From Panagrolaimus kolymaensis (taxonomy: Eukaryota; Nematoda; Chromadorea; Rhabditida; Panagrolaimidae): a stretch of DNA of 64,000 nucleotides. Location of the stretch: assembly GCA_028622995.1 (NCBI GenBank), contig JAJQJQ010000045.1, forward strand, positions 2,068,518 to 2,132,517, written 5' to 3'. The position numbers were made by a program, and so were the translations under genes. Below the pieces are notes generated by a model. That model worked only from the letters and a program-made list of their open reading frames with translations, searched no databases and was not told the DNA's origin. This document shows, piece by piece, positions 1 through 64,000 of the stretch (positions are counted from its first letter, which is position 1; each line of letters begins with the position of its first letter).

Positions 1-164
1 TTTTGAAAAACATGTTTCAAAAAAAATGAATTTTCATTAAAATATGCTTTATTTTAAACACCAACTTGGTTAAACGTGGAAAACCAGAACATAAATAATT
101 AATCACTTTATTTATTTAACTTTTTTTAAAACGGATCTGTGAGGGGGTGTTGTTGCTTAAGTTT

Positions 165-2947
165 TTAAAATGGCCGAGTTGTGGATGTCGTTGTAAAAGT
201 TGATGTTGTTGATGTCAAAGTTTGGGTTGTTTCTTCTGTATTTGGACATACTGAAGTAACTACTGGGCAACCCGAACAACTAATTCTGTTAATTTTTTTA
301 AAGATTGGATCTGTTAAAGGTTTAGCTGTATTTTTATCAATAAATTGATCACCATATAGAATCCTTTCATTTGTGGCAGCATTATATAAATCAGAAAGCC
401 CTGCGCTAAAACCTCTCATATAACATCCATTAATATCACAATAAGAGTATAAAACAACTGCGGGAAAACTTTCGTTAATAAAATGATAACAATCATTATT
501 AATATCACAAACGCATACGTCTTTGCATAAAATATCGATATTGAATCTAAAGTATTTTTTAGTAACTAGAAATCTTTAGAATAAATTAAATTTAAGACAT
601 AAAATTGTTTTGAACAAAATGGTGTGTAACTTTTTTTGCGTTTCAAATAAATACAAATTTTTAAAGACTAACATGATATTATTAATAAGATAAGTAGTGT
701 CGCTAGTATTAAAAGAAGGATAATAATACTCTGTTCCATCCGTACATGGGCAAAAACCTAAAAAAAAGAAGTTTTATGTTATTTATTTTAAAATAAGATA
801 GTTTAGTATTATAAATTAAACTCTATAAAAATTGCTTTACCTGTATAATTTACAGATATTTGCAATTTTTCATTTGAAATAGATTCAGTTGGAATATAAA
901 TTGCTGAAGTGTTTGGTGGCTGAATGCAAGGAAGTGGAGTTATCGATGTTGTTGGTAATTTATTCGAACATGAACTTGGTGGAATAGGACAACTCGTACA
1001 ACTCATTCGAGTTATTTTAAAAAACCCTTGGTCAGTTATCGGCTTAAAAGTAATTCCATCTGCTTCAAATTGATTGCTAGGATTAATGAAGTCGCTATTG
1101 TTTGCTGCATTAATTAAAGGCTCATCGTCCAAATTTATCGCTCGCATATAGCATCCATCAATTCCACAATATGAATATAACACTACATTTGGTATAAATG
1201 TGTCAACATAATGATAACACTTGTCATTAGTATCACATATACACATCTCCACCCCACAATAATTGTTTATATCTTCTCTGAATTTTTATTTTATGTTTTT
1301 TTTTGTTTCCAAAGCGCTTACTGATTAGAATTAAAAAGATCGTTAGTATCGCTTGGGTTTTTAGTTGAAAAATAATATTCTGTTCCATCAGAGCATTCAC
1401 AAGAAGCTGAAAATTAAAAAATATATAATATAATTGGAAAAGAGTATGTTAACATTTTACCATTTGCTTGCTGATCAAAATCAATGGAAGAGATAGAGCT
1501 TGATGGAATATAAATAGCCGAAGTGTTTGGAGGCTGAACACAAGACGGTGATGTTGTAGTTGTTGATGGTGTAGCAGTGGTGGTAGTTGTTAAAACGGTA
1601 GTCGAAGACGTAGTCGTGATTGGAGGAATTATAGGGCATAAAGAAATTGCAGCAAGGGCACTACAACCTCCACAACCAAATTTTGAGACTTTTAAATATG
1701 CGGAATCTGTCAAAGGTTTCAATTCATTTGGATTTACATATTGATCATTTGGATCGATTTGGCTTCCATTAACAGAATTAATTAACGGAGTATAAGTTGG
1801 ATTAAAAGCTTTCATAAAGCAACCATCGGATTCACAAATTGAAAACAACCAAATTCCATTGGTTGATCCAGAAGGATATTGATAACAATTATTTTCAATG
1901 TCACAAACACACATATCTTCCCAACAAACACTGTAGGCATTGCCTCTGAAATTAATTAGGCGTTCGACCGTTTTTTTATTTTTTGAAAACTAGCTTCTCG
2001 TTAAAAAACAAATCCATTGCATCTGCGCTTGGTTGAGGAGGATAAAAATAATCAGCTCCACTTGATCGGGGACATGAACCTAAAAATGTTGGAAACCATA
2101 TTAAAAAATAAAAACTTTTGTTAATAAAATTACTATTTGCTTGTTTCATAATAATTCCATTGGGTGAAATGGAATTGGTTGGGATGTAAACTGCCGCTGT
2201 ATTTGGAGGTTGGTTGCAACATGGTAAAACTGGTGTAGTTGTTGTGGGATTAGCTGTTGTTGTTGTTGAAGTTGTGGTTATTACTTTTAATGAACAAAAT
2301 GGTTCAACATTAGTTTGTAAACATTCTATAAAATTTCCATAATGTTTTTAAAAAAATTTTTTAATGCTTAGTTTTTACTTTCAAATTTCACTGGGTCATT
2401 ATTTAATTTGCAATTGTTATAATGATAAATGCAATCTAAAAAAGAAAAATTACGGTATCCAAAAATTTATTGGTTCTAAATTTAATATTTACTTGTGGAT
2501 GTTTGATTCCAATCTCTTTCAGGCGCTATAATTTCATATGGAGGATATAAAGAACAAAATGGTGCCACATTAGTCTTTAAACATTCTAAAAACTCACAAG
2601 TTTTGTAGTTTTAAAAATTTAAGTTATGTTTACTTTCAAATTCAGTGGAAACTCAATTCAATTTGCAGCCATCATAATGCATCACACAAGCTAAAATTCA
2701 TATTTTATTTTTTAAATTTGTTATTTTGTTGGACCAAAATGATTTAAAAAATTTACAAAGCACTTTGAAATTAGTTTTTGGCTCTTTGTAACTATGGTTT
2801 TCAAAAATAATAATAAAAAAACTTACTTTGTGAATAAGTCCATCCTCGTCCTGCCATAGTCGCATTGTAAGTTGGATAAATCGCAATAGTTTGAGAAATG
2901 AAGCTTAACAAAGTCAAATATGTCAAAAAAGCAACCAAAATAATCAT
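165..2947 (-). CDS. Secreted Cys-rich modular protein with Thr/Ser-rich linkers
   Basis: A multi-exon gene read right to left. The first exon (2827-2947) begins with a hydrophobic stretch typical of a secretion signal (starts MIILVAFLTYLTLLSF). Downstream exons repeat a module of about 110-130 residues with the pattern C-[IV]-C-D, C-Y-x-Y, a DGC[YF]M[KR]A core, PLIN, and a closing SCxxCP or GCGGC motif; clear copies lie at 809-1252, 1414-1914 and 165-~540. Modules are joined by Thr/Ser-rich mucin-like stretches and a recurring CxQPPNTSAIYIP segment. Half-modules are repeated at 2300-2690. Exon 2 (2634-2690) holds an in-frame TGA, but its length (57) is a multiple of three, so skipping it keeps the frame. 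The family is not recognised. I infer an extracellular or surface protein. Exact 3' exon joins are uncertain. Confidence 0.6.
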
Positions 2948-3656
2948 TGCTGCTTTTCTTTAAAAATGTGCCAAAGATACAGTATTTTTGCTTATAAAAA
3001 AATTTTTATGTGAAGATACTTGTGAAATAAAAAATGACAAAAATTAATAATTTTGTAAGAAACTAAAAAATCTTAAATATCATCATGAAAAAAGAATAAA
3101 ATGGAAAGAAAAATTAAAAATTTTAATTTACTTGGTTGCAAAAACTAAGAAAGCTAGATTCTCACACTTTTTAATAATTAGCCTTTCAAAAATTCAATAT
3201 GGAAATCTAAAAATCAAGTTTATTAGATCCTGTGATTGCCACACCTTTTTTTACAGATATTTTAAAGAAAAACATTTTTCAGAGAATTAGCGCTGATTTC
3301 TCACATTTAATTATAGCATAAAATCAAATTTAAAGATTTAAGTTTTTTTTACGGTTTCAGTTTGAGAAGGTTCTTTGTCCAACAAAAAAAGAGTAATAAA
3401 GATACCGACATAAACGTATTTTCCTTATTTCAAGTATGAAAGAATTAGAAAATGCTTAGAATAAAATTACAAAATAAAATAATTGAGATCAAAAAAAGTT
3501 TATTAATACATACCAGTAAAATATAGTAATAAAGAAAATTTCAGGAATCAAAGTAAAAAAACAAAACATTTAAAAGTCATTTAAAAACAAAAATTTTGAG
3601 ATATTTTAACAAAAAAAAACATTGCTTTCAATGATTTGATTTTTGGTTTTTGCTGT
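2948..3656. other. Intergenic, AT-rich, no gene seen
   Basis: About 700 bases of AT-rich DNA between the start of the Cys-rich gene and the stop codon of the ubiquitin-like/ART gene. It presumably holds the promoter of the former and the 3' UTR of the latter. I see no open frame of note, RNA gene or repeat. Confidence 0.6.
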
Positions 3657-6318
3657 TTATGGTCTTTGAGTTTGAGTTTGAGTATTTAAAAATGGAGTAA
3701 TTCTTGTTCCTCCAGTGGAGACAAAAGCTGAAGGAGCTGGTCTTCCAGTTCCAGTAATATTGGTTCCAACTATGGATCGAGCATAACTATAATTCTGTTG
3801 ATATCCTGTTGGATAAAAATATACGCAAACTCCATATGGACGAAGATCAGCTCCATCCGGAACAGTCCAATATTCGCCATAATGGGTATCAGAGGCTCGA
3901 ACTACCTTAAGCGTTTGAGGGTTGGCTCGACATTGTAAAATGACTCGATAAGTACCCGTCTAAAATTTAAAAAAAATTTATATAATTATTTTTAGCTCAA
4001 AGAAAAATTAAAAAAGAAAATATTTTTGCTAGGAAATTTTTTTTATTAAAAAGTTTTAAAAAACTAACTTTGTTTATTTCACATTGATAGTCACCGCTAT
4101 ACATTAAAGCTGTATTTGGATCGGGTGAGCAATATATTCCTTTACCATAAGCCATTCGAACGCATTTACGTAAATCAAATCCAGATTTAACTATTTCAAG
4201 GATATTTGCTTCTGAAGTGCCATGATAAGCCATCGGCCATTCATCGGGAATTATTCGATTGGAAGTACTTGGTTGACCCAACCATTTATTGTTTTCATAT
4301 TTTCCACGAACCTAAAAAACAATTTTCTTAGTGAGATCCTAATTTTTTTTGTGGGATCTCTAAAATCGCAATTTTGCGGTTTTTTAAACTTACTTTGATT
4401 GCAAATCGACGAGCTTCGATTGGACGAATATAAGGTTTACCAGCGCAAAACATTACAGTTTGATTTTGCTAAAAATTAAGAAAATATTTAAATTTGTTTT
4501 TTAAGAAAGAAAACTATGAAATTAAATACCATATTTGTATTAATATAATCACAACTATATTGCATATCAAAAAGATCAGGACGAACATAATAAAATCGGC
4601 AACCCGTCATACTCATGCCAAGATTCATAGTAATTGTGCAACCTTCACCAATTTCATAACAAATTAAAGTTCGACTGCAATGTAACATTTGGCACTGAAA
4701 AAAATCTGGTAAGCTCTTGTAAAAAAAATTTTTAGGTCGAATATCAAAAAAATGGGGTAAAGAATTAGGAAAAAAAGTATCTTACATTATAAAATAAATG
4801 TTGATGTTCAATAGGAATTTTTTCTTGTTCCGCGATGGCCTCTTTAAGTTTGCCAACCATATCTAAAGTAGAAGTGGAAACATTGAAACTTCGACCATTC
4901 ATTATTTGAATACTGTAAAAATTAAAAATCAAAAAATTTATTTCACAAAAAACTAATAACTAAAAATCAAAAAAAAGCTTACGTGAGTCTAACATCGGGC
5001 CTTGAAGCGGGTCGATTTTTTCCAAGTTTACAAAGGGAAAGCAAATCTTCAGGTTGAAAACCAAATTCCAATTGTTCAGCATTTTCATCGAGTAAATCTG
5101 AACGAATGCAATAAAAATCACATCTTTCAATGGTTTCACCCAAATTCATTTTAAGTGTTACACCATTTTCAACTTCATAATATACCAAAGTGTGATTTTC
5201 TTCGAGAAGTTTGCACTAAAAAAAATATGGAAGAAATTTAAGGAATTTATAATTTGTGAAACTAAATCTATTGCTGCCCTACTAAAACAAAATAATCTAT
5301 GAATTTTGTTTGAAAATGGTATTTTTCGAAAAATTTCAACCCTATTCTTGAAGTAAAAAAATTAAACAATTTTTTGCGGAATTTTTTCATTTTTTGAAGA
5401 AAAAAAAATTAATGACTAGAATAATTTTTATATGCAGGTCTCCATCTAATTTTTTTTGGCCAATGGACTTGTTAAAACATTTTTTACAAGTTTAGAAAAA
5501 AATATATACAAAATTAATATTTTTGGACAGAAAAACTACTAAAAGCAGTTAGATAATATTTAGTTCTAGTATGGCTTTGGTTGTGGTGAAAAATTTCCAT
5601 AAAAGGTTTATTAGTTTTATGAACCAAATAAAAAGTTATTTTGGAAGCAAAAGTTTAATAAATTTGCTAATAATTATAATTTACGCAAAAAAAAAATCTA
5701 AGAAAAAAACTTACATTATAAAATAAATGTTGATGATTCAATGGAATGGCATACATTTCCATGATTGTCTTTTTCAACTCCGAAACATTATCAAATTGAT
5801 TGGCTTTAATTTTAAACTTTTTTCCATTCATTATTTGGACCCTAAAACGAAGACAAAGAAAAAATTATCTAAATCTGCAAATTTTAAATTTTAGCTTACT
5901 TAAGTTCTATAATCCAAGCTGGAAGTTCAATGGGTTGAGGGACAGCTTCTTCATACATATGTTTCGTGAATGCAACTCGAAATGGAGCAGGTTTTTCAAT
6001 TATAGCATTTTTAGCAACATTGGCTCCATTGCTACTTCCTTGACCGCTGTTGCCATTAATAATTCCACCATCAAAAGATTTTTTTGATGGAATTGGAGAA
6101 TTTGTTGAAGCTGACGATGACGAAGATGAGGATGATGAAGGTTGTTGTTTTTGACCATTCATAATTCTTTGTGATCGACGCTTTCCTAATGATGGAGATG
6201 AATTTTTAGTTGTCGTTGTTGTTGAGGATGATGAAGAAGCTACTCCACCCATAGACTGTTTGGGCAATATTGATATTTGTTGTGAAGCTTGAGCTAAAAG
6301 TTCGATATTTTTGAACAT
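3657..6318 (-). CDS. Tandem ubiquitin-like domains fused to a PARP/ART-like domain
   Basis: Eight exons (5900-6318, 5715-5841, 4983-5215, 4786-4912, 4530-4694, 4394-4468, 4069-4311, 3657-3959) join without a frame break to 563 residues. Residues 1-139 are low complexity, rich in Ser, with a basic KRRSQR patch. Two ubiquitin-like folds follow, about 140-215 and 260-335; each shows an IMNGxxF strand, LKxxI helix, IPxxHQHLFYN and a YYE/CYE-x3-G-x-T strand as in ubiquitin. Residues ~405-530 resemble the PARP/ADP-ribosyltransferase fold: YHGT (His412) and GKGIYCS (Tyr442), about 30 residues apart as in the H-Y part of the H-Y-E triad. I cannot place the third catalytic residue, so activity is unproven. 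The Gln-rich tail is low complexity. A splice acceptor lies 13 bases before the ATG, suiting a 5' UTR intron or trans-splicing. Possibly a ubiquitin-directed ADP-ribosyltransferase (inference). Confidence 0.72.
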
Positions 6319-8860
6319 CTTCTTACGTCTGGAAAATTAAAAAAGAAAAAAAAGTGTGTTGGCAATCACAAAGAAAAAATAAATATATTTTAGGCTTCAA
6401 TAAAAAAATTTCTCAGCTTAAATACAAAATTTTCTTTGGTTTGATTGATATGGGTCAGAAAAAAAACAGATAGCACCGAAGAAAATTTTTTTTAATGCTG
6501 CGTAGCAAGCTAATCGTCGTTAGTAATCGATCGATAAGCAAGGGGAAAAATGGATTAAAAAGGCAATAAAAAAAGGGCAAAGATTGTTATTTGTTACGAA
6601 ACATTTTTTATTCGCGTGGGGAAAAAAAGGAAAATAAGTAGCCATAGTCAAATTTATAGAAAGAAAATGATGAAACAAACAAAAAAAAGTGCGCAAATTA
6701 TTTATTCTTTCCTCATAAGGTTTGTTGTTTTGCCACTGCAGCAACCATAAAAGAGTGAGAAAAAATCCCTTTAATTTGTTCTTCAAGGATGGATGGTCAA
6801 AAGAAGAAAATAAAATTGCACCCATTGCAAGAAAAAAAAATTTATTTTTGCGCATTTTTTTCCTTCGTTTTTGTCAAAAGAAAAACTTGAATTTATTTTT
6901 ATGACTAATCCATTTTCTCTGAAGGGCAAAGAAAAGAGATAAAAAGTTGTTGTTAGGTAATAAGGCAATTTTGTTTATGCTGCATGAAATAAATAAAGAA
7001 AAACTTACTTTTTTCGAACATTCTAATACACTTTTGTTCAAAAACATATCATTTTTATTAATTGTTGTGAGAATATTTATTTAAATTTTAACATAAGAAA
7101 ATATAAAATTAAAATAACTTTAATGGATATAAAAAGTTTGTAAAAGATGAAACAAATTTTTTCATTTCACTTGGTTAAAGAAAAAAATTATACTCGAACT
7201 CAAGCAACAATGGTTGTCGTCGTTTTTGCACTTTGTAGTTTGGCTTGAGCACCCGCTAAAAAAAAGGTTCATTTTATTGATTTAGTTTTGCGTCCAAAAA
7301 AAAAAATGGCTAACACAAGAGACAACGATAAAAAAAAATAAACAATGAAACAATGAAGTTTTTTCAAAAAGAAAAAAAGGAAGGTGAAATGATAAAACAA
7401 AAAATCGAAAAAAAAGTAATGAAAAAGTAAAAAGGCTAACGAAAGTTTTGGAGTGCGTTCGTTTGTGAAGAAAAAAATTTTTTTATTTCAAACTTTATTT
7501 TTGAATATTTAAACGCTTTTTTTTTTACTTTTCTTGATTTCAATTATTAGCAAATGCTTTATATATATTGTTTATAGAAGTGTAAAAAATCTATGATATA
7601 AAGATTTCAAATTCAATCGCTATTAACAAAGCAATCAAACCTTTGCTATTACCGAGTGTCATCTCCCTTCTGTTAAGGAATATCTGATCGAAATAAAGAA
7701 AAAAAAAATAAAATTTAAAAAATGTATCTCATAAAAACTCCGAAATTTTTCTTTGCAAATAAAATAACGAAAATGAACGACAAAACCAACAAACAACATA
7801 AAATTCATAAAACGGAGATAACAAAAAAGGTGGTCGCTACAAAAAAATAGAGAGAGAGAGAGCAAAGGAATGTTGTCGTTGTTGACTCACATTCGCTGAT
7901 CGATCGATCATGACTAAACAGAAAAAAGAAACTTTTTGAATCGAATTGATTTTTTTATAAACCTCTCTTTTCTTTCTTTTTCTTTTTTGAATATTTTGAC
8001 AATATTTTTTTACTGTTTTTTTAAAGGAATAACTAAATTATTTGAGAACTTTGAAAAGCAAGCAAAGGAATTAACTCTAAAATATTTATTTAACAAATTT
8101 GCTTCTATTTTTTTTGGTTGATGGCTTCGTTGAACATATTTCATTTCATAATAAAGATAATTCATGGTCAGTTAACAAAAAACATCAAACGAGCAGTTTT
8201 CAACAATTAAAAAAAGTTTTAAAAAATATTTTAAATGTTACTAAAACTATTAACTTCAAGAAAATGTTCTAAACTTTTAAATCACTTTTTTCTTCCAAAG
8301 CATTTTTATTTATAATAATTTTTTATCAAAACAAAAACAAATTTTTTTTGCTAATTTGTTTTTTTTCATCAAAACTTTAATTTTTATTAATGCATAGTGT
8401 TCGACTTGTAATAAAAAAAAAACAAGTAAAATGGAATTAATAATATGGATTGAACCATAAAGAAGCAAGACGGGGCAAATTTTGGTTATTTATAGCGCCC
8501 ATATCCAAAAATCATAAGCGACTTGCGAAAAAAAATCACATCTTTATTTTTTAACTTTGTTCCAAAATTGACTACTTTTACTTATTCATTTCATTCATAA
8601 AAACATTTATAAAATTCAGCAAAAACAAATCCAAAAACTTTCAAATGCATAAATCATTTTTCAAGCCAATGTTTCACATATTTGTTTCCCATAAAAATTA
8701 GGAAGAAAAAATTTGCATGGAAGCTGCATGATTATTTTTTTGGCGGCAAGAATTCATTGCTGCATTTTTTCTTTCATTCATTCATTTTTCAAAATCATTG
8801 TTGTTCGCGTGCGTGTATTTGTAAGCAACAAAAACAACTGAAGCAGCTGAAAACTCAATT
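6319..8860. other. Long AT-rich intergenic region
   Basis: About 2.5 kb without a convincing gene. A possible donor at 7010 preceded by a short ATG-containing exon on the minus strand could be a 5' UTR exon of the ubiquitin-like/ART gene. A two-exon minus-strand 21-codon frame (7653-7662 joined to 7200-7255) can be drawn. A short GA run lies near 7850-7862 and a GATCGATCGATC stretch near 7900. Other open frames here are low-complexity Phe/Lys reading of poly-A/T DNA. Confidence 0.5.
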
Positions 8861-10073
8861 ATGTCTCACACTTCTTCATCAATCAAAGCAGCCGAAATGA
8901 AGAATAATAATCGATCCATCGATGTTGAATTACCACAGGTTAACTTCTTTTTTTAATTGCTTTTTGTGTTGTTTGTTTGTTTATATCCTCTTCCATAGAT
9001 TCTAAACGTGGGTATAAAAAGATATTTTCTAAGAAAAAATACAATATTACTAATATGTTTACTTTTTTTAGGACCAACAACAACAACAACCACAAACACC
9101 GCCAAATCAACAATATCAACAACAACAACAACCTGCTCCATATATGCCTATGCAAGTACAACAACAACAACCAATCCAGCAACAGCAACAATATCAAAAC
9201 CAAAATCAACAGCAACAAGTACCAACATTTGAATATTATGGTCAACAAGGAATTCCAGCAACATATTATTATGCCACAGCAACGCCAAATCAATATGGAA
9301 CACCTACTAAACCTGTATTTACTCCTAAACCAGTACCTGCTGCCGGAGATGTAAATGCTAATACAAATGCTGAAATATTCAATCCAAATGCTTCTAAATA
9401 TCAATGCTGTTGTGGTTGCTGTCATTCTAAAAGTGGAGCTATAGCTATTGCTTGTTGGGAAGTTATAGTTGTTTGTGGTATTTTAGCTGGTGCAATTCTT
9501 TGTGGATTAGGAGGTTATCACAACGAACAACATGGTATGGATGGTACTCAACTATATGGTTATGTTGCACGTTTTGGTTTTGCTGCTCTTTTTGAAGCTA
9601 TTGGTATACTCTTCCTTATCATTGCTTTATGTAGTAAGAATCATAAGCTTTTGTTACCATATTTTGGATGTAAAGTAAGTGCTTTATCTTTTTTTATTAC
9701 GTTGTATATGTTCTTTTTCATCTTTGGTACGTATATTTCCTTCAATTTTTAGGTTATCAAACTTATGGGTGTGTTGGGATATTCCTGTTATGCTATCTGG
9801 TATGTTATAGATGAATATAATCAAAAGGTTAAAACCGGTGCTGAATTAATGAATGGAAAATACTATGTTGATGAGATCAGCAAAGGCTTAGATCTAAGGA
9901 ACACACATATCATCATTATTGTTTCAACGTTCGTCCTTGAATTGATCTTTGCTATATGGTTCATGTATGTCGTCAAGAAATGTTATGTATATTTTCGTGA
10001 TTTGAAACTATCTTATCAAGGTGCTAATGTCGTCGCTCATCCATATCAACAATTGGCACCATCAGTCTTTTGA
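8861..10073 (+). CDS. Four-TM membrane protein with poly-Gln N-terminus
   Basis: Three exons (8861-8938, 9072-9674, 9753-10073) give an uninterrupted 333-residue protein. The first ~100 residues are hydrophilic and Gln/Pro/Tyr-rich and predicted cytosolic. A cysteine cluster (CCCGCC) precedes the first of four hydrophobic segments: near AIACWEVIVVCGILAGAIL, FGFAALFEAIGILFLIIAL, LMGVLGYSCYAIWYVI and IIIIVSTFVLELIFAIWFMY. This is the layout of a tetraspanning (MARVEL-like or nematode-specific) protein; I do not recognise the exact family. The Cys cluster before TM1 could be palmitoylated (inference). The start was chosen because it opens exon 1 in frame with a clear GT donor. The gene directly downstream has the same four-TM design and exon plan, so the two are probably an old tandem duplication. 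Confidence 0.72.
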
Positions 10074-10475
10074 AAACAACAACAAGAACTTTTATCAACA
10101 ACAATGAATGAAACTAACTGAATTCTATCTTATTTTTGTATATTGTAAATATTTGTGTTTTGTTTTACATAACTTTGATATTGTCGAATTGAATAAATAA
10201 ACATTGATTCATCAACAAAAAAAGGGTTTCGATAAACAACCGGGGATCTTTTTTTGAACAAAAAGTAAAAAAGCAGCATTTTAAAAGAGATTTGTTTCAT
10301 GCAACGAACGAACACGCAACGAAGGTACGATGGCGATTGTTTGTTTCAATGATTTTGCTTTCGTCATTCAAGCATTCTTTCAAATTTTTTTCGTCTGCTT
10401 TTGTATTCAACGTTTGTTGATACTCATTTTCTTCTTGTTGGTTATAAATAATACTAGTTGTTATTCATCGTCAAA
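10074..10475. promoter_or_regulatory. 3' UTR of first tetraspan gene and promoter of second, with TATA box
   Basis: An AATAAATAAA polyadenylation-like signal lies near 10190. A TATAAATA box sits at 10443-10450, 26 bases before the ATG at 10476. The same box and spacing class recur before the remnant at 11798, suggesting a shared duplicated core promoter. Confidence 0.5.
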
Positions 10476-11326
10476 ATGGCTGATATGTATCCTGTTATGA
10501 AAGCTCAGGTTAGTTTTTTCTTTGCTTTTTTTCATTCTAAAATAGTTGCCTCAAAATGTTTTGATTACAAAGTTTCTTTCTTTTTTATTCATCAGTTCAT
10601 TTTTTTAGCGCATGGGTTCTCCTCGTGTTGATGGTCTTGATCAAGCATATGGTACTCCTGAAAGCAATGATTCAACTCAAAAGAATCCTAAACATAGTGG
10701 ACGTGTTCCTGCTGGTACTTCAACATCAACAGCTGCTCCTATTCTACCTGTACATGCATCTCCACCTTCTTCTAATAAATGTGGAATGAATATCATTGGT
10801 CTTTTGAAAGTATTTATGGCTTATATGATTGCTATCAAATTCCTGTACTTTGTTGGAAAAGAAGAAATGCCTGAAAATGTTTGTTGGGCTATTGCTGGTG
10901 GTCTTTTCATCCTTTTTATGTTTCTTCATTGCCTCGATGGAACTAAACATAAGAATGTTATGCTTCTTCATCTTCCATGTTTTGGAGCACAAGTAAATGT
11001 TTTTACCTTTTCATTATCTATCATTCATTCACTTTTATAAATTTTTAGTTTATTCAACTTGTTGGTATCTTGGCCTTCCTTGGTTACCACTTTTATGGAT
11101 ACTTTAAGAAAGGAGACATTCTCTACGCCTACCGATACTGCACCGATAATGGACGTAAGTTTGTTTTGTTTATGGGATTTTACATTTTACCTAAGCTTTT
11201 TCTTTTTTAGTTTTCATCATTATTGCTGTTCTTTTGTGGCTTTTCGATGTTCTTGCTGCACTTTGGGTTCTCGGCCTCCTCTACCAATGCTATGATTATC
11301 TTCGTCGTTTGAACAAGAATCATTAA
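10476..11326 (+). CDS. Four-TM membrane protein, paralogue
   Basis: Four exons (10476-10508, 10609-10992, 11049-11154, 11211-11326) join in frame to 212 residues. The first exon encodes MADMYPVMKAQ. A Pro/Ser/Thr-rich region precedes four hydrophobic segments, near IIGLLKVFMAYMIAIKFLYF, WAIAGGLFILFMFLHCL, FIQLVGILAFLGYHFYGYF and FIIIAVLLWLFDVLAALWVL. It ends in a basic YDYLRRLNKNH tail. It has the same topology as the upstream gene but lacks the poly-Gln and Cys cluster. The product is an integral membrane protein of unknown role. The TATA box 26 bases before the start supports this ATG. Confidence 0.7.
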
Positions 11327-11748
11327 TCTGATACCGCCTACAGCAACAAGTAAAGAAATTTTTCGGTTATTTTGTTTTACAAATTTTTTTATTGTTTCAC
11401 TTTTTTATTTGTTTTTTTCTGGATATGAAATAAATATTGTTTGTTGTTGTTGTTTTATTCTTTATGTTTATGAGGAGCAAGATAAGCTTTAGGCACGAGA
11501 GAGTAACAGATTTTTATTCGATGACCAACTAGCGCAATGTATTTGAGAGTTTATGTAACAAAATTCAATATGAAGTAAAATATTTAGCTCGTTGAAACGA
11601 GCAACTTTGTTTCTCATTCTTGAACATCACGAATGAAAATTTGCATACGATTGCATTTTTTCATTGGCTTTCTTTTTCCATTCAAACGTTGTTTCACTCA
11701 TATCGTTTGTGTTTCACGCTTCAGTCAATACGCTTCTCACTTGCTGAT

Positions 11749-11899
11749 TATAAATAACTTAGTTTAATTTTTCTTCAACTTCTCTCTAATCATCAAAATG
11801 ACTAGCACGTTGTATCCAGATATCAAATTGATGCATTTCTTTTCGATTAACAGTAAATTAAAAGTTTTAACGCAGCTACCAATAATTTTATATCGTTGA
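11749..11899 (+). pseudogene. Truncated third tetraspan copy (promoter plus first exon)
   Basis: A TATAAATA box (11749-11756), an upstream sequence like that before 10476, and an ATG at 11798 followed by MTSTLYPDIKLM resemble the preceding gene's promoter and first exon (MADMYPVM). The frame closes at 11899 after 33 codons and no membrane-spanning exon follows, so the copy looks dead. It could instead be an unrelated short frame. Confidence 0.4.
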
Positions 11900-12449
11900 A
11901 ACGAGCAATGTTGTTTCTCATGCTTGAAATTCAAAAGTGGAATGTTTTTGCAACAACGGCTTTTTTACCAATAATTTATTTTTATTGATTTTTGTTTAAG
12001 TTTAAAAATTTTACTGAATTTTAACTGAGAAAAATAATTACTATTGAAAACCTTAGCTTTTTTTTATTGCCCACAAAAAAACCCAAAAAAATTTTTAAAT
12101 TATAAAAAATTGTAAAATAATTAATTAATGAAAGATTTAAATTACATGCCAGACAGAAGAAGCAGATATCGTAAAAAATGTTTATTTAAATTTAAAATTC
12201 TAGCAACCGATGGAGCGAATAAAATTCTATCTAGACATTATGTAGTGAAGGTACATATTTTAATTACGGGTAACAAATTTTTTTGTTTCCGGCTTCTTGT
12301 TTCTTTGTAGCTCCTAACAAATTTAACCATTCGCAACTAATTTGTTTTTTTTTTATCATTTTTTTGTTTGTCATTTTCACTCACTTTTATATGCATCATT
12401 ACTCTTTGATGAGGTATCAGAAATTTTTTAAGTATTTAATAGACGCTTG
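11900..12449. other. Intergenic, AT-rich
   Basis: No gene recognised. The only open frame (12128-12310) is short, lacks homologous partners here and shows no splice logic. The region ends at the left terminus of an inverted-repeat element. Confidence 0.5.
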
Positions 12450-13266
12450 TTAATTAAGATTGCATGGCAAGATGTATCCGATTCTCTCTGAGCATATTTT
12501 CACACTTTAGCTTTGGCGCGCAAAAATCAAAGGGATTTTCAATAAAGAAAGCCCTAAGGAACCCAAAAGCATAGAGGCTTAGAATATCAACTATTATTCT
12601 AATTTTTTGGACAAGTAAATAGACTAACATAGAAACCTTAAATCAAAAAAAATTTGAATCAGTAAGCTATGTTACAAGTTTCACTCATTTTAAATGACTA
12701 ATGTTATTTTTTATGGAAAGGGTATATTGGGAATTGCAGTGAACACTATTAACTCGTAGAATGACAGGAGGATCTTTATAGCCTTTTAGTAATTTCCCTA
12801 TAGCCATATATAAAACATGATGACTGATAATTCACCGTTTGTTGCTATCGGCATCTATCTTCGTATTAACGATGACAGTGCATGATTGCTTAAACATAGG
12901 CTAAGAATTCTTTCATTCGTCTGGGGTTTGATAATGACTCTAATTGAACTCACTTTTCTAACTTTGGTTGATTAACCAATTCTAAACTAATGAACCATCA
13001 AATCATATATTCTCCTAAGATTTGCATATATTCTAATATTCCTACCCAAATCAAAGCTATGAGATAGATCATCATGTTTTGTCACCGTATATCGTTTTAA
13101 TATTATTATAATTTCTAATGTTATTCATAACTACTGTTCAAGCCTGAATAACTCGCTTAAAATGGGCGCGAAAAATGAGCGGGAACAATTTGCAGCGCCG
13201 AAAGGGATGTGTGAAAATATGCCCTCAAAAGTACTCGGATACATCTTGTCAGGCCACGTTAATTAA
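12450..13266. mobile_element. Degenerate inverted-repeat (MITE-like) element
   Basis: The left end (12450-~12530) and the reverse complement of the right end (~13180-13266) share TTAATTAA, AAGATGTATCCGA and GCATATTTTCACAC in the same order and similar spacing. The termini therefore form a diverged inverted repeat of about 75 bases around ~650 bases with no coding frame. This fits a non-autonomous DNA transposon; whether TTAA is a target duplication or part of the repeat cannot be settled here. Confidence 0.6.
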
Positions 13267-13397
13267 TTACTTTTATTTACAGTTCTGCCAATACTATTTG
13301 ACAGTTGTCTGGTTTTTGAAAATTCTAAAAATTTAAATATTTAAAAAAATTAAAAAATCGTCTAATTTCAACTTTTTAAAAATTTAAATACGTTATT
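13267..13397. other. Host flank left of array 1
   Basis: AT-rich DNA between the inverted-repeat element and the first rolling-circle unit. It ends in CGTTATT, directly followed by the unit's CCTCTAAACACAG terminus. Confidence 0.6.
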
Positions 13398-13774
13398 CCT
13401 CTAAACACAGAAAAATTTATGGGAGGTTCCCATCCTATTAAAGTGGTTAGTAACTATTTCAAAACTAATTATATATCATTATTTAATGCTATTTATCATA
13501 ATATCTTGGCTTTTTAACGATTAATTAGCATAATTTAAAGTTTTTCGCGAAAATCACAGTTTTTTGACTAAAACTTTTTTTCCATTCAATGGTTTAACTA
13601 TGAAACTAGGAGGTGCAGAACTTCAGAATATGACAAATTTGATTTTCCTTTTTATATTTTAACTAAAGTTATTGGGCTTAGAGAAAAGTTGGCCCCGTTT
13701 GCATTATTAAGGTACCATTTTTTTTTTTCAAAAATCGATGAAAAAATTTTGCAACATGCATTTTCCCTTCCTTT

Positions 13775-13857
13775 GTCGCACTTGCTCAGTGGTGGAAGGC
13801 GGTGTATTGAAAGGTTGATGGAAGTTCGAAACCGCGGAGATGTAAATAATTTTTTTG
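13775..13857 (+). ncRNA. tRNA-like Pol III promoter and possible transcript in unit 1
   Basis: An A box TTGCTCAGTGG (13782-13792, tRNA consensus TRGCNNAGTGG) is followed 31 bases later by a B box GTTCGAAAC (13824-13832, consensus GWTCRANNC). A run of eight T (13850-13857) could end a Pol III transcript. The context GCTCAGTGGTGGAAGGC resembles a tRNA D-arm, but the acceptor and T stems do not pair well, so this is tRNA-derived or tRNA-like and not a tRNA gene. The same structure occurs at +384 in every unit of both arrays. Confidence 0.55.
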
Positions 13858-14401
13858 AATATCTTTAACTATAAAATGGAGGGAAATATTATTAAAATAA
13901 TTTATGCTAATTTTATAACATAATTAGAATAATAAAAAAGCGATATTTATCGAAAAATTAGCATATTTTTAATGTTTTTGACCAAATTTGGGGTAATGTA
14001 TCTTTGGTTGATCGATCTTTTGGTGGATTTTCGATGGTTTTTGTGTTTATGGATTTTGGGTTTATGGATCTGTGAGTGGATTTTTATGGATTTTTACCGT
14101 TCTTTGAGTGGATTTAGAAAAATTCTTGGATTGATTTTGAATGATCCACGGGTTGATTTTTATGGATCTTCGGGTGGGTTATGATAGATCCTTCCGCGGA
14201 ATTTGAATGATCCTTGGGTGAATTTCCATGGATCTTTCAACTGTTTTCGGTGGATTTTCGTGGATATTTTGGTGGATATTAGGAGAGCTTCGGGTGGATA
14301 TTTGACTAAGGTAGATCGAACTTTTGGTTGATCGATCTTAGGGTGGATGTATCTTTAGGTGGATTTTTATGGATCTCTTTACTGTTTTGGGTGGATTTCT
14401 C

Positions 14402-14722
14402 GGTATCTTTGGGTTGATGGATCTTTGGGTTGATGGATCTTTGGGTTGATGGATCTTTGGGTTGATGGATCTTTGGGTGGATTTCTCGGTATCCTTGGGT
14501 TGATAGATCCTTGGGTTGATAGATCTTTGGGTTGATGGATCTTTGGGTTGATGGATCTTTGGGTGGATTTCTCGGTATCCTTGGGTTGATAGATCTTTGG
14601 GTTGATGGATCCTTGGGTTGATAGATCTTTGGGTTGATGGATCTTTGGGTTGATAGATCTTTGGGTTGATGGATCTTTGGGTTTATGGATCTTTGGGTTG
14701 ATGGATCTTTGGGTGGATGGAT
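14402..14722. repeat. 16-bp minisatellite inside unit 1
   Basis: Tandem copies of GGATCTTTGGGTTGAT and variants (AGATC, CCTTGGG) are broken into blocks by a GGTGGATTTCTCGGTATC spacer. Copy number differs between units and accounts for their length differences. Equivalent tracts sit before the GC-rich hairpin in all nine units. Confidence 0.9.
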
Positions 14723-14737
14723 GATAACTTCCACTTC

Positions 14738-14758
14738 AAGGGGCGCGAAGCGCCCCTT
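14738..14758. other. GC-rich perfect hairpin with T tail, unit 1
   Basis: A nine-base stem AAGGGGCGC/GCGCCCCTT closes a three-base GAA loop and is followed by more T. It ends 109 bases before the unit's 3' end and recurs at the same distance in the other units (for example 16240-16260). It is the most GC-rich spot in an AT-rich region. The autonomous element's 3' end (36493-36821) lacks it. Confidence 0.85.
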
Positions 14759-14867
14759 TTTTCATTCTCCTTACTACATATTTGGTATCAAAATGAAGAG
14801 CTCATTCTTATCTATTTTAATTTATATTTTTTTTTTAAAAACATATGTGGATCCCGTGTCACTGGTT

Positions 14868-16369
14868 CCTCTAAACACAGAAAAATTTATGGGAGGTTCC
14901 CATCCTATTAAAGTGGTTAGTAACTATTTCAAAACTAATTATATATCATTATTTAATGCTATTTATCATAATATCTTGGCTTTTTAACGATTAATTAGCA
15001 TAATTTAAAGTTTTTCGCGAAAATCACAGTTTTTTGACTAAAACTTTTTTTCCATTCAATGGTTTAACTATGAAACTAGGAGGTGCAGAACTTCAGAATA
15101 TGACAAATTTGATTTTCCTTTTTATATTTTAACTAAAGTTATTGGGCTTAGAGAAAAGTTGGCCCCGTTTGCATTATTAAGGTACCATTTTTTTTTTTCA
15201 AAAATCGATGAAAAAATTTTGCAACATGCATTTTCCCTTCCTTTGTCGCACTTGCTCAGTGGTGGAAGGCGGTGTATTGAAAGGTTGATGGAAGTTCGAA
15301 ACCGCGGAGATGTAAATAATTTTTTTGAATATCTTTAACTATAAAATGGAGGGAAATATTATTAAAATAATTTATGCTAATTTTATAACATAATTAGAAT
15401 AATAAAAAAGCGATATTTATCGAAAAATTAGCATATTTTTAATGTTTTTGACCAAATTTGGGGTAATGTATCTTTGGTTGATCGATCTTTTGGTGGATTT
15501 TCGATGGTTTTTGTGTTTATGGATTTTGGGTTTATGGATCTGTGAGTGGATTTTTATGGATTTTTACCGTTCTTTGAGTGGATTTAGAAAAATTCTTGGA
15601 TTGATTTTGAATGATCCACGGGTTGATTTTTATGGATCTTCGGGTGGGTTATGATAGATCCTTCCGCGGAATTTGAATGATCCTTGGGTGAATTTCCATG
15701 GATCTTTCAACTGTTTTCGGTGGATTTTCGTGGATATTTTGGTGGATATTAGGAGAGCTTCGGGTGGATATTTGACTAAGGTAGATCGAACTTTTGGTTG
15801 ATCGATCTTAGGGTGGATGTATCTTTATGTGGATTTTTATGGATCTCTTTACTGTTTTGGGTGGATTTCTCGGTATCTTTGGGTTGATGGATCTTTGGGT
15901 TGATGGATCTTTGGGTTGATGGATCTTTGGGTTGATGGATCTTTGGGTTGATGGATCTTTGGGTTGATGGATCTTTGGGTGGATTTCTCGGTATCCTTGG
16001 GTTGATAGATCCTTGGGTTGATAGATCTTTGGGTTGATGGATCTTTGGGTTGATGGATCTTTGGGTGGATTTCTCGGTATCCTTGGGTTGATAGATCTTT
16101 GGGTTGATGGATCCTTGGGTTGATAGATCTTTGGGTTGATGGATCTTTGGGTTGATAGATCTTTGGGTTGATGGATCTTTGGGTTTATGGATCTTTGGGT
16201 TGATGGATCTTTGGGTGGATGGATGATAACTTCCACTTCAAGGGGCGCGAAGCGCCCCTTTTTTCATTCTCCTTACTACATATTTGGTATCAAAATGAAG
16301 AGCTCATTCTTATCTATTTTAATTTATATTTTTTTTTTAAAAACATATGTGGATCCCGTGTCACTGGTT
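14868..16369 (+). mobile_element. Non-autonomous unit 2 of array 1 (1502 bp)
   Basis: Same termini and layout as unit 1 and nearly identical outside the minisatellite. It is 32 bases longer (two extra 16-mers in the first repeat block). It has ATCTTTATGTGG where unit 1 has ATCTTTAGGTGG. Confidence 0.8.
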
Positions 16370-17903
16370 CCTCTAAACACAGAAAAATTTATGGGAGGTT
16401 CCCATCCTATTAAAGTGGTTAGTAACTATTTCAAAACTAATTATATATCATTATTTAATGCTATTTATCATAATATCTTGGCTTTTTAACGATTAATTAG
16501 CATAATTTAAAGTTTTTCGCGAAAATCACAGTTTTTTGACTAAAACTTTTTTTCCATTCAATGGTTTAACTATGAAACTAGGAGGTGCAGAACTTCAGAA
16601 TATGACAAATTTGATTTTCCTTTTTATATTTTAACTAAAGTTATTGGGCTTAGAGAAAAGTTGGCCCCGTTTGCATTATTAAGGTACCATTTTTTTTTTT
16701 CAAAAATCGATGAAAAAATTTTGCAACATGCATTTTCCCTTCCTTTGTCGCACTTGCTCAGTGGTGGAAGGCGGTGTATTGAAAGGTTGATGGAAGTTCG
16801 AAACCGCGGAGATGTAAATAATTTTTTTGAATATCTTTAACTATAAAATGGAGGGAAATATTATTAAAATAATTTATGCTAATTTTATAACATAATTAGA
16901 ATAATAAAAAAGCGATATTTATCGAAAAATTAGCATATTTTTAATGTTTTTGACCAAATTTGGGGTAATGTATCTTTGGTTGATCGATCTTTTGGTGGAT
17001 TTTCGATGGTTTTTGTGTTTATGGATTTTGGGTTTATGGATCTGTGAGTGGATTTTTATGGATTTTTACCGTTCTTTGAGTGGATTTAGAAAAATTCTTG
17101 GATTGATTTTGAATGATCCACGGGTTGATTTTTATGGATCTTCGGGTGGGTTATGATAGATCCTTCCGCGGAATTTGAATGATCCTTGGGTGAATTTCCA
17201 TGGATCTTTCAACTGTTTTCGGTGGATTTTCGTGGATATTTTGGTGGATATTAGGAGAGCTTCGGGTGGATATTTGACTAAGGTAGATCGAACTTTTGGT
17301 TGATCGATCTTAGGGTGGATGTATCTTTATGTGGATTTTTATGGATCTCTTTACTGTTTTGGGTGGATTTCTCGGTATCTTTGGGTTGATGGATCTTTGG
17401 GTTGATGGATCTTTGGGTTGATGGATCTTTGGGTTGATGGATCTTTGGGTTGATGGATCTTTGGGTTGATGGATCTTTGGGTTGATGGATCTTTGGGTTG
17501 ATGGATCTTTGGGTGGATTTCTCGGTATCCTTGGGTTGATAGATCCTTGGGTTGATAGATCTTTGGGTTGATGGATCTTTGGGTTGATGGATCTTTGGGT
17601 GGATTTCTCGGTATCCTTGGGTTGATAGATCTTTGGGTTGATGGATCCTTGGGTTGATAGATCTTTGGGTTGATGGATCTTTGGGTTGATAGATCTTTGG
17701 GTTGATGGATCTTTGGGTTTATGGATCTTTGGGTTGATGGATCTTTGGGTGGATGGATGATAACTTCCACTTCAAGGGGCGCGAAGCGCCCCTTTTTTCA
17801 TTCTCCTTACTACATATTTGGTATCAAAATGAAGAGCTCATTCTTATCTATTTTAATTTATATTTTTTTTTTAAAAACATATGTGGATCCCGTGTCACTG
17901 GTT
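16370..17903 (+). mobile_element. Non-autonomous unit 3 of array 1 (1534 bp)
   Basis: Same termini and layout; 64 bases (four 16-mers) longer than unit 1. With units 1 and 2 it forms a 4506-base trimer that is repeated by units 4-6. Confidence 0.8.
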
Positions 17904-19373
17904 CCTCTAAACACAGAAAAATTTATGGGAGGTTCCCATCCTATTAAAGTGGTTAGTAACTATTTCAAAACTAATTATATATCATTATTTAATGCTATTT
18001 ATCATAATATCTTGGCTTTTTAACGATTAATTAGCATAATTTAAAGTTTTTCGCGAAAATCACAGTTTTTTGACTAAAACTTTTTTTCCATTCAATGGTT
18101 TAACTATGAAACTAGGAGGTGCAGAACTTCAGAATATGACAAATTTGATTTTCCTTTTTATATTTTAACTAAAGTTATTGGGCTTAGAGAAAAGTTGGCC
18201 CCGTTTGCATTATTAAGGTACCATTTTTTTTTTTCAAAAATCGATGAAAAAATTTTGCAACATGCATTTTCCCTTCCTTTGTCGCACTTGCTCAGTGGTG
18301 GAAGGCGGTGTATTGAAAGGTTGATGGAAGTTCGAAACCGCGGAGATGTAAATAATTTTTTTGAATATCTTTAACTATAAAATGGAGGGAAATATTATTA
18401 AAATAATTTATGCTAATTTTATAACATAATTAGAATAATAAAAAAGCGATATTTATCGAAAAATTAGCATATTTTTAATGTTTTTGACCAAATTTGGGGT
18501 AATGTATCTTTGGTTGATCGATCTTTTGGTGGATTTTCGATGGTTTTTGTGTTTATGGATTTTGGGTTTATGGATCTGTGAGTGGATTTTTATGGATTTT
18601 TACCGTTCTTTGAGTGGATTTAGAAAAATTCTTGGATTGATTTTGAATGATCCACGGGTTGATTTTTATGGATCTTCGGGTGGGTTATGATAGATCCTTC
18701 CGCGGAATTTGAATGATCCTTGGGTGAATTTCCATGGATCTTTCAACTGTTTTCGGTGGATTTTCGTGGATATTTTGGTGGATATTAGGAGAGCTTCGGG
18801 TGGATATTTGACTAAGGTAGATCGAACTTTTGGTTGATCGATCTTAGGGTGGATGTATCTTTAGGTGGATTTTTATGGATCTCTTTACTGTTTTGGGTGG
18901 ATTTCTCGGTATCTTTGGGTTGATGGATCTTTGGGTTGATGGATCTTTGGGTTGATGGATCTTTGGGTTGATGGATCTTTGGGTGGATTTCTCGGTATCC
19001 TTGGGTTGATAGATCCTTGGGTTGATAGATCTTTGGGTTGATGGATCTTTGGGTTGATGGATCTTTGGGTGGATTTCTCGGTATCCTTGGGTTGATAGAT
19101 CTTTGGGTTGATGGATCCTTGGGTTGATAGATCTTTGGGTTGATGGATCTTTGGGTTGATAGATCTTTGGGTTGATGGATCTTTGGGTTTATGGATCTTT
19201 GGGTTGATGGATCTTTGGGTGGATGGATGATAACTTCCACTTCAAGGGGCGCGAAGCGCCCCTTTTTTCATTCTCCTTACTACATATTTGGTATCAAAAT
19301 GAAGAGCTCATTCTTATCTATTTTAATTTATATTTTTTTTTTAAAAACATATGTGGATCCCGTGTCACTGGTT
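17904..19373 (+). mobile_element. Non-autonomous unit 4 of array 1 (1470 bp)
   Basis: Same length as unit 1, the same repeat block structure and the same diagnostic ATCTTTAGGTGG variant; it appears to be a copy of unit 1. Confidence 0.8.
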
Positions 19374-20875
19374 CCTCTAAACACAGAAAAATTTATGGGA
19401 GGTTCCCATCCTATTAAAGTGGTTAGTAACTATTTCAAAACTAATTATATATCATTATTTAATGCTATTTATCATAATATCTTGGCTTTTTAACGATTAA
19501 TTAGCATAATTTAAAGTTTTTCGCGAAAATCACAGTTTTTTGACTAAAACTTTTTTTCCATTCAATGGTTTAACTATGAAACTAGGAGGTGCAGAACTTC
19601 AGAATATGACAAATTTGATTTTCCTTTTTATATTTTAACTAAAGTTATTGGGCTTAGAGAAAAGTTGGCCCCGTTTGCATTATTAAGGTACCATTTTTTT
19701 TTTTCAAAAATCGATGAAAAAATTTTGCAACATGCATTTTCCCTTCCTTTGTCGCACTTGCTCAGTGGTGGAAGGCGGTGTATTGAAAGGTTGATGGAAG
19801 TTCGAAACCGCGGAGATGTAAATAATTTTTTTGAATATCTTTAACTATAAAATGGAGGGAAATATTATTAAAATAATTTATGCTAATTTTATAACATAAT
19901 TAGAATAATAAAAAAGCGATATTTATCGAAAAATTAGCATATTTTTAATGTTTTTGACCAAATTTGGGGTAATGTATCTTTGGTTGATCGATCTTTTGGT
20001 GGATTTTCGATGGTTTTTGTGTTTATGGATTTTGGGTTTATGGATCTGTGAGTGGATTTTTATGGATTTTTACCGTTCTTTGAGTGGATTTAGAAAAATT
20101 CTTGGATTGATTTTGAATGATCCACGGGTTGATTTTTATGGATCTTCGGGTGGGTTATGATAGATCCTTCCGCGGAATTTGAATGATCCTTGGGTGAATT
20201 TCCATGGATCTTTCAACTGTTTTCGGTGGATTTTCGTGGATATTTTGGTGGATATTAGGAGAGCTTCGGGTGGATATTTGACTAAGGTAGATCGAACTTT
20301 TGGTTGATCGATCTTAGGGTGGATGTATCTTTATGTGGATTTTTATGGATCTCTTTACTGTTTTGGGTGGATTTCTCGGTATCTTTGGGTTGATGGATCT
20401 TTGGGTTGATGGATCTTTGGGTTGATGGATCTTTGGGTTGATGGATCTTTGGGTTGATGGATCTTTGGGTTGATGGATCTTTGGGTGGATTTCTCGGTAT
20501 CCTTGGGTTGATAGATCCTTGGGTTGATAGATCTTTGGGTTGATGGATCTTTGGGTTGATGGATCTTTGGGTGGATTTCTCGGTATCCTTGGGTTGATAG
20601 ATCTTTGGGTTGATGGATCCTTGGGTTGATAGATCTTTGGGTTGATGGATCTTTGGGTTGATAGATCTTTGGGTTGATGGATCTTTGGGTTTATGGATCT
20701 TTGGGTTGATGGATCTTTGGGTGGATGGATGATAACTTCCACTTCAAGGGGCGCGAAGCGCCCCTTTTTTCATTCTCCTTACTACATATTTGGTATCAAA
20801 ATGAAGAGCTCATTCTTATCTATTTTAATTTATATTTTTTTTTTAAAAACATATGTGGATCCCGTGTCACTGGTT
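19374..20875 (+). mobile_element. Non-autonomous unit 5 of array 1 (1502 bp)
   Basis: Same length and repeat structure as unit 2, of which it appears to be a copy. Confidence 0.8.
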
Positions 20876-22393
20876 CCTCTAAACACAGAAAAATTTATGG
20901 GAGGTTCCCATCCTATTAAAGTGGTTAGTAACTATTTCAAAACTAATTATATATCATTATTTAATGCTATTTATCATAATATCTTGGCTTTTTAACGATT
21001 AATTAGCATAATTTAAAGTTTTTCGCGAAAATCACAGTTTTTTGACTAAAACTTTTTTTCCATTCAATGGTTTAACTATGAAACTAGGAGGTGCAGAACT
21101 TCAGAATATGACAAATTTGATTTTCCTTTTTATATTTTAACTAAAGTTATTGGGCTTAGAGAAAAGTTGGCCCCGTTTGCATTATTAAGGTACCATTTTT
21201 TTTTTTCAAAAATCGATGAAAAAATTTTGCAACATGCATTTTCCCTTCCTTTGTCGCACTTGCTCAGTGGTGGAAGGCGGTGTATTGAAAGGTTGATGGA
21301 AGTTCGAAACCGCGGAGATGTAAATAATTTTTTTGAATATCTTTAACTATAAAATGGAGGGAAATATTATTAAAATAATTTATGCTAATTTTATAACATA
21401 ATTAGAATAATAAAAAAGCGATATTTATCGAAAAATTAGCATATTTTTAATGTTTTTGACCAAATTTGGGGTAATGTATCTTTGGTTGATCGATCTTTTG
21501 GTGGATTTTCGATGGTTTTTGTGTTTATGGATTTTGGGTTTATGGATCTGTGAGTGGATTTTTATGGATTTTTACCGTTCTTTGAGTGGATTTAGAAAAA
21601 TTCTTGGATTGATTTTGAATGATCCACGGGTTGATTTTTATGGATCTTCGGGTGGGTTATGATAGATCCTTCCGCGGAATTTGAATGATCCTTGGGTGAA
21701 TTTCCATGGATCTTTCAACTGTTTTCGGTGGATTTTCGTGGATATTTTGGTGGATATTAGGAGAGCTTCGGGTGGATATTTGACTAAGGTAGATCGAACT
21801 TTTGGTTGATCGATCTTAGGGTGGATGTATCTTTATGTGGATTTTTATGGATCTCTTTACTGTTTTGGGTGGATTTCTCGGTATCTTTGGGTTGATGGAT
21901 CTTTGGGTTGATGGATCTTTGGGTTGATGGATCTTTGGGTTGATGGATCTTTGGGTTGATGGATCTTTGGGTTGATGGATCTTTGGGTTGATGGATCTTT
22001 GGGTGGATTTCTCGGTATCCTTGGGTTGATAGATCCTTGGGTTGATAGATCTTTGGGTTGATGGATCTTTGGGTTGATGGATCTTTGGGTGGATTTCTCG
22101 GTATCCTTGGGTTGATAGATCTTTGGGTTGATGGATCCTTGGGTTGATAGATCTTTGGGTTGATGGATCTTTGGGTTGATAGATCTTTGGGTTGATGGAT
22201 CTTTGGGTTTATGGATCTTTGGGTTGATGGATCTTTGGGTGGATGGATGATAACTTCCACTTCAAGGGGCGCGAAGCGCCCCTTTTTTCATTCTCCTTAC
22301 TACATATTTGGTATCAAAATGAAGAGCTCATTCTTATCTATTTTAATTTATATTTTTTTTTTAAAAACATATGTGGATCCCGTGTCACTGGTT
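20876..22393 (+). mobile_element. Non-autonomous unit 6 of array 1 (1518 bp)
   Basis: Matches unit 3 less one 16-mer. Its 3' end (CACTGGTT) abuts, with no spacer, the 5' end of the autonomous element at 22394. Its minisatellite structure equals that of array 2 unit 2. Confidence 0.8.
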
Positions 22394-22770
22394 CCTCTAA
22401 ACACAGAAAAATTTATGGGAGGTTCCCACAGGGTTAAGCCGGTTAGTAACTATCTCAAATATACTAATATATCATTATTTAATGTTTAAAATCATAATAT
22501 CTTGGCTTTTTAACAATTAATTAGCATAATTTAATGTTTTTCACGAAAATCACAGTATTTTGACTAAAACTTTTTTTCCTTCTTATCAAGCAACTATGAA
22601 ACTTTGTTATTGAAATCACCTAAGAATTTCGAATAAATTGAACCTTTTCGATTTTTAATATATTCATATTCATCATATAGAAAAACTGGCGTAATTGAAT
22701 TTTATAGGTACCAATATTTTTTTTTCAAAATCGAAGAAAATTTTTTGCAACATGCATTTTCCCTTCCTTT

Positions 22771-22853
22771 GTCGCATTTGCTCAGTGGTGGAAGGCGGTG
22801 GACTTGCGAATGGAAGAAAGTTCGAAACCCCGGAGATGTAAATAATTTTTTTG
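22771..22853 (+). ncRNA. tRNA-like Pol III promoter, autonomous copy 1
   Basis: A box TTGCTCAGTGG at 22778-22788, B box GTTCGAAAC at 22820-22828 and a T-run near 22846-22853. The offset from the element end (+384) and the A-B gap (31 bases) equal those in the units, although the 22 bases just before the B box differ (GACTTGCGAATGG-type here). It is read in the same direction as the transposase and sits ~2 kb upstream of it. Confidence 0.55.
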
Positions 22854-22959
22854 AATCTCTTTAACTATAAAATGGAGGGGAATATAGTTTAAGTTATTTA
22901 TGTTAATTTCTTGACTTATCAAAACTGCTAATTATAGAAAATTAGCACTTTTTAATTTT

Positions 22960-24439
22960 TTTGATCCAAAACAACTATGAATAATTGTGTAATGATTTTT
23001 AAAAGGGTTTTAAATAAATTTTTTGCATATTGAGGCAGCAATTCTTTTTTTAAATTCAAAATATTAAAATGAAGGGCTTTATTGATTTTTTTTCTTTTTG
23101 TCGATGTATATATTAGTCACCATAAAGTTCAAAGCAGCGCGAAAAAAAAGAAGAAATAATGTGAGATTAACAAAGACAAACCAGGCATAAGGGTGTTACA
23201 AATTTTTTTAAATTTTTTCTTAACCCAACAAAAAAAAGAAAGAATACAGAGAGTTTTTTATGGGTTTTTTTGAATATTCCACAAATTATACGTTTTTTAA
23301 CCAAGCTTTCTTCTTACAAGTGTCAAAATATTTTTATTTCTTAAAAGTTTTAATGAAACACCTAATTATCAAACAAATATTCCTTTATTTTTATTCATGT
23401 TGTCTGTAGCACTTCTGTGGAATTGCAAATTATTTTTATTTGTCCTTCATACTTTTTGAAATCTTTTAAATCAAATTCTATCCTTGAATTGCTATCGTTT
23501 TTTTATATCAAATTTAAAAATATTAATGGCCATTTAGTTAATTAAACCCAAAAAATTATGATTTTCAAATGATATCTTTCTCAAAAATTTGATTATAAAA
23601 TTTAAAAAATATATGTATCAAAAATTCAAAAAGAAAAAAACGCGAACTATTTTTTTTTACTTTCTCTTTTAATTTAATGAAAAATAAATATTTCATTGGA
23701 AAACAAATTGCGCTGCTTCTTTATCGATTGATTTTTTTCTTTTTAGTTTCAATGCCAAAACAATCATTTTTTGCGCAACCATAAATAAAAACACGCTCAC
23801 ATAAGCCTTTTTTTAGCACAATTGTTTTGACAAAAAATTCTCAAGGTGTGAATAGCGCTCTTTTTTTGAGCCTTTGCCTTCTTTTTTTTTGCGACGTAAA
23901 AAAATTAATTATAAATGCAAAAGACAGGTTGAATATGTATGTTGGAAGATATTGCTTTTTTTTCTCTTTGAAAATTACGCATTTGTTTCAAACAAAGATC
24001 AAAACTCATATACAAAAAGCAGAAAAAAAGAACACATTTGAATTTTATTGAAATTGTATAAAAGTAATACATATTATTTTTAATATTTTTTCATGCGTCC
24101 ACAGCTCTGTACGTAAGAATCTTTATTATTAATAGGTTGACTTTCCTATTCCGGTTTCTCCGACATTTAAAAAAAAATTGTTGTTAAAAACCTTTTTTTT
24201 GAAAAGATTTTTTTTGAAGAAGCTAACTAGATAAATTTTTATGGTCATTATTTTAATGCCTCCTTAAAATTAATCTTCGAAAGAATAATTTATTTATAAA
24301 AATCAAAACTAAAAAAAATGTCTCAAAATATTCGAAAAGGCAAAGAGACAAACATCTTTTTATTTTCACTTTAATGAAAAAGGAATTTTTTTTTTGCAAA
24401 AATGTGTTGCTTCTTTTTCTCTCTTTTTTCTTTAGTTTG
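22960..24439. other. AT-rich 5' region of element 1, no gene
   Basis: About 1.5 kb of poly-A/T-rich DNA alignable with ~50000-51800 in element 2, which carries an extra MITE there. The open frame at 23827-24051 is low complexity and not preserved in element 2, so I do not call it. Confidence 0.6.
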
Positions 24440-24551
24440 AGAAACCAAGAATAAATAAACCATAAGCGGTAAATTTATTATTGAGTTTATCGATGAAGGT
24501 TTCATCGTTCCTCTTTTTTAACACATATTTCAATAAATTTTCAGTTTTCAT
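24440..24551 (-). pseudogene. Innexin 5' remnant (captured gene fragment)
   Basis: Reading left from the ATG at 24551, about 37 codons match the N-terminus of the innexin at 52421-53732 (MKTENLLKYV, RNDETFIDKLNNKFTAY), then homology stops abruptly near 24440. The sequence beyond the break matches the far side of the innexin block in element 2 (~51800). The rest of the gene, about 1.8 kb, is therefore absent by deletion. It retains the divergent arrangement with the transposase start at 24754. Confidence 0.75.
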
Positions 24552-24753
24552 TTTACAATACAAACAAAAATTGAATAAAAAATATTAAACAAAAAAAATG
24601 TTCTCAACTTTGATAAAAAAATAAGCATTTTTTGGCCAAGTGTGCTATGTTTGTTAGCTAAGTTTTTTAATTTTGATTGAAAATATTTAAATTTTTCCGT
24701 TTATTATAATTTTTTTTTGTTATGAGTGTTAAAATATATTTATTACTTTCAGG
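24552..24753. promoter_or_regulatory. Short divergent promoter region, element 1
   Basis: The ~200 bases between the innexin remnant's ATG and the transposase ATG are conserved with 53733-53938. They end in TTACTTTCAG directly before gATG, a strong 3' splice site that could accept a trans-spliced leader. Confidence 0.5.
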
Positions 24754-27700
24754 ATGATTCCACGCCAAGTACAAAAACCCTCATGTTCATATGAAATTAT
24801 CAATTTTTCATCAAATCATCCTTTAATGTATGATATTTCAAACGATGATGATGATGATGTTGGGAATAAAAAAAAGCGATTGAGGCTTGGAATAATGAGG
24901 GCAAATAGAGGTAGTGCTCAATCCACTAATGCTCGCTCTCAACCTTCATTTATCCCTATTTTTTTATCGAATACTTCTAAAAAACCTTTGATGCCAAATT
25001 TTGATTTTGTTAGCAGTTCTCAAAGTTCAGCATCCACTCAACCTTCAAAAAATATTGTGTATGTTTTTAATTATTAAAGCTTTTTTATTTTTATCATATT
25101 CTTATTTTTTTAGCTCGGAATATTCTATATCCACTAATCATTTTAATAATTCTTCAATCAATTCTTCAATCAATTCTTCTATCAATTCTTCTATCAATGT
25201 AAATTCTTTTTTAAAAAACTGTGATCAAATTAGTTCAAATGAATTGCTCAATTTAAATGATCACTTTCGAAATTGTGATCAAACTCTTTCAAATCAAACA
25301 GTTAATGTTAATTATTTTTTTCGTCAATGTGATGAAATAATGCGTTCCAGTTCGGAGAAGAGAATACCCCAGAACGAAACTGTTTCCAGCATCAATCCAA
25401 ATTTTTATGATTTTGGTGACATAAAAAAGGATGCTGGAACTTTTTCCTGGGCATTTCATAATGCTCATACTCATTTGGAAAGGCAAAGATTTAAGGAAGA
25501 AGCAGAGAAGGAAAGATATCAGCTTATGGTTAAAGCTGATTATAGAATGATCCCTGTAATATATGAACCTGAGCAATCAATAACCGAGGAGTAAATTAAT
25601 TTTATGTCTAAAAAACTCAAAACTAATTAAAAAATTGTTTTTCAGACTTCAATTTTTCCAAAAGCAATGTTTGCTTCACCCTCCTTCAATAGCCTATAAA
25701 GCTGATGATCGTGATTTACGTGATTTTATTTGGGAAAAGGAGGAACTTCATACTTTTGCTTTTGGATATCAACAGCCACATGAAGCAAAGTATGCTACAC
25801 TCATGGGTCGACAACTTGAAGCTGAAAGAAAAGCTAATATTCGTAATGGTATTAATGATGATCCTTTTAATCAAAATACATCACAAATGAATCAATAGTA
25901 ATTTTTATAGCTTGAAATATATATACTTTTTAATTTTCTTTTTTTAGCTCAAATTATTTAAAGCAAAAAGATTTCTTTCCACTTAATTCAAGCGATGTAC
26001 AGAAAGTAATCAATGATTATAAAAATCTTCAAGCAGAATATTCATCCAATTCTTCAATAATAACATTTCGAGAAGAATATTTTTTTAGTGAAAATAGCAG
26101 ATTGTAAGAATCTCTCTCTTTTTTACCCTATTATTTTTCTACAATACTTTTATTTTTTTAGATCCACAACTTTTGGAAGTAACTTTTATCTTCATAATTT
26201 ATCTGATGCAATGATGAAGGATTTTATTCAAAATAATCAAATATCTATTAATGATTCTAAAATAAGCTTAAATGGAAGTAATTTAGTTAATGATAGTAAA
26301 ATTGGAAAAACCCTTGGCATTTCAAATAATTCTACCATCAGCCTTCATCCTGATTTTGTTGAACATGGTGACATTAAAGCAAATGCCGGGCCTTGCGCAT
26401 TTGCATATGGAATTAGCAATCCCATGGAAGTTAAGAAATTTAAGGAAGAAGCTGATATAGAACGTGAAGAGCGAAAACAAAAAGCTTTATATCGGATGCA
26501 TCAAAAGCCTCCACCTATTTCATATGAAACTAAAATGGATGAATTGTAAGTTTAATATGCAATATGTTTTGTATAAACTTAATAACTAATTCCAGATATG
26601 AAGCTTATCAAAAACAATGTCAGAAGCCAGAACCCAAGGCTTTTAAAGCAAAGCCAAAAGAAATTTTAAATGATACTCGGTAAAATAATATCACACAAAA
26701 CATATATATTCCAAGTTTTTATTCGATTTTTTAGACAAACAACAAAAAAAATATCAAAATCTTTCTATGAACAAAATCATGATGATCCATTGATGATTCA
26801 AACCCTTCGAAAGCAACGTCGAGAATTAGCTGAAAATAATTCCACAATAAGCTTAAGACATTTTAAACGTTGCTTGGAAGAAACATATCGGTAAGAAAAA
26901 TGGAAACATTTTTTGAATGATTCCAAAATCAAATTTTTAGTAAAGGTAATCTTTCCACTTCTCTTTATGATGAAACTGAATCATTAATGGTGCATATCCG
27001 TCGTCAACAACGCAAGGCTTTAAACCACTCCACCATTAGCTATAATGAAAGTCGATTTTGTCTTTGGAATCTAAATTCATCCCAAGATTTAAAAAATGCA
27101 ACATCTGATAATTCCACTTTATTCTCAAAAAATCTTTATCGAGATTTAAAAACTAAAATGGCAAATGATTCTACAATTAGCTTAAACCCAAATAGTCTTT
27201 ATCCGGATCCAATTGAAAGGGAAGAACTTCCCGCTTGGGTGTTCGGAATCTCAAGCTTACGAGATTTGAGAGGCTTTTTTGAAGAAAGACAAGAAAAGTG
27301 TGTTGTTGACATTTCAACTCCAGAAGAAAATGTCAATTATGAATTGGATTTTGAACGTTTATCAAAAATACTTCAAATAGTTGAACGATGTGATGACGAG
27401 ATGTTTCAAAGTGAAATAACTAATGAAAATATTATGAAATCGTCTGGACTTTCCCCATTTTCATCTGATACAAATGAATTTCCTTCATCGTATGGTCGTG
27501 AACTTAAATTTATTAAAGAACAACTCAAAAAGCTTAAAATTAAAGAGCATGAAGAAAATATGTATCAATTAGCTTTAAAATTAGAAGAGGATGCGCGAGT
27601 AAAAGATTCGATTGAAACTGAGGAAAGGGAAGAAAGTTTCAACAATCTTATGAATGACTATGAAAATGATTGGCAAGAAAAAAATTTTGAAATTCAGAAT

Positions 27701-30700
27701 GGCCGTGATATGGATATTGCTGAAATTCAAGAAAGATTTTTTGGTGGCGATGATCAAAATGAATCAGATGAAGGTATATAATATTTTTTGAAAGAGAGAA
27801 TGTTTTAAATTATTTATTTTTATAGAAAAATGTGAAATTAAAATGGCAATAAAAGCTAATGTTGAACAACTTCCAACTGAAGAAAAATGTGAGCGTATCG
27901 ATAGTATATTTCGTGAAGGATTGGCTATTGATTATCTTGAATGTAAGCATTCTCCTTAATCCCAAAATCATAATATATATTTCAAATCTTTAGTTGATAA
28001 AATTGAAGCAAAGAAAAAGGCTAAAATTGAAGCTAAAGAAAAGAAAATTCTTGAAAAAGAATCATCTAAACAAAAGGCTAAAATTGAAAAAGAAGAACGA
28101 AAACGAGAAGAAATAGCAAAAAAGGAAGCTATGAAAAAAGCGAAACTTGAAAAAGATGCAGCTATACAACGTGAAAATGCAAAGCGAGAAGCTGAAAAGA
28201 AAAAGGCTAAAGAAGAAAAGAAATCTCTTAAAATCGTGAGCTTTCAAAAATATTAGATAATTTGAATAACTTTAAATTTTTTAGACATTGAATCCATTGA
28301 AATTATTTTCTAAAAAGCATAAACAAACTCATTTGGATGAAAATGAATATGAATTTCCTCCTCAATCATGTGATGATTTGATTGGTGGTGGAAAAAGAAA
28401 AAAATCACAAGCTACAATTGCAAGCGAAAAAAAAGTAAATGATAAAAACTCTTATGAAAGAAGAAAATCTCAAATTCAATCAATTCATACTGATAATAAT
28501 GATAGCACTATGTCAACTGATAATGAAACTGAAGAAAATTCTTCTTCTGCTCCTTTAAAACGAACTAACAAAGACAAGGCTAATGAAGTAATTTTTATAA
28601 AAAAAGAGAAATTTTGAGTATATATAAATTATTTTTAAGGTTGCCACTAAACGAACTAAAGTTGCATCAGAAAATGCTCAAGTTGATTCGATTTCTTTGG
28701 AAGTGCCTGATGCGCATGGAAATGTTGAAAGGGTAATTTTTCTTTTAACCCTTTTTATCTAAATAATAAATTTTAAATTTAGGCGGCTTCCATGAATTCT
28801 TTTCACCTTGAAAGCAATAATAATACTCAATTTGATAATGGCGAAGGAGATGTTTTGCATCATGTTTTTATTGAACCACCAAATTTTAATGGAGTTACAT
28901 TACCTCTTGAAGTTTATCGACAACTTAGACCTGATGAATATTTGGGTGGCGATCATATTTTAAATTGTTTGAGCTCAATGGCAGCGTGCGGATCTGGAAG
29001 ACTATATAAAAAGATTGGTGTGCTTGATCCTTTTTATTTGATTGATCCTCATCCAATAATTGATGAAAACGTTTTACGTATTAAAAATTACTTGAAGGTG
29101 TATAACGGAAATCCCGATTTGGTTTTATGCCCTATTAACCACGCCAACTTTCATTGGACCATTTTAATTGCCGATGTTAAGAAACGTAAAGCCTTTTATT
29201 ATGATACCCTTGGTGATGGTTATTATCGGGCAAATTTCACTGCTACAGAAAGACAAAAATGTGAAAAAATTCTTAATGATTTATCTTCTGCCAATATCAT
29301 TCCAAATAACATTCAATTGGTAAAAGCTCCAACAACATCATATGATAGACAATTGGATGGTATTAATTGTGGCCTCCATGATATTCTTATCCCAGAATCA
29401 TATATTCTCAATGGCGAATCCAGACGTCTTCCTGCATTGGATACGATCGTTGAAAGAAACAGAATAAACTATGTTTTGGAGCGCCTGGCACGATTAAACG
29501 GTTCTGGATGTATTTTAAGAATAAATATACCCGAATGGCCATGGAGGACTTTTGAAGATTTAATAAATCCATCAGTTCCTACAAATCAGCGCCTTAATGC
29601 TAATATTTCAAATGATAAAAATGATCGTTTAACACAAATTGAAAATGATGATTGTGAAGTGAGGGATCAAATTGGTTATGATAATGATGAAGAAGATGAA
29701 GAAAAAGCAAATTATGAAGGCCTTTTTTTTAATAATATTCGAATGTTATCAGAAGAACCAAAAAAATTCAATGATGTTCAAGTCACCAACTTTTTGTGCT
29801 CCATGGCTGGGCATGCATCTAAAATTGTATTCTCCAACATAACTGTATTAGATCCTTTATTTATTTCTTCATACAAAATGGGATAGCCACTTAAAATTAA
29901 GGATTGCCTTCTAGTATTTCCAACAATGCCGGATTTAATTCTTTGCCCCATTCCATTGCAAGATAATAATTGGACAATATTAATAATCAATTGCAATCTT
30001 GAGACAGCTCTATTTTTTGATCCCCTTCCGTTGGGAGCTAAACTTGGTGTAGTTTTTGGTGAAGAAGAACTAGATATTTGCACAATGATCATGAATGAAT
30101 TAAAATCCGCAAAAATTATTAATGATAATATTAATTGTGAAAGAGCTCCTTATGATTCTTTTAACTATCAAGAACTTCAAGGAGATAGTGCCTTTAATAT
30201 TATGCTTATTGCTGAACATGTTTCATTCTTTGGAGAATCTATGTTTTTTGAAAAGGATAAACTTAATATTAAACGAGAAAATGCACGTTTCCGTGTTTTG
30301 TTGGCAGGGTTGTATCTTCTCAATCTTGAGCGTCAAGATAATGAACATATTAATATTCCAAATTGGTTACCAACATGTTTTGAATATATTGAAGATCAAG
30401 CTTATGCTATGTTTTCTGATGAACCACGAGATCTTTTGGAGGATAATGATTTGATTCAACAAATGAATGTTGCTCCTCCATCAACTCAACGTATTACTCA
30501 ACTTCGACGATCACAAAGAGTTCTTCCAAGAACAGCTAAAACTAAACAACTTTATGATGATAAACGGACAAAGCAGATCAATTCTCTTCGACAACAAGGA
30601 AAACCAGTTGCTCTTAATAGTTCAAAAGTCAATCCAGAACGTCATTACCTTGGTCCAATGAATATCCCATGCCGATATAAATGCGGTGCAATGCTATTTA

Positions 30701-33700
30701 AAGGTGAAACAAGTAATGCATGCTGTAGTTATGGAACAGTACCCATACCTAATGTTCCACAAATGCCTCCAATATGGGAAGCCATTGCTGCACATCCAGA
30801 ATTTTGGAAACTTTCTACCCAATTCAACAGCTTGATGGCAATGATTTCAACTTCAGCTAACGTAAAACGTCACGCAGATACATTCAAAGTTGAAGGAGAA
30901 CTTAAGCATACTGCAGGTGATTTAAACCCGAATCTTGGTGCCAATCCAATGTTTGTTCAAAATTATACCATTGATTCAAATCAAGCTTGTGAAAATAGAA
31001 TATCTGATCTAACTCATAAATTACATTTTAAAGCTGAAGATGCTGTTAAGCATAAAGAACTTATTGGCTTACTTGAAGCCATGCTACGTGAATGCCATCC
31101 TCTCGCAAAGATACTTGCAAACACGAAAGATATTCTTGCTGAAGTCGAGCGAAAGGCTGCACTTGAAAACAAAGTCCTTCGAAAATTTTATTTGGTGTGG
31201 GAAAGTGGAAGTGAAAAAAATACAAATCCTGGATGCTTCACATTACCAACTGTTGGTGGGCAAGTATTTACTCTTTATCATGCTGAAGAGGACGATGAAA
31301 GACCCAAAGGTATTTGGTTTGGTATTTCTAAAGATGGAAGTAATGATATTCGGCATATTCCCCATTACAACTCATACGCAGATGCAGCTGCTTATCCTTT
31401 AATTTTCATTTATGGTCAAGAAGGATGGCGTCCAGGAATGAAAAAACTTAAACCTGCTGTTAAAAACTCATTTGCTAATAAAAAAAATCCTCTCATTGTT
31501 ACTTCTTCTGCGCCTCAACATATTCAAACTCAATCAACTGTAAATGCACCCATATCAGCTTTTACTCAAGCGGCGGCGCCCCTAAATATTTTATCTGATG
31601 ATAATTATGATATTTTAAATGAAAAAGGTTTCTGTAGTGATTCTGATGAAGATTTTGATGAATGCGATGATGATGTATCCAGACCTTCTTCAAACAAAAG
31701 AGAAAATATTTCTTTAAAACAACATTATAGCTCTTTGCCTTTTGATCGAAATGAAAAACAACTTAAAGAATTCAATCCAATGAATGGTTTAAGAGAGCTT
31801 ACTCAAAAATTTTACATCGGTGCATGGCTTAATGTTCAAAGGCAAAGGCTAGATTGGATTGAAAAATTGCAAGCAGCTGAAGATAGACAAAAACGTTATG
31901 ATCAATGTAATCGACTTCGTGAAGCTCTTCAAGCTAAAATTAATCGTGATGAAGCACTTCGTGGAAAAGAATTAGGAAAAATTATTCTTCTCAACAAAGA
32001 TTTCCGAGGTAGCCGCCGCTATATGGAGGAACAATTTAAAGATAACATCGCGATAGCTAATCGTTATGGATTTCCTACTTTATTTCCAACATTTACTGGA
32101 AATCCTAACTGGCCGGAGATCACTGAAAATCTTCGGCCTGGAGAAACTTGGATTCAGCGGCCTGATCTTACCGTTCGTGTTTTCAAATTGAAAGCTAAAG
32201 AATTTCTTAAAGATGTAATTGAAAGGAACATCTTTGGAAAAGTGCTTGCTTATTCCGTATCATTGGAAATTCAGAAAAGAGGTATGCCTCATTTGCATTT
32301 GCTCTTAACCATGGAAGAAGGTTATAAATATAATGATCCAACAGAACTTGATGATCTTATTACCGCCCAATTACCAGTCATGCCAGATGAAAATGATACT
32401 TCTTATGATGCCGAATATCAGCTCCGTTATCATGATAGTGTATTAAAATTTATGATGCATGATCCAAGAAAATGCAAAGGTATTTGTGGCCCAGGAAAGA
32501 AGGAAGGAATTTGTTCAAAAGATTTCCCGAAGAACTTCTCGGATGAAACTGTTATAAGAACCGATGGATTTGCTGCATTAAAAAGACCCGCTGATCGACG
32601 CGAAATTGATACTTTTCCAAGTGGAAAACGTCGCAATATTCCAATGACAAATCAACATGTGGTGGCACATAACCGTTATTTAATACTCAAATACAACTGC
32701 CACATCAACTTGGAACACTGCGGGGGTCTCAAATGTGTCAAATATTTGTATAAATACATATACAAGGGCAATGATCAAGCCTTCGTCTCAGTTCGTGAAA
32801 TTAAAAATTCACCTGATACAAGCAACAAAGTGGATTACAATGAAATCACTCAATATCGCAAGATGCAGCTAATGAGTGCCACTGAGGCTATTTTGGGATT
32901 GATTGGAATGTTCCGTTGCAAAAAATCTCATTCCGTTGAAGTACTTGATGTTCATCTGGAATCCGAACACAACGTAGTATTTGATCCCAATGATGATGAA
33001 GAAACCCTTAATAAATTGACTGAAAATGATGGAGTTGAGGAAGAAGATAAAGCTGTTTCTAAACTTACTGCATTCTTCAAATTAGTGAATGATGAATGTG
33101 AAGCTTTTATTGTTAATCCTTTTATTTTTGATGATGATGATAAACCTCGATCAATGGATTTATATTATCATCAAATTCCAGAATACTATCGATGGGATAA
33201 AAAAAATAAAGAATGGATTCGTCGAAAGAATGAAGTCAAAGTAGTTGGCCGCTTGAGATGTATATACCCTAGCGAGGTTGAAAAATATTGCTTGCGTGAA
33301 CTATTAAGGTGTGTAAAAGGACCAAGCAATTATGGAATTTTAAAATGGTACAAAAAAGTTCAATACAAAACCTTCCATGAAGCTGCAGTAGCTCGAGGCC
33401 TTTATGTTGATGATAAAATGTGTTATTCAACTATGGAAGAAATTATTTCATCTTACATGCCACGAGATTGTCGAACTGTATTCGCATTGCTTTTAATTTA
33501 TAATCAACCAAAAGATCCTGCAGCTTTATGGAATGATCATTGGAAAAGCCTCATCGATCACAATCCAGATATACCCGAAGAAATTCGAGTTCGAAAGGCC
33601 CTTGCTCACATCGCTTCAATTCTTTTTCATCATCAAAAAACCCTCAAAGATTTCAATCTTCCTGATGTCTCTGAAGATGATCTCATAGATTCCATCAATA

Positions 33701-36492
33701 ATGTTTTTCCAACTGAAGATAATGATGGTGAAGCAGATTATAAGCAATTGAATGACGAACAACGAGCTTTTGTTGACAAAGTCATTGAATCAATCAAAAA
33801 CAAAAAAGACCTTCGCCGATTACGCCTTTTCTTTTTGCAAGGTAGCGGTGGTACGGGCAAAACTTTTGTTTACAACACTTTAATTCGAATGCTCCGAGCA
33901 CGAGGCTTAAAAGTTATTGCTGTTGCGTCTACTGGAATAGCTGCAACTTTACTTGATGGTGGTACAACAGCTCATTCTGCTTTCCACATTCCTCTTGACA
34001 TCCATCAAGAACCAAACATCCCAAAAAACTCTCCTCTCGCCCGTTTAATTCGTGAAGCTGATGTTATTATTTGGGACGAAGCCCCAATGCAACATAAATC
34101 TGTCCTCAAGCATGTTGCAGGACTTATCAAGAATTTGGTTGGACTTGATGAACATCATTCAAAATTCGGAAATAAAACTGTTATTCTTGGTGGTGATTTT
34201 AAACAACTTCTCCCTGTAATGAGAAATGAAAGTGCTCGAGCATCTTTTGAAGCTTCATTGTTATGCTCACCTCTCTTCAGAGACAATTTCAAAATCCATA
34301 CTTTGAAGACAAATGTAAGAGCTGCTGATGATCCTAATTATGCAGCATGGATTAATGATGTGGGTAATGGACGTAATCAATCAACAACTTTTGGAATTAA
34401 TAAAGTTCAACTCCCTGATGATATCGTTTTTTATCATCCTCAACCAGTGATTGATTTTGTTTATCCACCAGAATTTTTCGAATGGGATACTAAATCACAA
34501 AAATACCTCGATTATGTTTCTGAAGCAGTATTAATGGCACCTTTAAATCAAACTGTAAAGGATTTAAATGAAATGATTATTTCAAAGTTAAAGGGTGACC
34601 ATAAAGATTATGTTGCTAACAATATTATGACATCGACCCTTTATCCAGATGATGAAATATTACGTGAAAATTTTACTTCAGAAGAACTAGCTAATTTCGA
34701 ACATTCTTCCATTCCTTCAAACACTATTCGTTTAAAGGTTGGTACAGTCGTTATGCTTACTCGAAATATCCTTATTCCACTTGGTTTATGTAATGGTACA
34801 AGGATGGTGGTAGAAAAAATGTACGATCATCATATTGCATGCCGTATTCTCACTGGAAGATCAAAAGGTTTAATTTATCCTATTGTTGCCGTTTTAAACA
34901 ATTTTTCCGATCAATCCGATGATTCTTTACCTGATTTTACTCGAATGCAACTTCCAATTCGACCAGCCTTTGCTATTACCATCAACAAAGGGCAAGGTCA
35001 AACTTTGAGAAAAGTAGGCATCATTTTGTATACGGACAGTTTTTCTCATGGGCAATTTTACGTTGCTGTGAGTCGTGTTCGTGAACGTAAAGATATTCGA
35101 ATATTTGTCAGGCAACAAAATACTGGATTTGCTGCAAATGGTCAAAAAATTCCTCATGCTCAAAATATTGTATTTAAAGAAGTTTTAACCGCCATTAAAC
35201 AACAAGCTGATGATCAACAAAAAGACATGAATGCACAACAAGTGAAGGCTTCACAACAGCAAATTTTTAATGATGTTATGGATGTCATTGATCAAATTAA
35301 TGACAATGTGTATTCACCATTATCAACACCATCAGCATCTCAATTTCGTATTGATGTAAATTCAGCGCTGCCAATGTATGATGTTACACATTTAACACAA
35401 ACCTTCCAATATCCATCATCAGTTATAAACAATGTCTCAAGTTCCCAGATTTCTCAGCCACAATATCGCAGTGCTAATGATTGTTTAAAGCTTAAAAATG
35501 TATTTAATGATTGTTTCTTGGTTTCCGCAGTAAATGCAATTGATTTGATGAAAGAATTGAAGGATTCCTTTCATAATGTTCCTGAAAATGATGCAGCATC
35601 ACATCACGAATTAATGAAAGTTTTGAGTGGTGAAGTTCCTGATGTGCAAGCCTTAAGAAACTCATATCCAAATTATCGATATAATCCCAACACAAATGAT
35701 CAGCATGATGGTTTTGAAATGTTTTCGACATTAATTCAATCTCTTCACGAACTTTCAAGAAGCCTTTTTGAATTCCCGATATATACCTATCATGTATGTG
35801 AATGTGGAAGAGTTCCACAACAACCAACCATGGGATCAATGTTGGAATTGAATGTTGTTAATTCCTTAACTAAACAAGTGACTTCAACGTTCGATGGAAT
35901 GTTAGAAAATTTTGTTGGGCCAAATGTAATTACCGGCTTCATGTGCACAAAGCAACATGAAATCGTCTCAAATGATGTTTATTCTTTCACTCGAAGTCAA
36001 ACTTATCTTAATGTCGGAATTAATAATGTTGATGCGACCGGACAGCCACGCTTCATTGCCTCTAATTCTTTGCATATAAATGGGCATGAAATTGGTGGTG
36101 CTAAATGGAAACTGATTGGCGCCATTCAACATATTGCTGGAAATCGTCATTATGTGACTTGGAGAAGAAACGAGGATAATAAATGGATTGTTATTGATGA
36201 TAGTAATTCTTCCATCGTTTGTAATCGTTTACTTGATGACTTAGCCAACTATAGATGTTTAATTTTTCAAAGAATATTTAATCACGAACAACTTAATTCT
36301 CCACAACAATTAAATATTGCCAATAATGATGCTGATGCTCAATTGATTAGTGAACAAATCAAAGCTTATTTTAAAGTTCAAGATGATGCAAATGAAATTT
36401 GTGATGATTATGATGATGATGTTCAAGAAGAAGTGAAAGAACAAGATGAGGACGAAGAAGATGACGAGAAGCTTTTCAAATTGGATGACTGA
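24754..36492 (+). CDS. Helitron transposase with Ulp1, pseudo-Ulp1, Rep, Pif1 helicase and USP-like domains (one in-frame stop)
   Basis: Thirteen exons join in frame: 24754-25058, 25114-25590, 25646-25897, 25948-26103, 26162-26545, 26596-26679, 26735-26890, 26941-27773, 27826-27942, 27994-28235, 28285-28587, 28640-28732, 28783-36492; about 3,700 residues. The first ~1,130 are Asn/Ser-rich with degenerate ~50-residue repeats and a Lys/Glu coiled-coil-like stretch. Next comes an Ulp1/C48-type protease with His 29152, Asp 29203, Gln 29350, Cys 29368 (Q-x5-C as in Ulp1). A second Ulp1-like domain follows (~29730-30330) with His to Asn and Cys to Ala. The Rep domain has HLH at 32290-32298 and YLYKYIYKG at 32743-32769. 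The Pif1-like helicase has GSGGTGKT at 33841, IIWDEAP near 34066, GGDFKQLLP, NKGQGQT and YVAVSRV. The C-terminal USP-like domain has NVFNDCF (Cys 35511), QHDGFEMF, a CxC pair and NRHYVTW (His 36148). A TAG at 29884-29886 replaces the AAG of copy 2, so this copy is broken or misread there. Confidence 0.82.
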
Positions 36493-36821
36493 AACTAATA
36501 TGTTTAAAAAATTTAATCTGTTACTTAGTTTTATTTTTGTTTACTTTTTTTTATTGATTATACGGGTGAATAATTTTTTGTTCTTTATTTATTAAACTTG
36601 GTACAACTTAAAATTACGGGTGTCTTTTATTTTTTATTGTGATCACATTTTTTTGTGCCTTCAATTTTTCTGTGCAATGAACTATTTTATGTTTTGAATG
36701 TTTTGTTATTATTGTTTTATAAACCCTTTAATTATTATTATATCAAATTGAAGAGCTCTTTCTTCTCTATTATAATTTATAATTTTTTAAATATATTAAT
36801 ATGTGGATCCCGTGTCACTGG
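36493..36821 (+). other. 3' terminal region of element 1
   Basis: Noncoding tail of the autonomous element. From ~36738 (TATCAAATTGAAGAGCTC) to 36821 it parallels the last ~90 bases of every non-autonomous unit, ending ATATGTGGATCCCGTGTCAC then TGG. This shared block is probably the cis sequence that ends transposition (inference from its preservation in all complete copies). Confidence 0.65.
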
Positions 36822-36841
36822 TTTTTCTAGCATTATTAATT

Positions 36842-38802
36842 ATGTCTCAGAACCACGTTCTTGGATTAACTAAAATTCAACGAGATATTGGTTATTATAA
36901 TTATTTGGTGGCTTTTGGTTTTGCGATATTTTTAAATGGATTTTTGGCTTTTGCGGTCGCCAAACGATCCACGCCGATTTTAAAGTCCTACAAAAAAGTA
37001 TTTATTTTTCATATTATTGTCGATGTTTCTTTGGCGCTGCTTTTAACTTTAACTATGTTTCAACCTATTGGAGCTAAATAGTAAGTTTAAATTTATTTAT
37101 TTTCTGTTTTTTTGATTATAAAAAAATTGAGTCATGAAGGATTTTTTTTTCTTGAATTTGTGGAAAATAAAAACTAACATAAATTTCTTCATTACAGTAA
37201 CTATAATAGATTTTATTATTTCTTAATTATGAAATTTGCAGAAAAAAATTACTTTACGTTTCATTGAAAGTAATTAAGGCATATTTCCAAGAGTATGAAT
37301 TTTTTTTTTCTAATAATTTAATTAAAAGTTTGTGTGGTATTTCGAATTCACTAATTTTCTCAGTAATTTCCTTGAAGAAAAATAATAATTAATTTAATTA
37401 AAATTACATACATTTTTGCTTTCGTCATTCATTTGTTTTTCTTTCTATCGAAATTTGAAGTTCTGAGAAAAATCAAAAAAGAAAGCTACATTCTTTGATT
37501 TCGGGATTTAAGATTTTAAAAAAAATTTAATTATCAAGGAACTAAAATATTTTTAAAAGTATTATTAAAGCTTAAAAAAGTTTCAACTTTTTTATATGCA
37601 ATTTTTTTTTCATAAAAATTATAAATTCACCAATTTTTTAGTGAAGAAAAATCAATAGTTTTTCATATCGTTGCTGGATTGATTGAATACCCGCCTCAAC
37701 CATGGACGACGATATTCGCGTGTATAACATTATTTTTTCAAATTTATAATATCACCACTGCGCCTGTGAGCTTTTTCTATCGATACTTAATAATTTGTCA
37801 TAATTATGAAATTTCAATAATTAAATTTTTTTGTTTATGTCTTATCGCTGGAATTGGGCCTTTAGCTTTGTCGTTGAGTATTTTAATTAGTGAATTAAGC
37901 ACTCGACATTTTGAAAATGAAATTTCTATAATGTTTCAAGAAACAGATTGGATTGGCGAAAATGGAATTATTCCTGCTTTTGGAGTAATGTTTACAAGTC
38001 ATACAGCCATTGATTGTTATATCACCCCAGTTACGGTAATTGTCGCATATTCCATCGTCCTTTATTGTACCATAAAAATTTCTAAGAAAATATTGGCTTT
38101 AAATTCTTTACAACAACAAAATGCTTCAGGTAGTTAGTAGGGTTGTCAAATTTTTGAAGAAAAAATTAAAAATCTTCGGAAACATAAAAAAAATAAAATT
38201 AATAAAGCTCTTTTTAAAGTTAAAAAACGGTAAATTTAAAAAATAAAGAAAAGTGTTCAAAGCATATTTTTAAAAAGAAATTCATTATCCAAATTTTGGT
38301 TTTTCAAACAAAAAAACCCAAAATTTAATTTTTAAACTTATTTTCGCGCTATTTTTTTAAACTTTTATTTGTGAAAAATTCTTTTAAACCCATATCCAAA
38401 AAATTATAAAGTAATTTTTCGTTGAACGACAACCCTCACAATTTTTTTTCAGGACGAAATATTCGAAGTCAAGCCCAACTTCAAACTGTTCTCTATTGCC
38501 AAGCGTTAATTCCATTTTTCACGAATGGCATTTCAAATTTAGCTTTACAATATGGAAAAGTTATGGGTCTCACTCAACCATGGTGGTATTATTATTTAAA
38601 TTTGCTTAATACTTGGTCGCCCGTAGTTAATCCATTGGTGGCATTAATCGTGATAGGACCATATAGAAAATTTATGCTTCATCCATTTTCTTCTAAAATT
38701 GATAATAGCACTACAAATGGCGGAGGAATAACCAAATATGCAACAACAACTACAAAAGAGATAACTCAACATTTTTCTAAATTAGTTAAAATTGTTAAAT
38801 AA
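36842..38802 (+). CDS. Nematode serpentine (7TM) chemoreceptor-like protein
   Basis: Three exons (36842-37080, 37642-38129, 38453-38802) join in frame to 358 residues. Seven hydrophobic segments are visible. After TM1 come KSYKKVFIFHIIVD and, near the end, TWSPVVNPLVALIVIGPYRK, motifs of the nematode Str/Srh/Srd-type receptors. Such receptors sit in sensory-neuron membranes; ligand unknown. The ATG was chosen because it follows the acceptor-like TTTTTCTAG (36822-36830) by 11 bases and gives a short extracellular N-terminus. The rolling-circle element ends only 20 bases upstream, so the gene's original promoter is displaced by at least 23 kb unless it lies within this tiny gap. An alternative N-terminus reading into the element is possible. 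Subfamily is uncertain. Confidence 0.72.
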
Positions 38803-39119
38803 GTAAAATAAAATTTTGTTTCGAAAAGAAAAATGTAATTATTAAAAACAATATTGTACGCGCTTTTCGTGAAGACTTTTGAAGTTAAAAAATCATATTC
38901 TTACAAAACAAAAACCCCAAAAAGTTTTTTTCACATATATTTCTTTATGTTTTTTTAACAAAATTCAAAAACTCTTACTTTTTATTAAAATCATTTTAGA
39001 TTTTTATTTTACAATACAATAAAAAAACTTTTTAAATAAATGTTTTTATAATATTATAAAACTCAATTAAACAACAAACAAAAAAAGAAAACAATAACAA
39101 AAATTTTCGTTAAAAAAAA
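38803..39119. other. Intergenic between convergent genes
   Basis: AT-rich spacer holding the 3' ends of the chemoreceptor (plus) and of the HAT/F-box-like gene (minus). AATACAATAAA-type polyadenylation signals are plausible; nothing else seen. Confidence 0.5.
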
Positions 39120-41188
39120 TTAATAAATTGAAACTTGAGGTTTACCATCAAAGTTTTCCCATTCTTTTAAAGAATCGTTTAAAATAGTTGTATATTCATT
39201 TCGAATTTCCAAAGGAAGATTGGTACAAATAAAAGTTTTTGAATATGGAGCTGCACGATTCTGGAAAAAAAAAAATGAAGGTCTATTTTTTTTTATTTTC
39301 AGATAAAATTGGGAATAATCAAATTTAAAATAAAAAATAAAAACTTACTTTAATAAATTCACAAAAATCTATTATACAAATGTCTATGACGTTTGTGATT
39401 TCAAATTCTGCTATTTTATTCTTATTTTTATTTTTTATAAATAATTTTGAAAGGGTTTGATTTGATTTTAAATCATCTTCTTCATGATTATAGCTTAAAA
39501 AATAAATTGTATATTACTTCTTTTTTTTAAATATTAAATTTGATTTATTTTTTTTTTCAAATACACTTACCAAAATTTAATAATTTTTGGTATTTTTTCT
39601 AAAACTTCTTCTAAAATTAGCTGGGCTTTATCCTCATCTTTTTGAATGGTCGTTCCACATAAATATAAACTTTCCACCTTTCCATGCCCAACTAATTTTT
39701 CAAATTCATAAAAAGTTATTTTTTGATTTGTTAATTCCAAAAATCGAGCATCGCAACGATAAATTTTATTATTTTTTAGCAAATATGAAATTAAATTTTC
39801 TTTGCCATTAATCGATAAATTTCCTGTAAGCCATATATTTTCTAAATAAATTGCTGATAAAATTGTTGCTTGAATTTCCAATGATTCATCTTTAATTTTC
39901 ATATAATTGTTTTTGTATGATGATTCAATATCCAAATTTAAATTATAACAAATTAAATGGGGTTTAGCATTAAAAAAATATTTGCATGTTTGATATAAAT
40001 TTCGAAGAATTTTGTGATTTGCCTTTTCAATTATATATCGAAAAATTGGTTTAGGCAATGGCCATGTTTGTCTGGAAGGAATAAAATCATTAATGAAAAT
40101 TAATAAAGCATAATCATCTGTATTTTTATTCATTATGGTTTCGTCTTTTCCAATGTAATAAGAATTGATAATTTTTTCTGTAGGGGAAATTTGTGATTGA
40201 TAATAACATTGAACTTCAAATTCAAATGGATTTTTCCATGAAACCAAAACAGGTCCGTATTTTTCCGCTGCATTTTTATATTCATTTTTCATTTCAAAAT
40301 CATCAAGAAAAAATCTACAATATTTTGAGTAAACTTGCAACATTTCTTTTGGATCAATTTCTCGCAAATATTCTATATATAATTTCCATAACTTTTTGTT
40401 ATCTAATTGTTCGCCTAAACTAATGGAAATAAAATTTCTCATTTTTTGTGTTAAATTAGATAATTTTATACCAATTCGATGTTCAACATTATATTTAATA
40501 AAATGATAATGTTCACTTTTAATAAGTAAATTAAACCAAATTTCCCCATCATTTTTAGCTGCTGCCATAATTTTCCAATATAATTTTTCTTGCTTTTTTG
40601 AAAGTTCGATGGCTTTTTTATCGGCTGACCTATCTAAAAAAAGTTTCTTTAAAAAGACCAAATTAAAGCAAAAGATTACTCAAAAATTTTTCATGTTCCA
40701 CTCGAAACTTTCCTATTTCTCCATGAGGAAATGATAATTTAATTAATTCATTAGAATTAGAAGGAAAGATACAGCATCTTTGTTTTCGGTGTAAAATAAA
40801 ATTAGAAATAATATGAAACAACTAAAGTTAAATAAAAACAATTTTTTTTCAATTTTTAATAACTAATATATATATAAAACGTACATTATTTCCTTGAAAT
40901 TCTGGATCATTACAAAAATGAAAAATTGCTTTAGTAAGGATTTCTTTTCTTTTTTCTTTATCATTTTCAAAGCCCCTAAAAAACGGTCGGGTTTTTCTTA
41001 CATTTTTTAATTGCATAAAATATTTTAAAATGTATATTTATTAACTTAATTATTATTTCCCAAAATTCATATGATGTCATAAAACGATTTGAAAATGAAT
41101 CAATTATATCCCATTTTTCTTCATTTGTATTGGCTGAAGCTAAATCTTCTTGCAATTTCCAATAATAAAAATAATATGAATCAAGCAT
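39120..41188 (-). CDS. HAT-repeat (Prp39-like) and F-box-like protein, paralogue A
   Basis: Six exons (41046-41188, 40885-40975, 40680-40821, 39571-40633, 39349-39493, 39120-39260) join in frame to 574 residues. Residues 1-~210 carry HAT-like repeats with WKLYIEYLR and VYSKYCRFFLDDFEM, similar to the Prp39/Prp42 splicing-factor family: aromatic helix pairs ending in YxxAAEKYGP. From ~270 a segment LPKPIFRYIIEKA and LRNLYQTCKYFF resembles the F-box-like core of nematode gene families, followed by a leucine-rich C-terminal part ending in KW-F-GKP. I infer a chimera of a splicing-factor scaffold with an F-box-like domain; neither role is proven. It diverges from a close paralogue starting at 41670. 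Confidence 0.62.
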
Positions 41189-41669
41189 GGCCAGAAAAAT
41201 AAAACTAAATTTTAAGACAAAAAAATATAAAAATAAAAATGCTCAAAAAAAAAATAAATTTTTTATCGTTGGCTCAATCAATTTTCACAAAGTTTGTTGA
41301 TAAGAGACACAGAAATCAATATTTATTTTTTGAATTTTCTTTCGAAATTTTATTCCTGGCTCTCTGTTTTAGAATAAAAAAAGAGAAAAGTTAACTAAAA
41401 AAATATTTATTCTAAGATAAAAAAAAAAGGTTGACTTGTTTGTTCACTCAAAAAAGTGACAAAGAAGAATTATTGATTTTAAATTTTATTCAAAATGGGA
41501 AAGAAAAACTCGTTCTTCGGAAAAATTGTTGTTATCAGCAATCAACGAACAAGAAAATAAAAAAAACTTACTCATGCAATGAAATTTTTTTTTGTTTTCA
41601 AATTTATTAATTTTTGTCAAATTTTCTAACATTTTTTTTGATTATAAAAAAGGAGTAAAGAAAATTTGA
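41189..41669. promoter_or_regulatory. Shared divergent promoter of the HAT/F-box-like pair
   Basis: 481 bases of AT-rich DNA separate the two start codons. No clear TATA box or repeated motif stands out. The head-to-head layout of two paralogues suggests an inverted duplication. Confidence 0.4.
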
Positions 41670-43792
41670 ATGTTTCCGTCATTATTTGATTATTATCGGC
41701 ATAGTCCAACTTATGCCAAGCTTCTATCTGAATTGGATTTTAATGTAGCTTTTGCTCAAACTTATGAAGAAAAATATAAATTTATTGAATCTTTTACAGA
41801 TCATTATTTAACTCCATATGAAATTTGGCTATTTAGACTAGGGTAAAAAATTCCTTTTTTTTCTGCAATTTAAAAGAATTTAACCTAACTATTTTATTTA
41901 TAGAAAAAATGTAAATGAAAATGAGAAAAAGGAAATTTTGCAAAAGACTTTGTTTCATTTTTGTAATGATCCAAGATTGCATAAAAATATGGTTTGATTT
42001 ATTTATTTTTTCTTTTTTTAAAATTTATTTATAATTATTTTTTTTTCATTTTTTTGCAGTTTTATACAAAGTACATAATACAAAAATCTGAAAAATATAT
42101 TTCAAGTTCTGAGATACCTTCGACAACATGTTTCAGTTTTCCACATTCAGAGTTGAGAAAATATTTAATGAAATTTGAAACGAAAAAACGTAAGATTTTT
42201 TTATAAATAAAAAATAAATCTCTTCTAAAATAAAAAAGAGGAAGAAAGTATTTGGTTTTCGGATTCTTAAAGGGAAAATAAAGAAACATTACGAACTTTT
42301 ATAATTAATTATTTATTTAGGCTTTATTCCACAACAAAAATTTATAAAAAATGTAAAAAAATTGGAGGAACTTTATTGGAAAATTAAATCAGTTAAATTC
42401 GACGATATTGAAACATGGTTTGATTTATTGGTTGTAGCAGATAATTTTAAATTCTTAAAATTTAATGTTGAACATCGAATTAGTTTTAATTTAACTGATA
42501 AAAGGCTATGGAAATTATATATCGATTATTTAAAGATTGCTGATACAAAAGAATTGTTGCAAGTTTATTCAAAATATTGTAGATTCTTTTTGGATGATTT
42601 TGAAATGAAAAAAGAATATAAAAATGCAACGGAAAAATATGGCCCAGCTTATGTTTCATGGAAAAATTTATTTGATTTTGAAACTTTTGGAGTATTTTTA
42701 AATGATGAATACAATATAATTGATGAGGGTTTAAATTTTGTGGATGACACGTCTGATTACGATAGTGATGAAGATATGATTGATGGTTATGGAATTCTAA
42801 AACCTAAAGAATCAAAGGAAAACCAAACTTTTTCTCTACCAAACTCTTTAATTAAAAATATTTTAAACAAAGCCGCCAAAGACAATCCAATAATTTTAAG
42901 AAATTTGCATAAATCATGTAAATATTTTTTCAATCAAAAACCATTTATTTTATATTATAAATTTAAATTAGATATTAGCAGTGATAATCGAAATGAAGAA
43001 TTTATAATGAATTTTTTTGGTGATTCATTTGAATGCAAAGCAACAATTTTGCCATGCATAAATTTCGCAGCGGCAAAAAGAAAAATTTGGATCACGACTA
43101 TTTTGTCTATTAAAGGACATCAAAATTTATTATCCCATTTAATAAAAAATAAGAAAATTTTTCGATGTGATGCTCGATACATAAAATTAGCGAATCAAAA
43201 TATAAGTTTAGATGAATTTAAATTTTTAATAAATCATGGAAATGTTGAATATTTAAAACTTTCAAATATGTCAATAAATAATAAAGAAGAAATCAAAGAC
43301 AAAAATCAAAAAATTTTATTAGAAGAATTTTTAATTTTAATGCCAAAAATAATGGATTTTAAGTATGTAAATTTTTTTTCCCACAATTTTTTAATTTTAT
43401 TTTAATTAACAAAAAAAATTTTAGTCTTGTAAATTTAAAAAATTTGCATTCAAATGAAACTCTTTCAAATTTGGTTTTAAGAAACAAGCTTATAAATTTT
43501 TCGCTAATCCAAATTGAAGATATTTTAAATATAAATGATTTCTGCCATTTTTTGACGGTAAAAATTTTTTCTTTAACTAATAACTTTAATTTTTTATATG
43601 TATTTTATTTTTTTGCAGAAAAATGCTGCACCTTTTTCAAATTTTTCAATTAAATATTCTTCATCGGATTTTGAAGGTGTGGCTTCGGTATTTAAAAAAA
43701 TTGTTGATAATTATATTATGAAATGGGATACATTTTATGGAAAACCTGATATTGATATAGGTGTTTGGAAGGAAGTTAAAAAAAGAAAATGA
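41670..43792 (+). CDS. HAT-repeat (Prp39-like) and F-box-like protein, paralogue B
   Basis: Six exons (41670-41842, 41904-41991, 42060-42189, 42321-43362, 43425-43557, 43619-43792) join in frame to 579 residues. The exon plan and phases mirror paralogue A. Matching landmarks are LFHFCNDP, WKLYIDYLK, VYSKYCRFFLDDFEMKKEYK, the F-box-like LPNSLIKNIL and LRNLHKSCKYFF, and the closing KWDTFYGKP. An acidic insert (VDDTSDYDSDEDM) before the F-box-like part is not in A. Both copies keep open frames through five introns, so both are probably functional. Function is inferred only from fold resemblance. Confidence 0.62.
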
Positions 43793-44115
43793 ATAGGAAA
43801 AATTCAGAGCCTTCCAAATTTAATCGTCTTACAAGTCTTTATTTAAATAAATTTTTCAATAAAAAGGAAAAACAAGGAGAAAAAGTTTTTGGACAAACAA
43901 CAAACACACTCTAGCATTTTTTTCATTTCACTCAAAAAATAATGTTTTCGTCTTTGTTGAATGTGCTTTCTGGTGCCACAACACAATAACGTTTAGGCAC
44001 GATTTGAACAAATAAATCACATAGATATTGAATTAGTTTTAAAAGTCCATTAGACGGTCATACAATGTGTTTCATAAACGTCCATCTTCAAGAACTATAT
44101 TGCGAGATACAAGTA
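43793..44115. other. Intergenic
   Basis: AT-rich spacer between two convergent genes; AATAAATTTTTCAATAAAAA near 43848 may serve as a polyadenylation signal. Nothing else recognised. Confidence 0.4.
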
Positions 44116-44673
44116 TCATGGATGATAAATAATATAAACAATCATCAAACATGTTTTGAAAATGACGAGAAGCTCGTGCAAGAATGGTTTTATGTGTAAA
44201 AATGCTTGACGAAGAGATAAAATTAATTGAGGCAGCTTTGGTCCATCATCAGGTTGAGGAGTAAGTGAATAATGAGGAATTTTTAATAAACTGCAAATTT
44301 TATGCGGATCAGTTAAAAATTTGATAACAATTGTTTCAAAACAAATTTGTCCAACTTCTTCTTCATCTTCTCGTTCATTCAATGTTTCGTCGTCGTTGGT
44401 TGAAGCTACAATTTTATTTGAAGTTGATGGAACAAGAACGGCGGCATCATCAACAGAAGCATTTTCATTTCCACCAAGTTCAGTTATCGTTGGAGGAGCA
44501 TCTTCAGAGTTTTCATTTCCATCATCATTTAGTGTTATAGTTGTTGTTGGCGGGATATCATCATGGCTATGATAATCCAAATCATTTGAAGATATATAAA
44601 CATTAAATATATGAGAACTGGAGGAGATTTGAGAATGTGAACGTTGATTAGGGTCAAAATTAATGATAGACAT
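44116..44673 (-). CDS. Hypothetical acidic protein
   Basis: A single open exon of 185 codons starting at the ATG (44671-44673) that directly follows an acceptor-like CTTTAG. The N-terminal two thirds are acidic, Asn/Ser/Thr-rich and disordered-looking. The C-terminal ~70 residues are more ordered and hydrophobic (ETIVIKFLTDPHKICSLL, LPQLILSLRQAFLHI). No family recognised. The acceptor suggests either trans-splicing or an upstream exon toward array 2, whose insertion at 45078 lies about 400 bases upstream. Confidence 0.45.
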   Translation of the reverse strand: MSIINFDPNQRSHSQISSSSHIFNVYISSNDLDYHSHDDIPPTTTITLNDDGNENSEDAPPTITELGGNENASVDDAAVLVPSTSNKIVASTNDDETLNEREDEEEVGQICFETIVIKFLTDPHKICSLLKIPHYSLTPQPDDGPKLPQLILSLRQAFLHIKPFLHELLVIFKTCLMIVYIIYHP

Positions 44674-45077
44674 CCTAAAGTATAAAAGCAAACATTTTGT
44701 CTAAAATGAAATGGACCAATAATAATATCGACCATGAAAGTCAAAAAAACGAAAAAAGCTTTTCTATATTCCAAACTTTGAAACTTTTTTTTTGAAAGAA
44801 CACTGATTTTCTTTTTCGTTTTGAGAAATTTTTTTTGAGATCTTTTGTTATTTGTTTTTTTTTTTCTTCAAATTTTTTTAATGAAAGCTCATTATTTCAA
44901 ACCTTCATCATAATTCATTTTTGTGATTAATAATTGTGAAAGTTTAGTTTAGAAAGTTTTTGAAGTGGTTGAGCCATAAATAAATAATCAAAAAACAGTT
45001 TATCGATATCCTGAATCAGACTTGTTTTGATAATTCTCAAGAAATTTATTGTATTATGTATTTTTCATTCATTTATT
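44674..45077. other. Host flank left of array 2
   Basis: AT-rich upstream region of the hypothetical gene, ending in ATTTATT immediately before the CCTCTAAACACAG terminus of array 2. It has no similarity to the flank of array 1 beyond the terminal TATT, so the two arrays are independent insertions and not one block duplicated with its flank. Confidence 0.55.
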
Positions 45078-46493
45078 CCTCTAAACACAGAAAAATTTAT
45101 GGGAGGTTCCCATCCTATTAAAGTGGTTAGTAACTATTTCAAAACTAATTATATATCATTATTTAATGCTATTTATCATAATATCTTGGCTTTTTAACGA
45201 TTAATTAGCATAATTTAAAGTTTTTCGCGAAAATCACAGTTTTTTGACTAAAACTTTTTTTCCATTCAATGGTTTAACTATGAAACTAGGAGGTGCAGAA
45301 CTTCAGAATATGACAAATTTGATTTTCCTTTTTATATTTTAACTAAAGTTATTGGGCTTAGAGAAAAGTTGGCCCCGTTTGCATTATTAAGGTACCATTT
45401 TTTTTTTTCAAAAATCGATGAAAAAATTTTGCAACATGCATTTTCCCTTCCTTTGTCGCACTTGCTCAGTGGTGGAAGGCGGTGTATTGAAAGGTTGATG
45501 GAAGTTCGAAACCGCGGAGATGTAAATAATTTTTTTGAATATCTTTTACTATAAAATGGAGGGAAATATTATTAAAATAATTTATGCTAATTTTATAACA
45601 TAATTAGAATAATAAAAAAGCGATATTTATCGAAAAATTAGCATATTTTTAATGTTTTTGACCAAATTTGGGGTAATGTATCTTTGGTTGATCGATCTTT
45701 TGGTGGATTTTCGATGGTTTTTGTGTTTATGGATTTTGGGTTTATGGATCTGTGAGTGGATTTTTATGGATTTTTACCGTTCTTTGAGTGGATTTAGAAA
45801 AATTCTTGGATTGATTTTGAATGATCCACGGGTTGATTTTTATGGATCTTCGGGTGGGTTATGATAGATCCTTCCGCGGAATTTGAATGATCCTTGGGTG
45901 AATTTCCATGGATCTTTCAACTGTTTTCGGTGGATTTTCGTGGATATTTTGGTGGATATTAGGAGAGCTTCGGGTGGATATTTGACTAAGGTAGATCGAA
46001 CTTTTGGTTGATCGATCTTAGGGTGGATGTATCTTTATGTGGATTTTTATGGATCTCTTTACTGTTTTGGGTGGATTTCTCGGTATCTTTGGGTTGATGG
46101 ATCTTTGGGTTGATGGATCTTTGGGTTGATGGATCTTTGGGTTGATGGATCTTTGGGTTGATGGATCTTTGGGTTGATGGATCTTTGGGTGGATTTCTCG
46201 GTATCCTTGGGTTGATAGATCTTTGGGTTGATGGATCCTTGGGTTGATAGATCTTTGGGTTGATGGATCTTTGGGTTGATAGATCTTTGGGTTGATGGAT
46301 CTTTGGGTTTATGGATCTTTGGGTTGATGGATCTTTGGGTGGATGGATGATAACTTCCACTTCAAGGGGCGCGAAGCGCCCCTTTTTTCATTCTCCTTAC
46401 TACATATTTGGTATCAAAATGAAGAGCTCATTCTTATCTATTTTAATTTATATTTTTTTTTTAAAAACATATGTGGATCCCGTGTCACTGGTT
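45078..46493 (+). mobile_element. Non-autonomous unit 1 of array 2 (1416 bp)
   Basis: Same termini, tRNA-like segment (A box at +384) and hairpin as array 1 units. It lacks one 86-base sub-block of the minisatellite region found in the 1502-base type and has ATCTTTTACTATAAA where other units read ATCTTTAACTATAAA. Confidence 0.8.
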
Positions 46494-48011
46494 CCTCTAA
46501 ACACAGAAAAATTTATGGGAGGTTCCCATCCTATTAAAGTGGTTAGTAACTATTTCAAAACTAATTATATATCATTATTTAATGCTATTTATCATAATAT
46601 CTTGGCTTTTTAACGATTAATTAGCATAATTTAAAGTTTTTCGCGAAAATCACAGTTTTTTGACTAAAACTTTTTTTCCATTCAATGGTTTAACTATGAA
46701 ACTAGGAGGTGCAGAACTTCAGAATATGACAAATTTGATTTTCCTTTTTATATTTTAACTAAAGTTATTGGGCTTAGAGAAAAGTTGGCCCCGTTTGCAT
46801 TATTAAGGTACCATTTTTTTTTTTCAAAAATCGATGAAAAAATTTTGCAACATGCATTTTCCCTTCCTTTGTCGCACTTGCTCAGTGGTGGAAGGCGGTG
46901 TATTGAAAGGTTGATGGAAGTTCGAAACCGCGGAGATGTAAATAATTTTTTTGAATATCTTTAACTATAAAATGGAGGGAAATATTATTAAAATAATTTA
47001 TGCTAATTTTATAACATAATTAGAATAATAAAAAAGCGATATTTATCGAAAAATTAGCATATTTTTAATGTTTTTGACCAAATTTGGGGTAATGTATCTT
47101 TGGTTGATCGATCTTTTGGTGGATTTTCGATGGTTTTTGTGTTTATGGATTTTGGGTTTATGGATCTGTGAGTGGATTTTTATGGATTTTTACCGTTCTT
47201 TGAGTGGATTTAGAAAAATTCTTGGATTGATTTTGAATGATCCACGGGTTGATTTTTATGGATCTTCGGGTGGGTTATGATAGATCCTTCCGCGGAATTT
47301 GAATGATCCTTGGGTGAATTTCCATGGATCTTTCAACTGTTTTCGGTGGATTTTCGTGGATATTTTGGTGGATATTAGGAGAGCTTCGGGTGGATATTTG
47401 ACTAAGGTAGATCGAACTTTTGGTTGATCGATCTTAGGGTGGATGTATCTTTATGTGGATTTTTATGGATCTCTTTACTGTTTTGGGTGGATTTCTCGGT
47501 ATCTTTGGGTTGATGGATCTTTGGGTTGATGGATCTTTGGGTTGATGGATCTTTGGGTTGATGGATCTTTGGGTTGATGGATCTTTGGGTTGATGGATCT
47601 TTGGGTTGATGGATCTTTGGGTGGATTTCTCGGTATCCTTGGGTTGATAGATCCTTGGGTTGATAGATCTTTGGGTTGATGGATCTTTGGGTTGATGGAT
47701 CTTTGGGTGGATTTCTCGGTATCCTTGGGTTGATAGATCTTTGGGTTGATGGATCCTTGGGTTGATAGATCTTTGGGTTGATGGATCTTTGGGTTGATAG
47801 ATCTTTGGGTTGATGGATCTTTGGGTTTATGGATCTTTGGGTTGATGGATCTTTGGGTGGATGGATGATAACTTCCACTTCAAGGGGCGCGAAGCGCCCC
47901 TTTTTTCATTCTCCTTACTACATATTTGGTATCAAAATGAAGAGCTCATTCTTATCTATTTTAATTTATATTTTTTTTTTAAAAACATATGTGGATCCCG
48001 TGTCACTGGTT
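46494..48011 (+). mobile_element. Non-autonomous unit 2 of array 2 (1518 bp)
   Basis: Same length and minisatellite structure as array 1 unit 6, indicating exchange or common descent between the two arrays. Confidence 0.8.
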
Positions 48012-49427
48012 CCTCTAAACACAGAAAAATTTATGGGAGGTTCCCATCCTATTAAAGTGGTTAGTAACTATTTCAAAACTAATTATATATCATTATTTAA
48101 TGCTATTTATCATAATATCTTGGCTTTTTAACGATTAATTAGCATAATTTAAAGTTTTTCGCGAAAATCACAGTTTTTTGACTAAAACTTTTTTTCCATT
48201 CAATGGTTTAACTATGAAACTAGGAGGTGCAGAACTTCAGAATATGACAAATTTGATTTTCCTTTTTATATTTTAACTAAAGTTATTGGGCTTAGAGAAA
48301 AGTTGGCCCCGTTTGCATTATTAAGGTACCATTTTTTTTTTTCAAAAATCGATGAAAAAATTTTGCAACATGCATTTTCCCTTCCTTTGTCGCACTTGCT
48401 CAGTGGTGGAAGGCGGTGTATTGAAAGGTTGATGGAAGTTCGAAACCGCGGAGATGTAAATAATTTTTTTGAATATCTTTAACTATAAAATGGAGGGAAA
48501 TATTATTAAAATAATTTATGCTAATTTTATAACATAATTAGAATAATAAAAAAGCGATATTTATCGAAAAATTAGCATATTTTTAATGTTTTTGACCAAA
48601 TTTGGGGTAATGTATCTTTGGTTGATCGATCTTTTGGTGGATTTTCGATGGTTTTTGTGTTTATGGATTTTGGGTTTATGGATCTGTGAGTGGATTTTTA
48701 TGGATTTTTACCGTTCTTTGAGTGGATTTAGAAAAATTCTTGGATTGATTTTGAATGATCCACGGGTTGATTTTTATGGATCTTCGGGTGGGTTATGATA
48801 GATCCTTCCGCGGAATTTGAATGATCCTTGGGTGAATTTCCATGGATCTTTCAACTGTTTTCGGTGGATTTTCGTGGATATTTTGGTGGATATTAGGAGA
48901 GCTTCGGGTGGATATTTGACTAAGGTAGATCGAACTTTTGGTTGATCGATCTTAGGGTGGATGTATCTTTATGTGGATTTTTATGGATCTCTTTACTGTT
49001 TTGGGTGGATTTCTCGGTATCTTTGGGTTGATGGATCTTTGGGTTGATGGATCTTTGGGTTGATGGATCTTTGGGTTGATGGATCTTTGGGTTGATGGAT
49101 CTTTGGGTTGATGGATCTTTGGGTGGATTTCTCGGTATCCTTGGGTTGATAGATCTTTGGGTTGATGGATCCTTGGGTTGATAGATCTTTGGGTTGATGG
49201 ATCTTTGGGTTGATAGATCTTTGGGTTGATGGATCTTTGGGTTTATGGATCTTTGGGTTGATGGATCTTTGGGTGGATGGATGATAACTTCCACTTCAAG
49301 GGGCGCGAAGCGCCCCTTTTTTCATTCTCCTTACTACATATTTGGTATCAAAATGAAGAGCTCATTCTTATCTATTTTAATTTATATTTTTTTTTTAAAA
49401 ACATATGTGGATCCCGTGTCACTGGTT
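48012..49427 (+). mobile_element. Non-autonomous unit 3 of array 2 (1416 bp)
   Basis: Same type as array 2 unit 1 (86-base sub-block missing). Its end abuts the autonomous element at 49428 without spacer, the same fusion as at 22393/22394. Confidence 0.8.
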
Positions 49428-49804
49428 CCTCTAAACACATAAAAATTTTAGGGTGGTTCCCTTCCTATTAAAGTGGTTAGTAACTATCTCAAAAGTAATA
49501 ATATATCATTATTTAATGCTATTTATCATAATATCTTCGCTTTTTAACAATTAATTTGCATAATATGTGAATTTTCGCGAAAATAACTGTTTTTTGACTA
49601 AAACTTTTTTTCCATTCAATGGTTTAACTATGAAACTAGGAGGTGCAGAACTTCAGAATATGACAAATTTGATTTTCCTTTTTATATTTTAACTAAAGTT
49701 ATTGGGCTTAGAGAAAAGTTGGCCCCGTTTGCATTATTAAGGTACCATTTTTTTTTTTCAAAAATCGATGAAAAAATTTTGCAACATGCATTTTCCCTTC
49801 CTTT

Positions 49805-49886
49805 GTCGCATTTGCTCAGTGGTGGAAGGCGCTTGCCTTTGAAAAAGATGAAAGTTCGAAACCGCGGAGTTGTAAATATTTATTTT
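49805..49886 (+). ncRNA. tRNA-like Pol III promoter, autonomous copy 2
   Basis: A box TTGCTCAGTGG at 49812, a 31-base gap and B box GTTCGAAAC, at the same +384 offset. The gap sequence differs from both other versions (CTTGCCTTTGAAAAAGATG here) yet its length is the same. The terminator-like T-run is broken (TTTATTTT), so termination may be weaker. Confidence 0.5.
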
Positions 49887-49889
49887 GAA

Positions 49890-50810
49890 TATCTTTAACT
49901 ATAAAATGGAGGGGAATATTATATAAATAATTTATGCTAATTTTTCAACTTAAAAAAACGCATAATTATAGAAAAATAGCATATTTTTAATGTTTTTGAC
50001 TCAAACAATTATTTATCATTGAGGAATTATTTTTAAAAGGTATTTAAATAATTTTTTGCAGATTTAGTCCGCAACTCTTTTTTTAAGTACAAAATAAAAA
50101 ATGATGGGCTTTATTGATTTTTTTTTCTTTTCGTCGATGTACATAATAATCACAAAAAAGTTCAAAACAGCGCGAAAGAAAAAGAAGAAAAAATGTGGTT
50201 AAATTTTTTTCAGAACCCAATTTAAAATAATAATTAAAAAATCGTAAAAAATCAAGAAACGGCATATGTTTTAAAGTTTTTATTTTTAAGGCAATTGTTT
50301 ACCAAATTGGTTTTTACATAGTTTTGAATGTTCAATGAGCGGCATGCATGTATTGCGGCGACAAAAAAAGAAAAGAAAAAATACAGATAGATTTTTTAAG
50401 GTTTTTTGTTTGAATTTTCCACAAATTATACGTTTTTTAACCAAGCTTTCTTCTTACAAGTGTCAAAATATTTTTATTTCTTAAAAGTTTTAATGAAACA
50501 GCATGTTATCAAACAAGTATTCCTTTATTTTTATTCATGTTGTCTGTAGCACTTCTGTGGAATTGCAAATTATTTTTATTTGTCCTTCATACTTTTTGTA
50601 ATCTTTTAAATAAAATTCGATCCTTGAATTGCTATCGTTTTTTTATATCAAATTTAAAAATATTAATGGCCATTTAGTTAATTAAACCCAAAAAATTATG
50701 ATTTTCAAATGATATCTTTCTCAAAAATTTGATTATAAAATTTAAAAAATATATGTATCAACAATTCAAAAAGGAAAAAACCCAAACAATTTTTTTTACT
50801 TTCTCTTTTA
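49890..50810. other. AT-rich 5' region of element 2
   Basis: Noncoding DNA alignable with ~22890-23660 of element 1, apart from ~170 extra bases near 50200-50370. No gene recognised. Confidence 0.55.
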
Positions 50811-51036
50811 AAGGGAGTGTCTCAGGCGATGGCAGGAATTCCTTACGACGGCTCCCTTTGTTTTTGCTTACGAAACATTTCGAAATGCTTTTCGTGGAAG
50901 GAAATTTTTTTACAAATAGCTACAAAAAGCTTCAAAGTTTTTGTAGCACTTTGGAAGGCTTTGAGACAGTGAAAAAACTTTCGGGCTAGGAACACCCGTC
51001 GTAAGGAATCCTGCCATCGCCTGAGACACTCCCTTT
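50811..51036. mobile_element. ~225-bp MITE with ~40-bp terminal inverted repeats
   Basis: The left arm (50811-50851) and right arm (50996-51036) are reverse complements over ~40 bases apart from one base (GGAATTCC against GGATTCC), beginning AAAGGGAGTGTCTCAGGCGA. The element interrupts sequence that is continuous in element 1 near 23665, so it inserted after the two copies separated. TTTTAA on the left and TTTAA on the right may contain a TTAA or TA target duplication. There is no coding capacity. Confidence 0.85.
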
Positions 51037-52184
51037 AATGAAAAATAAATTTTTCATTGGAAAAAATTGCGCTGCTTTTTTATCGATTGATTTTTTCCTT
51101 TTAGTTTCAACGCCAAAACAATCACTTTTTTTTTTGCGCAACCATAAATAAATACACACACATAAGCCTTTTTTTAAGCACAAATGTTTTGACAAAAAAT
51201 TCAAGGTGCGCATAGCGCTCTTTTTTTTGTGCCTTTGCTTTCATTTTTTAGTGACAGAAAAAAATTACTTTTAAATGCAAAAAACATATTGAATAGGTGT
51301 GCTGGAAGATATCGCTAATTTTTTTTTCTCTTTGAAAAATACGCATTTGTTTCAAACAAAGAAGAAAAGTCATAAACAAAAGCAAAAAAAAAGAAGAACG
51401 CATCTGAATTTTATTGAAACTGTATAAAAGTAATACATATTATTTTTAATATTTTTTCATGCTGCCACATCTTTGTACGTACGAGTCTTTATTATTAATT
51501 GGTGGATTTGCCAATACCCGTTTCTCCGACACTTAAAAAAATATTTTGTTGTTAAAAACCTTTTTTTGAAAAGATTTTTATTGAAGAAGCTAGCTAGATA
51601 AATTTTTATGGTCATTATTTAAATGCCTCTTTAAAATCAATCTTCGCAAGAATAATTTATTAATAAAAATCAAAACTAAAAAAAATATCTAAAAATATTC
51701 AAAAAGTCAAAAAGACAAACATTTTTTTATTTTCACTTTTAATGAAAAAGGAAATTTTTTTTGCAAAATTGTGTTGCTTCTTTTTTTCTTTTCTATCTTT
51801 AGTTTAAACGGCATTAATCGATTTTTGCGCAAGCAAAAATAAAAATACGCGATGCTACTTTTAGAAAACAAATGGAACAATAAAATCGCTTTTAAAATTT
51901 TTTTTTCAATGATTAAAGTCTTCTTTATGTTTGTGAAATTTTTTTGTGGTAAATTTTTAAAGTAAATAGTTTATTTAAAGACATATTTATTAAGCAAATT
52001 TACCAACAAAAAAAAAACCCGAATTTCTACTAAATTTCATAGATTTGAACTTTAAATTATAAAAACTTTTTAAATAAATTATTAAACATACATAAAATTT
52101 GTATACAGAATTTAACAAACAGTAAAAAAGACCTTCAAATTAAACAAACAAAAACAAACAACTACACAAAAATTTTTCAATGAC
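51037..52184. other. AT-rich region of element 2
   Basis: Homologous to ~23680-24430 of element 1 up to about 51800; the remainder is absent from element 1. No gene recognised. Confidence 0.5.
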
Positions 52185-52261
52185 TTGCAAATGCTTACAA
52201 ACAATTCCAATAATTTACAAAGTTCAATAAAAACACATAAAAAACCTTATACAATCTTACA

Positions 52262-52560
52262 AAGGTTTAAAAGCAATTTATTTTTATTTCATAAATCTCT
52301 CAACACGGATGGGCGATATATTTTACAAATGGTAAAAAATCAATGCTGGCTATCAAACTGCCGGTGAAATTGCAAACTAATAAATAAAAGAATTTCAACT
52401 TTAGTATAAAACCAAATAAATTAAACTAAAGTAAAATTAAGTTCAAATTCTTTTATTAATAATTTTGTTAATTCATCAGCAGTTTGATCGCCCGCATTTA
52501 TTTTGACAATTTGCAAAATAAATCGTCCATCGGTGTTGAGAGATCTATTAAATAAAAACA
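52262..52560. repeat. Foldback inverted repeat of the innexin 3' end
   Basis: The plus strand at ~52262-52416 encodes SNLFLFHKSLNTDGRYILQM, closely matching the innexin C-terminus encoded on the minus strand at ~52430-52560 (RNLFLFNRSLNTDGRFILQI). The two arms, ~130-150 bases each, face each other around ~52420, including the sequence around the innexin stop codon. The plus-strand arm soon loses its frame and is a partial copy. Confidence 0.75.
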
Positions 52561-53732
52561 GATTTCTTTTATATTGGCTTCCTTTATGCCCTTTTGTGGC
52601 ATTATTAACTAATTGGCTAATAAAAAATTTTGATCTCAATGGAAAAATAAGCCAATAAATTAAAGAGCAAATATTAATAATCATCAATGCTTGAAAATAA
52701 AACCATAAAATCAAAAAAATCATTTCCACTAATAAATTATTCGATAATTTGCAATCCACAAATTTTCTTGACATTGTGGTTAATGGACCTTCACCAAGCT
52801 CCCGAATAAGGAAGGTACATACAGTAACTCGTGGGAACATTCCAGTTTCACCCCATTCAAGACGATTTAACAAATTTTCAATTATTTTAATTCCCAATAA
52901 ATCAACTTTTTGATCCGCGACGAGAATGGTCAACATGAAAAACTAAAATAAGATTTTGTTTTTAATATTTATACTTCAATTATAATAAATTACTTACAAT
53001 TATGATGTTATTAATGATATTCATCAATTTAACACATAAAAATGATCGATATAAAAATTTGCCGCTTATTAAATTTTTTCGACGTTGATTTGCACAATTT
53101 TTGAAATGTTTAAGATAACCATCAACATATTTACACTGATCTTTTACATTAATCAAATAATTTTCAACCATAGCATTCATAAATAATTCGAATTTGAAGG
53201 CTAAAAAATGGAATAAAAATAAAATTTTAATTAATTATATTGTGTCACCACTTACTTGAAATTTTATTGATGAAATTCCAAAATAATCGAGGCGTTTGCA
53301 AACATAGTCCCATAACAAAAAAATAAAAAGGAATATACTAAAAAAGTTTTTTTATAAAATGTTTTTTTAAATAACTTTTTCAATGTTCAAATTTTTTATA
53401 TTTTTTATATTCTCAAAAATTAACGAAAAACTTACCGCGTAATTTACCATTTTTCGATTCTTTGAAAACAATTCTGGAAGCGGAGGGTATGAGGCATTAC
53501 CAACAAAATATAAAGGTCCATGATAACAATATGCATTGGCATATGTGTGCCAGGATGGAGGCCATTCGGATTTCGGAAAACAGTCTATTGGAGTTTTAAA
53601 CCACTCCAAAGAATAAACAATGAAACCAAAAACAAATAAAAAATATGCGGTAAATTTATTATTGAGTTTATCGATGAAAGTTTCATCGTTTCTCTTTTTA
53701 CACACATATTTCAATAAATTTTCAGTTTTCAT
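52421..53732 (-). CDS. Innexin carried inside element 2
   Basis: Four exons (53436-53732, 53256-53337, 52998-53200, 52421-52942) join in frame to 367 residues, a normal innexin length. Innexins are four-TM proteins that form invertebrate gap junctions and hemichannels. Family marks: the N-terminal RNDETFIDKLNNKFT, TM1, a first extracellular loop with DCF...WPPSWHTYANAYC, TM2 beginning YIPFYFF, the FPRVTVC segment in the second half, TM4 (FLILWFYFQALMIINICSLI), and a C-terminal SLNTDGRFILQIVKINAGD like the usual LGxDGxFLLRxxxxNAG. The gene lies antisense to, and divergent from, the transposase, with start codons 206 bases apart. Element 1 keeps only its first ~37 codons, so it belonged to the shared ancestor of the elements. 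All splice sites are intact; expression is unknown. Confidence 0.82.
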
Positions 53733-53938
53733 TTTCCTTTAGACAAACAAAAATTTGAATATAAAATATTAAACAAAAAAAATCTTCTCTGCTTTTAGAA
53801 AAAAATAAGCATTTTTGGCCAAGTGTGCTATGTTTGTTAGCTGAATTTTTTACTTTTGATTGAATATATTTAAATTTTTCCGTTTATTATGATTGTTTTT
53901 TTTATTATGAGTGTTAAAATAAATTTATTACTTTCAGG
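53733..53938. promoter_or_regulatory. Divergent innexin/transposase promoter region
   Basis: 206 bases between opposing start codons, conserved with element 1 (24552-24753). They end in TTACTTTCAG before gATG of the transposase, a probable splice or spliced-leader acceptor. A single bidirectional promoter serving both genes is a reasonable inference. Confidence 0.5.
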
Positions 53939-56900
53939 ATGATTCCAAGGCAAGAACAAAAACCCTCATGTTCATATGAAATTATCGATTTTTCATCAAA
54001 TCATCCTTTAATGTATGATATTTCAAACGATGATGATGATGATGTTAGGAATAAAAAAAAGCGATTGAGACTTGGAATAATGAGGGCAAGTAGAGGTGGT
54101 GCTCAATCAACTAATGCTCGCTCTCAACCTACTTTTATCCCTATTTTTTTATCGAATTCTTATAAAAAACCTTTGATGCCAAATTTTGATTTTGTTAGCA
54201 GTTCTCAAAATTCAGCATCCATTGAACCTTCAAAAAATGTTGTGTATGTTTTTAATTATTAAAGCTTTCTTATTTTTAACATATTGTTCTTTTTTAGCTC
54301 GGAATATTCTCTTTCCACTAATCATTTTAATAATTCTTCAATCAATTCTTCAAACAATGTAAATTCTTTTTTAAAAAACTGTGATCAAATTAGTTCAAAT
54401 GAATTGCTCAGTTTAAATGGTTTCTTTCGCAATTGTGATCAACCTCATTCAAATCAAACAGTTAATGTTAATAATTTTTTTCGTCAATGTGATGAAATGA
54501 TGCGTTCCAGTTCGGAGCGGAGAATACCCCAGAACGAAACTGTTTCCAGCATCAATCCAAATTTTTATGATTTTGGTGACATAAAAAAGGATGCTGGAAC
54601 TTTTTCCTGGGCATTTCATAATGCTCATACTCATTTGGAAAGGCAAAGATTTAAGGAAGAAGCAGAGAAGGAAAGATATCAGCTTATGGTTAAAGCTGAT
54701 TATAGAATGATCCCTGTAATATATGAACCTGAGCAATCAATAACCGAGGAGTAAATTAATTTTATGTCTAAAAAACTCAAAACTAATTAAAAAATTGTTT
54801 TTCAGACTTCAATTTTTCCAAAAGCAATGTTTGCTTCACCCTCCTTCAATAGCCTATAAAGCTGATGATCGTGATTTACGTGATTTCATTTGGGAAAAGG
54901 AGGAACTTCATACTTTTGCTTTTGGATATCAACAGCCACATGAAGCAAAGTATGCTACACTCATGGGTCGACAACTTGAAGCTGAAAGAAAAGCTAATAT
55001 TCGTAATGGTATTAATGATGATCCTTTTAATCAAAATACATCACAAATGAATCAATAGTAATTTTTATAGCTTGAAATATATATACTTTTTAATTTTCTT
55101 TTTTTAGCTCAAATTATTTAAAGCAAAAAAATTTCTTTCCACTTAATTCAAGCGATGTACAGAAAGTAATCAATGATTATAAAAATCTTCAAGCAGAATA
55201 TTCATCCAATTCTTCAATAATAACATTTCGAGAAGAATATTTTTTTAGTGAAAATAGCAGATTGTAAGAATCTCTCTCTTTTTTACCCTATTATTTTTCT
55301 ACAATACTTTTATTTTTTTAGATCCACAACTTTTGGAAGTAACTTTTATCTTCATAATTTATCTGATGCAATGATGAAGGATTTTATTCAAAATAATCAA
55401 ATATCTATTAATGATTCTAAAATAAGCTTAAATGGAAGTAATTTAGTTAATGATAGTAAAATTGGAAAAACCCTTGGCATTTCAAATAATTCTACCATCA
55501 GCCTTCATCCTGATTTTGTTGAACATGGTGACATTAAAGCAAATGCCGGGCCTTGCGCATTTGCATATGGAATTAGCAATCCCATGGAAGTTAAGAAATT
55601 TAAGGAAGAAGCTGATATAGAACGTGAAGAGCGAAAACAAAAAGCTTTATATCGGATGCATCAAAAGCCTCCACCTATTTCATATGAAACTAAAATGGAT
55701 GAATTGTAAGTTTAATATGCAATATGTTTTGTATAAACTTAATAACTAATTCCAGATATGAAGCTTATCAAAAACAATGTCAGAAGCCAGAACCCAAGGC
55801 TTTTAAAGCAAAGCCAAAAGAAATTTTAAATGATACTCGGTAAAATAATATCACACAAAACATATATATTCCAAGTTTTTATTCGATTTTTTAGACAAAC
55901 AACAAAAAAAATATCAAAATCTTTCTATGAACAAAATCATGATGATCCATTGATGATTCAAACCCTTCGAAAGCAACGTCGAGAATTAGCTGAAAATAAT
56001 TCCACAATAAGCTTAAGACATTTTAAACGTTGCTTGGAAGAAACATATCGGTAAGAAAAATGGAAACATTTTTTGAATGATTCCAAAATCAAATTTTTAG
56101 TAAAGGTAATCTTTCCACTTCTCTTTATGATGAAACTGAATCATTAATGGTGCATATCCGTCGTCAACAACGCAAGGCTTTAAACCACTCCACCATTAGC
56201 TATAATGAAAGTCGATTTTGTCTTTGGAATCTAAATTCATCCCAAGATTTAAAAAATGCAACATCTGATAATTCCACTTTATTCTCAAAAAATCTTTATC
56301 GAGATTTAAAAACTAAAATGGCAAATGATTCTACAATTAGCTTAAACCCAAATATTCTTTATCCGGATCCAATTGAAAGGGAAGAACTTCCCGCTTGGGC
56401 GTTCGGAATATCAAGCTTACGAGATTTGAGAGGCTTTTTTGAAGAAAGACAAAAAAAGTGTGTTGTTGACATTTCAACTCCAGAAGAAAATGTCAATTAT
56501 GAATTGGATTTTGAACGTTTATCAAAAATACTTCAAATAGTTGAACGATGTGATGATGAGATGTTTCAAAGTGAAATAACAAATGAAGATATTATGAAAT
56601 CGTCTGGATGTTACCCATTTTCATCTGATACAAATGAACTTCCTTCATTGTATGGTAGTGAACTTAAATTTATTAAAGAACAACTCAAAAAGCTTAAAAT
56701 TAAAGAGCATGAAGAAAATATGTATCAATTAGCTTTAAAATTAGAAGAGGATGCGCGAGTAAAAGATGAAATTGAAACTGAAGAAAGAGAAGAAAGTTTT
56801 AACAATCTTATGAATGACTATGAAAATGATTGGCAAGAAAAAAATTTTGAAATTCAGAATGGCCGTGATATGAATATTGCTGAAATTCAAGAAAGATTTT

Positions 56901-59900
56901 TTGGTGGCGATGATGAAAATGATTCAGATGAAGGTATATAATATTTTTTGAAAGAGAGAATGTTTTAAAATATTTATTTTTATAGAAAAATGTGAAATAA
57001 AAATGGCAATTAAAGCTAATGTTGAGCAACTTCCAACTCAAGAAAAATGTGAGCGTATCGATAGTTTATTTGCTGAAGGATTGGCTATTGATAATCTCGA
57101 ATGTAACCGTTTTCCTTAATCACAAAATCATAATATATATGTATTTTACAAATTTTTAGTTGATAAAATCGAAGCAAAGAAAAAGGCTAAAAAGGAAGCT
57201 AAAGAAAAGAAAATTCTTGAAAAGGAATCATTAAAACAAAAGGCTAAAATGGAAAAAGAAGAACGAAAGCGAGAGGAGATAGCTTTAAAGGAAGCTGTGA
57301 AAAAAGCGAAACTTGAAAAGGATTCAGCTATACAACGTGAAAATGCAAAGCGAGAAGTTGAAAAGAAAAAGGCTAAAGAAGAAAAGAAAGCAGTTAAATT
57401 CGTGAGCTTTCAAAAATAGTAGATAATTTGTATAACTATAATTTTTTAGTCATTGAATCCATTGAAATTATTTTCTAAAAAGCCAAAAGAAACTCATTTG
57501 GATGAAAATGAATATGAATTTCCTCCTCAATCATGCGATGATTTGATTGGAGGAGGTAAGAAAAAATCATTAGAAACAAAAGCTAGAGAAAAAAGAGCAA
57601 ATAGAAAAAATGGTAATGAAAGAAAAAAATCTCAAGCTCTATCAATTGCTACTGATAATAATGATAGCACTATGTCAACTGATAATGAAATTGAAGAAAA
57701 TTCTTCTTCAGTTCTTTTAAAAAGAACTACAAATGATCAGGCTAATGAAGTAATTTTTTATTAAAAATAGAAATGTGTGATTATATATATAATAATTTTA
57801 AGGTTGCCCCTAAGCGAAGCAAAGTTGCATCAGAAAATGCTCAAGATGATTCGATTTCTTTGGAAGTGCCTGATGCGCATGGAAAAGTTGAAAGGGTAAC
57901 TTTTATTTTAACCGTTTTTATCAAAAATATTAAATTTTAAATTTAGGCGGCTTCCATGAATTCTTTTCAACTTGAAAGCAATAATAATACTCAATTTGAT
58001 AATGGCGAAGGAGATGTTTTGCATCATGTTTTTATTGAACCACCAAATTTTAATGGAGTTACGTTACCTCTTGAAGTTTATCGACAACTTAGACCTGATG
58101 AATATTTGGGTGGCGATCATATTTTAAATTGTTTGAGCTCAATGGCAGCGTGCGGATCTGGAAGAAAATATAAAAAGATTGGTGTGCTTGATCCTTTTTA
58201 TTTGATTGATCCTCATCCAATAATTGATGAAAACGTTTTACGTATTAAAAATTACTTGAAGGTGTATAACGAAAATCCCGATTTGGTTTTATGCCCTATT
58301 AACCACGCCAACTTTCATTGGACCATTTTAATTGCCGATGTTAAGAAACGTAAAGCCTATTATTATGATACCCTTGGTGATGGTTATTATCGGGCAAATT
58401 TCACTGCTACAGAAAGACAAAAATGTGAAAAAATTCTTAATGATTTATCTTCTGCCAATATCATTCCAAATAACATTCAATTGGTAAAAGCTCCAACAAC
58501 ATCATATGATAGACAATTGGATGGTATTAATTGTGGCCTCCATGATATTCTTATCCCAGAATCATATATTCTCAATGGCGAATCCAGACGTCTTCCTGCA
58601 TTGGATACGATCGTTGAAAGAAACAGAATAAACTACGTTTTGGAGCGCCTGGCACGATTAAATGGTTCTGGATGTATTTTAAGAATAAATATACCCGAAT
58701 GGCCATGGAGGACTTTTGAAGATTTAATAAATCCATCAGTTCCTACAAATCAGCGCCTTAATGCTAATATTTCAAATGATAAAAGTGATCGTTTAACACA
58801 AAATGAAATTGATGATTGTGAAGTGAGGGATCAAATTGGTTATGATAATGATGAAGAAGATGAAGAAAAAGCAAATTATGAAGGCCTTTTCTTTAATAGT
58901 GTTCGAATGTTATCAGAAGAACCAAAAAAATTCAATGATGTTCAAGTCACCAACTTTTTGTGCTCCATGGCTGGGCATGCATCTAAAATTGTATTCTCCA
59001 ACATAACTGTATTAGATCCTTTATTTATTTCTTCATACAAAATGGGAAAGCCACTTAAAATTAAGGATTGCCTTCGAGTATTTCCAACAATGCCGGATTT
59101 AATTCTTTGCCCCATTCCATTGCAAGATAATAATTGGACAATATTAATAATCAATTGCAATCTTGAGACAGCTCTATTTTTTGATCCCCTTCCGTTGGGA
59201 GCTAAACTTGGTGTAGTTTTTGGTGAAGAAGAACTAGATATTTGCACAATGATCATGAATGAATTAAAATCCGCAAAAATTATTAATGATAATATTAATT
59301 GTGAAAGAGCTCCTTATGATTCTTTTAACTATCAAGAACTTCAAGGAGATAGTGCCTTTAATATTATGCTTATTGCTGAACATGTTTCATTCTTTGGAGA
59401 ATCTATGTTTTTTGAAAAGGATAAACTTAATATTAAACGAGAAAATGCACGTTTCCGTGTTTTGTTGGCAGGGTTGTATCTTCTCAATCTTGAGCGTCAA
59501 GATAATGAACATATTAATATTCCAAATTGGTTACCAACATGTTTTGAATATATTGAAGATCAAGCTTATGATGTATTTCCTGATGAACCACGAGATCTTC
59601 TGGAGGATAATGATTTGATTCAACAAAAGAATGTTGCTCCTCCATCTACGCAACGTATTACTCAACTTCGAAGATCACAAAGAGTTCTTCCAAGAACAGC
59701 TAAAACTAAACAACTTTATGATGATAAACGAACAAAGCAGATCAATTCTCTTCGACAACAAGGAAAACCTGTTGCTCTTAATAGTTCAAAAATAAATCCA
59801 GAACGTCATTACCTTGGCCCAATGAATATCCCATGCCGATATAAATGCGGTGCAATGCTATTTAAAGGTGAAACAAGTAATGCATGCTGTAGTTATGGAA

Positions 59901-62900
59901 CAGTACCCATACCTAATGTTCCACAAATGCCTCCAATATGGGAAGCCATTGCTGCACATCCAGATTTTTGGAAACTATCTACCCAATTCAACAGCTTGAT
60001 GGCAATGATTTCAACTTCAGCTAACGTAAAACGTCACGCAGATACATTCAAAGTTGAAGGAGAACTTAAGCATACTGCAGGTGATTTAAACCCGAATCTT
60101 GGTGCCAATCCAATGTTTGTTCAAAATTATACCATTGATTCAAATCAAGCTTGTGAAAATAGAATATCTGATCTAACTCATAAATTACATTTTAAAGCTG
60201 AAGATGCTGTTAAGCATAAAGAACTTATTGGCTTACTTGAAGCCATGCTACGTGAATGCCATCCTCTCGCAAAGATACTTGCAAACACGAAAGATATTCT
60301 TGCTGAAGTCGAGCGAAAGGCTGCACTTGAAAACAAAGTCCTTCGAAAATTTTATTTGGTGTGGGAAAGTGGAAGTGAAAAAAATACAAATCCTGGATGC
60401 TTCACATTACCAACTGTAGGGGGGCAAGTATTTACTCTTTATCATGCTGAAGAGGACAGTGAAAGACCCAAAGGTATTTGGTTTGGTATTTCAAAAGATG
60501 GAAGTAATGATATTCGGCATATTCCACATTACAACTCATACGCAGATGCAGCAGCTTATCCTTTAATTTTCATTTATGGTCAAGAAGGATGGCGCCCAGG
60601 AATGAAAAAACTTAAACCTGCTGTTAAAAATTCATTTACTAATAAAAAAAATCCTCTCATTGTCGCTTCTTCTGCACCTCAACATATTCAAACTCATTCA
60701 ACTGTAAATGCTCCCATATCAGCGTTTACTCAAGCGGCGGCGCCCCTAAATATTTTATCTGATGATAATTATGATATTTTAAATGAAAAAGGTTTATGTA
60801 GTGATTCTGATGAAGATTTTGACGAATGCGAAGATGACTTCCCCAAAACAACTTCAAAGAAAAGAGAAAATATTTCTTTAAAACAACATTATAGCTCTTT
60901 GCCTTTTGATCGAAATGAAAAACAACTTAAAGAATTCAATCCAATGAATGGTTTAAGAGAGCTTACTCAAAAATTTTACATCGGTGCATGGCTTAATGTT
61001 CAAAGGCAAAGGCTAGATTGGATTGAAAAATTGCAAGCAGCTGAAGATAGACAAAAACGTTATGATCAATGTAATCGACTTCGTGAAGCTCTTCAAGCTA
61101 AAATTAATCGTGATGAAGCACTTCGTGGAAAAGAATTAGGAAAAATTATTCTTCTCAACAAAGATTTCCGAGGTAGCCGCCGCTATATGGAGGAACAATT
61201 TAAAGATAACATCGCGATAGCTAATCGTTATGGATTTCCTACTTTATTTCCAACATTTACTGGAAATCCTAACTGGCCGGAGATCACTGAAAATCTTCGG
61301 CCTGGAGAAACTTGGATTCAACGGCCTGATCTTACCGTTCGTGTTTTCAAATTGAAAGCTAAAGAATTTCTTAAAGATGTAATTGAAAGGAACATCTTTG
61401 GAAAAGTGCTTGCTTATTCCGTATCATTGGAAATTCAGAAAAGAGGTATGCCTCATTTGCATTTGCTCTTAACCATGGAAGAAGGTTATAAATATAATGA
61501 TCCAACAGAACTTGATGATCTTATTACCGCCCAATTACCAGTCATGCCAGATGAAAATGATACTTCTTATGATGCCGAATATCAGCTCCGTTATCATGAT
61601 AGTGTATTAAAATTTATGATGCATGATCCAAGAAAATGCAAAGGTATTTGTGGCCCAGGAAAGAAGGAAGGAATTTGTTCAAAAGATTTCCCGAAGAACT
61701 TCTCGGATGAAACTGTTATAAGAACCGATGGATTTGCTGCATTGAAAAGACCCGCTGATCGACGCGAAATTGATACTTTTCCAAGTGGAAAACGTCGCAA
61801 TATTCCAATGACAAATCAACATGTGGTGGCACATAACCGTTATTTAATACTCAAATACAACTGCCACATCAACTTGGAACACTGCGGGGGTCTCAAATGC
61901 GTCAAATATTTGTATAAATACATATACAAGGGCAATGATCAAGCCTTCGTCTCAGTTCGTGAAATTAAAAATTCACCTGATACAAGCAACAAAGTGGATT
62001 ACAATGAAATCACTCAATATCGCAAGATGCAGCTAATGAGTGCCACTGAGGCTATTTTGGGATTGATTGGAATGTTCCGTTGCAAAAAATCTCATTCCGT
62101 TGAAGTACTTGATGTTCATCTGGAATCCGAACACAACGTAGTATTTGATCCCAATGATGATGAAGAAACCCTTAATAAATTGACTGAAAATGATGGAGTT
62201 GAGGAAGATGATAAAGCTGTTTCTAAACTTACTGCATTCTTCAAATTAGTGAATGATGAATGTGAAGCTTTTATTGTTAATCCTTTTATTTTTGATGATG
62301 ATGATAAACCTCGATCAATGGATTTATATTATCATCAAATTCCAGAATACTATCGATGGGATCAAAAAAATAAAGATATGATTCGTCGAAAGAATGAAGT
62401 CAAAGTAGTTGGCCGCTTGAGATGCATATACCCTAGCGAGGTTGAAAAATATTGCTTGCGTGAACTATTAAGGTGTGTAAAAGGACCAAGCAATTATGGA
62501 ATTTTAAAATGGTACAAAAAAGTTCAATACAAAACCTTCCATGAAGCTGCAGTAGCTCGAGGCCTTTATGTTGATGATAAAATGTGTTATTCAACTATGG
62601 AAGAAATTATTTCATCTTACATGCCACGAGATTGTCGAACTGTATTCGCATTGCTTTTAATTTATAATCAACCATAAGATCCTGCAGCTTTATGGAATGA
62701 TCATTGGAAAAGCCTCATCGATCACAATCCAGATATTACCCGAAGAAATTCGAGTTCGAAAGGCCCTTGCTCACATCGCTTCAATTCTTTTTCATCATCA
62801 AAAAACCCTCAAAGATTTCAATCTTCCTGATGTCTCTGAAGATGATCTCATAGATTCCATCAATAATGTTTTTCCAACTGAAGATAATGATGGTGAAGCA

Positions 62901-64000
62901 GATTATAAGCAATTGAATGACGAACAACGAGCTTTTGTTGACAAAGTCATTGAATCAATCAAAAACAAAAAAGACCTTCGCCGATTACGCCTTTTCTTTT
63001 TGCAAGGTAGCGGTGGTACGGGCAAAACTTTTGTTTACAACACTTTAATTCGAATGCTCCGAGCACGAGGCTTATAAGTTATTGCTGTTGCGTCTACTGG
63101 AATAGCTGCAACTTTACTTGATGGTGGTACAACAGCTCATTCTGCTTTCCACATTCCTCTTGACATCCATCAAGAACCAAACATCCCAAAAAACTCTCCT
63201 CTCGCCCGTTTAATTCGTGAAGCTGATGTTATTATTTGGGACGAAGCCCCAATGCAACATAAATCTGTCCTCAAGCATGTTGCAGGACTTATCAAGAATT
63301 TGGTTGGACTTGATGAACATCATTCAAAATTCGGAAATAAAAACTGTTATTCTTGGTGGTGATTTAAACAACTTCTCCCTGTAATGAGAAATGAAAGTGC
63401 TCGAGCATCTTTTGAAGCTTCATTGTTATGCTCACCTCTCTTCAGAGACAATTTCAAAATCCATACTTTGAAGACAAATGTAAGAGCTGCTGATGATCCT
63501 AATTATGCAGCATGGATTAATGATGTGGGTAATGGACGTAATCAATCAACAACTTTTGGAATTAATAAAGTTCAACTCCCTGATGATATCGTTTTTTATC
63601 ATCCTCAACCAGTGATTGATTTTGTTTATCCACCAGAATTTTTCGAATGGGATACTAAATCACAAAAATACCTCGATTATGTTTCTGAAGCAGTATTAAT
63701 GGCACCTTTAAATCAAACTGTAAAGGATTTAAATGAAATGATTATTTCAAAGTTAAAGGGTGACCATAAAGATTATGTTGCTAACAATATTATGACATCG
63801 ACCCTTTATCCAGATGATGAAATATTACGTGAAAATTTTACTTCAGAAGAACTAGCTAATTTCGAACATTCTTCCATTCCTTCAAACACTATTCGTTTAA
63901 AGGTTGGTACAGTCGTTATGCTTACTCGAAATATCCTTATTCCACTTGGTTTATGTAATGGTACAAGGATGGTGGTAGAAAAAATGTACGATCATCATTT
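53939..64000 (+). pseudogene. Helitron transposase, copy 2 (disrupted in helicase region, truncated by window)
   Basis: The exon series matches copy 1 (53939-54243, 54298-54750, 54806-55057, 55108-55263, 55322-55705, 55756-55839, 55895-56050, 56101-56933, 56986-57102, 57160-57401, 57450-57749, 57803-57895, then 57947 onward). The long last exon is open through both Ulp1-like domains and the HUH/Tyr Rep domain up to a TAA at 62675-62677 (AAA in copy 1). Then follow an extra T near 62736, a second TAA at 63075-63077 (again AAA in copy 1), an extra A near 63342 and a missing T near 63365, all in or before the Pif1-like helicase. Copy 2 has the AAG (59048-59050) that is TAG in copy 1. The first Ulp1-like His, Asp, Gln and Cys are kept. 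The USP-like C-terminus lies outside the window. Confidence 0.8.

Follow-up and report, generated by a model that had tools for sequence, protein, structure and literature searches.

The window analysed here, a 64,000-nucleotide stretch of the genome of the nematode Panagrolaimus kolymaensis, contains two insertions made of Helitron units (Table 1). As part of an overall explanation that we regard as probable, the 14.43-kb element is read as an autonomous rolling-circle transposon of the Helitron superfamily. The upstream portion of insertion 1 consists of short units of 1.47-1.53 kb with A as the left host base; copy 1 and the first of these units have the 5' 518 nt (81%) and the 3' 81 nt (85%) in common. 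The left flanks of insertions 1 and 2 are unlike, and segmental duplication of one locus as the source of both was therefore ruled out. Neither of the two full-length copies in the window is intact: copy 1 carries an in-frame TAG (29884-29886, +) inside the second C48 domain, and copy 2 carries an in-frame TAA (62675-62677) and a frameshift near 62736, both before the helicase. An Rfam scan of the window returned nothing at gathering score.

Table 1. Features of the two Helitron insertions, in window positions
Feature	Position	Strand	Remarks
Six short non-autonomous Helitron units	13396..22391	+	head to tail, with 16-nt minisatellite; borders from 5'/3' termini
Full-length Helitron copy 1	22392..36821	+	14,430 bp; starts TTCCTCTAAACACAG, ends GTGTCACTGG, then host T
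Predicted exons 1-12	24754..28732	+	1,134 codons, Ser/Glu/Lys/Asn-rich
Predicted exons 1-6	24754-25058, 25114-25590, 25646-25897, 25948-26103, 26162-26545, 26596-26679	+
Predicted exons 7-12	26735-26890, 26941-27773, 27826-27942, 27994-28235, 28285-28587, 28640-28732	+
Exon 13	28783..36492	+	C48-1, C48-2, Rep, helicase, USP; broken by TAG in copy 1
C48-1, Ulp1-like protease domain	28849..29625	+	profile match, fold, motifs
C48-1 catalytic residues	His 29152-29154, Asp 29203-29205, Gln 29350-29352, Cys 29368-29370	+
C48-2, decayed duplicate	29728..30420	+	N/D/Q/S in place of H/D/Q/C
Cys motif CRYKC...CCSYG	30670..30735	+	aligns with N-terminal part of Helraiser
Rep (HUH) endonuclease	31762..32796	+	HLH 32290-32298, KYLYKYIYKG 32740-32769
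Pif1-type helicase	33727..35166	+	Walker A 33841-33864, Walker B 34066-34083, YVAVSR 35059-35076
USP-like (C19) domain	35491..36222	+	Cys 35512-35514, His 36148-36150, Asp-Asp 36196-36201
USP CxC and CxxxH motifs	35797-35805 and 35944-35958	+
3' terminus of copy 1	36803..36821	+	GTGGATCCCGTGTCACTGG, ends CTGG = CTRR
Insertion 2, three short units	45076..49425	+	left flank differs from insertion 1, ends ...CATTTA
Full-length Helitron copy 2	49426..64000	+	truncated by contig end
Innexin gene pieces	52424..53738	-	within copy 2 only; captured host fragment
Copy 2 exons	53939-57895, exon 13 from 57947	+

The predicted gene of copy 1 (24754-36492) has 13 exons and lies within the 22392-36821 Helitron. 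Its predicted product of ~3,700 aa would comprise, in order, an N-terminal region, C48-1, C48-2, Rep, Pif1 helicase and USP. The product of exons 1-12, in its copy-2 version, had no Pfam match at E<=1, and the frame and splice sites of these exons are preserved in four copies. Among 22 family copies elsewhere in the genome, 14 keep an exon 13 of 2,568/2,569 codons in which C48-1 to USP form one open frame, and the 12 upstream exons were in frame in both such intact copies checked. The break of the copy-1 type, at 367 codons, is also present in one other of the 22 (C18). The observation made in the initial annotation is confirmed; the window copy itself has a stop in the second C48 domain.

The transposase part is a complete Helraiser-type Rep/Pif1. 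The two Tyr of KYLYKYIYKG align with Y727/Y731 of Helraiser (numbering as in the relevant part of PMC4778049), and the helicase is located C-terminal to Rep in one protein (PF05970, 8.1e-54). Among the Pfam matches at E<=1 of the window copy's two main ORFs there is neither an OTU nor a VTD domain, and Pfam matched no AP endonuclease at the C-terminus, where USP is found instead.

C48-1 is most likely a working cysteine protease with SUMO or a related modifier as substrate, although modifier specificity is not readable from sequence. SENP/Ulp1 SUMO proteases head its match lists by sequence and by fold, and bacterial and NEDD8-specific relatives are also within the fold lists. NCBIfam gave the Ulp1-family XopD model at 31 bits, far below its cut-off of 700. 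Of the structure predictions proposed for both proteases, the AlphaFold model of C48-1, of low confidence with four alignment rows (pLDDT 49.5), still ranked SENP/Ulp1 first, families missing from its fold lists carrying no meaning, whereas the single-sequence model of USP was unusable (pLDDT 32.7). Of 24 C48 domains aligned, 12 retain H/D/Q/C (11/23 when the retrotransposon L035 is left out), C48-1 of all four double-C48 loci among them, and the C48 domains with retained triads are only 28-67% identical to each other. Omega is 0.11-0.22 for C48-1 in four pairs, two of which were tested for significance (p 9e-25 and 2e-14). This is similar to the values of Rep (0.16-0.20) and of the helicase (0.18-0.26) in the three pairs that had enough changes; C48-2 has 0.22-0.49. 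Between copies 1 and 2, C48-1 differs by 3 synonymous and 8 nonsynonymous changes, which alone give no sign of constraint. C48-2 (PF02902, 14.3 bits, under cut-off) is a decayed tandem duplicate of C48-1 and a pseudo-protease; with catalysis lost, it probably has a binding or regulatory role.

The USP-like domain at the C-terminus most likely acts as a deubiquitinase. Taken as an isolated domain it scores 32.4 bits against a C19 cut-off of 23.9, and it falls below threshold within the full-length protein. NCBIfam gave nothing relevant on the USP domain. The USP Cys, the Zn-type Cys and the His/Asp box recur in relatives of 23-65% identity. Three related USP proteins were scanned, of which L039 (21.7 bits) and L041 (13.7 bits) are under cut-off and L040 passes (37.8). 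L040 also has a second USP without the Cys, L041 has a TAG between the helicase frame and the USP frame, and locus C98 has a TAA in its first USP. The one informative pair gave a USP omega of 0.52 (Fisher p 8e-4), a value that includes sequence behind the TAA of locus C98. It is conceivable, if somewhat unlikely, that the specificities are reversed or broader, in which case C48-1 would remove ubiquitin or NEDD8 and the USP-like domain would be a SUMO isopeptidase of the USPL1/C98 type. The isolated USP domain also matches the C98 peptidase profile (24.8 bits, cut-off 27), a single-sequence search gave weak USPL1 chains (E 0.11), and the bacterial and NEDD8-specific relatives in the C48 fold lists point the same way. 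However, SENP/Ulp1 proteases top the C48-1 lists, and the 32 PDB sequences found with the USP family profile at E<=1 are led by USPs and include no USPL1.

The past mobility of the element is evident from its target, between A and T, and from 338 exact 3' ends genome-wide (control 0). None of the 338 is followed by A, C or G, TA stands behind one of 20 3' ends read, and the left neighbour, where it is not G, is A in 66 of 67 5' ends. A T-T target with Helitron2 ends was rejected on the evidence of these 5' and 3' ends. The 5' end is TTCC rather than TC, so the element is not classed as a canonical Helitron1. A 5' hairpin (TGGGA-GGT-TCCCA) is present; the last 60 nt, where a 3' subterminal hairpin would lie, fold only weakly (-2.7 kcal/mol). 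The full element has one 12-nt inverted repeat, missing from both short units tested.

Relatives were sampled from one eukaryote genome, that of the window itself. Divergent Helitrons of this genome also have C48 before Rep, and a few have USP. C48 and Rep are in one frame, C48 first, in 18 of 20 loci fetched, which is not a frequency because all 20 were picked from C48 matches. No C48 was found in the 3.55 kb fetched for eight Rep loci picked by PF14214 score (L001-L008), two of which were also Pfam-scanned. One candidate, L035, joins C48 to a reverse-transcriptase frame and was left out of the Helitron count; it is a non-LTR retrotransposon, with reverse transcriptase in place of Rep-Hel. 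NeSL elements are likewise non-LTR retrotransposons with a C48 domain. No homologues were found in a 5.8-billion protein set, whether for the USP region, for the C48 pair or for the USP alone, and viral contigs contained none. Given the intact copies, the mobility and the position of C48 before Rep in divergent Helitrons, the architecture is genuine, occurs repeatedly and is under constraint. Only the second C48 and the USP mark the subfamily, the Ulp1 module not being peculiar to it.

In seven sampled single-C48 loci (L025-L028, L030-L032), the catalytic His and Cys are gone while frames of 1,902-2,114 codons persist, and C48 catalysis is thus dispensable for some Helitrons in the P. kolymaensis genome. 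These dead domains count against the reading that we prefer, and also against self-processing, in which the proteases would split the giant fusion into functional parts in the manner of viral cysteine proteases. Against self-processing, too, Helraiser-type transposases function unprocessed. We consider self-processing unlikely, although it would suit a ~3,700-aa protein whose protease domains flank the transposase and whose N-terminal region has Gly-Gly motifs, e.g. DLIGGG in both window copies. Moreover, cleavage of Rep, helicase and endonuclease is raised for OTU Helentrons in the part of Thomas et al. 2014 concerned (PMC4067079).

The proteases could instead be passengers, that is, captured host genes carried without function, as gene capture by Helitrons, the innexin fragment in copy 2 and the decay of C48-2 and some USPs might suggest. 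This is disfavoured, and we hold it to be improbable, in view of the single open frame in 14 copies, the triads preserved among such divergent C48 domains and the low C48-1 omega. That the parts belong to separate genes, or to a gene domesticated by the host, is highly improbable: translation could also start at ATG 28792, past the splice acceptor before exon 13, and the window copy has its TAG, but the uninterrupted C48-1 to USP frame contradicts a separate protease gene for exon 13, exons 1-12 retain frame and splice sites, and termini, A-T sites and copy number indicate a transposon. Chance fusion was rejected. The interpretation in the initial annotation is partly supported: a Helitron protein joined to Ulp1-like, pseudo-Ulp1 and USP-like modules is borne out, and it has conserved catalytic residues and shows signs of purifying selection.

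The element shares with Helraiser and canonical Helitron1 a two-Tyr HUH Rep, a Pif1 helicase, an N-terminal Cys motif, a CTRR 3' end and insertion between A and T; it differs in its 5' TTCC and in having two C48 domains before, and a USP after, the transposase, and the folding of its 3' end is too weak for a clear hairpin. Helitron deubiquitinases are already known, namely OTU and VTD (relevant parts of PMC9741609 and PMC4067079), and Helitron-encoded VTD domains have been shown biochemically to be active deubiquitinases (Erven et al. 2022, PMC9741609, in the section concerned). According to these parts, OTU/VTD Helentrons are also rolling-circle elements with ubiquitin-directed cysteine proteases, sometimes in two copies, but their protease families are other than C48/USP, they end in an AP endonuclease and they prefer TT sites. 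In the main text of both papers, as far as available, Ulp1 does not occur and no Helitron USP is described. In the accessible part of Bao et al. 2010 (PMC2836005), Ginger1 and Mutator transposases carry Ulp1 and a Trichomonas transposase carries C19, fused to DDE-type or Transposase_11 enzymes rather than Rep-Hel, and the protease named there for Helitrons is OTU, not Ulp1. SENP/Ulp1 proteases, which C48-1 resembles in sequence, fold and catalytic motifs, and USP15/USP30, which the USP domain resembles in sequence, are cellular enzymes without a transposase. The architecture had been put forward as an unfamiliar one. A limited literature search found no Helitron with Ulp1 or USP.

We therefore return to the reading that we find probable, a transposase with its own ubiquitin-like-modifier proteases, editing marks at the replicating element. 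By homology with Helraiser, the Rep nuclease and Pif1 helicase would nick, unwind and circularise the element, and the transposase would tether both proteases to the replicating DNA. There they may strip SUMO and ubiquitin off the transposase, or off chromatin or replication proteins at the site, and the intermediate would be shielded from degradation or silencing. We infer the enzyme activities, modifier specificities, targets and benefit of the proteases; since active-site residues are kept in two of the three protease-like domains, it is suggested that the element edits SUMO/ubiquitin tags to aid its own movement.

In summary, P. kolymaensis may harbour, though we offer this only tentatively, a Helitron branch in which an Ulp1 ancestral to the sampled C48 lineages gave rise to an active/inactive pair that a USP later joined, so that one polypeptide would replicate the element and strip both SUMO and ubiquitin. 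This bears on why transposons gain deubiquitinases and deSUMOylases time and again. One transposase holds both kinds of protease along with a catalytically dead internal control domain, C48-2, many near-identical intact copies exist, and a single genome holds graded relatives (no detected C48, dead, live, two C48, two C48 plus USP), so that what each protease does can be put to the test.

The region 24754-36492 is predicted to be one gene of 13 exons within copy 1, the first full-length Helitron of the window. The initial annotation claimed a single spliced reading frame, and splice prediction is in line with this, joining exons 1-12 in frame to exon 13 (donor after 28732, acceptor before 28783), which carries an Ulp1-like protease domain (C48-1), its decayed duplicate (C48-2), Rep, a Pif1 helicase and a USP. 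The exon chain was first located in copy 2, the second full-length element, by a simple search with a splice-site consensus, and its projection on copy 1 keeps all GT donors, all AG acceptors and the frame, with no stop. The predicted introns are 48-58 nt long; between the copies, exon lengths differ by 24 and 3 nt, both multiples of three, and intron lengths by 1, 6, 1, 1 and 1 nt. Exons 1-12 are predicted to encode 1,134 aa (copy 1) or 1,125 aa (copy 2), with dS 0.070 and dN 0.034 between the two copies over 1,125 codons (Fisher p 3e-4), and are present, in frame and stop-free, in two more genomic copies. No Pfam match at E<=1 was found for the copy-2 version of this protein.

The proteases and Rep-helicase had also been claimed to share one frame, which holds for most of the family but not for the copies in the window. 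Among 22 family copies with 94-100% identity in C48-1, exon 13 is a single open frame in 14 (2,569 codons in 13 copies, 2,568 in one), and 14 of the 23 USP rows at 98-100% identity fall within frames of these two lengths. In the window, however, copy 1 has a TAG, and copy 2 a stop and a frameshift. The 367-codon break of copy 1 is also found in one other family copy (C18). The helicase of copy 2 contains two more indels, and this copy is incomplete, extending past the contig, whose final base is the final base of the window. Divergence between the copies is patchy, which suggests gene conversion or mosaic copies. Copy 2 also holds a captured fragment of a host gene, whose innexin pieces match profile positions 3-64 (E 3.5e-12) and 183-333 (E 4.5e-24). 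Innexin, weak Srd/Str-type receptor matches and introns of ~50 nt fit a nematode source.

Positions of disruptions and neighbouring features in the window
Feature	Position	Strand	Remark
In-frame TAG, copy 1 exon 13	29884-29886	+	not present in copy 2
In-frame TAA, copy 2	62675-62677	+	
One-base frameshift, copy 2	near 62736	+	
Patchy divergence, copy 1 vs copy 2	24441-34833 vs 53622-63998		0 to 48 differences per 300 nt
Innexin stretch, copy 2	51806-53621		~1.8 kb, antisense pieces; no counterpart in copy 1
Chemoreceptor-like GPCR exons	36840-38802		directly after insertion 1; Srd/Str matches below Pfam cut-offs
Arrays of short units	13396-22391; 45076-49425		head-to-tail; full element last in both insertions

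With C48-1 as query, 147 matches were obtained in the same genome. All 20 loci fetched were chosen from this list; C48 and Rep share a single frame in 18 of them, C48 occupies the frame preceding Rep in another (L036), and the remaining locus, L035, is a retrotransposon. In L035 (G000:C43:776000-782500), a 1,412-aa frame encodes a C48 with HDQC followed by a reverse transcriptase. No C48 was seen in the 3.55 kb fetched for 8 Rep loci chosen by Rep score. The four catalytic columns of 24 aligned C48 domains read HDQC in 12, including L035, and otherwise HCQC (1, L034), NDQS (2), HDMS (1), HDLS (1), DDQS (4) and EDQS (3). The Rep tree places the window family with loci L019/L020 (support 0.78; 0.995 for that pair), the only fetched loci with two C48 domains.

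Nei-Gojobori dN/dS values, rough where dS is above 1, were 0.16, 0.12, 0.11 and 0.22 for C48-1 and 0.46, 0.36, 0.22 and 0.49 for C48-2 (L037/L019, L037/L020, L037/L038 and L019/L020, in this order). For Rep they were 0.16, 0.20 and 0.16, L037/L038 being uninformative, and for the helicase 0.18, 0.26, 0.29 (4 changes only) and 0.24. Thus, the active C48 is under constraint similar to that on the transposase core (for C48-1, Fisher p is 9e-25 in L037/L019 and 2e-14 in L037/L038) and the dead C48 less so; copy 1 against copy 2 of the window alone gave no selection signal in C48-1. The USP is constrained, but more loosely (0.52 in L037/L019, where the compared sequence lies behind a TAA; Fisher p 8e-4; L037/L038 uninformative, with 0 synonymous and 3 nonsynonymous changes).

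Other USP carriers were found. C98 (L019/L039) has two USPs, the first containing a TAA, and no USP was seen within the stretch fetched for L020. On C7, a 694-aa frame (G000:C7:503553-505634, L040:4054-6135) has two USP-like domains, the first with Cys/His and the second lacking Cys; the 4 kb upstream gave no match to Rep or helicase, and this frame may be either a remnant or a host gene. L036 and L041 represent a Helitron lineage that is deeply different and combines C48, Rep, Pif1 and, after an in-frame TAG, USP; similar rows are on contigs C28, C48 and C5.

The 24-nt string of 36800-36823 occurs 10 times in the window (0 expected), after the gene and closing every short unit, and these units start with TTCCTCTAAACACAG. 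Insertion 1 consists of six short units and the full element, and insertion 2, with an unlike left flank, of three and the full element. The full element and the first short unit have 518 nt of 5' sequence (81%) and 81 nt of 3' sequence (85%) in common, a classical autonomous/non-autonomous pair. The short units run 1470/1502/1534 and 1470/1502/1518 in length, a pattern that points to a higher-order repeat of three units. Across the genome, 338 copies of the 19-nt 3' end were counted, against 0 for the control; a pattern search of the genome for this end followed by A, C or G gave no match, and T follows in 20/20 ends read (19 TT, 1 TA). Excluding G left neighbours, since G marks unit junctions, A precedes 66 of 67 5' ends and T one. 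These counts indicate insertion between A and T, which, with the 3' end CTGG, is shared with canonical Helitrons, whereas the 5' start TTCC differs. Because the element begins with T after host A, each insertion would create a further A|T site at its 5' junction, which could build the head-to-tail arrays. Some copies of the family are no more than ~10 kb from the end of a contig (C44, C5, C47, C80, C708), reflecting either assembly broken by repeats or a preference for chromosome ends.

OTU and VTD domains in Helentrons are already known, as are transposases with proteases: Ginger1 and Mutator carry Ulp1, and a transposase of Trichomonas carries C19 (PMC2836005). The Ulp1 plus USP set had been noted as an unfamiliar Helitron architecture; our literature search found neither domain in a Helitron, but this is weak evidence of absence because subscription papers and Repbase were outside the search. 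By homology with Helraiser, the Rep-helicase would make circular intermediates and then insert them (PMC4778049), and the proteases would be carried to DNA together with it. In the main rival explanation, the giant protein is cut by its own proteases. In zebrafish Helitrons, deubiquitinase activity of VTD domains has been measured, and protection from degradation was suggested by those authors (PMC9741609). In the best-supported reading, the substrates of the proteases would be SUMO and ubiquitin conjugates, either of the transposase or of proteins present at the site.
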